Virus record (IMG/VR): IMGVR_UViG_3300042452_000250
Location: 1 to 33,458 of that record
DNA: 33,458 nucleotides
Source: a virus
Direction: 5' to 3' (one strand)
The notes under the pieces were generated by a model. The model did no database searches. It was not told where the DNA came from and saw only the letters and a list, made by a program, of their open reading frames with translations. How positions within the stretch are numbered: the stretch's first letter is position 1; every line of letters starts with the position of its first letter. Shown here piece after piece: positions 1-33,458 of this stretch. The translations under genes were made by a program, and so were the position numbers.

Positions 1-113
1 GCGTCAGCGATGTTCTCCTGCTCCACTGAATCGGTGATAGAGTCCAGGATGCTCAGCAGTTCGGCACCGTTGGCGGCGCGGTTCAGCAGGGCAGCAGCAA
101 GGTCAGCGGTCAT
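1..113 (-). CDS. Hypothetical protein, N-terminal part (cut by window edge)
   Basis: The frame begins at ATG 113-111 and runs off the left edge without a stop, giving 37 residues that start MTADLAAALLNRAANG and continue with a Leu/Ile-rich helix. It is alanine- and leucine-rich and looks helical. It follows the 58-residue gene 152-328 by 38 bp and probably shares its transcript. I do not recognise the family. Confidence 0.55.
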   Translation of the reverse strand, partial: MTADLAAALLNRAANGAELLSILDSITDSVEQENIAD

Positions 114-151
114 GATGGAAGGAAGGTAGAAGGTCAAAGGGTGGGGGAGAA

Positions 152-328
152 TCAGGCAGCGATCAGCAGGTCATTCTCCCAGCGGGCGGCGCTCAGGATC
201 TCATCATAGATTCGATCCGCGACCTGATCAACGTAGCGGCGCTCATCTGCTTTCATGATCGCTGCTTTGCACTGGGCGGCGATCTCATCGATGCTGAGGG
301 CGCGATCGGTGGCAGGGTTGTAGCGCAT
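152..328 (-). CDS. Small hypothetical protein (58 aa)
   Basis: Starts MRYNPATDRALSIDEIAAQC and ends DLLIAA. It is mostly charged and predicted helical, with no cysteine cluster or membrane segment. The ATG lies 25 bp downstream of a TATAAT box (353-358), and the leader ends in CCGAACC just before the start. The upstream regulator site overlaps the end of the neighbouring gene. Function unknown. Confidence 0.7.
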   Translation of the reverse strand: MRYNPATDRALSIDEIAAQCKAAIMKADERRYVDQVADRIYDEILSAARWENDLLIAA

Positions 329-352
329 GGTTCGGTTGAGTGAACTGAGAGA

Positions 353-411
353 ATTATAGAGCAGTTTAGGGTCGGTGCTCAGGACCTTGTGCCAGTTTAG
401 AGGTCGTCCAT
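353..411 (-). promoter_or_regulatory. 24-mer promoter module: -10 at 353-358, 24-mer at 388-411
   Basis: TATAAT (minus strand) lies 29 bp from the pseudo-palindrome TGTGCCAGTT-TAGA-GGTCGTCCAT. The stop codon of gene 397-624 sits inside the 24-mer. It should drive 152-328. No -35 box is visible. Confidence 0.7.
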
Positions 412-624
412 CATCTCACAGATCTCCAGACCGTCGATCACGGGATCATCCCAGCGGCAGCCGTCTGGGGTCTCCTTGCTGCCACACTCCCAGAGTTGGG
501 CTACCAGGTCCTGGTAGTTGCGGCAGCGGCGAGCGGCATGGTAGATGCTCTCATCGTTCTGAATCCAGAGGGCGACGTTCCAGGTCTCCCAGTTTGCCCA
601 TCCGTTGAAGGTTGCGGTGCTCAT
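397..624 (-). CDS. Conserved small protein with NWETWNVALWI motif (75 aa)
   Basis: The N-terminal block reads GWANWETWNVALWIQND, a tryptophan-rich signature I associate with small proteins in cyanobacteria and their phages; its biochemical role is not known to me. The remainder is acidic and ends EICEMMDDL. The start follows the leader CAGTTCAAACGAAACCG, about 22 bp downstream of TATACT (647-652). The TAA stop overlaps the regulator site of the next unit. Confidence 0.8.
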   Translation of the reverse strand: MSTATFNGWANWETWNVALWIQNDESIYHAARRCRNYQDLVAQLWECGSKETPDGCRWDDPVIDGLEICEMMDDL

Positions 625-646
625 CGGTTTCGTTTGAACTGAAGTC

Positions 647-706
647 AGTATAGAGGGTCAGCGGGCGATCAGGTCGGCAGCAGTGGACAGTGCGTCTGCT
701 GTCACA
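647..706 (-). promoter_or_regulatory. 24-mer promoter module: -10 at 647-652, 24-mer at 683-706
   Basis: TATACT is followed upstream by exactly 30 bp and then the 24-mer (plus strand GTGGACAGTG-CGTC-TGCTGTCACA). The 24-mer lies wholly inside the coding sequence of 658-822, so the protein must accommodate it. It drives 397-624. Confidence 0.65.
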
Positions 707-822
707 ACCCGCACAGGGCGGATCGGTTCCCAGAGCAACCATAGCAGGGTGCCACCGATCACAAGGCGCAGCATGGTAGCACGGTGAAACTCAGGGGAAC
801 GGGAGCGGGTCAGGGTTCGCAT
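658..822 (-). CDS. Small membrane protein (38 or 54 aa)
   Basis: From ATG 822 the protein has 54 residues, with a basic N-terminus and then the hydrophobic stretch LRLVIGGTLLWLLW followed by EPIRPVRVV and an alanine-rich tail. An internal ATG at 774 gives a 38-residue version starting at the membrane segment. The outer start overlaps the upstream stop (TGATG), which argues for coupling; the inner start better matches a typical short inner-membrane protein. The C-terminal codons contain the 683-706 regulator site. Confidence 0.6.
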   Translation of the reverse strand: MRTLTRSRSPEFHRATMLRLVIGGTLLWLLWEPIRPVRVVTADALSTAADLIAR

Positions 823-983
823 CATCGTTCCAGTTGTGCCAGGGAGGACGGAGCGATGTGAGAGGGGGAACCACAGGAGCGGTAGAAGTCTACCATACGA
901 TCCGCCTCCTCTTTACTGGTGAACCACTGAGACCGCCACTCACAGGCATTGTAGGGGGTCTGGTAACGGACTTCGAAACGCAT
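822..983 (-). CDS. Small hypothetical protein (53 aa)
   Basis: The ATG at 983 (MRFEVRYQTPYNACEWRS) was chosen because it follows the leader CAGTTCAAACGACCCCA after TAGAAT (1006-1011). An in-frame ATG further upstream (1007) would precede the expected RNA start. It is aromatic-rich, with a charged helix EEADRMVDFYRS. It overlaps the next gene by TGATG. Function unknown. Confidence 0.65.
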   Translation of the reverse strand: MRFEVRYQTPYNACEWRSQWFTSKEEADRMVDFYRSCGSPSHIAPSSLAQLER

Positions 984-1005
984 TGGGGTCGTTTGAACTG
1001 AGGTC

Positions 1006-1065
1006 ATTCTAAGGGCAGCGCCGCTCAGTGGCGGTCGCTGATGTGCCAGTTGGTGGATTGGACCT
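1006..1065 (-). promoter_or_regulatory. 24-mer promoter module: -10 at 1006-1011, 24-mer at 1042-1065
   Basis: TAGAAT is separated by 30 bp from TGTGCCAGTT-GGTG-GATTGGACCT (plus strand). One arm is conserved and the other degenerate. The site lies inside the 3' end of 1025-1174. It drives 822-983. Confidence 0.6.
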
Positions 1066-1174
1066 GAGGGGGAGCGATCTCATCACGGCGCACCGCCTGG
1101 CGGTATGCTTCCTCTGCTGCCACCTTAGCGGTGTACTCTGCCATCACGCTGGCGATCAGTTCGTCGTGAGTCAT
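1025..1174 (-). CDS. Small hypothetical protein (49 aa)
   Basis: Starts MTHDELIASVMAEYTAKVAAEEAYRQ, a helical acidic/basic stretch, and ends STNWHISDRH. The ATG at 1174 follows the A-rich leader AAACAAACCAAG. The in-frame ATG at 1189 falls at the expected +1 and is less likely. The last 14 codons contain the 24-mer used by the next gene. Confidence 0.6.
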   Translation of the reverse strand: MTHDELIASVMAEYTAKVAAEEAYRQAVRRDEIAPPQVQSTNWHISDRH

Positions 1175-1195
1175 CTTGGTTTGTTTCATGAGATC

Positions 1196-1254
1196 AGTAT
1201 AGGGCATCAGGGGGGCAGTGGGCGGTTTGGTGGACGGTTCGGGAACTGGCACAG
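1196..1254 (-). promoter_or_regulatory. 24-mer promoter module: -10 at 1196-1201, 24-mer at 1231-1254
   Basis: TATACT is 29 bp from the 24-mer (plus strand TGGACGGTTC-GGGA-ACTGGCACAG). A CCAAACCGCCC stretch abuts the 24-mer, as it does at 3026-3049. The same 24-mer also faces a plus-strand -10 at 1283-1288, so it may be bidirectional. Confidence 0.7.
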
Positions 1255-1288
1255 GGTGCCTTGCTGGGGGTCGCTGGGGCCCTATACT
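1231..1288 (+). promoter_or_regulatory. Possible divergent plus-strand promoter
   Basis: On the plus strand the same 24-mer is followed after 28 bp by TATACTGA (1283-1288). Here the GGCACA half is nearest the -10, the arrangement seen in most minus-strand modules. The predicted RNA would run through the conserved block at 1305-1356. Confidence 0.45.
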
Positions 1289-1304
1289 GAGGTCACAAGC
1301 GAAG

Positions 1305-1356
1305 GAGGGGCGGGGTAGCCCTGAGGACGAAAAAGGTCGTCACGGGGGCAGCCTTG
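1305..1356 (+). other. Conserved block, copy 1 (possible small RNA or remnant)
   Basis: It shares with 4517-4570 the pattern GAGGGG-nn-GGGTAnCCCTG-nn-GACGAAAA, followed by a TCGYCAC segment. A GACGA/TCGTC stem with a GGGTAGCCC mini-hairpin can form. No start codon is in phase on the plus strand. On the minus strand the frame resembles the FRxQGYPxP stretch of copy 2 but lacks a start and carries an indel, so it may be non-coding or decayed. Confidence 0.4.
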
Positions 1357-1377
1357 AAATAATAGAAAAAAGAAAGT

Positions 1378-1407
1378 ATAAAAAAAGGGGGCGGATGTTG
1401 CCCCCTT
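1378..1407 (-). terminator. Intrinsic terminator after 1417-1983
   Basis: On the minus strand a 6-bp stem GGGGGC/GCCCCC (1387-1392 with 1400-1405) and a 7-nt loop are followed by seven T residues. It begins about 10 bp after the stop of 1417-1983. Confidence 0.85.
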
Positions 1408-1416
1408 AGGTTAATC

Positions 1417-1983
1417 TCAGTTCAGCGAAAGTTCATCCAGGTTGCTGATGCTGATGGTGCTGAACTCTTGCAGAACCTTTACATCGTTAATGTCAAAGTA
1501 CAGGTCCACTGCTTCAACAATGCCGTTGTATTGTGCCTGCAAAACGTGGTTAATCTTGGTGCGTTCTTTGGCACTCACAACATCATCGAATCCCTGAACT
1601 TCGCCTGCTTTGTTGAAGCGGGGTGCCACACGGGGAAGCACACTCACAAACAACACTTTTTCCATTTGAATGTTAGGAGCGAACATCAAACGTGCCGCTT
1701 CGCCTACACTGGTGTTAGCGTAGTTTTTAATATTTTTGTTGATGTTGCTGTTAAGTGCTTTTCCAAGAATAGCAACCTTAAGTTCACCATTAACAAACCC
1801 AGCAATATCAATGTCAAAGGTGCCACCGAAACCATCAACGGGAAGTTGGTATTCATACTGCCAGGTATATTCTGCCCAATCAGGATTTGCATTCAGAACC
1901 TCATCCAGCAGCACTTTATGAAACTCATCAGTACGCTTGGAAGAACGAACGTTCTGAAAGGAAGTCTCGAGGAAGGTTTCCAT
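1417..1983 (-). CDS. Hypothetical protein, possible PD-(D/E)xK-like fold (188 aa)
   Basis: ATG 1983 (METFLETSFQNVRSS) is preferred. The ATG at 2037 lies only 2 bp past the -10 hexamer and cannot be in the transcript. Near residue 57 a D-I-D-I-A-G strand is followed after a short turn by E-L-K-V-A-I-L, which has the spacing of a PD-(D/E)xK nuclease core, but this is a pattern guess and the surrounding motifs are not diagnostic. It is expressed alone from 2039-2097 and closed by its own terminator. The 5' leader can form a GGGGGG/CCCCCC hairpin (plus 2009-2031 region) that might modulate translation. Confidence 0.75.
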   Translation of the reverse strand: METFLETSFQNVRSSKRTDEFHKVLLDEVLNANPDWAEYTWQYEYQLPVDGFGGTFDIDIAGFVNGELKVAILGKALNSNINKNIKNYANTSVGEAARLMFAPNIQMEKVLFVSVLPRVAPRFNKAGEVQGFDDVVSAKERTKINHVLQAQYNGIVEAVDLYFDINDVKVLQEFSTISISNLDELSLN

Positions 1984-2038
1984 GTTAAGTGAAGAGAATT
2001 GTTTGTGGGGGGTCGGTTTCCTTCCCCCCGATGACATT

Positions 2039-2097
2039 AGTATGGCAGAGGGTGGGGGTCACCGCAAGGGGGTGTGTGCCACTTCAACGATTGGCAC
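2039..2097 (-). promoter_or_regulatory. 24-mer promoter module: -10 at 2039-2044, 24-mer at 2074-2097
   Basis: CATACT lies 29 bp from TGTGCCACTT-CAAC-GATTGGCACA. This is the most symmetric copy at its ends, with GTGCC and GGCAC arms. The stop of 2084-2983 is inside it. It drives 1417-1983. Confidence 0.7.
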
Positions 2098-2983
2098 ACT
2101 GAAAGCGTCCGCTGTTGAAGTTAGCGTTAGAAAAGACCTCACGATTGACCAGTTTGAACATACCAAACTGATTCACCAGAACGTAACCCTCAGAGTCGAT
2201 TCTGTTGCCGTAGAGATAAGCGGCAGGACCATCATTGCGGCAGATGAACAAACAGTCATCTTTGATAGACTTCACCAATTCCCACAAACGCAGCAGGTTA
2301 GCATCACAATCGAAATCCTCAGGGTTGATCTCTTCACCAGCACGAATGCAGGCGTTGATCTGTTGTTTGATCTTTGCTGCCTCTTTATCACTCACGAACT
2401 GTGCAGTGGTTGCCATTTGACGGGCGAACTTACACACCTCTTCAACATCAGCGAACGAATCCTGATTGTGCAGGATGTATGCATTCGGTTTCACGAACTT
2501 CACCGTTTCAGTATCAGTCCAGGTGCTACGGTCAGGGAATGCCTGAGCATCACGAAGATCACTCTCAGCATAATAGCAAGTGTGAGGGGCGATGATAATT
2601 TTCTGGGAAACTACATCGGGGAACTGATACGTAATGGTGTTGGATTTGTATTCAGTATCACCACCGAACCCGATGAAGTCTGCCTGATAAATTGTCTCAA
2701 AGCGGGGCAGATAATCAAAGCACGAATGCAGAATGTCTGCCACGTTGCCTTCATAGTGTTGATCAATCTCATCGTGAGAGTGAGCAATACGAATCTTCTT
2801 TTTGTTGAATACTGCTTTCGTGCCCACGAAGAATGTACCCGTTGCAGGATCAATCCCCCACACAATTGCAGGGGCGCCATCAATCTTGACGCTCAGATTG
2901 CCAGGCGTCACGAACCAATCCAGGACAGAAAGATCACCCGTGAGGATGGTATCTTCGGGGTGCTCGAGGTGTGTGTTTTTCAT
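2084..2983 (-). CDS. KxDG nucleotidyltransferase/ligase-like protein (299 aa)
   Basis: Residues 33-36 read K-I-D-G in the context LSVKIDGAPAIVWG, resembling motif I of ATP-dependent ligases and capping enzymes, where the lysine is adenylylated. A following strand FFVGTKAVFNK (about 51-61) fits the rest of such a fold. I recall similar proteins in T4-like cyanophages filed as an uncharacterised family (possibly DUF6267). Ligase activity is inferred from the motif only. The start is MKNTHLEHPED at 2983; the -10 CATACT ends only 7 bp upstream, so the mRNA may be leaderless. The stop lies in the regulator site of the next unit. Confidence 0.7.
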   Translation of the reverse strand: MKNTHLEHPEDTILTGDLSVLDWFVTPGNLSVKIDGAPAIVWGIDPATGTFFVGTKAVFNKKKIRIAHSHDEIDQHYEGNVADILHSCFDYLPRFETIYQADFIGFGGDTEYKSNTITYQFPDVVSQKIIIAPHTCYYAESDLRDAQAFPDRSTWTDTETVKFVKPNAYILHNQDSFADVEEVCKFARQMATTAQFVSDKEAAKIKQQINACIRAGEEINPEDFDCDANLLRLWELVKSIKDDCLFICRNDGPAAYLYGNRIDSEGYVLVNQFGMFKLVNREVFSNANFNSGRFQCANR

Positions 2984-2989
2984 GCTGTT

Positions 2990-3049
2990 AGTATGGCACG
3001 GAATCGGGGGGTCTGGGCGGTTTGGTGGACACTTGCCCAACTGGCACAG
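2990..3049 (-). promoter_or_regulatory. 24-mer promoter module: -10 at 2990-2995, 24-mer at 3026-3049
   Basis: CATACT is 30 bp from the 24-mer (plus TGGACACTTG-CCCA-ACTGGCACAG). CCAAACCGCCC follows the 24-mer in the direction of transcription. It drives 2084-2983. Confidence 0.7.
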
Positions 3050-3068
3050 GGCGGCCGCTTCATGGTAT

Positions 3069-3093
3069 AAAAAAGGGGGGCACGAATGCCCCC
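3069..3093 (-). terminator. Intrinsic terminator after 3101-3448
   Basis: On the minus strand a GGGGGC...GCCCCC stem with the loop ATTCGT region is followed by TTTTTT. It lies immediately after the TAA at 3101-3103. Confidence 0.85.
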
Positions 3094-3100
3094 GAATTCT

Positions 3101-3448
3101 TTATGCAAACATGAACCCATCTTTGAATTCATACTCATTGTAAACAGGCGAAGTTCCCGCCTGTCCAACGAACTTATGAACGAACCAATTCCAGTTGCGT
3201 TGAAATACACATTCGCCCTTGATTCCATGCTCTTGAAGAATCGCATTCAGGCGGGATTTGGTGGTGTTGGACTGATGCCCACCATCAAAGATCTGCACGA
3301 AATCATCACCAATGGTGGCAATGTGGTTGCCGTAAAGAAACACTTTCGACTCGTTAGTTTCAGAATCGAATTGAACAGAAGTGTTGTCTTTTTGCCAGTT
3401 CTGATTGTTCAGAATGGCGGCGTTCATTTCACGTTCGATCTTACGCAT
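3101..3448 (-). CDS. Conserved hypothetical protein (115 aa)
   Basis: The core reads KVFLYGNHIATIGDD then IFDGGHQSNTTKSRLNAIL and VFQRNWNWFV, a set of strands I recall from phage proteins of unknown function that share the HGNHIA and TTKSRLNA motifs. Start MRKIEREMNAAIL at 3448 lies 24 bp after CATACT (3473-3478); an internal ATG at 3427 is an alternative. It is a monocistronic unit with its own promoter and terminator. Confidence 0.8.
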   Translation of the reverse strand: MRKIEREMNAAILNNQNWQKDNTSVQFDSETNESKVFLYGNHIATIGDDFVQIFDGGHQSNTTKSRLNAILQEHGIKGECVFQRNWNWFVHKFVGQAGTSPVYNEYEFKDGFMFA

Positions 3449-3472
3449 GGGTTGAATCGCGTTGACAAAGGT

Positions 3473-3532
3473 AGTATGGACCAGATCGGGGGGCATTGCA
3501 ACCCCCCTTGTGCCACTTCTCAGACTGTCACA
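3473..3532 (-). promoter_or_regulatory. 24-mer promoter module: -10 at 3473-3478, 24-mer at 3509-3532
   Basis: CATACT is 30 bp from TGTGCCACTT-CTCA-GACTGTCACA. The spacer holds a GGGGGG/CCCCCC hairpin (3488-3507) without a T-run. The TGA of 3520-3708 is inside the 24-mer. It drives 3101-3448. Confidence 0.75.
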
Positions 3533-3708
3533 TCCTCCAGCAGTTCGGGATTGTATTCTGTAACCTCAGCGATCAATTCTTCATCAGAATAGGACGAAAG
3601 ATTGTCCCTCAAAGTATCATAAACGAAACACTCCATTGTTTTCATGTCCATCCCATCTAGAATCTGCTGAGCATAATCAGCGATGAGTTCTTCGCGGTTG
3701 ATTGTCAT
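3520..3708 (-). CDS. Small conserved protein (62 aa)
   Basis: Start MTINREELIADYAQQILDGM, then FVYDTLRDNLSSYSDEELIAEVTEYNPELL: an all-helical acidic protein. The start at 3708 is 1 bp after the upstream TGA. The pattern YSDEELI-EVTEYNPELL recurs in my memory of cyanophage small proteins. Function unknown. Confidence 0.8.
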   Translation of the reverse strand: MTINREELIADYAQQILDGMDMKTMECFVYDTLRDNLSSYSDEELIAEVTEYNPELLEDVTV

Positions 3709-3709
3709 T

Positions 3710-3976
3710 TCAGTTAGCGTAGAGTGGGAGTTTCTTACGGAGACTGATTGCATCGTCAATCATCTCACCAACCTGTTCGTAAATGTAGGACGAACCACCT
3801 ACATCAGCGAGCACATCTTGCGTGAAGAGTGAAGAAAAATACACTTCCTGTTCGTCTTCATCATTCTCAAACACATCATGTTGAGTGAACACGAATGCAG
3901 CACAGGGAGCGTTCTCACCTTGACTCTCAATCATTGAGTTGATAGAGTCACGAAGTTCAGAAAGTGTGCGGAACAT
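3710..3976 (-). CDS. Hypothetical protein (88 aa)
   Basis: Begins MFRTLSELRDSINSMIE and contains CAAFVFTQHDVF, then an acidic stretch NDEDEQEVYFSS and a helix YEQVGEMIDDAISL. The start overlaps the upstream TGA (TGATG), indicating translational coupling with 3976-4104. Probably a soluble acidic protein of unknown role. Confidence 0.75.
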   Translation of the reverse strand: MFRTLSELRDSINSMIESQGENAPCAAFVFTQHDVFENDEDEQEVYFSSLFTQDVLADVGGSSYIYEQVGEMIDDAISLRKKLPLYAN

Positions 3977-4104
3977 CAGTAATCGTAGTTTGCGTTCAGG
4001 TACTCATTGAGATCGAACTTCTCACCTTCACGAAGTTCGGGAATGTCCAGGTCGAAAATCTCACCTGGCATGTCTTGAATCTCTTGCCAGAGTTCATCAA
4101 ACAT
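3976..4104 (-). CDS. Small acidic protein (42 aa)
   Basis: The sequence runs from MFDELWQEIQDMPGEIFDLD to NANYDY. It is highly acidic. ATG 4104 follows the leader TTCGTTCCTGAGAGACAAACC, half of which is repeated before 4184-4387. First gene of the 4104-3520 three-gene unit. Confidence 0.7.
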   Translation of the reverse strand: MFDELWQEIQDMPGEIFDLDIPELREGEKFDLNEYLNANYDY

Positions 4105-4128
4105 GGTTTGTCTCTCAGGAACGAATGT

Positions 4129-4188
4129 AATTTATCAGGGGGAAGATCGGATTTCAACCGATCTTGTGCCACTTGCTCAACCGTCACA
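4129..4188 (-). promoter_or_regulatory. 24-mer promoter module: -10 at 4129-4134, 24-mer at 4165-4188
   Basis: TAAATT is 30 bp from TGTGCCACTT-GCTC-AACCGTCACA. The spacer carries a perfect 8-bp stem AAGATCGG/CCGATCTT (4143-4165) that could end upstream transcription. The TGA of 4184-4387 is inside the 24-mer. Confidence 0.7.
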
Positions 4189-4387
4189 CCTCACTCATAA
4201 CTTTAAGACGACGCATGATATCATAAATTTCCATATCATCCATATCGACTTCGTTCATATCAACGGGAGCGAATTCTTCGAGGTTAATATTACCATTTGC
4301 ATAGATCGGAGCATAATACAACTCATCACCATCTTCCTGACTCAAAGTATACACACAACCGTGATTGGTGGAAGTGAGAAAAATCAT
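4184..4387 (-). CDS. Small hypothetical protein (67 aa)
   Basis: Start MIFLTSTNHGCVYTLSQEDG at 4387, chosen because the leader TTCGTTCCTGAGA matches that of 3976-4104. The middle reads DELYYAPIYANG and the end is acidic with many Met/Asp. Likely a small beta-strand domain plus helix; function unknown. Confidence 0.7.
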   Translation of the reverse strand: MIFLTSTNHGCVYTLSQEDGDELYYAPIYANGNINLEEFAPVDMNEVDMDDMEIYDIMRRLKVMSEV

Positions 4388-4409
4388 CGGAAATCTCAGG
4401 AACGAAACC

Positions 4410-4469
4410 AACATAACCCGCCACGTGGCAGATCACAACCCCCCTTGTGCCAGTTCTAGAACTGTCCAC
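4410..4469 (-). promoter_or_regulatory. 24-mer promoter module: -10 at 4410-4415, 24-mer at 4446-4469
   Basis: TATGTT is 30 bp from TGTGCCAGTT-CTAG-AACTGTCCAC, one of the cleanest palindromes. It drives 4184-4387. It is also followed on the plus strand after 29 bp by TATCTT (4499-4504), making it a candidate divergent promoter. Confidence 0.7.
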
Positions 4470-4504
4470 TAGATGCCCCACCAGGTCCGCTGCCGTGCTA
4501 TCTT
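4446..4504 (+). promoter_or_regulatory. Possible divergent plus-strand promoter
   Basis: TATCTT at 4499-4504 is 29 bp downstream of the 24-mer, and 14 bp before the GAGGGG start of conserved block copy 2. The same geometry occurs at 1231-1288. Confidence 0.4.
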
Positions 4505-4570
4505 ATAAGAAATCCAATGAGGGGAAGGGTATCCCTGCTGACGAAAATACATCGCCACTCCCCCTGCCAT
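4469..4570 (-). CDS. Tiny hypothetical protein (33 aa), overlaps conserved block copy 2
   Basis: The sequence starts MAGGVAMYFRQQGYPSP and ends TWWGI. Its TAG stop abuts the 24-mer at 4446-4469, as for most genes here, and a terminator plus 24-mer lie upstream, which favours a real gene. FRxQGYPxP can also be read in the related block at 1305-1356, with silent changes, but that copy has no start. The competing idea is a non-coding RNA on either strand. Confidence 0.4.
   Translation of the reverse strand: MAGGVAMYFRQQGYPSPHWISYKIARQRTWWGI
4517..4570 (+). other. Conserved block, copy 2 (possible small RNA)
   Basis: Shares GAGGGG-nn-GGGTATCCCTG, GACGAAAA and TCGCCAC with 1305-1356. On the minus strand the stem GGCGA/TCGTC pairs with a G-U; on the plus strand the same position would be an A-C mismatch, which slightly favours minus-strand RNA or a coding origin. 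A 62-residue plus-strand frame starts at 4517 but looks spurious. Confidence 0.4.
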
Positions 4571-4579
4571 AAAATATTC

Positions 4580-4609
4580 ATTCTCAATAAGAAACCCCTT
4601 ATTGAGAAT
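4580..4609. terminator. 12-bp perfect hairpin, probable terminator
   Basis: ATTCTCAATAAG and CTTATTGAGAAT form a 12-bp stem with a 6-nt loop. In the minus direction the overlapping CCCC...GGGG stem (4595-4598 with 4611-4614) is followed by TTTCT. It would terminate the 4643-4795 transcript. The ATTCTCAA motif recurs near 5284, 5308 and 5500. Confidence 0.6.
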
Positions 4610-4642
4610 AGGGGATCTTGTGCCAATTCGAGAACTGTCACA
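4584..4642 (-). promoter_or_regulatory. 24-mer at 4619-4642 with weak -10
   Basis: TGTGCCAATT-CGAG-AACTGTCACA directly follows the TAA of 4643-4795. The hexamer at the expected distance is only TATTGA (4584-4589). On the plus strand TACAAT (4672-4677) lies 29 bp away. Direction is uncertain. Confidence 0.5.
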
Positions 4643-4795
4643 TTAATCGAACGGATCGAACTCTTTCACCCTACAATGGAGATCTTCATTCGGTTCGAGT
4701 TGTAATAGTTCTCGCCAATTAATATGATCTAGATCTAGATCATCATAACACATAATGTCTAGTGTAACCTGTACAATGCGTTTCTGTGCTAACAT
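4643..4795 (-). CDS. Small conserved protein (50 aa)
   Basis: The start is MLAQKRIVQVTLDIMCYDDL; it continues with INWRELLQLEPNED and ends EFDPFD. RVQVTLDV, YDDLD and LLQLEPxED patterns are familiar from T4-like cyanophage small proteins. ATG 4795 follows a strong promoter (4822-4850). Codons for DDLDLDH form a perfect 20-bp palindrome at 4724-4743 made of CTAGAT units. Confidence 0.75.
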   Translation of the reverse strand: MLAQKRIVQVTLDIMCYDDLDLDHINWRELLQLEPNEDLHCRVKEFDPFD

Positions 4796-4821
4796 GACAT
4801 CTAGATGTGTATGTGTACTAG

Positions 4822-4850
4822 ATTATATCATGCATAATGACGATACGCAA
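4822..4850 (-). promoter_or_regulatory. Sigma-70-type promoter, TTGCGT-17-TATAAT
   Basis: -35 TTGCGT (4845-4850), a 17-bp spacer, and -10 TATAAT (4822-4827). The -10 overlaps the stop codon of 4828-4980. It drives 4643-4795. No 24-mer is present. Confidence 0.8.
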
Positions 4851-4980
4851 GTGATTCATAATCTTGCCCATCTCGTGCATAATCCTCGTCGAGATCCTGT
4901 GCATCTAGTGCATAATACTCGTCGAGATCCGCGTAATCATTGCCTGTGTATGTGTAGTCGAGATCGTAGTCGTCGTACAT
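4828..4980 (-). CDS. Acidic tyrosine-rich protein (50 aa)
   Basis: Composition is dominated by Asp, Tyr, Glu and Leu: MYDDYDLDYTYTGNDYADLD, then two LDE repeats and a tail SLAYRHYA. It carries a strong negative charge, as in small phage proteins that mimic DNA or bind host factors, but that is speculation. The LDE codons are CTCGACGAG, the motif also repeated in its untranslated leader. Driven by 5011-5039. Confidence 0.65.
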   Translation of the reverse strand: MYDDYDLDYTYTGNDYADLDEYYALDAQDLDEDYARDGQDYESLAYRHYA

Positions 4981-5128
4981 AAGCTCGTCGAGATTTGTGA
5001 ACGCTATCGTATTGTAGCATAAAACTCGACGAGATGCAATCTAGACTAGATGTAGAGCTCGTCGAGAATCATACCAGTATATATACGGTCTCGTCGAATT
5101 TTATGTGCATCTCGACACATATCTCGAC
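4885..5128. repeat. Cluster of CTCGWCGAG palindromic motifs
   Basis: Exact CTCGTCGAG or CTCGACGAG occurs at 4885-4893, 4918-4926, 4984-4992, 5025-5033 and 5058-5066, with near copies at 5090-5098 and around 5110-5128 (ATCTCGAC). Some are in codons and some in leaders or promoters, so the constraint appears to be on DNA. Confidence 0.65.
5011..5039 (-). promoter_or_regulatory. Sigma-70-type promoter, TTGCAT-17-TACAAT
   Basis: -35 at 5034-5039, a 17-bp spacer containing CTCGTCGAG, and -10 at 5011-5016. It lies 31 bp upstream of the ATG of 4828-4980. Confidence 0.8.
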
Positions 5129-5131
5129 TAG

Positions 5132-5160
5132 ATTCTATCACGAACTTATAAGAATGTCAA
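5132..5160 (-). promoter_or_regulatory. Strong sigma-70 promoter, TTGACA-17-TAGAAT
   Basis: Consensus -35 TTGACA (5155-5160), a 17-bp spacer and TAGAAT (5132-5137). Likely an early promoter read by the unmodified host polymerase, firing toward 4980 and 4795. Confidence 0.85.
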
Positions 5161-5475
5161 GGCATTATGAGTCTTGTGTGGGTCTGGGGAAATTTCGGCG
5201 GGTGTGTGGGTTGACAACTGCGCGTTCTTATGCTAACGTGCTAAGCCTGCATAAGATCTGAGTATTACTTATAAGATCTGGGTATTCTCAACACAATACC
5301 TAATTGATTCTCAACAAACAATAATTATTGAGAATGTTATAAGAAACACAAATATATTTTTGTTAATAATAGGTTAAATCTTCATTGTATACTATACAAC
5401 ACAAAATCTGATACACCATACAATAAATCATATATACCATACAATATAACACAGTATAACACCTTACAATATACA

Positions 5476-6246
5476 ATGGAAAGAGGAATCATTTACCTTA
5501 TTCTCAACAAGCAAACAGGTGAAAAATACGTCGGAAACACCACACTTGCAATGAACAAAGAATGGGTACACCACATAGATCGTTCTAAAAGAATGTCCTC
5601 AGAACCCTTACATAAGGCATTCAGAAAGCATGGTGTGCATAACTTTATGATTAAAGAACTGGATGAGTATGATAATACCTGTTTAGAAAGTAAGTTAAAT
5701 GAATGGATAGACAAATATAAACCTGAATACAATCCTGCTCCTGTTAATGCAGAAAAAACGGTAATCCCAATGCAGGAAAAGCGGGAACCCGTAGGGTTGA
5801 GCGATAGCGAAATACCTAAACCTAAAAGAACATATAAATCATCACCACACCTCATACAATGGAATGAACAGAATAGAGGAGATGGTAAACACTTTGGTAT
5901 TAAGATAAGAGGTAAGAACTTAGATACTGGTTTATGTACTGACTATGAAAATGCAAGAGTCGCAGCAGAACAGGTCACAGGTAATCCGCGAAACAATTCG
6001 AACATTCTACTTGCTGCCAAAACTGGTAGAACTGCATACGGATACAAATGGCAATTATTAGAAGAGAAGAAGAATAAAAGATCGGTATTTGGTGTCAATA
6101 AAAAAACGGGGTTGATTGGTCCCCGTTATGAAAGTATTAATGCCGCTGTTCGTGCCTTTGAGTGTACTGATAAACACAGCATTCTCAAAAGTTTGAAGAA
6201 TCCTGGTAAGTATAGTTGGAAGAGTTATTATTGGTTCTATGGTTAA
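5476..6246 (+). CDS. GIY-YIG homing endonuclease (256 aa)
   Basis: The nuclease domain occupies about residues 1-90: G4-I-I-Y7 and Y18-V-G20 give the GIY-YIG signature, followed by LHKAFRKHGVHNFMIKEL and WIDKYKPEYN with the conserved terminal Tyr-Asn. A basic linker (RTYKSSPHLIQWN) leads to two tandem NUMOD/HTH-like DNA-binding modules, about 125-195 (ARVAAEQVTGN...GYKW) and 200-256 (INAAVRAFECTDKHSI...SYYWFYG). Such free-standing enzymes cut alleles lacking them and spread by recombination. It is the only plus-strand gene, ends base-to-base with 6247-6450, and has an AT-rich leader, all consistent with insertion. Confidence 0.9.
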   Translation: MERGIIYLILNKQTGEKYVGNTTLAMNKEWVHHIDRSKRMSSEPLHKAFRKHGVHNFMIKELDEYDNTCLESKLNEWIDKYKPEYNPAPVNAEKTVIPMQEKREPVGLSDSEIPKPKRTYKSSPHLIQWNEQNRGDGKHFGIKIRGKNLDTGLCTDYENARVAAEQVTGNPRNNSNILLAAKTGRTAYGYKWQLLEEKKNKRSVFGVNKKTGLIGPRYESINAAVRAFECTDKHSILKSLKNPGKYSWKSYYWFYG

Positions 6247-6450
6247 TTACTTATTATAAGCCTCATTCTTTTCTCTATCTTCTTTCTCTGCGGTCTGATT
6301 CAAATGCATAGTCGTATGCAGGCGCTGTTGATTAATAAGACGATTGCGAAGACGGGCGGCGGCGATTGTTCCCTTAGCCTTTGCAACGGCGACTTTTGTT
6401 CGATCCACACTACCATGAATCTGTTCCATCAGTTGCGAAAACGTCTTCAT
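6247..6450 (-). CDS. Small basic protein (67 aa)
   Basis: The sequence runs MKTFSQLMEQIHGSVDRTKV then AVAKAKGTIAAARLRNRLIN and ends EKNEAYNK. The MKTF-Q-EQ opening is shared with 6794-6937 and is common in T4-like phage small proteins. The lysine/alanine helix may bind nucleic acid or pack in virions; not proven. Its TAA abuts the TAA of the convergent endonuclease with no gap. Confidence 0.65.
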   Translation of the reverse strand: MKTFSQLMEQIHGSVDRTKVAVAKAKGTIAAARLRNRLINQQRLHTTMHLNQTAEKEDREKNEAYNK

Positions 6451-6475
6451 TGTTACTTCGAATCCTTTTTTATAT

Positions 6476-6628
6476 TTAGAAGATTGGTATGATTTCGGAG
6501 TTTATAAATCCCTCGTCTTTGACATGTTGCTCCCAACGTGATGCATCTTCAATATTATAGAAAATTGCTTCTTGCTTCGCTCGTTTGTTGTCCTTCTTCA
6601 ATTTGTAGTATACAACCTGGTATTTCAT
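6476..6628 (-). CDS. Small conserved protein (50 aa)
   Basis: MKYQVVYYKLKKDNKRAKQE, then AIFYNIEDASRWEQHVKDEG and a hydrophobic end EIIPIF. The beta-strand/helix pattern with IEDASRWEQ is familiar from cyanophage small ORFs. It overlaps 6555-6797 by 74 bp, so one of the two may extend less far than its open frame. Confidence 0.75.
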   Translation of the reverse strand: MKYQVVYYKLKKDNKRAKQEAIFYNIEDASRWEQHVKDEGFINSEIIPIF

Positions 6629-6797
6629 TTTTGTTCCAATGTCGAATTACGCCTGCAATAATGAATAAGTTAGTAATGAGATAAGTGAGGAATATAACAG
6701 TCCGTATATGAGCAACGTGATCTGATTCTCGGTCATTCTTTGATGCCTTTTCTCCAATTGCCTTTGCCCAGAGTCTCCATAATGTTTTATTCTTCAT
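6555..6797 (-). CDS. Single-span membrane protein (up to 80 aa)
   Basis: MKNKTLWRLWAKAIGEKASKND leads to a membrane segment VIFLTYLITNLFIIAGVI and then RHWN. I recall homologues that stop soon after RHW. The last 28 residues here overlap the next gene and look unlike a conserved domain, so the tail may be a read-on after loss of a stop. The start overlaps 6794-6937 (ATGA). Confidence 0.75.
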   Translation of the reverse strand: MKNKTLWRLWAKAIGEKASKNDRESDHVAHIRTVIFLTYLITNLFIIAGVIRHWNKNEIPGCILQIEEGQQTSEARSNFL

Positions 6798-6937
6798 GCC
6801 GCCTGTTTTCTTTTCACTTGCAGATCTCTTAACTTCTCACCTGGTTTTCTGAGATCAATATGAACCGCATCTGGATCATTTGGAAGTTTTGATTGTCCTG
6901 GTGTCATTTGTTCCTGAAACTGTCTGAAAGTTTTCAC
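6794..6937 (-). CDS. Small protein, GTG start (47 aa)
   Basis: Frame VKTFRQFQEQMTPGQSKLPN ... DLRKPGEKLRDLQVKRKQAA. The GTG start overlaps the preceding stop (GTGA), and the MKTF-QFQEQ-like opening matches 6247-6450. An ATG at the eleventh codon is an alternative. Basic C-terminus; function unknown. Confidence 0.65.
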   Translation of the reverse strand: MKTFRQFQEQMTPGQSKLPNDPDAVHIDLRKPGEKLRDLQVKRKQAA

Positions 6938-7188
6938 GATTGATTCGGAATGATTGTTTCAGAATATTTATCGGTACGATGTCCAACATGATTCAGTTCG
7001 TTCCATTGACTTGAGAAGCAAAGAACCAACAGACGATTGTTCTTGTGTAATGAACATGCCTGAACGTTCTGCTCATCCTTTGGAGATACATTCGTCTCAA
7101 TCGTAATGTATTCCTTATCCACAAAATAAACCCAACCTTCGACTCCTTTGGTCCATTGAACATAATCGTTCAGACGTGGTTTATACAT
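6934..7188 (-). CDS. Conserved hypothetical protein (84 aa)
   Basis: Opens MYKPRLNDYVQWTKGVEGWVYF with a compact beta-rich domain ITIETNVSPKDEQN and LLVLCFSSQWNEL. ATG 7188 overlaps the upstream stop by 8 bp; an upstream TTG at 7200 is less likely. I recall the MYKPRLNDYVxW-GVEGWVYFVD opening from cyanophage genomes. Confidence 0.8.
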   Translation of the reverse strand: MYKPRLNDYVQWTKGVEGWVYFVDKEYITIETNVSPKDEQNVQACSLHKNNRLLVLCFSSQWNELNHVGHRTDKYSETIIPNQS

Positions 7189-7459
7189 ACGCACATTCAA
7201 GCGGAGTTCGTTTGGGAATCATTGCCGAATAAGGAGTCGTATCATCAATATTCACACACTTACCGACTGTCTTACTATTGATGGGTGAGAAGTATTCTTT
7301 TGTTTTGGTGTTGTAGAATCCCCAGATACTGCGAGTAACCCCACCACCATTGTAACTAAACTGACTATGATTATGAATCCAAATTGCAATAACATTGCGT
7401 TTAAAGTCAACTTGCTCATAAGAATATCCTTTGGGTGGTTTGTGGGGGAACTCAATCAT
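7181..7459 (-). CDS. Conserved hypothetical protein (92 aa)
   Basis: The core reads VIAIWIHNHSQFSYNGG then RSIWGFYNTKTKEYFSPINSKTVG and ends TPLECAYV. A beta-rich domain of unknown function that I associate with T4-like cyanophages. The start overlaps the previous stop by ATGA, so it is coupled within the 8613-6247 run. Confidence 0.85.
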   Translation of the reverse strand: MIEFPHKPPKGYSYEQVDFKRNVIAIWIHNHSQFSYNGGGVTRSIWGFYNTKTKEYFSPINSKTVGKCVNIDDTTPYSAMIPKRTPLECAYV

Positions 7460-7623
7460 TTTTGGGGATTTGGTATGGCACGAAGTGAATTAGGATTGTA
7501 TCCATCGGCAATCAACTGAGTCAGAACTTGTTGTGTCACTTCTTTGGTCATGTTGACGTATTTCTCATCAACCAGTTCCCAACCACTTGTGCAGAGTTCT
7601 TCAATGCGATAAAGTTTTTCCAT
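7456..7623 (-). CDS. Small conserved protein (55 aa)
   Basis: The sequence starts MEKLYRIEELCTSGWELVDE and contains KEVTQQVLTQLIADGYNPNS. LYRIEEL-C-TGWELVDEKY is a recognisable short module (a strand pair followed by a helix). It starts 5 bp after the upstream stop. Confidence 0.8.
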   Translation of the reverse strand: MEKLYRIEELCTSGWELVDEKYVNMTKEVTQQVLTQLIADGYNPNSLRAIPNPQK

Positions 7624-7628
7624 GATTA

Positions 7629-7859
7629 TCAAGTCGTAAATGCATCAATGATACCAGATTCATACTCATCAACAAGAGCAAACTTTTGTGCCTTGACGAC
7701 ATTTGGCATGATTAGATTCTGATACTTATTATCAAAACCATCTTCCTCTGAGAGAAGTTCAAATGCTTCCGTATCATTCTCAGCAATCAGTGAAACGACT
7801 CCACCATATTCAGAAGATGGAAACGGAACCCAGTAGTCAACAATGTAAAGAGATTTCAT
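7629..7859 (-). CDS. Conserved hypothetical protein (76 aa)
   Basis: MKSLYIVDYWVPFPSSEYGG then VVSLIAENDTEAFELL and a C-terminal FALVDEYESGIIDAFTT. The DYWVPFPSSEYGG opening is distinctive. Probably an alpha/beta domain; function unknown. Member of the same overlapping run. Confidence 0.85.
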   Translation of the reverse strand: MKSLYIVDYWVPFPSSEYGGVVSLIAENDTEAFELLSEEDGFDNKYQNLIMPNVVKAQKFALVDEYESGIIDAFTT

Positions 7860-7872
7860 TGGTATGTGTAAA

Positions 7873-8052
7873 TTACTCGGTCATTTTAGTGTAATAGTTG
7901 GTGTTTGTCAAGTTTGCAAGTTGTCGTTGAATCTCAAACTTGACAGGAAACAAATGCGAAGAAAAGAAACCAGCATACTGTCCATCTTTGAGAAGTTCAT
8001 AAACATTCTCAATCTGCATTTGTGCCAGAATGAGTTTTGTCTTTTGATCCAT
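7873..8052 (-). CDS. Small helical protein (59 aa)
   Basis: MDQKTKLILAQMQIENVYEL, then DGQYAGFFSSHLFPVKFEIQRQL. The ATG at 8052 overlaps the upstream TGA (TGATG); a GTG codon just before is less likely. Helical, amphipathic, unknown. Confidence 0.8.
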   Translation of the reverse strand: MDQKTKLILAQMQIENVYELLKDGQYAGFFSSHLFPVKFEIQRQLANLTNTNYYTKMTE

Positions 8053-8234
8053 CACACAAACTCCTGAATGTAATAATCGACGGTGATTTCCAGTTCTGCC
8101 GCCTTCTGCTCATAAAGATCTTCGGTGTATTTCTGAGCACAGACCCATGCCTCATGATTGAACTGTTCGACTTCATAGTGTTTCATAAAATCCTCAAAAG
8201 CATTGATAAACTGTGTGATGTCTTCGTCGTTCAT
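8052..8234 (-). CDS. Small acidic protein (60 aa)
   Basis: The frame opens MNDEDITQFINAFEDFMKHY and closes EITVDYYIQEFV. Start 8234 overlaps the previous stop (ATGA). A strongly acidic four-helix-like pattern; no motif recognised. Confidence 0.75.
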   Translation of the reverse strand: MNDEDITQFINAFEDFMKHYEVEQFNHEAWVCAQKYTEDLYEQKAAELEITVDYYIQEFV

Positions 8235-8380
8235 TTGGCGTAGCGACAATCGGGATGAGGTTGTGGAAGTTCGGCACAGACTTTATCATATGCCTTGAAC
8301 AGTTCTTGATCACGTTTGATCATCATTCCGTTCCACATTAGAATGCCGATGATTGCAAGAAACCAATAAGAAGTTTTCAT
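8231..8380 (-). CDS. Small exported or membrane-anchored protein (49 aa)
   Basis: N-terminal hydrophobic segment SYWFLAIIGILMWNG, then KRDQELFKAYDKVCAELPQPHPDCRYAK. The two Cys in C-x10-C spacing and the QPHPDCRY tail are familiar from cyanophage small secreted proteins; the tail would lie in the periplasm and could form a disulfide. Coupled at both ends by overlaps. Confidence 0.75.
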   Translation of the reverse strand: MKTSYWFLAIIGILMWNGMMIKRDQELFKAYDKVCAELPQPHPDCRYAK

Positions 8381-8613
8381 CAGCAGGCACCTGCCATCGG
8401 ATTCACATTCACTGATTCAGTGTTAAAACCAGTCACTTCATAACCAAGACCAATGCGCTCATCACACTCACGCTTAAAATCGTGCTTGGTGATACACTTG
8501 GTACTCATGGTGTCCACACCTTGAAACTTCAGAACCTTGTAAACGAACTGAGTGCTGCCTTCGATGGGGAAGTAATCCACAACCATCGTGCCAGTGGTGG
8601 AGGTCAGTTGCAT
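8380..8613 (-). CDS. Conserved hypothetical protein (77 aa)
   Basis: MQLTSTTGTMVVDYFPIEGS begins a beta-rich domain; a Cys-rich middle (TKCITKHDFKRECDERIG) and the end NPMAGAC follow. ATG 8613 is 25 bp after TATAAT with leader TACAAGGTAATCGGGAGACACCCA, which carries a GGGAGA ribosome site. First gene of the 8613-6247 run. Confidence 0.75.
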   Translation of the reverse strand: MQLTSTTGTMVVDYFPIEGSTQFVYKVLKFQGVDTMSTKCITKHDFKRECDERIGLGYEVTGFNTESVNVNPMAGAC

Positions 8614-8637
8614 TGGGTGTCTCCCGATTACCTTGTA

Positions 8638-8696
8638 ATTATAGGTCAGAAGGACGGCACCACGTCGTTGCGTATGCCAGTTTGCGATCTGTCCAT
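8638..8696 (-). promoter_or_regulatory. 24-mer promoter module: -10 at 8638-8643, 24-mer at 8673-8696
   Basis: TATAAT is 29 bp from a degenerate 24-mer (TATGCCAGTT-TGCG-ATCTGTCCAT) inside the 3' coding end of 8646-8849. The downstream leader TACAAGGTAATC is shared with the 9791-9849 module. Confidence 0.65.
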
Positions 8697-8849
8697 CTGC
8701 TCCCAGTAGGAATAGAGTTTATCATAAAGTGCTGGCACACTTCCATACTCTCTGGCAATTCGGTGTTCATCCACATTTTCAAGATTTTGAAGTGCAGAAA
8801 GAATCACACCCATCTCATGAACATTTAGATTTACGGTTATTTCTCCCAT
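8646..8849 (-). CDS. Conserved hypothetical protein (67 aa)
   Basis: MGEITVNLNVHEMGVILSAL then REYGSVPALYDKLYSYWEQMDR. ATG 8849 is 4 bp after the upstream stop, preferred over a longer form. The last 17 residues (after WEQMDR) are encoded by the promoter module of the next unit and probably vary among relatives. Confidence 0.8.
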   Translation of the reverse strand: MGEITVNLNVHEMGVILSALQNLENVDEHRIAREYGSVPALYDKLYSYWEQMDRSQTGIRNDVVPSF

Positions 8850-8853
8850 ACAA

Positions 8854-9225
8854 TTAATCCCAAGATACGTTTTGAACATAGAAACTAGGCATGACATTTG
8901 ACCATGTGCCTAGTTCACCAACACTACCAATTTTATATTCCCATTTATAGGCAAACTTGTTATGACTATCCCAAGTCATAAAACCTTCTTTCTTATCAAA
9001 CCATGATTTGATTGTCAGACCAAATCGATTTGAGAATATATTGCGAGTGCGAAGTGCTCCACCCTTTTCACGGGTTTCAATCACAACACACAGGTCAGTC
9101 ATTGGTTCACCCTCATGCATCAGAGCACAAGAAGTTTCATATCGAAATGGTTGGTAAGTTTTTACCTCTTGTGCATACGAAGGTGATGCAAACAAAAGTG
9201 TGGTCAAAAGAAGAAACTTTTTCAT
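8854..9225 (-). CDS. Secreted protein with signal peptide (123 aa)
   Basis: A classical signal peptide, MKKFLLLTTLLFASPSYA, ends in an A-x-A-type site before QEV. The mature part reads RYETSCALMHEGEPMTDLCVVIETRE, GALRTRNIFSNRFGLTIKSW and ends SFYVQNVSWD, a beta-rich domain with two Cys that could pair in the periplasm. I recall relatives in cyanobacteria and their phages without assigned function. The start overlaps the stop of 9222-9368. Confidence 0.85.
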   Translation of the reverse strand: MKKFLLLTTLLFASPSYAQEVKTYQPFRYETSCALMHEGEPMTDLCVVIETREKGGALRTRNIFSNRFGLTIKSWFDKKEGFMTWDSHNKFAYKWEYKIGSVGELGTWSNVMPSFYVQNVSWD

Positions 9226-9368
9226 ACGATTGATTTCTTTGAATTCAGTATAGCACGACGGGCAGCATATGCCTCAAATTCAGATGGAAATGATACGATG
9301 GTTTGTCCAGTATCAGACCAGACCAAATACCAACGCCCAACAAATTTTTTAATGTAAATGGGTTTCAT
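9222..9368 (-). CDS. Small basic protein (48 aa)
   Basis: The sequence runs MKPIYIKKFVGRWYLVWSDT then VSFPSEFEAYAARRAILNSK. A beta hairpin followed by a helix; basic. Its stop overlaps the next start (ATGA). Function unknown. Confidence 0.75.
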   Translation of the reverse strand: MKPIYIKKFVGRWYLVWSDTGQTIVSFPSEFEAYAARRAILNSKKSIV

Positions 9369-9526
9369 ACACACAAACTCACATCAATTTCTTTGATATT
9401 CAAACCACACAGTTGATCATAGACACGCTTACAGATAATATCAGATGCTTTCTTTGCTTTTGACTTTTCATACCAGATGGTGCAGAGACCATCAAAGGTT
9501 TCAACACGAATGCGATAGTTTTTCAT
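9365..9526 (-). CDS. Small protein (53 aa)
   Basis: The frame starts MKNYRIRVETFDGLCTIWYE, continues KSKAKKASDIICKRVYDQLC and ends DVSLCV. The pattern (strand, turn, strand, KAKKASDI helix) resembles 9222-9368 in layout. Four Cys. TGATG overlap with the gene before it. Confidence 0.75.
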   Translation of the reverse strand: MKNYRIRVETFDGLCTIWYEKSKAKKASDIICKRVYDQLCGLNIKEIDVSLCV

Positions 9527-9765
9527 CAGAAGTGTGCCTCAGAGTAGTCAAGTTGAGTGGAATACTTTGCAATGGCATCATAGCACTTTTGAGTCATTTG
9601 TGCATCACCATCAGCGACATAACCAGTCAAAAACTCAAAAGCATACTTCATACGCTGTTCGGGTTGTGCCAGAATACGCTTCAATTCTGCCTGCTGTTTC
9701 TGATAGGCAGAATTGTGAGCAAACATCTCACGGTCAACGAAACTGGTGGTGTAGTAGGGGTGCAT
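9526..9765 (-). CDS. Helical conserved protein (79 aa)
   Basis: MHPYYTTSFVDREMFAHNSA, then QAELKRILAQPEQRMKYAFEFLTGYVADGDAQMT. ATG 9765 follows TATAATTACAAGGTAATC-leader with an AGGGAA site. All-helical; function unknown. First gene of the 9765-8646 run. Confidence 0.8.
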   Translation of the reverse strand: MHPYYTTSFVDREMFAHNSAYQKQQAELKRILAQPEQRMKYAFEFLTGYVADGDAQMTQKCYDAIAKYSTQLDYSEAHF

Positions 9766-9790
9766 CAGGTGTTCCCTTGATTACCTTGTA

Positions 9791-9849
9791 ATTATACTGC
9801 CTGCATCAGGCGGTTTGGGAAGCACTGTGCCACTTGTGGGACTGGCACA
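9791..9849 (-). promoter_or_regulatory. 24-mer promoter module: -10 at 9791-9796, 24-mer at 9826-9849
   Basis: TATAAT is 29 bp from TGTGCCACTT-GTGG-GACTGGCACA. The TAA of 9792-10268 forms part of the -10 and the 24-mer is translated as VPVPQVAQ. A GCCTG/CAGGC hairpin lies in the spacer. Confidence 0.75.
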
Positions 9850-10268
9850 CCTCTTTTTTCAATTAGATACTCTACATATAGGGTTTCTTCCTGTTCCCGT
9901 GCCTCTATTTCGTGTGGTTGATACCAATAGTCGTATTTTTCCACTGGTTCCTTAGAATAACACAATTTTCCGTATCGAAACCGCAGCGAACCGACCACCC
10001 ACTGCCGCAGATGGGTCAGTTCATGAAAAAGAGTTTTTATATACAACTCCTCAGACATATAGGTATTGAGTTCAATCAGGAACTCACGGGGACGATAAGA
10101 TTCTCCCACAACATCGCAATAACCATAAACATGCTCACGGCGCAAACCACGATGATGAATCTCTACATCAATCTTATGGCGTGGGAGAAACCTATTCAGA
10201 AACCAAGTGGTAACGTCCTCACAGAGGCGTTTAGAATAACCGTATCCAGAATACGTGATGTAAGACAT
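9792..10268 (-). CDS. SprT-like zinc metallopeptidase (158 aa)
   Basis: Residues 80-88 read LFHELTHLR, giving the HExxH zinc site (H82, H86, catalytic E83), followed about 34 residues later by the acidic helix PHEIEAREQEE that can supply the third ligand. The upstream strand EFLIELNTYM fits the SprT/zincin core. Phage and host SprT-like proteins act as proteases or putative DNA-protein crosslink enzymes; the role here is unknown. Start MSYITYSGYG at 10268. The last 18 residues are encoded by the promoter module of the next unit, suggesting loss of an older stop. Confidence 0.8.
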   Translation of the reverse strand: MSYITYSGYGYSKRLCEDVTTWFLNRFLPRHKIDVEIHHRGLRREHVYGYCDVVGESYRPREFLIELNTYMSEELYIKTLFHELTHLRQWVVGSLRFRYGKLCYSKEPVEKYDYWYQPHEIEAREQEETLYVEYLIEKRGVPVPQVAQCFPNRLMQAV

Positions 10269-10330
10269 TGACCCCAGTGCAAAAACCAAATAAACGAAGA
10301 GATGAAGATCAGTTTGTCAGTCGTGTTCAT
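10196..10330 (-). CDS. Possible overlapping small membrane protein (44 aa)
   Basis: MNTTDKLIFISSFIWFLHWG provides one membrane segment, with an unrelated-looking tail. It overlaps both 10317-10406 and 73 bp of the metallopeptidase in another frame. Kept because the start overlaps the previous stop region; could be chance. Confidence 0.3.
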   Translation of the reverse strand: MNTTDKLIFISSFIWFLHWGQCLTSRILDTVILNASVRTLPLGF

Positions 10331-10406
10331 CAGGAGTTTCGATAAGATAACCAACGACTATTCCAATCGGAATAGAAAGTAAAATCCACAAAAGTAACCA
10401 AGTCAT
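10317..10406 (-). CDS. Tiny membrane protein (29 aa)
   Basis: MTWLLLWILLSIPIGIVVGY followed by LIETPDEHD: one membrane helix and an acidic tail. Start overlaps the stop of 10403-10636 (ATGA). No family recognised. Confidence 0.6.
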   Translation of the reverse strand: MTWLLLWILLSIPIGIVVGYLIETPDEHD

Positions 10407-10636
10407 CGGGCAATTACATCCAGAGATTCTAACAGCATCATCGCAAGTTCCATACGATTATCCTCATCAACCACGGGAATGTTAGCATCAACAAACTCAG
10501 AAGCAAGTTGAGCAAAGAGTTCCATTGTCCGCTCATCTGCAAATACTGATGTGGCAAACTCACTCTTGAAACCATCACGCAGCAGTCGCAGGGACTTGGT
10601 AATGGTCAGTTCACGGATTTCGTTAGCGTAAGTCAT
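10403..10636 (-). CDS. Helical hypothetical protein (77 aa)
   Basis: MTYANEIRELTITKSLRLLR, then FADERTMELFAQLASEFVDANI and MLLESLDVIAR. ATG 10636 preferred over a distal in-frame start that would overlap 10666-11097. Starts 29 bp after that gene and belongs to the same transcript. Confidence 0.75.
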   Translation of the reverse strand: MTYANEIRELTITKSLRLLRDGFKSEFATSVFADERTMELFAQLASEFVDANIPVVDEDNRMELAMMLLESLDVIAR

Positions 10637-10665
10637 TTTAAGAAAGTGTTGGGTCGGAATGAACA

Positions 10666-11097
10666 TCAGCGAAGATAAAGGTAACCACCTGCCCAGTCGG
10701 CGTGTTGCAACAACCATTCACGTTGCTCAATGATGCGAAGATCATAGCGAACACCTTTGGCAGGTGCTTTCCAAGATGCAGACTTATACACTTGACCAGT
10801 TTTCTTATCCACAAAAGCATGAACAGAGCGAGAACCAGCAGCGTTCATAATGATTTTGTGATACTTACGACCAGTTTCAGGATAGAACTCATAATCACAA
10901 ATACCCTGTTTCAGTTTCTCAATACAAGCATCATGATACTCTACATCTTCGGTGCGAAGTGCATGAGACTTAATGCTGTAATCAATGAAGTTCTGACGCA
11001 GTGCCTCACAGAGAGCATAAGTGTGCCCCAGAACGGCAGTTGCAATGTCCTTTCGTGCCTCAGCAGCGGCGGCGTAGTCAGCGAAGGTCGTGGTCAT
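10666..11097 (-). CDS. Conserved hypothetical protein (143 aa)
   Basis: The N-terminal half is helical (MTTTFADYAAAAEARKDIAT, then ALCEALRQNFIDY). The C-terminal half has KYHKIIMNAAGSRSVHAFVDKK, GQVYKSASWKAPAKGVRYDL and DWAGGYLYLR. I recall the SVHAFVDKKTGxVYKxASWxAPA and ADWAGGYLYLR motifs as widespread in phages of cyanobacteria, with no assigned activity. Driven by 11119-11178. Confidence 0.85.
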   Translation of the reverse strand: MTTTFADYAAAAEARKDIATAVLGHTYALCEALRQNFIDYSIKSHALRTEDVEYHDACIEKLKQGICDYEFYPETGRKYHKIIMNAAGSRSVHAFVDKKTGQVYKSASWKAPAKGVRYDLRIIEQREWLLQHADWAGGYLYLR

Positions 11098-11118
11098 TGG
11101 TTGGTTGCGTATGTGCTT

Positions 11119-11178
11119 ATTATAGAGGCAACTGGGCGCCTCTGAGCGGGTTAGTATGCCAGTTCATGATCTGGCACC
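11119..11178 (-). promoter_or_regulatory. 24-mer promoter module: -10 at 11119-11124, 24-mer at 11155-11178
   Basis: TATAAT is 30 bp from TATGCCAGTT-CATG-ATCTGGCACC. The 24-mer encodes the VPDHELA end of 11151-11276. The spacer contains an AGAGGC/GCCTCT hairpin overlapping the -10. Confidence 0.7.
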
Positions 11179-11276
11179 CACGAATCATCATCATACAGGT
11201 ATCCCATCCAATCTGCTGGTTCAGAACCATAGATTTCGATTTCCCGCAGTTCTTCAATCAGTTCGGACAGGTCCAT
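11151..11276 (-). CDS. Small acidic protein (41 aa)
   Basis: The sequence begins MDLSELIEELREIEIYGSEP and contains DWMGYLYDDDSWVPDHE. The WMGYLxDDD motif looks conserved in memory. Start 11276 is 24 bp after TATAAT. Its 3' end doubles as the regulator site of the next promoter. Confidence 0.7.
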   Translation of the reverse strand: MDLSELIEELREIEIYGSEPADWMGYLYDDDSWVPDHELAY

Positions 11277-11299
11277 AAGAAACCCTTAATTACCTCAGT

Positions 11300-11357
11300 A
11301 TTATAGCAGAAAACCCGCCTTGTGGGCGGGTCGTGTACCAGTTATTAAAGTGTCACT
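11300..11357 (-). promoter_or_regulatory. 24-mer promoter module with nested terminator
   Basis: -10 TATAAT 11300-11305; 24-mer TGTACCAGTT-ATTA-AAGTGTCACT 11334-11357; 28-bp spacer. The spacer is the CCCGCC/GGCGGG terminator (11314-11330) of 11353-11757, whose TGA is inside the 24-mer. Confidence 0.75.
11308..11330 (-). terminator. Intrinsic terminator after 11353-11757
   Basis: Six-bp stem CCCGCC/GGCGGG, loop ACAA region, followed on the minus strand by TTTTC. It is nested between the 24-mer and the next -10. Confidence 0.8.
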
Positions 11358-11757
11358 TGTTCATTTGCAAAGTGGGAACAGGCATTCCACCTTCGGTAGG
11401 AACATAGATCGTCACGTTACCTTTGTTCGATCCTTCTTCCAGTCCAGTGATATAAAGATATTGAAGATACTCACGATTATCTTTCAGCGAATTGCCAATG
11501 ATTTGGTTTGCTTTTGCAACACCAGTAGCACGAATAACTTCAGCATCAGCAAGTTGTTGGGCAGAGTCTTTCTTTGCCTGTGCTTCCAGAACTGCTACCT
11601 GGCGAGTATATTCTGCCTTTTGCAGTTCAGCTTTACCTTGTAGAGATTGTGCCCACACATTGTAAAGTGGACCAACCACAGCATTGATAATCATCAAAGA
11701 CAGAAGAAAAGAAACGCCGATGATACCAGCGTTGCGGAGAGTGTTATCAGGTTTCAC
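11353..11757 (-). CDS. SPFH/prohibitin-like membrane protein (134 aa)
   Basis: A membrane helix (about residues 10-32, GIIGVSFLLSLMIINAVVG) is followed by a coiled segment rich in Ala/Gln/Lys (KAELQKAEYTRQVAVLEAQAK), then DAEVIRATGVAKANQIIG and YLQYLYITGLEEG, the arrangement of the C-terminal half of band-7/prohibitin proteins. The full SPFH domain (about 180 residues) is missing its first part. Such proteins form membrane rings; in phage their role is unknown. Last gene of the 13809-11353 run. Confidence 0.8.
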   Translation of the reverse strand: MKPDNTLRNAGIIGVSFLLSLMIINAVVGPLYNVWAQSLQGKAELQKAEYTRQVAVLEAQAKKDSAQQLADAEVIRATGVAKANQIIGNSLKDNREYLQYLYITGLEEGSNKGNVTIYVPTEGGMPVPTLQMNK

Positions 11758-11776
11758 AATTTACCTCAAATAAAAT

Positions 11777-12199
11777 TCAGGGAATAATCCAATCGTAACC
11801 ATCAGGTTCTTTAACAGTCTCAAATCCATCATATTCATCAATACGATAAGGACCAGAGACTTCTTCAATAGCAAGTTTAGCACACATTCCGTTTGCTTTG
11901 TCACCCAGTTCTTCTACAACTTGAACCAGAATAGGATCATGACGGGAAATATCATTCCCATACCAAGTTTGTTCGGAATACTTTTTGTTGAAAGCAATAC
12001 GTTCTTCTAATGGCAAGGAATTCCAGTTTTCTGGTTGTTTGAGTTGTTCTTCTGGTGGAACCAACCAAACGGTGAACATATCCATGAAGTCACCATTTTC
12101 AATCCAAACTTCTTTGCCTTGAAGTTCCCAGTAACGTAGACATGCTTCACGGGAAAGATTGAACCCACCGTATTTGGCATTATATACTACTTTAGTCAT
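11777..12199 (-). CDS. Conserved hypothetical protein (140 aa)
   Basis: MTKVVYNAKYGGFNLSREAC ... ISRHDPILVQVVEELGDKAN ... GPYRIDEYDGFETVKEPDGY then DWIIP. The KVVYNAxYGGFxLS opening and RHDPxLVxVVEELG / YRIxEYDGxExV blocks form a family I recall from many large phages and some bacteria; function unassigned. It ends 19 bp before the SPFH-like gene. Confidence 0.85.
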   Translation of the reverse strand: MTKVVYNAKYGGFNLSREACLRYWELQGKEVWIENGDFMDMFTVWLVPPEEQLKQPENWNSLPLEERIAFNKKYSEQTWYGNDISRHDPILVQVVEELGDKANGMCAKLAIEEVSGPYRIDEYDGFETVKEPDGYDWIIP

Positions 12200-12201
12200 G
12201 A

Positions 12202-12684
12202 TCAGAGTTTGAAAGGAGAAACAATAATACGAGGTTCAACATAAACAGGACGAGTCTTACCACTACCATCAGGGTCAGAACACATCACCCAAGTTCCTTC
12301 TGCACTATCAGGAGAGAATAGACCATTAGGATCTGCCTGTGGAAGAGTTGTTCCACTCATTTCATATTTTTCTGGATTGGTGTATTGTGTAGCAGCAGGG
12401 AGACCATAACCAATAGAGTTGCACAGAAACACAGGACGACCAGTAGTTTCGGGAACAGTGTAAGTATAAGTCACCAGACCATCTTGGTCACGCATTTCAA
12501 TAATCTGCTTCAGCAACTTACGTTCACGGAAGTTCTTAATGGCAGGCATACCACTTTGAGCAGTTCCTTCCTTCAGAATTTGTTCTTGTTGATAACGTTG
12601 AGTATCATCTGAGTTCTCTTCAATACAACCAGTCAGAGTAAGACCAAGAACAGCAAGTGCAGCAACAGAAACGATGGTTTTCAT
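12202..12684 (-). CDS. Lipoprotein (160 aa)
   Basis: A lipoprotein signal MKTIVSVAALAVLGLTLTGC has the lipobox L-T-G-C with Cys at 20, so the mature protein would be lipid-anchored. The rest reads RERKLLKQIIEMRDQDGLVTYTYT, then RPVFLCNSIGYGLPAATQYTNPEK and VYVEPRIIVSPF. I recall this lipoprotein in diverse phages. It could act in superinfection exclusion or envelope modification, but no direct evidence is visible. ATGA-type coupling with the next gene upstream. Confidence 0.85.
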   Translation of the reverse strand: MKTIVSVAALAVLGLTLTGCIEENSDDTQRYQQEQILKEGTAQSGMPAIKNFRERKLLKQIIEMRDQDGLVTYTYTVPETTGRPVFLCNSIGYGLPAATQYTNPEKYEMSGTTLPQADPNGLFSPDSAEGTWVMCSDPDGSGKTRPVYVEPRIIVSPFKL

Positions 12685-12998
12685 TGAGGAAGATTAGAGA
12701 TAAAGGATTGAAGATCAGAAGGCATAGCATCGGCAGGAACTTCTACAGCACGATGCCGAATAATATCTGCAAGTGCTTTCTTATGTTCGGGCGATGCTTT
12801 GATATATTCAAACTGCATATTTTGTAGTTCTTGAACAGCACCAGTTCGGAAGGACTTTGATTGCTCAAAGGTATTCCTACGAACATTCTCAAACTTAGGA
12901 GCAAAGAATGACGTAAAGATCAGTTCGTGATAAGCAATACCCCAAGTCAGAGCACCCAATCCAACGACACCACCGACAATAGCAAGAATAGGTTTCAT
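12681..12998 (-). CDS. Membrane-anchored helical protein (105 aa)
   Basis: Membrane segment ILAIVGGVVGLGALTWGIAY near residues 4-23, then FENVRRNTFEQSKSFRTGAV and a helical domain FEYIKASPEHKKALADIIRH. The FEQSKSFRxG block is familiar from phage envelope-linked proteins. Overlaps the lipoprotein start (ATGA). Confidence 0.8.
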   Translation of the reverse strand: MKPILAIVGGVVGLGALTWGIAYHELIFTSFFAPKFENVRRNTFEQSKSFRTGAVQELQNMQFEYIKASPEHKKALADIIRHRAVEVPADAMPSDLQSFISNLPQ

Positions 12999-13000
12999 AA

Positions 13001-13192
13001 TCAGTTGTAAGTGCAGAGTTGTGTCATTCTACCATACTGGATACCTTCAGACCATTTGCCACCAGCACTGATACAATCTTGTTTGGAAGGAAGAATGGAG
13101 TTTCCTGTGGCAATACTAAACAAAGCAGCACATCCAATACCAGCAATAGCAACAACAATCATCAGTTCAACAAGAGTGAATCCGTTTTTCAT
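13001..13192 (-). CDS. Prepilin-like protein (63 aa)
   Basis: The N-terminus MKNG-FTLVELMIVVAIAGIG is a textbook type IV prepilin/pseudopilin signal: Gly at -1, Phe at +1, Glu at +5 (residue 9), then a hydrophobic helix. A short C-terminal domain follows with C40-I-S-A-G-G-K-W and C60, a likely 20-residue disulfide loop. It is far shorter than pilins (usually 130-170). The same CIxxGGxW...C loop occurs in 29880-30047. It could be processed by the host prepilin peptidase and interfere with host pili; this is inference. Confidence 0.8.
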   Translation of the reverse strand: MKNGFTLVELMIVVAIAGIGCAALFSIATGNSILPSKQDCISAGGKWSEGIQYGRMTQLCTYN

Positions 13193-13377
13193 TTTGAAGA
13201 AACGTTAGATTTGAAAATAAGATTGGCAAGAAAAATAATGGCAAAGTTCTGCCAGAATGACAAGGTTACACCAAACCAAGACAAAATAAGTCCAAGCAAC
13301 CATGCTTCAAAGAATAGTCCAGCAACGGCAAGGACAATTACACCAAAAGCAAAACCAAGAGCAGTAGAAGTTTTCAT
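13189..13377 (-). CDS. Two-span membrane protein (62 aa)
   Basis: MKTSTALGFAFGVIVLAVAG begins the first hydrophobic segment; LGLILSWFGVTLSFWQNFAI gives the second. Short basic end IFKSNVSSK. The start overlaps the next stop and its stop overlaps the prepilin start, so the set 13377-11353 is a membrane-protein cassette. Confidence 0.75.
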   Translation of the reverse strand: MKTSTALGFAFGVIVLAVAGLFFEAWLLGLILSWFGVTLSFWQNFAIIFLANLIFKSNVSSK

Positions 13378-13380
13378 AGA

Positions 13381-13809
13381 TCAAACAGCAAGAGCACCAG
13401 AGGGAATTTCAACGATTTCAGGAAGTTTAGAATCATCGAACTGGTGCATATTATAGCACACCCACTCACCACTACGGAAGACATAAGCATACTCTTCGCT
13501 GTTATCAGGAAGAAGATACTCACACAGGTCAGCATCAAGGCGAGGAGGGCAGTTATCGCCACGCTGAGAGTAGTATTGAGGACCATATTCTTGAACTTTC
13601 CAACCGTGTGTGGGATCAATACTAAAACGATCCTCAGTCCAAGGAGAACTCATATCACCACCATCAATCAATTCAGCGACTTTCTCTTTGGTATCGTAGT
13701 GAGTACGAAGAATGCGACCCATCCATTCAGGATAACCATCCCAGTGGGAATATGCAGACAGAATAGAACCATCACGAAGTTCGATGCCGATGCGGGAGCG
13801 GGTTGCCAT
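13381..13809 (-). CDS. Conserved phage protein, MATRSRIG family (142 aa)
   Basis: MATRSRIGIELRDGSILSAY then SHWDGYPEWMGRILRTHYDT and VAELIDGGDMSS. The opening and the HWDGYPE-xxGxxLxxHY, LIxxGDxS blocks identify a family widespread in phages and plasmids, without a known role. It follows TATAAT 13835-13840 and starts the membrane cassette transcript. Confidence 0.85.
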   Translation of the reverse strand: MATRSRIGIELRDGSILSAYSHWDGYPEWMGRILRTHYDTKEKVAELIDGGDMSSPWTEDRFSIDPTHGWKVQEYGPQYYSQRGDNCPPRLDADLCEYLLPDNSEEYAYVFRSGEWVCYNMHQFDDSKLPEIVEIPSGALAV

Positions 13810-13834
13810 TAGGGCGTTTGTTGATTACCCATAT

Positions 13835-13894
13835 ATTATAAGGGGTCCCCAGTGCCCTGAGAACCCCCTCTGTGCCAGTTTTTAAAGTGTCACT
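13835..13894 (-). promoter_or_regulatory. 24-mer promoter module: -10 at 13835-13840, 24-mer at 13871-13894
   Basis: TATAAT is 30 bp from TGTGCCAGTT-TTTA-AAGTGTCACT. The spacer can pair GGGG with CCCC. The stop of 13894-14028 abuts the 24-mer. It drives the 13809-11353 run. Confidence 0.75.
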
Positions 13895-14028
13895 CAATCC
13901 ATTGTGAACTTTTTCTTAGGTGCTTTGATTACTTTTTCAGTTTTAACTTCTACCACTTCTTCAACCTTTACAGGTTCTGGTGTTTGTTCAGGTGCTGGTT
14001 CTTGAAAAAGATCTGTAAATCTAGACAT
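13894..14028 (-). CDS. Small Pro/Glu/Lys-rich protein (44 aa)
   Basis: MSRFTDLFQEPAPEQTPEPV then VEEVVEVKTEKVIKAPKKKF. A low-complexity, probably disordered tether of the kind found next to T4-like structural genes. It begins 23 bp after an AATAAATA late-type box (14051-14058), which suggests virion-phase expression. Confidence 0.7.
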   Translation of the reverse strand: MSRFTDLFQEPAPEQTPEPVKVEEVVEVKTEKVIKAPKKKFTMD

Positions 14029-14050
14029 TTTTATTGGGAGTAACTAAATG

Positions 14051-14058
14051 TATTTATT
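14051..14058 (-). promoter_or_regulatory. Late-type promoter octamer AATAAATA
   Basis: Minus-strand AATAAATAC matches the NATAAATA element reported for T4-like cyanophage late promoters. It lies just upstream of 13894-14028. Confidence 0.6.
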
Positions 14059-14060
14059 TT

Positions 14061-14273
14061 TCAGTCTTCGTAAACTCTACATTCTGGAGCATCTGGATGA
14101 GTATCACAATAAAGTTCCAGTGGTGTAGGATCGTGAGAATCTTCTGGATGATTTTCTTTATATGCTTTAAGCGCCTCTAATTCTTCTTCCGTGTGTCTCC
14201 TTGATTGTGGAGAAATCAAAGGATCACTCAAAAGATCTTCATCCCTTTGAATATGTTGGTCGATGTTATCCAT
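14061..14273 (-). CDS. cp12: CP12-like protein, Calvin-cycle inhibitor (70 aa)
   Basis: The C-terminal 17 residues, LYCDTHPDAPECRVYED, match the CP12 signature: two Cys (C56, C65) eight residues apart in a redox loop, then the acidic tail that binds GAPDH. In plants and cyanobacteria CP12 docks GAPDH with phosphoribulokinase and turns off carbon fixation; cyanophages carry versions thought to divert NADPH and carbon to nucleotide synthesis. The N-terminal Cys pair of full CP12 is absent, and a charged helix (HTEEELEALKAY) takes its place. A late-type octamer lies upstream at 14295-14302. Confidence 0.8.
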   Translation of the reverse strand: MDNIDQHIQRDEDLLSDPLISPQSRRHTEEELEALKAYKENHPEDSHDPTPLELYCDTHPDAPECRVYED

Positions 14274-14294
14274 TGTTTTGTATCGTGATAATAA

Positions 14295-14302
14295 TATTTA
14301 TT
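14295..14302 (-). promoter_or_regulatory. Late-type promoter octamer AATAAATA
   Basis: Minus-strand AATAAATATT, 22 bp upstream of the CP12 ATG and just after the stop of 14306-14512. Same octamer as at 14051-14058. Confidence 0.6.
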
Positions 14303-14305
14303 TTC

Positions 14306-14512
14306 TTATTCGCTTAATGAGTTACCTCGCCAGTTTTTTGGTGGCGGGGGATCACATTTTCCTTCAAGTGAGCGAACCATAAGTTCTGCAAATTTTTCCA
14401 TTTTTTGAGCAGAAACTGTTTGTGGAGCATAACTAATTGCATCTTTAAGTGCAACAAGTTCATTCCACTCTTCTTCGGTAAGAATTTCTGTGCTTGTTTT
14501 AGGTAAAGTCAT
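14306..14512 (-). CDS. Conserved small protein (68 aa)
   Basis: MTLPKTSTEILTEEEWNELV then ALKDAISYAP, QKMEKFAELMVRSLEGK and a PPPPKNW tail. The EIxTEDEWNELVALKDAI and MEKFxELLVRSLxGK blocks are typical of T4-like cyanophages in my recollection. A -10-like TAATAT lies about 25 bp upstream, but no 24-mer does. Confidence 0.85.
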   Translation of the reverse strand: MTLPKTSTEILTEEEWNELVALKDAISYAPQTVSAQKMEKFAELMVRSLEGKCDPPPPKNWRGNSLSE

Positions 14513-14596
14513 CAGATTTCTGCAAGGTGTCCCAATATTAGCATTTCAATACATTACTATCTAGAAACTTAATGTTTTCTTTGGGATCACGTTACA
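14513..14596. other. Short intergenic gap
   Basis: 84 bp with no gene. It contains a TAATAT hexamer (minus) and a CTAGATAG stretch. It may hold a weak promoter for 14306-14512. Confidence 0.4.
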
Positions 14597-14959
14597 TTAC
14601 TTAATGAAGTCATCAAGTCTATCAAGATCATCTTTGAGATCTTTTTCGTTTTTCTGATCATGAAAGAAACTCCATAAGGCATTATGGACATCCATCAGAT
14701 GATCAATCCAGAAACCAGCAGGATAAATCCCGAGTTCATCTTGCAGACCACGATGAGAACAACCTTCTTTTTCTGCCTTACACATGATGTAGCAGATTGC
14801 TTGAACCATATCAAGTTTGTCAGATTCGGAAAGCATAAAATACTTTCCTACTGCACGTTGCTTCGATTCTTCAAGATCTTTTTGAAGTTTTTTAAAATCA
14901 TCGGAGTCCCACCACTTTTGTAGAGATTTGCCAAGATCATTTTTTTTATTTTCTTCCAT
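14597..14959 (-). CDS. Conserved hypothetical protein (120 aa)
   Basis: MEENKKNDLGKSLQKWWDSD begins a charged helix; the core reads MLSESDKLDMVQAICYIMCK, then AEKEGCSHRGLQDELGIYPA, GFWIDHLMDVHNALW. The EKEGCSHRGLxxxLGIYPxGFW-LMDVHNAL block is a recognisable cyanophage family, unknown in function. It follows the methyltransferase by 3 bp. Confidence 0.85.
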   Translation of the reverse strand: MEENKKNDLGKSLQKWWDSDDFKKLQKDLEESKQRAVGKYFMLSESDKLDMVQAICYIMCKAEKEGCSHRGLQDELGIYPAGFWIDHLMDVHNALWSFFHDQKNEKDLKDDLDRLDDFIK

Positions 14960-14962
14960 TTT

Positions 14963-16429
14963 TTAGTTTGACCGAACAATAAATTGATACATTTGAGTAA
15001 ATGTGTGAGGATTTTCTTCTTCAAATAATTCCCAATTATTTAAGTTAGTCATTGACTTATCGCTGGGAAAGTAATTTAAATATTCTTCTTTTATAAAGTT
15101 AGGCAAATTAAATCCACAAAATTGTAAATTACATTCATCTAACAAAGAATTAATTTCTTTAATGGTGAACTGGTGTTCACATGCATGAAAACAAAGATCT
15201 CTACATGTAGATAATCCATAAAAATCAATGGACATTGTTGTTAAATCTTCAAGTTCTTTTAGATCTCCAGAAAAAACTTTCTTTCTAAATTCTCTGATTC
15301 CTTCTGGTGTACATTCAATACCAAGAGTCTTTATTATTTCATGCGCTTTTCTAATTGAAGATCTTGCTATTTTACTATACAAACCTAACTTCATATATCC
15401 ACCAGTATGTAAAGAGTCACACAAAGATAGTAATCCAAGTTTTGGATTTTCCATGTGATGCAAAACACCACCACATTCTATTAAATTAAATTTTTCCCCC
15501 AACTGTTTAAGATTTAATATATCCATGTGTATAAATCTTACGTCATTCATCCCATATTCTTGTGCTTTTCTTTTAGCATAACAAAGACTGTTTTCACTAA
15601 GATCGATCGCAGTGATTTTTGCATTATAATAACTGCTTGCAGATATTACTTGCTGACCAGTTCCACACCCTGCAATTAAGATTTTAGGTTCTCGTATTAA
15701 TGAAAGATTTAAATTTAGATAATTTGTATGTATTGATGCCCTTAGGTCAACTTCCAGAGAAACTGCCGATTGTTTAGGAGTAAAATAAACATATCTCCAT
15801 TTTGGATATGGATTTTCAAGATATTGATTTCTGACCTTTTCAGATATATTATTTTGTATTACTCCAATTTTTTCTATTGTTTTTGATAGTTTTAACTCTT
15901 CTAATGGTTCTTTGAGTTGAATTTTAAATAAAGATCTTTCAAATTTTGTTCTAGGAATATGGTCTTTAATTGATGGAACTTCATCAACAAGATTGTAGAG
16001 AGGAATATAGCAAGAAATAATTGATAGTAAAGAAAGATCTTCTTTACATTTTTCTTTTAGAACTTTTAGAGCGGATAATTCTTCTTCACTCACTTCATAA
16101 ACATAATCCGTCATAAAACACTGAACTGCCAAAGATTGCAGCAGGGATGTCAGATCTTTTGAAGGATTAAAATCATTTACAGATTTTAGGCATACATTTT
16201 TACGAAAATTAGTGAGTGCTCTTTCCCAAGATAAGTCGGGAATTAGCATTAAAATCAGAGACTCTTTAAATTTTCTGTCTTTTAAAATTTTTGTACTAAT
16301 ATTATTGTAGTCTGTTAAATTTTCGAAAATTATTAAATACTCATCATAAAATTCAAAAAATAAATTAACAAATGAAGTATGGAAAATATCTTTTCTTTTT
16401 AATAACTCAGAGTATCTCTTATCATTCAT
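14963..16429 (-). CDS. SAM-dependent methyltransferase with N-terminal helical region (488 aa)
   Basis: Class I methyltransferase motifs: motif I LIAGCGTG (251-258), acidic post-I residue in AIDLS (D276), VRFIHMDILN (about 297-306), and motif IV-like ECGGVLHHM (318-326). Before it, ENPYPKWRYV (205-214) and a helical region including LAVQCFMTDYVYEVSEEE resemble large methyltransferases of marine picocyanobacteria, sometimes fused to TPR repeats; substrate unknown. Start MNDKRYSELL at 16429 overlaps the upstream stop by 8 bp. The gene is AT-richer than its neighbours and the longest in the window, suggesting acquisition from a host. Confidence 0.85.
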   Translation of the reverse strand: MNDKRYSELLKRKDIFHTSFVNLFFEFYDEYLIIFENLTDYNNISTKILKDRKFKESLILMLIPDLSWERALTNFRKNVCLKSVNDFNPSKDLTSLLQSLAVQCFMTDYVYEVSEEELSALKVLKEKCKEDLSLLSIISCYIPLYNLVDEVPSIKDHIPRTKFERSLFKIQLKEPLEELKLSKTIEKIGVIQNNISEKVRNQYLENPYPKWRYVYFTPKQSAVSLEVDLRASIHTNYLNLNLSLIREPKILIAGCGTGQQVISASSYYNAKITAIDLSENSLCYAKRKAQEYGMNDVRFIHMDILNLKQLGEKFNLIECGGVLHHMENPKLGLLSLCDSLHTGGYMKLGLYSKIARSSIRKAHEIIKTLGIECTPEGIREFRKKVFSGDLKELEDLTTMSIDFYGLSTCRDLCFHACEHQFTIKEINSLLDECNLQFCGFNLPNFIKEEYLNYFPSDKSMTNLNNWELFEEENPHTFTQMYQFIVRSN

Positions 16430-16652
16430 CTTTTCCAAAGATAGTTCCAAAGAATCCAGAGTCTCCTGGTCTACGATTTTCAAGTTTATCAAGAATCGCA
16501 TCAGTGCTTTGCAGTGATTCAATACGACTGATAAGGTCTGCAATCACACTGCAAACCATAGGGCGTTCTTGACGAGCAGCGTATGCCAGTGCATTACGCA
16601 AAGATGCTTCTGCTTCTTTCAGGGATTCTTCAACAGATTGTGATAGTGCCAT
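16422..16652 (-). CDS. Conserved helical protein (76 aa)
   Basis: MALSQSVEESLKEAEASLRN then ALAYAARQERPMVCSVIADL and ESLQSTDAILDKLENRR. The MALSQSVEESLKEAExxLRNAL opening is strongly conserved in cyanophages as I recall. Probably two long helices. Overlaps both neighbours by a few bases. Confidence 0.85.
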   Translation of the reverse strand: MALSQSVEESLKEAEASLRNALAYAARQERPMVCSVIADLISRIESLQSTDAILDKLENRRPGDSGFFGTIFGKDE

Positions 16653-16846
16653 TAAAATTCACTCCTTCTTCTAGGTGGTTCAGGTTTTGATTTATAAAAA
16701 CAATATTCAGGAAGTTCTACTTTCTGCTCTTTGAAATAAGAACAGAGTTGTTTTACATCATTTGGATATTCACTATTGTATAATGCCGAATTGATATTGT
16801 CAAGATGGCAAAAAATATTATATCCACAAATAAGTATCCCTATCAT
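16652..16846 (-). CDS. Small hypothetical protein (64 aa)
   Basis: A hydrophobic start MIGILICGYNIFCHLDNI, then NDVKQL-CSYFKEQKVELPEY and a basic end RRRSEF. Could be secreted or membrane-associated. TAATG coupling to 16422-16652. Confidence 0.65.
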   Translation of the reverse strand: MIGILICGYNIFCHLDNINSALYNSEYPNDVKQLCSYFKEQKVELPEYCFYKSKPEPPRRRSEF

Positions 16847-17409
16847 CCTTTGATCCAGAATCCATCGTCAGTCATACTCCACCCACCTTCCATTGCCTGA
16901 TCCCAAGTCATATTATCTGGACTAACTTTTTCAGTTCTCTTTACAACTTTTTTTAGAAGATAAGAACCATCACCTTGATCCACCCATTCTACTTGATCTC
17001 CTTCTTTAAGATTTGCTGCTTCCAAAAGATCATCAGGGAAAGATACGATATAATCTTCTAGATCATCGCTTACTTCAACAGGAAGAACCCACTTCTTCAC
17101 TTTATCTTTTTTATTTGCAACAAGATATTCAAGATCGCTATGTCCCCAAGGTGGCATAGATGGTTCATAATATTCCTTTTCGCGCATCACAGCATCATAT
17201 GCCTCAATATGACCCTTACCATTGCCATTCAGAAGGCAAAGAAGATCATAACAACGACCAGCATGATGTTTGAAGTAATGATATTCTTCATCTACAACAC
17301 CTTTGATAGTATCGTAAACTTCTTGCGGTGTTGCTTCTGCACTGGTAAGAGCATCTCTCACCCATGTTTCAAGTTTTTCAAGTGAATACTTTTTGTAGTC
17401 AAAGTCCAT
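16843..17409 (-). CDS. Protein with AbrB/MazE-like C-terminal domain (188 aa)
   Basis: The N-terminal domain (MDFDYKKYSLEKLETWVRDA, then GVVDEEYHYFKHHAGRCYDL) is helical. About residues 110-155 read WVLPVEVSDDLEDYIVSFPD, LLEAANLKEGDQVEWVD, QGDGSYLLKKV, the pattern of a swapped-hairpin AbrB/MazE DNA-binding domain. It may be a transcription factor or antitoxin-like regulator. Start 17409 chosen because it overlaps 17399-17557 by 11 bp. No partner toxin is adjacent. Confidence 0.75.
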   Translation of the reverse strand: MDFDYKKYSLEKLETWVRDALTSAEATPQEVYDTIKGVVDEEYHYFKHHAGRCYDLLCLLNGNGKGHIEAYDAVMREKEYYEPSMPPWGHSDLEYLVANKKDKVKKWVLPVEVSDDLEDYIVSFPDDLLEAANLKEGDQVEWVDQGDGSYLLKKVVKRTEKVSPDNMTWDQAMEGGWSMTDDGFWIKG

Positions 17410-17557
17410 TAGTAAAGTCCTTGATCGCTTCTTCAATAATAACCTGAATTTCCTTTGAAGTCAATCCATTCAACCATTTCCAATTTGGATCTTCTTTGTC
17501 CCAGTCCATTGTAAAGGATCCATCTTCATTTTGGGTTATTTTAAGACTATCTTCCAT
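17399..17557 (-). CDS. Conserved small protein (52 aa)
   Basis: MEDSLKITQNEDGSFTMDWD then PNWKWLNGLTSKEIQVIIEE. The DSxKITQNEDGSFTMxW and LNGxTSKEIQxxIEExI blocks look like a cyanophage family I remember. Overlaps the 2OG oxygenase end by 11 bp. Confidence 0.8.
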   Translation of the reverse strand: MEDSLKITQNEDGSFTMDWDKEDPNWKWLNGLTSKEIQVIIEEAIKDFTNGL

Positions 17558-18140
17558 TGATTCCATACTTTTCATTTAACTCATGAACTAATTTAGGGGT
17601 CATAAAATTCATATTAATTAAGACTCTACATTTATTTTTTGATGGAGAATGCCCAGTATGTTGCATCAATCCATCAAAAATCAGTAATCTATTTTCAACT
17701 GGTTCAACCTCATGTAAGATAGATTTTCCTTCTCTATCAAGTAAAATTGTATTTCCGTCACTTGTGTTCAAGTAAAAAATAGCAGTCATGTGCTCATACT
17801 GAAAATCTGTATGAAGTTCATGACGATGATTTAAAGGATTGAATACTGTCATATCTCCCCTTGCTCTAACTATTTCCATAGGTTGATTGATAATCTCCTC
17901 AACCTTTTCTTGTGCGGAAAAAACTAATGCTTTTGTTAGAGTGCTTTCATACCCACCAGTAAAATATCCATTCCAATGAAGTTTTATCGCAAATCCAAAA
18001 GATCCAAGAACTTCTTCAGATTCATCACCAGTCAAACTGCCATTAAAGGACCAGTTGCAATAATCACTGAGAAAGTGGTCTTGCAAATCTCTAAGGTAAG
18101 GTTTTGGCAACAGATCATCAATTACTTTAAAATATTTCAT
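17547..18140 (-). CDS. 2OG-Fe(II) oxygenase family protein (197 aa)
   Basis: Facial triad: H110-T-D112 (ELHTDF) and distal H161 (MQHTGHSP), with R172 (CRVLINMNF) positioned to bind 2-oxoglutarate. The double-stranded beta-helix strands AIFYLNTSDGNTILLD and RLLIFDGLMQHTG are clear. Such enzymes hydroxylate proteins, nucleic acids or small molecules; T4-like cyanophages carry several of unknown substrate. Start MKYFKVIDDLLP at 18140, overlapping the neighbouring oxygenase by 14 bp. Confidence 0.85.
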   Translation of the reverse strand: MKYFKVIDDLLPKPYLRDLQDHFLSDYCNWSFNGSLTGDESEEVLGSFGFAIKLHWNGYFTGGYESTLTKALVFSAQEKVEEIINQPMEIVRARGDMTVFNPLNHRHELHTDFQYEHMTAIFYLNTSDGNTILLDREGKSILHEVEPVENRLLIFDGLMQHTGHSPSKNKCRVLINMNFMTPKLVHELNEKYGINGR

Positions 18141-18735
18141 CTTCTTCAAATACATCTAATGACTGAACTTCATGTATAAAGAATGTGAATGTCATTCTTC
18201 CAGTTTCTACCGAATCCCCAAATACATCAGAAAGGGCATGAATTCTTGTTCCTTCATATGCAACTAAACGATTATATTTGTTTTCAACATTTATCATCTG
18301 ATTATTTCTAGCATCAAATACGCTAGTACCAGCATTTAAAGGAGCATCAGGACTCAAATACACAACACCAGCAGCAGCAGTATCAAAATCTTTATGAAAT
18401 CTATCTTGCCAAAAATCAGGAAAAGCGTTTCGGGTTTCCTCAGTAGTGACGTGAAAATATGTTGTTATGGTAAACTCTTCTGCTGGATTTTCTGGGTCAT
18501 ATGGGAAAACAAAATTATCCAAGTCAAAATATTCATGGCAAATATTAAAAATATCCTTAGCATACCCATCCAAAATAGGATTATTTAATTTTCTAAGAGG
18601 TGGAGTTCTTTGACCCCTCCAACTAGTTGGTGGAATTGCAAGACTATTATTGACTCTATACTTACCATGAGAAAGACCCATATTTCTAATTAGATTTGGA
18701 TCTTCAAAGTAATTATCTTTAATTAATATTTTCAT
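18127..18735 (-). CDS. 2OG-Fe(II) oxygenase-like protein (202 aa)
   Basis: Second oxygenase-like gene: H114-K-D116 (RFHKDF), distal H166 (RIHALSD) and R180 (GRMTFTFF). N-terminal KDNYFEDPNLIRNMGLSHGK and SWRGQRTPPL resemble a family I recall near DUF6445. It differs in sequence from 17547-18140, so the pair is not a recent duplication. Start at MKILIKDNYF, 18735; an upstream in-frame ATG lies inside the zinc-ribbon gene. Confidence 0.8.
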   Translation of the reverse strand: MKILIKDNYFEDPNLIRNMGLSHGKYRVNNSLAIPPTSWRGQRTPPLRKLNNPILDGYAKDIFNICHEYFDLDNFVFPYDPENPAEEFTITTYFHVTTEETRNAFPDFWQDRFHKDFDTAAAGVVYLSPDAPLNAGTSVFDARNNQMINVENKYNRLVAYEGTRIHALSDVFGDSVETGRMTFTFFIHEVQSLDVFEEDEIF

Positions 18736-18736
18736 G

Positions 18737-18943
18737 TCAGTTTTCTTTTGGTTTTGGTTTACTACATTCATTACAATAATATGAATAACCGTCACGAAAA
18801 TATTTTACAACTTGAAAATTGTCAGAGTTTAGTAATTTCTCTTCACCACATTTATCACAAATCTTGGTCTTTTTTGATGGACTTTCTAATTTTTTTGAGT
18901 TCTTTAAGTTCAGTTTTAATATTTTTGTAAGCAGTGTCAGCAT
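18737..18943 (-). CDS. Small zinc-ribbon protein (about 68 aa)
   Basis: A CxxC...CxxC ribbon is clear: KICDKCGEEKLLNSDNF and YYCNECSKPK. This ribbon type often accompanies HNH nucleases or acts alone in phages. The start is uncertain (18943 or 18970), and both overlap 18855-19034 extensively; the ribbon itself lies beyond that overlap. Confidence 0.6.
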   Translation of the reverse strand: MLTLLTKILKLNLKNSKKLESPSKKTKICDKCGEEKLLNSDNFQVVKYFRDGYSYYCNECSKPKPKEN

Positions 18944-19034
18944 CCAATTTTCCTCCCATTTCCAGTGCAATGATTATATCAACTCTGGTTCCAAAATGTG
19001 CAAGTGCTTTTTCGAAATCGTCTAGGTCATACAT
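18855..19034 (-). CDS. Conserved small protein (59 aa)
   Basis: MYDLDDFEKALAHFGTRVDI then IALEMGGKLDADTAYKNIKT and a Lys-rich tail KELKKIRKSIKKD. ATG 19034 overlaps the previous stop. The block FGTRxDIIIALEMGGKLxADxAY is familiar from cyanophages. Helical, possibly nucleic-acid binding because of the basic tail. Confidence 0.8.
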   Translation of the reverse strand: MYDLDDFEKALAHFGTRVDIIIALEMGGKLDADTAYKNIKTELKELKKIRKSIKKDQDL

Positions 19035-19248
19035 CGTAATTAATTCTACAATGCTCGGCAAGAATATCTATACGAGCATCAAGAGAATTTTCCATACGAT
19101 AGAGTTCATTAGTGGTTTCTACATTTTCTACTTCTAAAAGTTCAATGCGATTTTCCAACTCAATAAGTTTGGTATAAAGATCTATATGATCTTCTACAAT
19201 TGGTTTTTCTGATGGAGAAAGTAACCAGTTAATAACTTTATTAATCAT
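19027..19248 (-). CDS. Coiled-coil protein (73 aa)
   Basis: The core DLYTKLIELENRIELLEVENVETTNELYRMENSLDARI has clear heptads. The tail DILAEHCRINYDV follows. A helical oligomer or adaptor is likely. Overlaps both neighbours. Confidence 0.75.
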   Translation of the reverse strand: MINKVINWLLSPSEKPIVEDHIDLYTKLIELENRIELLEVENVETTNELYRMENSLDARIDILAEHCRINYDV

Positions 19249-19475
19249 TTTTTTAACTCACGAATTTCGGTTAGAACCCATAACATTTCATCTTGAAGTC
19301 TTTGTATACGTTCATCAAATGATTTGATCCATTCAATAATCATATAACTTTCACCAGTTTCTTCATTTTTAACTGTATAATAATAATCACCCGTATCCTC
19401 TTTTTCATAAGGATACAGGCGTTGTTCCCAATCAGAAACTATTTTCCAAAGTAGTATTCTGATTTTTCTAATCAT
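19245..19475 (-). CDS. Small hypothetical protein (76 aa)
   Basis: Basic start MIRKIRILLWKIVSDWEQRL, then YYYTVKNEETGESYMIIEWI and a coiled-coil end RIQRLQDEMLWVLTEIRELKK. The end resembles that of 19027-19248 in heptad character. Starts with a TAATG overlap. Confidence 0.7.
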   Translation of the reverse strand: MIRKIRILLWKIVSDWEQRLYPYEKEDTGDYYYTVKNEETGESYMIIEWIKSFDERIQRLQDEMLWVLTEIRELKK

Positions 19476-19639
19476 TATAGCACACCTACTTCTTTCAAAT
19501 AGTTTCTATATCTCATAAAACGATTCCAGTTTGGTTGTCCTTGAATATCTAATTGATGACAAATTTCACAATAACATAACCACTCATACCAAGGTGTCGT
19601 AGGATCTAATACATGATATGGATAATCAGAGTTTTCCAC
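19475..19639 (-). CDS. Small Cys-rich protein, GTG start (54 aa)
   Basis: Frame VENSDYPYHVLDPTTPWYEW then LCYCEICHQLDIQGQPNWNR. CxCxxCH suggests a metal site. No ATG lies in frame before a stop; the GTG at 19639 is inside the end of 19626-19835, a normal overlap here. Confidence 0.65.
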   Translation of the reverse strand: MENSDYPYHVLDPTTPWYEWLCYCEICHQLDIQGQPNWNRFMRYRNYLKEVGVL

Positions 19640-19835
19640 CTACTTCCGACTCATAAGTTTTGGATTCAGGGAAACCTTCCTGCCGTCCTTTAAGATAAAA
19701 ATGTGTCGCTGAGATACACTGCTGTTCAGTGAGAGATGTGATAAGTCCGTTACCATCTTTGTCAGTTGAATACCAGAGTCCATACTTTTTTTGCTCAACG
19801 TAGAAGACATCATCAATTAGTTTCTTTTCGGTCAT
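19626..19835 (-). CDS. Conserved hypothetical protein (69 aa)
   Basis: MTEKKLIDDVFYVEQKKYGL then SLTEQQCISATHFYLKGRQEGFPESKTY. The VEQKKxGLWYSxDKxGN, LTExxCISATxFYLKGxQEGFPES blocks are familiar in cyanophages. Unknown function. Confidence 0.85.
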   Translation of the reverse strand: MTEKKLIDDVFYVEQKKYGLWYSTDKDGNGLITSLTEQQCISATHFYLKGRQEGFPESKTYESEVGGKL

Positions 19836-19944
19836 TAACTTGTTTTACAGTTTCGTGAAGTTGTTTCAGTGCCTCGATGGTTTCGGGAGTTTCTTCCCAT
19901 TCCCAAGAGTTTCCATTTTTATCAATAAAAGTTCTTGTCGTCAT
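19813..19944 (-). CDS. Small protein (43 aa)
   Basis: MTTRTFIDKNGNSWEWEETP then TIEALKQLHETVKQV. A TFIDxNGNSWEWEETPE opening and a helix. Overlaps 19626-19835 by 23 bp. Confidence 0.75.
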   Translation of the reverse strand: MTTRTFIDKNGNSWEWEETPETIEALKQLHETVKQVNDRKETN

Positions 19945-20120
19945 TTTTCCTCTGAGTATTTGTATCCAATAGTGTAATCTTTCTTTTTAAGATTATATCG
20001 TGCAATGTGCTTTTTCATATGATCTTCGGTTTGAAAATAGCACTTGCGGGTTTCTTTTCCCTCTTTATGAACCAACTTCCAAGGAAACTGATCAAAGGGA
20101 AAGTCTTCGGTGTAGTCCAT
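19941..20120 (-). CDS. Small basic protein (59 aa)
   Basis: MDYTEDFPFDQFPWKLVHKE then RKCYFQTEDHMKKHIARYNL. The CYFQxExHxxxHIxRYxLKKKDYTxGY pattern is familiar and hints at a zinc or nucleic-acid binding fold with Cys/His. ATGA overlap with 19813-19944. Confidence 0.75.
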   Translation of the reverse strand: MDYTEDFPFDQFPWKLVHKEGKETRKCYFQTEDHMKKHIARYNLKKKDYTIGYKYSEEK

Positions 20121-20281
20121 CAGGTAGGTTTCTCAACACGTTGAGTATAGACGGAATCGAACAGTTCGTCAAGTATCTCACCACACTGGTGATACTCTTT
20201 GCTGTCCAACACCGTTTTCTCAAACTGGTAACGACGCACGGCAGTAAAGATCAGTTTATATTGTTCAGGGGTAAAGTTCAT
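20120..20281 (-). CDS. Small helical protein (53 aa)
   Basis: MNFTPEQYKLIFTAVRRYQF, then CGEILDELFDSVYTQRVEKP. The MNFTxxQYxLIxxAVRxYQ start recalls a cyanophage family. Overlaps both neighbours by TGATG-type junctions. Confidence 0.8.
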   Translation of the reverse strand: MNFTPEQYKLIFTAVRRYQFEKTVLDSKEYHQCGEILDELFDSVYTQRVEKPT

Positions 20282-20757
20282 CACATTTCTCCAAGTGTAT
20301 GAATCACAGGTTTTTCGTGTGCAAGAATACGATATAGATCTTCGTTCTGTGCTGCTGATATTGGAATGAACTCCGTCTTATCATCAAATTCATCATCACG
20401 TATCGCTTGGTTGATTACTATTGATCCTTCTTCTCCTGACCAGGATCTATGATAAGTTCTCTGAGGAATGACCAGAGCACCAGAACTGCGATTAAGATGA
20501 ACGATATGATAAGGATACCTCCACTCAGGATTTACAAGTTCAAATGTGCGAATGCCAGACAGAACACGATTGTGATCTACCTGGTGATAATGAATGTAAA
20601 ACTGTTTTGCTCCTACAATATCATCAGGAGGAGAAATAGCAGGTCCTTCGTGAACTACAAGGTCAGATGCGTTCGAACCTTCTACCGAAATATCGTAGAA
20701 GATAACTGACTGAGTTTCACGGAATACTCTATGTTTTTTAAAACTTACTTCGCTCAT
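20281..20757 (-). CDS. Conserved protein, possible cupin-like fold (158 aa)
   Basis: MSEVSFKKHRVFRETQSVIF then AKQFYIHYHQVDHNRVLSGI, YPYHIVHLNRSSGALVIPQR, TYHRSWSGEEGSIVINQAIR. The HxxxxH region and GALVIPxxTYHRSxSGxxGSxVINQAxRD block look like a cupin-type beta barrel; I recall this in T4-like cyanophages without an assigned enzyme. Carbohydrate or sugar-nucleotide chemistry is possible but unsupported. Confidence 0.75.
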   Translation of the reverse strand: MSEVSFKKHRVFRETQSVIFYDISVEGSNASDLVVHEGPAISPPDDIVGAKQFYIHYHQVDHNRVLSGIRTFELVNPEWRYPYHIVHLNRSSGALVIPQRTYHRSWSGEEGSIVINQAIRDDEFDDKTEFIPISAAQNEDLYRILAHEKPVIHTLGEM

Positions 20758-20951
20758 TAGTCGTAAAGATTTTGCTCCTGATTCAATCTATCTATGTGAT
20801 GATAAATCGTCTCTTGTGAGTATTGAAACTCATTAAAACGTCTTGGATTATTTTGTTGCATTTTATTTAACATATTAATCCAGTCGTAGCGTTTATCTAC
20901 AACCCACCCGTAACGGCGTTCATCGTGCATCAAATCATACATTGAGATCAT
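20757..20951 (-). CDS. Small hypothetical protein (64 aa)
   Basis: MISMYDLMHDERRYGWVVDK, then LNKMQQNNPRRFNEFQYS. Aromatic- and Asn-rich, basic. The ATG overlaps the previous stop (ATGA). Unknown. Confidence 0.7.
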   Translation of the reverse strand: MISMYDLMHDERRYGWVVDKRYDWINMLNKMQQNNPRRFNEFQYSQETIYHHIDRLNQEQNLYD

Positions 20952-21139
20952 TTGAACCCCTTACTCTTCTTTTTGTCCAGAACTTCAATATGACTCAAAA
21001 AGTTTCCACCACGTTGAAACCAAGTAAGTTGAACATCCTCATAATTATCAAAGATGACCTCTTTACCATCTTCAAAGATGACTTTATAATTGTGGCGATC
21101 ATATGGTTTATCGCAAGTTTGTTTAAATGTCTGAGTCAT
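20948..21139 (-). CDS. Small basic beta-rich protein (63 aa)
   Basis: MTQTFKQTCDKPYDRHNYKV, then FEDGKEVIFDNYEDVQLTWF and a Lys-rich end DKKKSKGFK. A compact beta barrel is likely. ATGA overlap with 21136-21318. Confidence 0.75.
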   Translation of the reverse strand: MTQTFKQTCDKPYDRHNYKVIFEDGKEVIFDNYEDVQLTWFQRGGNFLSHIEVLDKKKSKGFK

Positions 21140-21318
21140 TTTAGGTAATGAGGTTTTTCAGAATCAAATGTTGTCCACTTTGCTATTTTAAGGCACATCA
21201 GCAAAGTTTGGTGTTCACGCTTATACAGTTCCCAGTCTTGTTTGAGTTTCGCAGCATAACGACGACGATAGGCACAGCACCAAACATTATGGAATATTTT
21301 ATCCTTTTCAGTCATCAT
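21136..21318 (-). CDS. Small basic protein (60 aa)
   Basis: MMTEKDKIFHNVWCCAYRRR, then LKQDWELYKREHQTLLMCLK. Basic helices with three Cys. Start ambiguous between adjacent ATGs, both overlapping the stop of 21308-21655. Confidence 0.7.
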   Translation of the reverse strand: MMTEKDKIFHNVWCCAYRRRYAAKLKQDWELYKREHQTLLMCLKIAKWTTFDSEKPHYLK

Positions 21319-21655
21319 CCCATGGTGCTTTACGACTCATTAGTTCTTTAATTCTTTCTACCACAGCAGGATCTTGTGGTTCATTGATTCGTCGCACAAG
21401 TTCATCATATGCTTCTGCGGATACGATAATCCTTTCTGGTTCTTCTGCTAATCGTAACCTGCGTTCTGGACTGATAGTTGGATAATAAGGATCATCATAT
21501 GGAAAGATATATTCTCTATACCATCCAATACTTAAACTCTCCCAGAACTCACCATATCCCCAAGTATCACCGTCATCATAACAGTCAAGAATATAAAGGA
21601 CATTACGAAATCCATCAAGGAAGAGTTCCCATTTTGTTGGATTTTCAAATCTCAC
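21308..21655 (-). CDS. Hypothetical protein with antitoxin-like C-terminal segment (115 aa)
   Basis: The N-terminal half (MRFENPTKWELFLDGFRNVL, then ESLSIGWYREYIFPYDDPYY) is unassigned. The end reads PERIIVSAEAYDELVRRINE, then PAVVERIKELMSRKAPWDD, which resembles the VSxxAYDxLVxxLxxP...L-RRxxPW tail of DUF1778-type antitoxins. No toxin gene is adjacent, so an antitoxin role is not supported. Confidence 0.7.
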   Translation of the reverse strand: MRFENPTKWELFLDGFRNVLYILDCYDDGDTWGYGEFWESLSIGWYREYIFPYDDPYYPTISPERRLRLAEEPERIIVSAEAYDELVRRINEPQDPAVVERIKELMSRKAPWDDD

Positions 21656-21846
21656 GGCGTTTCATCGCTCCAATAATAATTTAGTTTATCACCATCTGCG
21701 TGAATATTCAAGTGGTAAATCTTTTTGTCTTGTGTGTAAATGCCCACCCACAGGCTCCGTTCGTTCATACTTTCCAGGTGAAACATTTCTACCTCTTCCA
21801 GTACAATTTCGTCTGGATTTTCTTCCCACCTTACTAGTTTAGTCAT
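21652..21846 (-). CDS. Small hypothetical protein (64 aa)
   Basis: MTKLVRWEENPDEIVLEEVE then RSLWVGIYTQDKKIYHLNIH and KLNYYWSDETP. Beta-rich. ATG 21846 chosen over an upstream in-frame ATG because it overlaps the previous stop. Confidence 0.75.
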   Translation of the reverse strand: MTKLVRWEENPDEIVLEEVEMFHLESMNERSLWVGIYTQDKKIYHLNIHADGDKLNYYWSDETP

Positions 21847-22061
21847 TTTACCTCCCAAAACCTACCATCAGGACCACAAGAATAATCAAGTCCTTCCCAT
21901 CTATTTGACCTCAACATATCACAAAATCTGTTCTCATTACCAGTTACAAGATTTTGTGAAGTATTTGGTGATTTACAAGTATCGTGCCTGTGTCCCATTC
22001 CAAATAGATGAGACAACCAATCTTTACGATAATACTTACAATCTTTACAGAGTTTAGTCAT
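21843..22061 (-). CDS. Cys-rich small protein, probable metal binder (72 aa)
   Basis: MTKLCKDCKYYRKDWLSHLF, then RHDTCKSPNTSQNLVTGNENR, FCDMLRS and YSCGPDGRFWE. CxxC near the N-terminus plus three further Cys form a putative zinc-finger-like domain common in phages and bacteria. Overlaps the next start. Confidence 0.8.
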   Translation of the reverse strand: MTKLCKDCKYYRKDWLSHLFGMGHRHDTCKSPNTSQNLVTGNENRFCDMLRSNRWEGLDYSCGPDGRFWEVK

Positions 22062-22612
22062 TATGCTACTCCATCAGCACTATCTTTGAACTCTTGTACT
22101 CTTTTCAGAAACTCATCACTCTGAAGATACAATCCTTTAATCAAATCCTTGATGTCATCAATCGCAATGACATTATACTCCATATTCATATTTTCGCAGA
22201 TGAGTGCGTCAATCATACATTCTAGTGCCATTGCTTGCATATGTTCTGGTGTAATAGGTGTCCCGTGCGGAAGACCAGAACATTCTTCATTATAGAAGTG
22301 ATTATACCGTCGCAGAACAGTATCACTTCGTTCTTTGCGTTCCCATTCTTGTTTTGCAAGTTCTCTGTTTGCTAACTCACGACGCTCTGCTTCCTCAAAC
22401 ATTGCGTCAGGATATGGCTCTTGATTACTCATAAGTTCCAAAACTTTTTGATCAATAGCATCTTTCATTTTTTTCATATCCTGTTCGTAGATAAGTTTCC
22501 TCAGTTGTTCTTTGCCGTATTCAGTAAGTTCGTGTTTTTTGTTACGGAGTTCTTCTACTTCTTCTGGATTGAGTAGAAACCCATCAGGAATGTGACCGTA
22601 TTCTTCAATCAT
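22061..22612 (-). CDS. Long helical protein (183 aa)
   Basis: The opening MIEEYGHIPDGFLLNPEEVE is followed by long charged helices (ELTEYGKEQLRKLIYEQDMK, FEEAERRELANRELAKQEWERK) and a C-terminal helix YLQSDEFLKRVQEFKDSAD. Mainly coiled-coil/helix. Acidic and basic residues alternate, suggesting a scaffold or adaptor. No motif recognised. Confidence 0.7.
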   Translation of the reverse strand: MIEEYGHIPDGFLLNPEEVEELRNKKHELTEYGKEQLRKLIYEQDMKKMKDAIDQKVLELMSNQEPYPDAMFEEAERRELANRELAKQEWERKERSDTVLRRYNHFYNEECSGLPHGTPITPEHMQAMALECMIDALICENMNMEYNVIAIDDIKDLIKGLYLQSDEFLKRVQEFKDSADGVA

Positions 22613-22733
22613 TGTTGTTTATAAAAAATAAATGTATCCAACGATTAATCCAATAGGTAGCAGTTACAAGAAACAACCATAATCCGATAAGACCAAAAAA
22701 TAGAATAAACTCTTTAAGTTGTTCATTAGACAT
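22605..22733 (-). CDS. Tiny membrane protein (42 aa)
   Basis: MSNEQLKEFILFFGLIGLWL, then FLVTATYWINRWIHLF: one membrane segment. The start is 5 bp after the stop of 22739-22936. A very hydrophobic single-span protein. Confidence 0.7.
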   Translation of the reverse strand: MSNEQLKEFILFFGLIGLWLFLVTATYWINRWIHLFFINNND

Positions 22734-22738
22734 TTTCC

Positions 22739-22936
22739 TCACCCATATCGTTCATTTTGTTCCATAGCATATTCTTTTTGACATTCCAGTTCTCTTTCAA
22801 GTGCTTCAATTCTATCACACAACTCGGTAATAATGTGTATCAAAGAACGATAGTCAATACTTTCAATATCATCCCCATTTTCCATATCAGGATAATATGT
22901 GTATAGGAGTTCTTTCTCAAAGTCGCGTTCAGTCAT
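22739..22936 (-). CDS. Acidic helical protein (65 aa)
   Basis: MTERDFEKELLYTYYPDMEN, then IIHIITELCDRIEALERELECQ. A coiled-coil helix near the end. Overlaps the start of 22605-22733 by no bases but is spaced by 5 bp. Unknown. Confidence 0.75.
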   Translation of the reverse strand: MTERDFEKELLYTYYPDMENGDDIESIDYRSLIHIITELCDRIEALERELECQKEYAMEQNERYG

Positions 22937-23499
22937 CGCAGCATCCCCTTGATTTCATTTAAACAATCGTTGTATCCTTCCACAACTATTTCAACAAAAG
23001 TATTTTGACTTCCTGATGCTGATTGTTCTTTCGGCAACCAATCTTCTACCAAATCTACAATATCATTACAGGCATCAAAATCATAACCAAGTTCATCTAC
23101 CAATCTATTAAAAAGTTTTCGTGCTTGATATTTTTTCACCAACCTATTCACCACATCATCCATAGGTTTTGGATTATCTTTTTCATCCCATTCTACTTCA
23201 TCATAATACTCTGGTTCATCAGGACACTGTGGTTCAGTATTTTTTTGTGTAATAACCTCATTATAATAATCATCTTCTCTTACCTTCTCTTCATATGCTG
23301 CCTGAAAACCTGCTTGGAAACCCCTCCACCTCATATCATCATACTTGGAGTCAGTTTCCAATTCAGGATACTTGCCGAAAACTTCTTTATATGCTTCTTC
23401 TACTGGTGTTTTTGGTTCTTCCACTCTCTTATATTTCACACCCATAATGGTTGCATAGTCTCCTTCTATGAGAACTTTTGAGATGTCGGTTTCAGTCAT
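22933..23499 (-). CDS. Acidic hypothetical protein (188 aa), paralogue-like C-terminus
   Basis: MTETDISKVLIEGDYATIMG, then VKYKRVEEPKTPVEEAYKEV, FGKYPELE and a central acidic DDYYNEVITQ region; the end reads DACNDIVDLVEDWLPKEQSA and EGYNDCLNEIKGMLR. The VKYxxVEEPK motif and the WLP...NDCLxxIKxxLR end also occur in 25376-25693, which looks like a shortened paralogue. Confidence 0.75.
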   Translation of the reverse strand: MTETDISKVLIEGDYATIMGVKYKRVEEPKTPVEEAYKEVFGKYPELETDSKYDDMRWRGFQAGFQAAYEEKVREDDYYNEVITQKNTEPQCPDEPEYYDEVEWDEKDNPKPMDDVVNRLVKKYQARKLFNRLVDELGYDFDACNDIVDLVEDWLPKEQSASGSQNTFVEIVVEGYNDCLNEIKGMLR

Positions 23500-23737
23500 T
23501 GTTAGTCAGTCCTACTTTGGTTCCTTCAAGTCTACCACTATTATACCCCACCACGAACGCAGAGTGCAACCACTTATACATCAAATCCTGACGGGTCTTT
23601 ACATCTTCTACCTCCGCATCACCAAAGAACCATTCACTACGAAATGAAAAACCACCACAAAGGTCATTAAACCATTCCTGAAATGCGTCTTCAATTGTAT
23701 CATCAAAGTCCCAATCTTTTGTAGGATGGTTAGTCAT
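23492..23737 (-). CDS. Hypothetical protein (81 aa)
   Basis: MTNHPTKDWDFDDTIEDAFQ, then SFRSEWFFGDAEVEDVKTRQ and a helix VVGYNSGRLEGTKVGLTNND. ATG 23737 preferred (ATGA overlap with 23734-23919); the longer open frame to 23824 would overlap it in another frame. Confidence 0.75.
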   Translation of the reverse strand: MTNHPTKDWDFDDTIEDAFQEWFNDLCGGFSFRSEWFFGDAEVEDVKTRQDLMYKWLHSAFVVGYNSGRLEGTKVGLTNND

Positions 23738-23919
23738 AGAATGTAAGGTTGCTGTGGGTCTTCTTTCCAAACTTCCTTGTAAATAATCCAAGGCTCTTCT
23801 GTATGTGTCATCTGAGCAGTCCAATGTCGTCCATTTTCATCAACCGCATCAAGATAATGAATGCGTGTCTTTGGGTCAATCACTCGTGTGATGTGTGTGA
23901 ATTTTACTCGTTCAATCAT
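23734..23919 (-). CDS. Small beta-rich protein (61 aa)
   Basis: MIERVKFTHITRVIDPKTRI, then YLDAVDENGRHWTAQMTHTE and EPWIIYKEVWKEDP. A strand-turn-strand domain. Coupled to both neighbours. Confidence 0.75.
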   Translation of the reverse strand: MIERVKFTHITRVIDPKTRIHYLDAVDENGRHWTAQMTHTEEPWIIYKEVWKEDPQQPYIL

Positions 23920-24257
23920 TTTACTCCAAGTTGTTTGAGTTCATCATCAGTCAAGGAAGCAAGGTCTTTCTTGAGTTGTTGAAGTTTTCGTTCTTTTGCT
24001 TTTGCCTTGTCTGCCTTTTCTTTCTCCAGTTGTTTTACTCGTTTCTCATACTCTTTGTCAGTTTCTTCACGATGCTTGTAAAGATAAGGAACTTCTTGGT
24101 CGTGACAATCACCATAATCTCGTTCATATTCAATCACAATACCTTCCCAACCAGCATCCAATTCCCTCTGGAGTGAAGCAATAATACTATCAAGAGGACC
24201 ATCAAAATCCCCCCAGTATCGTTGAGTTTCTTTGACTTTGATGCGTTTGATAGTCAT
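23916..24257 (-). CDS. Hypothetical protein with charged C-terminal coil (113 aa)
   Basis: The N-terminal half reads MTIKRIKVKETQRYWGDFDG, then GWEGIVIEYERDYGDCHDQE; after YLYKHREETDKEYEKRVKQL there is a Lys-rich coil and the end LASLTDDELKQLGVK. The same closing motif (LARLTDEEKELLGVK) ends the adjacent 24254-24580, so the two share a C-terminal module. Confidence 0.75.
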   Translation of the reverse strand: MTIKRIKVKETQRYWGDFDGPLDSIIASLQRELDAGWEGIVIEYERDYGDCHDQEVPYLYKHREETDKEYEKRVKQLEKEKADKAKAKERKLQQLKKDLASLTDDELKQLGVK

Positions 24258-24580
24258 TTTACTCCAAGCAACTCCTTTTCTTCATCAGTCAAACGAGCAA
24301 GAAGTTCTTGTCGTTTTTGTTCTTTGATTTTCTCTTGTCGTTTTTCTTCCAACATTTCATCAAGAACATCCATCATAGCATCAAAACTATAACATCCTTT
24401 GTTCCAGTTGCTCTCACCTTTTTGAGTGATAACTACCTTTTCATCAAAGTTTTCTGGACGGAACATTTCATAGATACGAACTACATAATCACTATCTTTG
24501 TCCTCACGAACCTCAACACTTAAATCAAGTTGTTTTGCTTTGGAAAAGAGTTTGAGAAGTTCAGTTTCTCTGATAGTCAT
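24254..24580 (-). CDS. Hypothetical protein with charged C-terminal coil (108 aa)
   Basis: MTIRETELLKLFSKAKQLDL, then YVVRIYEMFRPENFDEKVVI, MMDVLDEMLEEKRQEKIKEQ and LLARLTDEEKELLGVK. ATG 24580 preferred (1 bp from the stop of 24582-24755). Shares its last module with 23916-24257. Confidence 0.75.
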   Translation of the reverse strand: MTIRETELLKLFSKAKQLDLSVEVREDKDSDYVVRIYEMFRPENFDEKVVITQKGESNWNKGCYSFDAMMDVLDEMLEEKRQEKIKEQKRQELLARLTDEEKELLGVK

Positions 24581-24581
24581 T

Positions 24582-24755
24582 TCAGTTCTGGTGTTGTTTG
24601 AGGTGAAGTTGGATACATTCCATAACATCATCAAGTGTAGAAGCACTACCATCATAGTAGTAATCCATATTCATTACATCTGTGACTTTGAGTTTGTAAT
24701 AAAAATCTCCATCGGATGAATACTGATGAATGATGATGTCAGTTTCGTAGTGCAT
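24582..24755 (-). CDS. Small hypothetical protein (57 aa)
   Basis: MHYETDIIIHQYSSDGDFYY, then LKVTDVMNMDYYYDG and an end HLKQHQN. The start at 24755 is fixed by the promoter leader GACTTCATAAGAAACAAACCG; an upstream ATG lies in the leader. Its layout matches 30545-30745, which has a duplicated promoter. Confidence 0.75.
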   Translation of the reverse strand: MHYETDIIIHQYSSDGDFYYKLKVTDVMNMDYYYDGSASTLDDVMECIQLHLKQHQN

Positions 24756-24776
24756 CGGTTTGTTTCTTATGAAGTC

Positions 24777-24836
24777 ATTATACAACCAAAAGGAGCACCT
24801 GTGGGATGCTCCTGGGCCAGTTCTTCAAGTGTCTAC
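24777..24836 (-). promoter_or_regulatory. 24-mer promoter module with nested terminator
   Basis: -10 TATAAT 24777-24782; 24-mer TGGGCCAGTT-CTTC-AAGTGTCTAC 24813-24836; 30-bp spacer occupied by a terminator hairpin. Nearly identical to the 30767-30826 module. It probably drives 24755 down to about 14597. Confidence 0.8.
24785..24812 (-). terminator. Terminator hairpin in the 24-mer spacer
   Basis: Stem GGAGCA/TGCTCC (24792-24797 with 24807-24812), followed on the minus strand by TTTTGG. It ends transcripts of 24825-25379 upstream of the next -10. Confidence 0.75.
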
Positions 24837-25379
24837 CCATACAAAAGAAAGACAATTTTTCATAAACCAACGACTAATCGCAGTCGGTTTCTTATTCATA
24901 TAATACTTCAAATACCCATTACCAAAAGTATAATATCCAACTTCTTTACCACCTTCTTTAATCACAAAACTGGAAGTAATATTACCACTAGTCGCAGTAA
25001 GTTTAGAGTAATCTAATTTTGCTGGAAAACTTCCATTCTTGCGAGCATACTCAATATCCTCAATAATCCTTGTAATCTTTTTGCTAAACTGATACTCTTG
25101 GTAATATTTGAGTTGTGCGAACTTATACTCTACATCCTCAATCTGTTTATCAATCTTCTCATCAAACTCTTGTGAGATTTCTTCTAATGACTTGCGTGGT
25201 AGTTCAAGTTTGAGTTCTTGTGGTTCATCTGGGATCGTGAAGTATTCTTTGATGAGTTCATACTTTTCATATCCTTCACTCGCATTAGCATACAAACTCA
25301 TACACTCAAAGACATTCTTTACATCTTTGATGGTTTTGATTTTACTTACATCAAGTTTATGATTTAATGGTTCAGTCAT
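24825..25379 (-). CDS. Helical hypothetical protein (184 aa)
   Basis: MTEPLNHKLDVSKIKTIKDV, then a long charged helix SLEEISQEFDEKIDKQIEDV and KLDYSKLTATSGNI; the end YYTFGNGYLKYYMNKKPTAI is beta-rich and aromatic. No family recognised. The stop TGA is inside the 24-mer. Confidence 0.75.
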   Translation of the reverse strand: MTEPLNHKLDVSKIKTIKDVKNVFECMSLYANASEGYEKYELIKEYFTIPDEPQELKLELPRKSLEEISQEFDEKIDKQIEDVEYKFAQLKYYQEYQFSKKITRIIEDIEYARKNGSFPAKLDYSKLTATSGNITSSFVIKEGGKEVGYYTFGNGYLKYYMNKKPTAISRWFMKNCLSFVWVDT

Positions 25380-25693
25380 TTTAACCTCAACTTCAACTTT
25401 TCAACACAATCATTCCAACCACAAGCATATCTATCATCACCATCATCTTCATCAGGCAACCATCCAGCAATCTTATCCAGAAGTTCATCACAAGTTGAGG
25501 AAGTTTCATCATCACCCCACCACTCACGAATAATATCTTTGAGTATCTGTGGTTTTGGTTCCTCTACTTTTTGATACTTCACACCATCAATCATTATGGT
25601 TTCTTCATCAAGTTTTTGATAAACTCTCATAGTATAATCCATAGCAGAACTTCCATATTTTTTTCGTTCTACGATGATTTCTGGTTCAGTCAT
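25376..25693 (-). CDS. Acidic protein, paralogue of the 22933-23499 C-terminus (105 aa)
   Basis: MTEPEIIVERKKYGSSAMDY, then IMIDGVKYQKVEEPKPQILK, CDELLDKIAGWLPDEDD and CGWNDCVEKLKLRLK. The VKYQKVEEPKP and IAGWLPDE...WNDCVEKLKLRLK blocks align with 22933-23499. Confidence 0.75.
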   Translation of the reverse strand: MTEPEIIVERKKYGSSAMDYTMRVYQKLDEETIMIDGVKYQKVEEPKPQILKDIIREWWGDDETSSTCDELLDKIAGWLPDEDDGDDRYACGWNDCVEKLKLRLK

Positions 25694-25694
25694 T

Positions 25695-25841
25695 TCAGTT
25701 CTTCCTCAACTTTTCATAAGCAATATTTAACTGTCTTCGCACACTATTCAATTCACTTAAAGACGCAGATTGTGATTGAAGAACATCAAACTTTTTATGT
25801 AATTCATCAATTTCAGATTGAATTTTTTGAGTGTTAGTCAT
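25695..25841 (-). CDS. Small coiled-coil protein (48 aa)
   Basis: MTNTQKIQSEIDELHKKFDV, then LQSQSASLSELNSVRRQLN. Heptad-like hydrophobic spacing. ATG 25841 overlaps the end of 25834-26382 by 8 bp. Confidence 0.7.
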   Translation of the reverse strand: MTNTQKIQSEIDELHKKFDVLQSQSASLSELNSVRRQLNIAYEKLRKN

Positions 25842-26382
25842 AATTTCCCTTCTTCACATCGTTGAACCACACACCTTCAAGTAAACGATAAGTTTCACCA
25901 TCAGTAATACGAACCAGCATCATACCATCATTAGGTTTCTTTTTCTTATACCAAATAATAGCACTTGGATATTCCAGACGATAATAATTCTCACCATTAT
26001 AAGAGACAATCTCAAATTTACCACCAAGTTCAAAATACATTCTTGGTTGAGATTTATGTGTCTCAATCTCTTTGAGGAGTTCAAGTTTCTTTTGAAGCAC
26101 TTTGATTTCTGCTTCTGTTTTTTCAATATCTGTGTTAAAAGTCATTTGGTTCAAGTAAGGAGTAGCATCCATCACACCATCCTCTTTTGCTTGTCTAAAA
26201 GCCTCACGAAGACCATCGGCAACTTGTTCTGGTGTTTGTGGAGTTGGTTGAAAGTCAGTCATTTTATTTTGCATTAGATAAGTAGCACAGTATTCTGGTT
26301 CAAAACAACCACCTTGAATTGAGTTATTTTTTGCGTCTGCTGGTGCATAACAGAACCCACAGTCATAATACTTACAGGTCAT
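25834..26382 (-). CDS. Cys-cluster plus helical/beta protein (182 aa), possible fusion
   Basis: The N-terminal 40 residues form a Cys-rich module, MTCKYYDCGFCYAP then GGCFEPEYCATYL. An internal Met at 41 (MTDFQPTPQTPEQVADGLRE) could start an independent protein with a coiled-coil (KTEAEIKVLQKKLELLKEIE) and a beta-rich end (RMYFELGGKFEIVSY). Either a fusion or two genes sharing a frame. Confidence 0.65.
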   Translation of the reverse strand: MTCKYYDCGFCYAPADAKNNSIQGGCFEPEYCATYLMQNKMTDFQPTPQTPEQVADGLREAFRQAKEDGVMDATPYLNQMTFNTDIEKTEAEIKVLQKKLELLKEIETHKSQPRMYFELGGKFEIVSYNGENYYRLEYPSAIIWYKKKKPNDGMMLVRITDGETYRLLEGVWFNDVKKGNYD

Positions 26383-26530
26383 TTTTCTCCTGTTCTAAAA
26401 CATCACGGGCACGGTCAGCAATCTGTCTCAAACTAATGCGAGGGTCATTATAAGATGTGGGAGTCCAATTATCACACCAACTATCAAGTTCAATAATAAC
26501 TCGTTCTAATGCTGATTGAGTTTTATTCAT
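26372..26530 (-). CDS. Small helical protein (52 aa)
   Basis: MNKTQSALERVIIELDSWCD, then SLRQIADRARDVLEQEKNDL. Start 26530 is 2 bp after the upstream stop. Helical, acidic. Confidence 0.75.
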   Translation of the reverse strand: MNKTQSALERVIIELDSWCDNWTPTSYNDPRISLRQIADRARDVLEQEKNDL

Positions 26531-26532
26531 AA

Positions 26533-26823
26533 TTACCAATCCAACTCCACATAAATGCTCCACCCCAAATTATTAGGCAGATTATCTTTCAAGTATTCTA
26601 ACATATAATCCTGTAAATCATAAGCAGTTGGTGAGCATTCTTCAATCAACACACCATACTCCAAATCTTCTTCGTGAATACTATACTTCACCCATACATC
26701 CACCACTCGTAGGTTAGCATAATTTACACCACCAAATCGTTCTGTGGAGTTCTTGTGTTCTTCAAGTGCCTTTGTAGCAACCTCTTGAATGAGTGTGAGG
26801 TTTTTATTGATGGTGTCGTTCAT
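26533..26823 (-). CDS. Hypothetical protein (96 aa)
   Basis: MNDTINKNLTLIQEVATKAL, then VVDVWVKYSIHEEDLEYGVL and DNLPNNLGWSIYVELDW. Mixed alpha/beta. ATGA overlap with 26820-27104. Confidence 0.75.
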   Translation of the reverse strand: MNDTINKNLTLIQEVATKALEEHKNSTERFGGVNYANLRVVDVWVKYSIHEEDLEYGVLIEECSPTAYDLQDYMLEYLKDNLPNNLGWSIYVELDW

Positions 26824-27104
26824 TCTGCTTTCACTCCACCATAAGTATCAAAATGAGGTTTTGGGTCATTAGGTTGAGAGTTATGAACAATCTTTGTGGA
26901 ATTAGGAGAAACGCAAGGAATAGTATTAGGTGTAGTATAAGGAGGAGTATACATTTGATAAGGTGTCCTATTCAAATACTCTTCAAGGATATTACAATCC
27001 CAAGCAAACTTATCAAAATACTCTTTTCCATACTCAATAGCATCTTCCCGATTTGAAAATGCTACTATAAATTTTTCTTTGAAGTATAGTGAATAAACTT
27101 TCAT
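26820..27104 (-). CDS. Hypothetical protein (94 aa)
   Basis: MKVYSLYFKEKFIVAFSNRE, then DAIEYGKEYFDKFAWDCNIL and a Pro/Thr-rich tail PYTTPNTIPCVSPNST. The SLYFKExFIVAFxNREDAxxYG start recalls a phage family. The tail is probably flexible. Confidence 0.75.
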   Translation of the reverse strand: MKVYSLYFKEKFIVAFSNREDAIEYGKEYFDKFAWDCNILEEYLNRTPYQMYTPPYTTPNTIPCVSPNSTKIVHNSQPNDPKPHFDTYGGVKAE

Positions 27105-27319
27105 TTGCAGTCCTCATTAGGGTCAAAGTTTAGGTATTCTACCACAGGTTCTCTACAATACTCACAAAGTCGTTTCCGTGCTTCTTCTAGAGTATCATAT
27201 CCACCATCAAAATAAACCTCATAGGCAAAGATATTATACCAAGAATACAAAAATTTCTCTTGTGGAAAATACTTTGTAGTACCATTATAGGTTTCTTTTT
27301 TGATACGATACTTTTTCAT
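27101..27319 (-). CDS. Small hypothetical protein (72 aa)
   Basis: MKKYRIKKETYNGTTKYFPQ, then FLYSWYNIFAYEVYFDGGYD, TLEEARKRLCEYC. A beta hairpin then a helix with TLEEAxxRL. ATGA overlap with 26820-27104. Confidence 0.75.
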   Translation of the reverse strand: MKKYRIKKETYNGTTKYFPQEKFLYSWYNIFAYEVYFDGGYDTLEEARKRLCEYCREPVVEYLNFDPNEDCK

Positions 27320-27480
27320 AGTTCTCCTCTCCCCATCATTTCACCAATATCATAAGACAAACCAATCACGGTGCAGATTGGAATACACCACCAAATTGAA
27401 AGTCCCGTGAGTGCTACAAGACCATTTATTACCACATAGTAAAGTGGAAATTTAAGTAAAAAAGAAATAATGTGTTTCAT
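27316..27480 (-). CDS. Small membrane protein (54 aa)
   Basis: MKHIISFLLKFPLYYVVING begins the first hydrophobic segment; LSIWWCIPICTVIGLSYDIG gives the second, then GEMMGRGEL. Probably two membrane spans. Overlaps its neighbours. Confidence 0.7.
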   Translation of the reverse strand: MKHIISFLLKFPLYYVVINGLVALTGLSIWWCIPICTVIGLSYDIGEMMGRGEL

Positions 27481-27644
27481 CGGATACCACTATCAAAGAG
27501 CTTTTTGAGTTCGTGATAAACAAGCACCAAATCTCGGTCAGTAGATAGATGACCACAATCCTTTGCTCCTCTCAAAAATTCATAGAGTTCTTTTGCTTGT
27601 TGTTCTGTGAGTGTGAGTTTGTAGTTCTTTTGAATTTCAATCAT
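27477..27644 (-). CDS. Small helical protein (55 aa)
   Basis: MIEIQKNYKLTLTEQQAKEL, then EFLRGAKDCGHLSTDRDLVL and YHELKKLFDSGIR. Helix-rich and soluble. ATG 27644. Confidence 0.75.
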   Translation of the reverse strand: MIEIQKNYKLTLTEQQAKELYEFLRGAKDCGHLSTDRDLVLVYHELKKLFDSGIR

Positions 27645-27783
27645 TTTCAATCTCCTCTGCTTTTATAAATGTTTGTTCTGGAAGGTTAGAACCAACACAA
27701 TTGAAAAAATATTCACTCATATGTGGATTATAGTTATTTTTCATAATCCACAACCAAGTTCTAAAATCTTCAAGAATACTCAT
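27637..27783 (-). CDS. Small hypothetical protein (48 aa)
   Basis: MSILEDFRTWLWIMKNNYNP, then MSEYFFNCVGSNLPEQT. Aromatic-rich. The start overlaps the previous stop (ATGA). Confidence 0.7.
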   Translation of the reverse strand: MSILEDFRTWLWIMKNNYNPHMSEYFFNCVGSNLPEQTFIKAEEIEND

Positions 27784-27953
27784 TTTTCAATCTCCTCCAC
27801 ATTTACATAAGGGCAAGTTCTCCATTCAGACCATTTCATATCAGGATTTGGTGGGCACAAATAACCACCTTGACCAATAGGAAACAACATAAAACGATAC
27901 TGAATGTCTGGTTTCACTCCCAGTTCATTCTCAACGATACGAAGTTCAATCAT
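27780..27953 (-). CDS. Small hypothetical protein (57 aa)
   Basis: MIELRIVENELGVKPDIQYR, then FMLFPIGQGGYLCPPNPDMK and EWRTCPYVNVEEIEK. A beta-rich domain with two Cys. Overlaps both neighbours. Confidence 0.7.
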   Translation of the reverse strand: MIELRIVENELGVKPDIQYRFMLFPIGQGGYLCPPNPDMKWSEWRTCPYVNVEEIEK

Positions 27954-28234
27954 TCTTTTAATACCTCATCAACTTCTTCAAGCAACTTATCTGTTTCTTC
28001 CATTCGTTCCTCAATACCATCATAAAGAACCCAGAGATTATCATAATAATTCTTCTCCCAATCTGGGTCAAGTTCTTTCAATTCTTTGATATAATCATCA
28101 AGTGAGTTTGGTGGTTGAGCAAGATTACCAAAGAAAACAGCACAATCAAAAACATCATAAGGATATTTGAGTATCATTTTCCAGTGCCGATAATCTTTGA
28201 GAACCATTTTCCAACCTTCAAGTATTTGGTTCAT
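27950..28234 (-). CDS. Hypothetical protein (94 aa)
   Basis: MNQILEGWKMVLKDYRHWKM, then VFDCAVFFGNLAQPPNSLDD and a coiled acidic tail MEETDKLLEEVDEVLKE. Helical. Confidence 0.75.
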   Translation of the reverse strand: MNQILEGWKMVLKDYRHWKMILKYPYDVFDCAVFFGNLAQPPNSLDDYIKELKELDPDWEKNYYDNLWVLYDGIEERMEETDKLLEEVDEVLKE

Positions 28235-28428
28235 TTCTGGTTCTCTTGAAGTTTTAGGTAATCATACTTGATTTTACAATCTGCTGGTTTCTCCATACAC
28301 AAAACAAGAGTTTCATTCACTCCCTTTTTGTATCCTTGTTCGTCAGCAATTAAAAACATACCCATAAGAGACGCAACAAGAACAAATAGAACAATAACTG
28401 ATGCCCAACCATCATTATGATTATACAT
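28231..28428 (-). CDS. Single-span membrane protein (65 aa)
   Basis: MYNHNDGWASVIVLFVLVAS then LMGMFLIADEQGYKKGVNET, LCMEKPADCKIKYDYLKLQE. Membrane helix near 10-27, with a short soluble tail containing two Cys. ATG 28428, 1 bp after the upstream stop. Confidence 0.75.
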   Translation of the reverse strand: MYNHNDGWASVIVLFVLVASLMGMFLIADEQGYKKGVNETLVLCMEKPADCKIKYDYLKLQENQK

Positions 28429-28429
28429 T

Positions 28430-28657
28430 TCAGTTTCCTCCCGTAAAATCTTTGATTTGTGGAACTTCTCCACAAATCTCATTCACTCGTACTACTGTTT
28501 GGTCTTTGAGTGCTTGACGACACTCCAAGTTCTTATTGTATGTTTGTTGGAAGAGCACTCGTTGTTGTTGAGCATCATAGGTGATGATAGCACCAGCAAC
28601 GATTGCAATAAAAAATACAGACAAAACTGCCCAATCAATTCCTTCAAAGTTTTTCAT
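28430..28657 (-). CDS. Single-span membrane protein (75 aa)
   Basis: MKNFEGIDWAVLSVFFIAIV then AGAIITYDAQQQRVLFQQTY and CRQALKDQTVVRVNEICGEV. Hydrophobic helix near 8-26; the tail contains a potential Cys pair. Overlaps 28654-28851. Confidence 0.75.
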   Translation of the reverse strand: MKNFEGIDWAVLSVFFIAIVAGAIITYDAQQQRVLFQQTYNKNLECRQALKDQTVVRVNEICGEVPQIKDFTGGN

Positions 28658-28851
28658 AGTGCCTCCAAATCTTTAGCAATCTCATAAAAGTCATCAGCAG
28701 TAACCCAAACAAGTCCATTATCATCATACACGAAACTATCTGCCATAGCACGAATAGCAGCAGCAACTCCATCTTTTGGAAAGTTGTAAGTATCCTCTGC
28801 TTCGTATGCTTTCATAATTTTTTGTGCTCGTTCTTGTTTATGGTTAGTCAT
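28654..28851 (-). CDS. Small paralogous protein A (65 aa)
   Basis: MTNHKQERAQKIMKAYEAED, then DGVAAAIRAMADSFVYDDNG and DDFYEIAKDLEAL. The layout (helix, AAAIRxMADxF, VxADDxYEIAxDLEAL end) matches 28848-29060 and, more loosely, 33028-33222, suggesting local gene duplication. Confidence 0.8.
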   Translation of the reverse strand: MTNHKQERAQKIMKAYEAEDTYNFPKDGVAAAIRAMADSFVYDDNGLVWVTADDFYEIAKDLEAL

Positions 28852-29060
28852 AGAGCCTCCACATTATAGGAAAGTTCATAAAGTTTTTGAGCATCAACTA
28901 CCATATCTTCTACACCTTCATCTTTACAACACTGATAGTATTGATATTGATTAGCAATCTCACGAATAGCAGTAGCAAGTGCTTCTTTCATATCATCGGT
29001 GGGTTCTACAATCAATTCTGCTTTGAATGCTTCCCAAACTTTGTATGCTGCGTCAGTCAT
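28848..29060 (-). CDS. Small paralogous protein B (70 aa)
   Basis: MTDAAYKVWEAFKAELIVEP, then EALATAIREIANQYQYYQCC and DAQKLYELSYNVEAL. Aligns with 28654-28851 in the IREIANxY and YEL...VEAL blocks. Adjacent and overlapping (ATGA). Confidence 0.8.
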   Translation of the reverse strand: MTDAAYKVWEAFKAELIVEPTDDMKEALATAIREIANQYQYYQCCKDEGVEDMVVDAQKLYELSYNVEAL

Positions 29061-29268
29061 AGTTATAATCAGTAGGATAAGAGGAGTTCAGTGATACACT
29101 TTCTTGGTGACTTTCCCAACCATTTTCATTACCAATTTCATAAATTGCTTGGGCAAACTTAATAAAATTTTCAGGAGTTCCAAAATATTCAGAACAACTA
29201 CCATCGTCTCTCAATCCACCCTCTTGAAAGTGAAATCTTACAAGTTCAAGGATTTGTTGATCAGTCAT
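29053..29268 (-). CDS. Small hypothetical protein (71 aa)
   Basis: MTDQQILELVRFHFQEGGLR, then YFGTPENFIKFAQAIYEIGN and ESVSLNSSYP. Helical with acidic end. Start overlaps the upstream stop. Confidence 0.75.
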   Translation of the reverse strand: MTDQQILELVRFHFQEGGLRDDGSCSEYFGTPENFIKFAQAIYEIGNENGWESHQESVSLNSSYPTDYNYD

Positions 29269-29489
29269 AGTAACTCCAATTCATCACAAATAGCATCAAT
29301 CTCTTTGAGACATTCATCCCATCCAGAATTAAACATCACATCCAGTTCATCAGTAAAATCAATCTTATTGGTTCCTGATAGTTGCTTACGAAGATGTTGA
29401 AGAGTTTCTTGGAGCAACCAAGCAGGATTGTGTGCTTGACTTTCCCAGAAAACTTTTAGGAGTTCTTTTGCTCTTTTTTGGTTAGTCAT
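29265..29489 (-). CDS. Small hypothetical protein (74 aa)
   Basis: MTNQKRAKELLKVFWESQAH, then QETLQHLRKQLSGTNKIDFT and SGWDECLKEIDAICDELELL. The GWDECLKEI end resembles the WNDCVEKLK end of 25376-25693. Confidence 0.75.
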   Translation of the reverse strand: MTNQKRAKELLKVFWESQAHNPAWLLQETLQHLRKQLSGTNKIDFTDELDVMFNSGWDECLKEIDAICDELELL

Positions 29490-29743
29490 TCATTCCATCC
29501 CTCAAAGTATTCTGTGAAAAATTCAAAAGCAAGAGATTGTTTGTCGTTATTAAGTTCTACACCAAAAAAAGAACTGGCAAGAAAAGAAAGTGTGATATGA
29601 AATCCACCAGAAGACCAATGATGAGCGGTAGGATTTTCATAATTCATCCACAGGAATGAACGATTTTTGAGAATAACAAACTGCCAAGTATGAGAGGTTT
29701 GACCATCGTCCCAAACTTTTTTATCGTATTGAAATAGTTTCAT
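29486..29743 (-). CDS. Hypothetical protein (85 aa)
   Basis: MKLFQYDKKVWDDGQTSHTW, then FHITLSFLASSFFGVELNND, KQSLAFEFFTEYFEGWNE. A FLASSxFGVE-xxDKxSxAFEFFTEYF block looks conserved. Beta/alpha mixture; function unknown. Confidence 0.75.
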   Translation of the reverse strand: MKLFQYDKKVWDDGQTSHTWQFVILKNRSFLWMNYENPTAHHWSSGGFHITLSFLASSFFGVELNNDKQSLAFEFFTEYFEGWNE

Positions 29744-29883
29744 TTCCTCACCTCACAAGCAGGAGTCATATCAACTAAGGTTGCGGCAAGTTTCAATCCA
29801 CCAAGCACCGCAGTTGGAGCAATAAAAATCAACAACAGAATGCCAAGTGGAATGGCAACATATTCTTCAAAAAAACTTTTCAT
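29740..29883 (-). CDS. Small membrane protein (47 aa)
   Basis: MKSFFEEYVAIPLGILLLIF then IAPTAVLGGLKLAATLVDMT. Two hydrophobic segments; overlaps 29880-30047 (ATGA). Confidence 0.7.
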   Translation of the reverse strand: MKSFFEEYVAIPLGILLLIFIAPTAVLGGLKLAATLVDMTPACEVRK

Positions 29884-30047
29884 TTAGGCATACAGAAATA
29901 GGACAGTTCACCACCAATACGACCAGTTACCCAGTTACCACCACTTTCAATACACTGAGTCTTCTCATAATCCATATCAACACCGACGAGAATAACAACT
30001 ACAACAATAGCAAGAATACAGAGAATTGCAGTAATAATTTCTTTCAT
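29880..30047 (-). CDS. Membrane protein with CIxxGGxW loop (55 aa)
   Basis: N-terminal membrane helix MKEIITAILCILAIVVVVIL, then C32-I-E-S-G-G-N-W with C52 twenty residues later. This loop matches the C-terminal domain of the prepilin-like protein 13001-13192 (same C-I-x-x-G-G-x-W start and same 20-residue spacing), but here the anchor is a plain membrane helix rather than a prepilin signal. Confidence 0.75.
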   Translation of the reverse strand: MKEIITAILCILAIVVVVILVGVDMDYEKTQCIESGGNWVTGRIGGELSYFCMPK

Positions 30048-30220
30048 CGGTCAAAGTATCCAGTATGTTTGTAATCACTAATGTATTGAGTTTTGATTAG
30101 AATATCAAAAGGGTCAATGTTGGGATGTTTTTCTTTGAGGTAGGTTTTACACTCATCACGGGTAGAAAAGGCACAGAGAATGTTTCCCTGATAAAGTGCG
30201 ACTTCAATTGCTTCAATCAT
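30044..30220 (-). CDS. Small hypothetical protein (58 aa)
   Basis: MIEAIEVALYQGNILCAFST then RDECKTYLKEKHPNIDPFDI. Alpha/beta. Start overlaps the previous stop (ATGA). Confidence 0.75.
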   Translation of the reverse strand: MIEAIEVALYQGNILCAFSTRDECKTYLKEKHPNIDPFDILIKTQYISDYKHTGYFDR

Positions 30221-30375
30221 TCTTCTTCACCATATTCAGTGGTAATACTATCAATCACATAATCTCCGTGAGCAATCAGAAGATTAGCAGTTGCAATAGC
30301 CATCTGCATCGTTTTGTGTCGTTGGTGTCGTTGTTCCAAATAGTTTTTGTAATGATAGGTGATGAGGTAGTTCAT
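30217..30375 (-). CDS. Small hypothetical protein (52 aa)
   Basis: MNYLITYHYKNYLEQRHQRH, then MQMAIATANLLIAHGDYVID. A His/Gln-rich basic start then a helix; the ATG sequence MNYL matches 30372-30548. Overlaps the neighbours. Confidence 0.7.
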   Translation of the reverse strand: MNYLITYHYKNYLEQRHQRHKTMQMAIATANLLIAHGDYVIDSITTEYGEEE

Positions 30376-30548
30376 TCTTCATCCTCACAAGGGAACATTT
30401 CGTTGTATGCCTCATCAGTCAGCACAAGATACTCTACATTTTCAGCATCTTTGTGATCTTCGTAATACATCATACGATAATGGTTGAATTGGTTGAGATC
30501 GGTGCTGCCGTATTCTACGACACCATCAACAAGGCAGAGGTAGTTCAT
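30372..30548 (-). CDS. Small acidic protein (58 aa)
   Basis: MNYLCLVDGVVEYGSTDLNQ, then YYEDHKDAENVEYLVLTDEA, FPCEDEE. Acidic with a beta-rich start. ATGA overlap with 30545-30745. Confidence 0.7.
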   Translation of the reverse strand: MNYLCLVDGVVEYGSTDLNQFNHYRMMYYEDHKDAENVEYLVLTDEAYNEMFPCEDEE

Positions 30549-30745
30549 CGCATTTCATTCAGGACTTCAATAAAATCAATAATACAATCTTTGGGAATGT
30601 GAAGAGTTTGTCCTGTTTTTGTTTCTTGAATACCGTGAGTTTCATAAGAAGAAACCTCAATACAACCTTCACCATCATCAGTAAATTGGTAAAACCAACC
30701 ATCTTCGTGGTGAATACGGATTTCTTTGGTGATTTGGTAAGTCAT
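30545..30745 (-). CDS. Small hypothetical protein (66 aa)
   Basis: MTYQITKEIRIHHEDGWFYQ then VSSYETHGIQETKTGQTLHI, DFIEVLNEMR. ATG 30745 fixed by the promoter leader. Its 5' region is a near-copy of that of 24582-24755, while the proteins are only weakly alike. Confidence 0.75.
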   Translation of the reverse strand: MTYQITKEIRIHHEDGWFYQFTDDGEGCIEVSSYETHGIQETKTGQTLHIPKDCIIDFIEVLNEMR

Positions 30746-30766
30746 CGGTTTGTTGTGTATGAAGTC

Positions 30767-30826
30767 ATTATACAACGAAAAAGGGCACCTGTGGAGCTGC
30801 CCTGTGCCAGTTCTTCAAGTGTCTAT
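30767..30826 (-). promoter_or_regulatory. 24-mer promoter module with nested terminator
   Basis: -10 TATAAT 30767-30772; 24-mer TGTGCCAGTT-CTTC-AAGTGTCTAT 30803-30826; 30-bp spacer. The stop TAG of 30823-31083 overlaps the 24-mer. It drives the 30745-24825 run. Confidence 0.8.
30777..30802 (-). terminator. Terminator hairpin in the 24-mer spacer
   Basis: Stem GGGCA/TGCCC (30783-30787 with 30798-30802) followed on the minus strand by TTTTT. Same position as the 24785-24812 hairpin, with matched changes in both arms. Confidence 0.8.
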
Positions 30827-31083
30827 TTCAGTTCCTCTTCAATCCTTTCAATCTCAAAGATTTCATTTAAAAACTCTAGACCATACTTACCAACAACCCA
30901 CGCATCTTTATCCTCAAAGAACCTATCACCTATGGTTCTCATATCATAACACTCTTTGCCTTTATCAAAGAAAGCAATCACATAACAGTTTTCTTGCCCT
31001 GAACCATTAGATTGATACCACTTGACGAGTTCGTACTTGTTGTTGACTTTGCTCCAACGGAACTCTACATTACGAAATCTCAT
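30823..31083 (-). CDS. Conserved hypothetical protein (86 aa)
   Basis: MRFRNVEFRWSKVNNKYELV, then CYVIAFFDKGKECYDMRTIG and RFFEDKDAWVVGKYGLEFLN. The NVEFRWSKVNNKYELVKWY / CYVIAFFDKGxExYDMRTxGDRFFEDKDAW blocks identify a family I recall from cyanophages; function unknown. Confidence 0.85.
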   Translation of the reverse strand: MRFRNVEFRWSKVNNKYELVKWYQSNGSGQENCYVIAFFDKGKECYDMRTIGDRFFEDKDAWVVGKYGLEFLNEIFEIERIEEELK

Positions 31084-31372
31084 TTGATTTCCTCACTTTG
31101 TAGTATACAGTTCTACCTTCTCGGTAGTTATCTAAATTACGTGGATCAAAGTCTAATACATCAAAACGAATCTCAAACCATTTCCACCTAAATGAGAATC
31201 CAATATCACGGGGACCAATACCAACAATCAGAAATGGAAACCATTCAGTTGCAGGATAATCATCCCACTGAACTACCATATCAATCAGAGCAAACTTAGG
31301 ATAGAATGATAGAACTTGAAAATACCATTCATGTCCGAAGTCTTCGTAGTATGCGTAATCAAGGAGTTTCAT
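31070..31372 (-). CDS. Paralogous protein family member (100 aa)
   Basis: MKLLDYAYYEDFGHEWYFQV, then MVVQWDDYPATEWFPFLIVG, IGFSFRWKWFEIRFDVLDFD. The EDFGxEWYxQV, VxWxDYPxxxPxLxI, F-FDIDF blocks match 32747-33031, a paralogue 1.4 kb away. Start overlaps the previous stop by 14 bp. Confidence 0.8.
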   Translation of the reverse strand: MKLLDYAYYEDFGHEWYFQVLSFYPKFALIDMVVQWDDYPATEWFPFLIVGIGPRDIGFSFRWKWFEIRFDVLDFDPRNLDNYREGRTVYYKVRKSNEIS

Positions 31373-31584
31373 TCTTCAATCTCCATAATTTCAATGATAG
31401 ATTTGATCTTTTGTAGATCTTCCAATCTTACTTCAATCTCATCATATTCCTCACAGAATTGATCCATTCGTTCTTGATGTCCATCGTCATCATAGTTAGT
31501 TTCTTCACGAATTTCCCATTCTACATCAGATAGGCGAGCACGAGTGTCGTCAATGAAGTATTCTAGAGTATCAAGGAGTGTCAT
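31369..31584 (-). CDS. Acidic coiled-coil protein (71 aa)
   Basis: MTLLDTLEYFIDDTRARLSD, then YDDDGHQERMDQFCEEYDEI and EVRLEDLQKIKSIIEIMEIEE. Long acidic helices; overlaps the neighbours. Confidence 0.75.
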   Translation of the reverse strand: MTLLDTLEYFIDDTRARLSDVEWEIREETNYDDDGHQERMDQFCEEYDEIEVRLEDLQKIKSIIEIMEIEE

Positions 31585-31843
31585 TTTCAGGAACAGGGGG
31601 AGGTGGTGTTACTGGTGGTAGTATAACAGGTTGTGGTGCAGTTATTTGTGGAGGTGGTGCCACTTGCTGAACTGGTTTTTGTGTCGTTGCTTCTTCAAGT
31701 TGCTTTTCAAGTTGTTGAATTTTTTCTTCAAGAGGATTAGTTTGTTCTTTTTTAATCTCTTCAGACATTTTCCAACTTGCCACACCAACACTAAAAATAC
31801 TTGCAAGTGCGGCAACAACAGAAACAGTCTTAGAAAAACTCAT
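31571..31843 (-). CDS. Membrane-anchored coiled-coil protein with Pro-rich tail (90 aa)
   Basis: Hydrophobic N-terminus VSVVAALASIFSVGVASW (residues about 7-24), a coiled-coil EIKKEQTNPLEEKIQQLEKQ, and a disordered tail rich in Pro/Val/Gln (VAPPPQITAPQPVILPPVTP). The layout resembles small phage spanins or adhesins anchored in the inner membrane. No lysis genes are nearby, so the role is open. Confidence 0.7.
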   Translation of the reverse strand: MSFSKTVSVVAALASIFSVGVASWKMSEEIKKEQTNPLEEKIQQLEKQLEEATTQKPVQQVAPPPQITAPQPVILPPVTPPPPVPENDTP

Positions 31844-32055
31844 TCAATAACCTCCCAATGTGCGTCAGATTTGTCACCAAAACGGTTAGTACCAGTACGA
31901 GTGCTAACCCAGAAAAAGTATTTACGATTTTCTGATGCTAAGAACAACTCACCACCAGTGTCCTGTTCTACAATACAGATAGGATTACCTTCCATTGTAT
32001 TAGCAAGGCGGTTCTTTGCCTTGCTGCTTTTGGGTTTGACGATTACTTTTCTCAT
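31840..32055 (-). CDS. Conserved hypothetical protein (71 aa)
   Basis: MRKVIVKPKSSKAKNRLANT, then MEGNPICIVEQDTGGELFLA, NRKYFFWVSTRTG and DAHWEVIE. A MxxNPxCIVEQDxGxxLFLASxNxxxFFWV block looks conserved. Basic N-terminus, possibly nucleic-acid binding. Confidence 0.8.
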   Translation of the reverse strand: MRKVIVKPKSSKAKNRLANTMEGNPICIVEQDTGGELFLASENRKYFFWVSTRTGTNRFGDKSDAHWEVIE

Positions 32056-32290
32056 TTTGAATTTCCAGTTTCAGTTTGCGAATACCAGTGATAAAATAAG
32101 CAAAGTCACGACTTTCAGTTACACGTTTGTCTTCGCCACAAACACCACACTTACCATTCCAGACAGATGAACAACCGACTGAATAGACACCATACTTTTG
32201 TCCACAATCCATACAAGTTGTACCTGTCTGTTCAAGTCGTTTGAGTAGTGCCTTCTTCTCTTTGAGAGTCATAGGGGATGGAAAGTCCAT
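32000..32290 (-). CDS. Zinc-ribbon protein (96 aa)
   Basis: TGTTCMDCGQKYGVYSVGCS then SVWNGKCGVCGEDKRVTESR carry two CxxC pairs plus a fifth Cys, a ribbon for zinc. DFAYFITGIRKLKLEIQNEK follows. Start MDFPSPMTLKEK at 32290 fits the 24-mer promoter leader (TATGATTACCTCATAGACAAC); an ATG at 32272 is the alternative. Overlaps 31840-32055 by 56 bp. Confidence 0.75.
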   Translation of the reverse strand: MDFPSPMTLKEKKALLKRLEQTGTTCMDCGQKYGVYSVGCSSVWNGKCGVCGEDKRVTESRDFAYFITGIRKLKLEIQNEKSNRQTQKQQGKEPPC

Positions 32291-32429
32291 AGGGGTTGTT
32301 GTCTATGAGGTAATCATACAGCATCTTGGCGAATCCATAGTGGGGTCTTGTGCCAGTTTCGATACTGGTCGAGGTCGCCACCGTCCACATAATATCCAGT
32401 GCTTTCTTATCAGGTAAAGTCTTCATCAT
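32232..32429 (-). CDS. Small protein carrying an internal promoter (65 aa)
   Basis: MMKTLPDKKALDIMWTVATS, then IETGTRPHYGFAKMLYDYLI and NNPYGLSIPYDSQRE. The codons for STSIETGTRP are the 24-mer at 32349-32372 and those for YDYL the -10. The last 13 residues overlap the zinc-ribbon gene. Confidence 0.7.
   Translation of the reverse strand: MMKTLPDKKALDIMWTVATSTSIETGTRPHYGFAKMLYDYLIDNNPYGLSIPYDSQREEGTTQTT
32313..32372 (-). promoter_or_regulatory. Intragenic 24-mer promoter module: -10 at 32313-32318
   Basis: TATGAT is 30 bp from TGTGCCAGTT-TCGA-TACTGGTCGA, all within the coding sequence of 32232-32429. The leader TACCTCATAGACAACAACCCCTATG resembles that of the 30767 and 24777 modules. It probably drives 32000-32290. 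Confidence 0.65.
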
Positions 32430-32757
32430 TTAACTCCACACTATCAGTAAGTTCTTTTAATCTATCAAAGAAATCTTCATCCAATGGAATCAGTTTCTCT
32501 TCACCCCGATCAATTCTGTCACACATTTCCATCAGGTATTCTAGAAACTCTTTTGGATATGTTTCATCCATATTGATGCTACACCAGAACCACTGATAAC
32601 ATTCTTCATACGGATCATCACTACTCAGTAGAGCATAATCAGCGTAGTTACCACTGATGAGATCTCTCCACATCTTAAAGTTATTCCAGATTTCTCTCCA
32701 ACCAGTCTGGAAACAATGACCAAAGTAATATTCAAACCAGTTCAGTTTAGTCTTCAT
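32410..32757 (-). CDS. Conserved hypothetical protein (115 aa)
   Basis: MKTKLNWFEYYFGHCFQTGW, then DDPYEECYQWFWCSINMDET, YPKEFLEYLMEMCDRIDRGE and DFFDRLKELTDSVEL. The WPKEFLEYLxxMCDxID and IPLxEDxFDRxKEL blocks are familiar from T4-like cyanophages. Aromatic-rich; unknown function. Confidence 0.8.
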   Translation of the reverse strand: MKTKLNWFEYYFGHCFQTGWREIWNNFKMWRDLISGNYADYALLSSDDPYEECYQWFWCSINMDETYPKEFLEYLMEMCDRIDRGEEKLIPLDEDFFDRLKELTDSVELNDEDFT

Positions 32758-33031
32758 CTAGTTCCTCCAAATGATCCCAGTTCCAAGTGCGAGAGATAAA
32801 ATCAATATCAAATCCAAACTTATATGCCCAAAATAGAATACTCAAAACATCACCAGATCCAGACTTGATTTGTAGATAAGGCCAGGATGGATAATCATTC
32901 CAACTTACAGATGCTTGAAGCAAACTCCAACGCTTGATATTGAAAATCTGAACATACCATTCTTGACCAAAATCTTCACGATGATTGTACTTAATTAAAA
33001 ATTTACGTTTATTAAATTTAACTAAGTTCAT
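32747..33031 (-). CDS. Paralogous protein family member (94 aa)
   Basis: MNLVKFNKRKFLIKYNHRED, then FGQEWYVQIFNIKRWSLLQA, SVSWNDYPSWPYLQIKSGSG, WAYKFGFDIDFISRTWNWDH. Aligns with 31070-31372 in the EDFGxEWYxQ, V-W-DYP and F-FDIDF blocks. ATGA-type overlap with 33028-33222. Confidence 0.8.
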   Translation of the reverse strand: MNLVKFNKRKFLIKYNHREDFGQEWYVQIFNIKRWSLLQASVSWNDYPSWPYLQIKSGSGDVLSILFWAYKFGFDIDFISRTWNWDHLEELDED

Positions 33032-33222
33032 TGTGCAAGTTCCTCTGCAAGTTGTAGCAGATCAATCTTATCCAAGACTATCATATCGTTTTGAGCATTA
33101 TAATATTTCACTGCTTCCGCTGCAAGAGAAAGGATTGCAGCAACCAATTTTTCCTCAGTATCAGCACCTTCGTTTCTACGCTGCCATACCGCATTCATAA
33201 ACTCTTGCGCTCTATCAGACAT
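33028..33222 (-). CDS. Small paralogous protein C (64 aa)
   Basis: MSDRAQEFMNAVWQRRNEGA, then EEKLVAAILSLAAEAVKYYN and IVLDKIDLLQLAEELAQ. It shares with 28654-28851 and 28848-29060 the helix / AAIxxLAxxxxYY / VxDxxxLLxLAxxL layout. ATG 33222 overlaps the previous stop. Confidence 0.75.
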   Translation of the reverse strand: MSDRAQEFMNAVWQRRNEGADTEEKLVAAILSLAAEAVKYYNAQNDMIVLDKIDLLQLAEELAQ

Positions 33223-33400
33223 CTTTAAACTCATCCTCAAAGTCAAACCATTCGTATATAGAATTCATAGCACCCTCAACCACACAATCAACAACAGCAT
33301 CTTCGTGTGGATTCTCTACGTGTTTATGAGCACGATTATACCCATAACGGACACCTTCTTCCAGTGCCATTTCTAATACTTTACGAAAGTTGGGTTTCAT
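33215..33400 (-). CDS. Conserved small protein (61 aa)
   Basis: MKPNFRKVLEMALEEGVRYG then YNRAHKHVENPHEDAVVDCV and EGAMNSIYEWFDFEDEF. The MKPNFRKVLEMAxEEGVRYGYxRAxKHVENP start is recognisable from cyanophages. All-helical. Confidence 0.85.
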   Translation of the reverse strand: MKPNFRKVLEMALEEGVRYGYNRAHKHVENPHEDAVVDCVVEGAMNSIYEWFDFEDEFKDV

Positions 33401-33401
33401 A

Positions 33402-33458
33402 TCAGTAAGGAAGAGATTTCAAACCATTCAGAACTTCCTGAAAGCGTTCGGCACGACT
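33402..33458 (-). CDS. Hypothetical protein, C-terminal end (cut by window edge)
   Basis: The frame SRAERFQEVLNGLKSLPY ends at TGA 33404-33402 and continues beyond the window. It lies 1 bp before the ATG of 33215-33400 and appears to be part of the same transcript. Confidence 0.5.
   Translation of the reverse strand, partial: SRAERFQEVLNGLKSLPY

Follow-up and report, generated by a model that had tools for sequence, protein, structure and literature searches.

A short prepilin-like protein family of cyanophages joins a class III signal to a conserved, virus-only C-terminal module

Short phage proteins with a prepilin signal are represented by the Vibrio phage KVP40 group (KVP40.0030, phrog_13280, 66 aa) and by gp97 of Acinetobacter phage Acibel004 (107 aa). 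A phage prepilin therefore has a precedent. In the limited collection of literature that we searched, none of the papers dealt with a prepilin made by a phage. The Pseudomonas phage anti-pilus proteins (Tip, Aqs1, and the Pf phage protein of PMC8764522) act on the pilus assembly machinery and are not known to carry a prepilin signal; the outcome attributed to them, blocked pili and superinfection exclusion, resembles the one proposed below. Among bacterial proteins, Geobacter PilA-N (geopilin, 61 aa; PDB 2m7g, 6vk9) is a very short pilin whose N terminus carries the same motif. In prepilins, Gly-1 is critical for processing, whereas Glu5 is dispensable for processing and needed for homopolymeric assembly, with Glu5 mutants still entering mixed filaments (PMC4471445). 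The subunit that caps pilus tip complexes lacks Glu5, and system-specific minor pilins are instead positioned along the length of the filament (PMC10191384).

Here we describe a 63-residue protein, MKNGFTLVELMIVVAIAGIGCAALFSIATGNSILPSKQDCISAGGKWSEGIQYGRMTQLCTYN, referred to as the mini-prepilin, which is encoded on IMG/VR virus record IMGVR_UViG_3300042452_000250. The window analyzed comprises positions 1 to 33,458 of that record, and its nearest named relative is the reservoir cyanophage S-SRM01. The protein resembles the KVP40-group and Acibel004 proteins in being short and having a prepilin signal, but its C-terminal part is unrelated to theirs. Specifically, only residues 3 to 31 of the window protein matched phrog_13280 (E 8e-4), whereas KVP40.0030 matched this family end to end. 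Its match to Geobacter PilA-N was likewise limited to the N terminus (E 0.01 to 0.6), and geopilin lacks the hairpin module described below. In KVP40 itself (L110:2501-2701), the mini-prepilin adjoins thymidylate synthase and has one Cys only; 29 Vibrio phage records contain a match to it.

The class III signal and its relatives

The mini-prepilin reading frame spans exactly 13001-13192 on the minus strand (Table 1), as the original prediction stated, and the full prepilin signal that it reported is evident in the sequence. The protein scored 33.3 bits against Pfam N_methyl (curated cut-off 21.2) and 26.6 against TIGR02532 IV_pilin_GFxxxE (curated cut-off 16.3). By these profile matches it carries a genuine class III (prepilin) signal, and across the whole window it was the sole match, with no second class III-signal gene.

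Table 1. Coordinates of the mini-prepilin, its parts, and associated genes in the window
Feature	Position	Strand	Basis
Mini-prepilin gene, 63 aa	13001..13192	minus	Pfam N_methyl and TIGR02532 above cut-off; 41 IMG/VR relatives
Leader MKNG; Gly-1 is its last residue, followed by the predicted PilD cleavage site	13181..13192	minus	Gly-1 in 25/27
Hydrophobic helix α1N with Phe+1 and Glu+5 (residues 5-28)	13109..13180	minus	Glu+5 26/27, Leu+6 27/27; AlphaFold2 helix 7-28
Virus-only putative cystine-hairpin module KQDCISAGGKWSEGIQYGRMTQLCTYN (residues 37-63)	13004..13084	minus	Invariant residues with synonymous variation; predicted helix 37-42, strands 46-52 and 55-61
Membrane protein directly upstream, stop overlapping prepilin start (ATGA)	13189..13377	minus	phrog_4743; 20/40 loci
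Membrane-anchored protein directly downstream	12681..12998	minus	15/40 loci and S-SRM01
Lipoprotein, lipobox LTGC	12202..12684	minus	Sequence; 15/40 loci
Membrane protein of a "membrane protease subunit" family, tail prohibitin-like	11353..11757	minus	phrog_11227 E 2.6e-49; 23/40 loci
Second small membrane protein, 55 aa, CxxxGGxW...C on ordinary transmembrane helix	29880..30047	minus	Motif scan, zero in shuffles; AlphaFold2 pLDDT 91

Three scans of viral contigs revealed 41 relatives of the mini-prepilin in IMG/VR, some of them in records of 224 to 258 kb. At least two of these large records (G018 and G021) contain psbA, and the relative-bearing records are therefore cyanophages; our impression, judged by the nearest named phage and host, is that the relatives are mostly freshwater. 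The expectation that homologs with the motif would be found in other cyanophages was thus borne out, and its two key residues proved to be conserved. Among the 27 distinct relative sequences over which all conservation counts were taken, the hydrophilic leader is short (4 to 6 residues across the family) and ends in Gly-1 in 25, the exceptions having Ser once and Glu once. The hydrophobic helix of ∼21 residues that follows retains Glu+5 in 26 of 27 sequences, encoded by GAA in 18 and by GAG in 8. Phe or Tyr at +1, Thr at +2, and Leu at +6 are found in all 27, the Leu through five different codons. Because synonymous changes have left Glu+5 in place in a helix whose positions +9 to +19 are freely variable, selection appears to act on Glu+5 beyond mere membrane insertion. 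In L027, L028, and L031 the helix is almost entirely different, yet G[FY]T[LI]xEL is retained. The single relative without both Gly-1 and Glu+5, L026, keeps the C-terminal module. The long α1C stalk and globular head that also characterize type IV pilins are missing from this 63-residue protein, in which AlphaFold2 predicts nothing beyond α1N except a short helix and a single hairpin.

The gene was present in all 26 virus records searched, with one match each in 25. In the remaining record, that of L104, a tandem duplication in the helix gives two matches within a single frame; here, ELLICCAIGGI is repeated within the hydrophobic segment (L104:5001-5222). Several other copies are broken or fused. 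L034:491-637 and L035:5925-6126 fuse the beginning of the upstream membrane gene to the C-terminal module, in frame in the former and out of frame in the latter, an intact signal is absent from L033:5800-6114, and L019:6001-6204 reads off into a different C terminus. These four cases could be either deletions or assembly errors.

A tblastn search with the full protein, for which E-values are limited because the query is a single sequence of 63 aa, found no true relative among 50,697 named phages. Two weak matches to T4-like baseplate proteins were set aside as short matches. A pattern scan of genome contigs found no relatives in bacterial genomes. S-SRM01 gave no N_methyl match in its whole genome and has a different short open reading frame at the corresponding place.

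A conserved C-terminal module

The Cys pair that the original prediction placed in the short C-terminal part was confirmed, as C40 and C60 are invariant in the 27 distinct relatives. What had been missed is that, by sequence comparison, this part of the protein is the most conserved, is found only in viruses, and has a layout that is also present on ordinary membrane anchors, including one in this window. The last 27 residues, with the consensus KQxCxxxGGKWsEGiqyGRxTQLCTYN, are more conserved than the prepilin signal, with a pN/pS of 0.25 over the C-terminal 28 codons compared to 0.50 over the signal. Within the module, the first Cys, GGK, E, G, G, and the final TQLCTYN are invariant among the distinct relatives, with many synonymous codons. 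The module was searched for in viral contigs by DNA pattern, and it was absent from every bacterial genome and named phage searched.

An AlphaFold2 model based on 19 sequences, which is of modest quality (mean pLDDT 73, pTM 0.33), predicts helices at residues 7 to 28 and 37 to 42 followed by strands at 46 to 52 and 55 to 61. C40 falls within the short helix, and C60 is part of the last strand, an arrangement that suggests a C40–C60 disulfide, and in this predicted fold the hairpin is probably disulfide-clamped. Foldseek searches of the viral and PDB libraries returned no significant match.

The same layout occurs on proteins with plain anchors. We defined this group by a membrane helix followed by C-x3-GG-x-W/Y...C near the C terminus; applied to 13,446 open reading frames, the strict pattern identified three proteins beyond the mini-prepilin family, against a shuffle mean of 0.0. 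These are the second small membrane protein of the window, L137 in G018, and one protein in L088. The AlphaFold2 model of this second small membrane protein of the window (three-sequence alignment) has a helix at residues 2 to 34 and strands at 38 to 44 and 47 to 53, and thus the same topology as the mini-prepilin model, a helix plus a hairpin with one Cys on the helix end and the other on the second strand. Kinship between the two is not proven, as the layout-sharing sequences are ∼30% identical to one another and structure searches gave no significant match. Nevertheless, the recurrence of the layout on ordinary anchors suggests that the mini-prepilin is a viral cystine-hairpin module that has been given a pilin address, and these plain-anchored proteins, together with L026, therefore indicate that the module can work without pilin processing.

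Host pilins and possible roles of the mini-prepilin

Host-side analyses were centered on the genome reached via L233, Synechococcus sp. 1G10, which has a phage-like psbA, and the picocyanobacterial genomes of its family served as the presumed host type of this phage. Prepilin peptidase (PF01478) was encoded by 102 of 121 picocyanobacterial genomes and by none of 29 phage records, in line with the earlier suggestion that a host enzyme could process the protein. The phage profile matched pilins in 120 of 201 host-type genomes, and nearly all of these matches were confined to the signal (positions 2 to 33, a few to 42). An hhalign comparison of the profile with 30 PilA-type pilins of the host type aligned no more than the first 22 columns (probability 97.9). 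The C-terminal module alone gave no match to host pilins (hhalign E 0.44). Picocyanobacterial PilA-type and minor pilins thus resemble the phage protein in their class III signal, and many have a Cys four residues from the end. The PilA-type pilins examined are about 115 to 200 aa, however, whereas the 63-residue phage protein has only the hairpin module, which is unlike them. A C-x-[FYLIW]-x ending is found in 26 of 57 host pilins, and the phage protein ends in CTYN. That CTYN copies the end of host PilA was suggestive, but we dropped this idea given the profile E-value of 0.44 and the presence of CTYN inside the module of the L088 protein.

We propose that the virus probably supplies the host pilus machinery with a sham component. 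Host PilD would cut the mini-prepilin after Gly-1, producing a 59-residue membrane protein with its putative disulfide-clamped hairpin facing the periplasm. The kept Glu+5 would let this protein dock to host pilin subunits, after which it would either be built into the type IV (or competence) pilus in the manner of a minor pilin or stall growth of the pilus. As a result, pili would be changed or shut down during infection. We consider processing by host PilD highly probable, and the combined proposal, that the cut protein goes on to enter or jam the type IV pilus, to be evenly balanced. We infer cleavage, docking to the pilus, and a consequence for the host or for rival phages; the keeping of Gly-1 as well as Glu+5 is consistent with a subunit that is processed and then docks to the pilins of the host. 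Counting against a role in the pilus are the lack of an α1C stalk or full pilin head, the short leader, the dissimilarity of the module to host pilins, its retention in L026 without Gly-1 and Glu+5, and the layout on plain anchors. We find rather unlikely a further version, in which the protein is a viral minor pilin and infected cells display the phage cystine-hairpin on their pili by means of the host pilus machine, for example masking or retuning the pilus against rival phages or switching off DNA uptake and motility, while a second phage protein keeps a similar hairpin in the inner membrane.

The main rival to the pilus reading is that the protein is a pilus-independent effector, its prepilin signal being one anchor among others that hold the hairpin at the inner membrane on its periplasmic side; from that position the effector would influence DNA entry, superinfection exclusion, or envelope stability. 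The plain-anchored proteins of the window, G018, and L088, the persistence of the module in L026 after loss of the pilin motif, the strongest selection falling on the C-terminal module, and the membrane proteins encoded next to the gene all favor such an effector. It leaves unexplained why Glu+5, which is dispensable for insertion and processing, is retained in 26 of 27 relatives, and we regard it as possible but doubtful. A different effect on the host is suggested by Synechocystis, in which unprocessed PilA1 prepilin leads to loss of SecY and YidC and PSII synthesis stops (PMC8546353); a mini-prepilin that occupied PilD and the Sec/YidC translocon might similarly throttle host membrane protein synthesis. 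However, PilA1 toxicity requires the loss of PilD, at least G018 and G021 encode psbA and would want a working PSII, and the invariant C-terminal module would have no explanation, all of which make such an overload improbable.

Pseudomonas phage F10 has a prepilin-domain gene between its tail genes, as might be expected if the mini-prepilin were a virion or tail component inserted into the membrane ahead of assembly. This seems very improbable here, as no virion genes were identified around the mini-prepilin and its presence is patchy among close relatives, with S-SRM01 lacking the gene. Finally, although the open reading frame is short, the 41 relatives, the pN/pS values of 0.25 to 0.50, and the cut-off-level family matches leave a negligible chance that it is spurious or its signal fortuitous. 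As a conserved family that joins a host pilin address to a virus-only module, the mini-prepilins would offer a direct handle on how cyanophages reshape host surfaces, competence, and rival infection, and they predict a testable role for the similar genes in KVP40-type and Acinetobacter phages.

Neighboring genes and other features of the window

The genes around the mini-prepilin are tightly packed, and the proteins encoded directly upstream and downstream both contain hydrophobic membrane segments. The original prediction proposed that these genes form an envelope-modifying cassette, and the membrane-protein neighbors are indeed partly conserved among 40 loci (Table 1), where the counts, made by hand from a table, are lower bounds on presence because several loci are short. 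An obligate link did not hold up: none of the neighbors of the window is found at 7 of the 40 family-bearing loci, and in S-SRM01 most neighbors are present and the prepilin is absent. We thus view the cassette as a local arrangement confined to closer relatives. The neighbor that had been called SPFH-like belongs to phrog_11227, a viral "protease / membrane protease subunit" family, and matched a PDB prohibitin chain only weakly (E 0.004), and the assignment is thus plausible but weak.

Promoter and terminator scans gave results that were not clearly above those from shuffles. The G+C content changes from 58% in the first kilobase of the window to about 29 to 39% beyond 14 kb (1-3000 compared with 14000-33458), and the first 3.6 kb still match cyanophages. 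Beyond the neighborhood of the mini-prepilin, a 526-residue protein (14963-16543) contains a methyltransferase domain at residues 288 to 390 (Pfam Methyltransf_25) and has no assigned domain in its first half. Two adjoining proteins at 17547-18795 are 2OG-Fe(II) oxygenase-like; their PHROG labels, DNA endonuclease V for one and minor coat protein for the other, look doubtful. Between these genes, the protein encoded at 16843-17436 has a MazE/AbrB-type domain at its C terminus.
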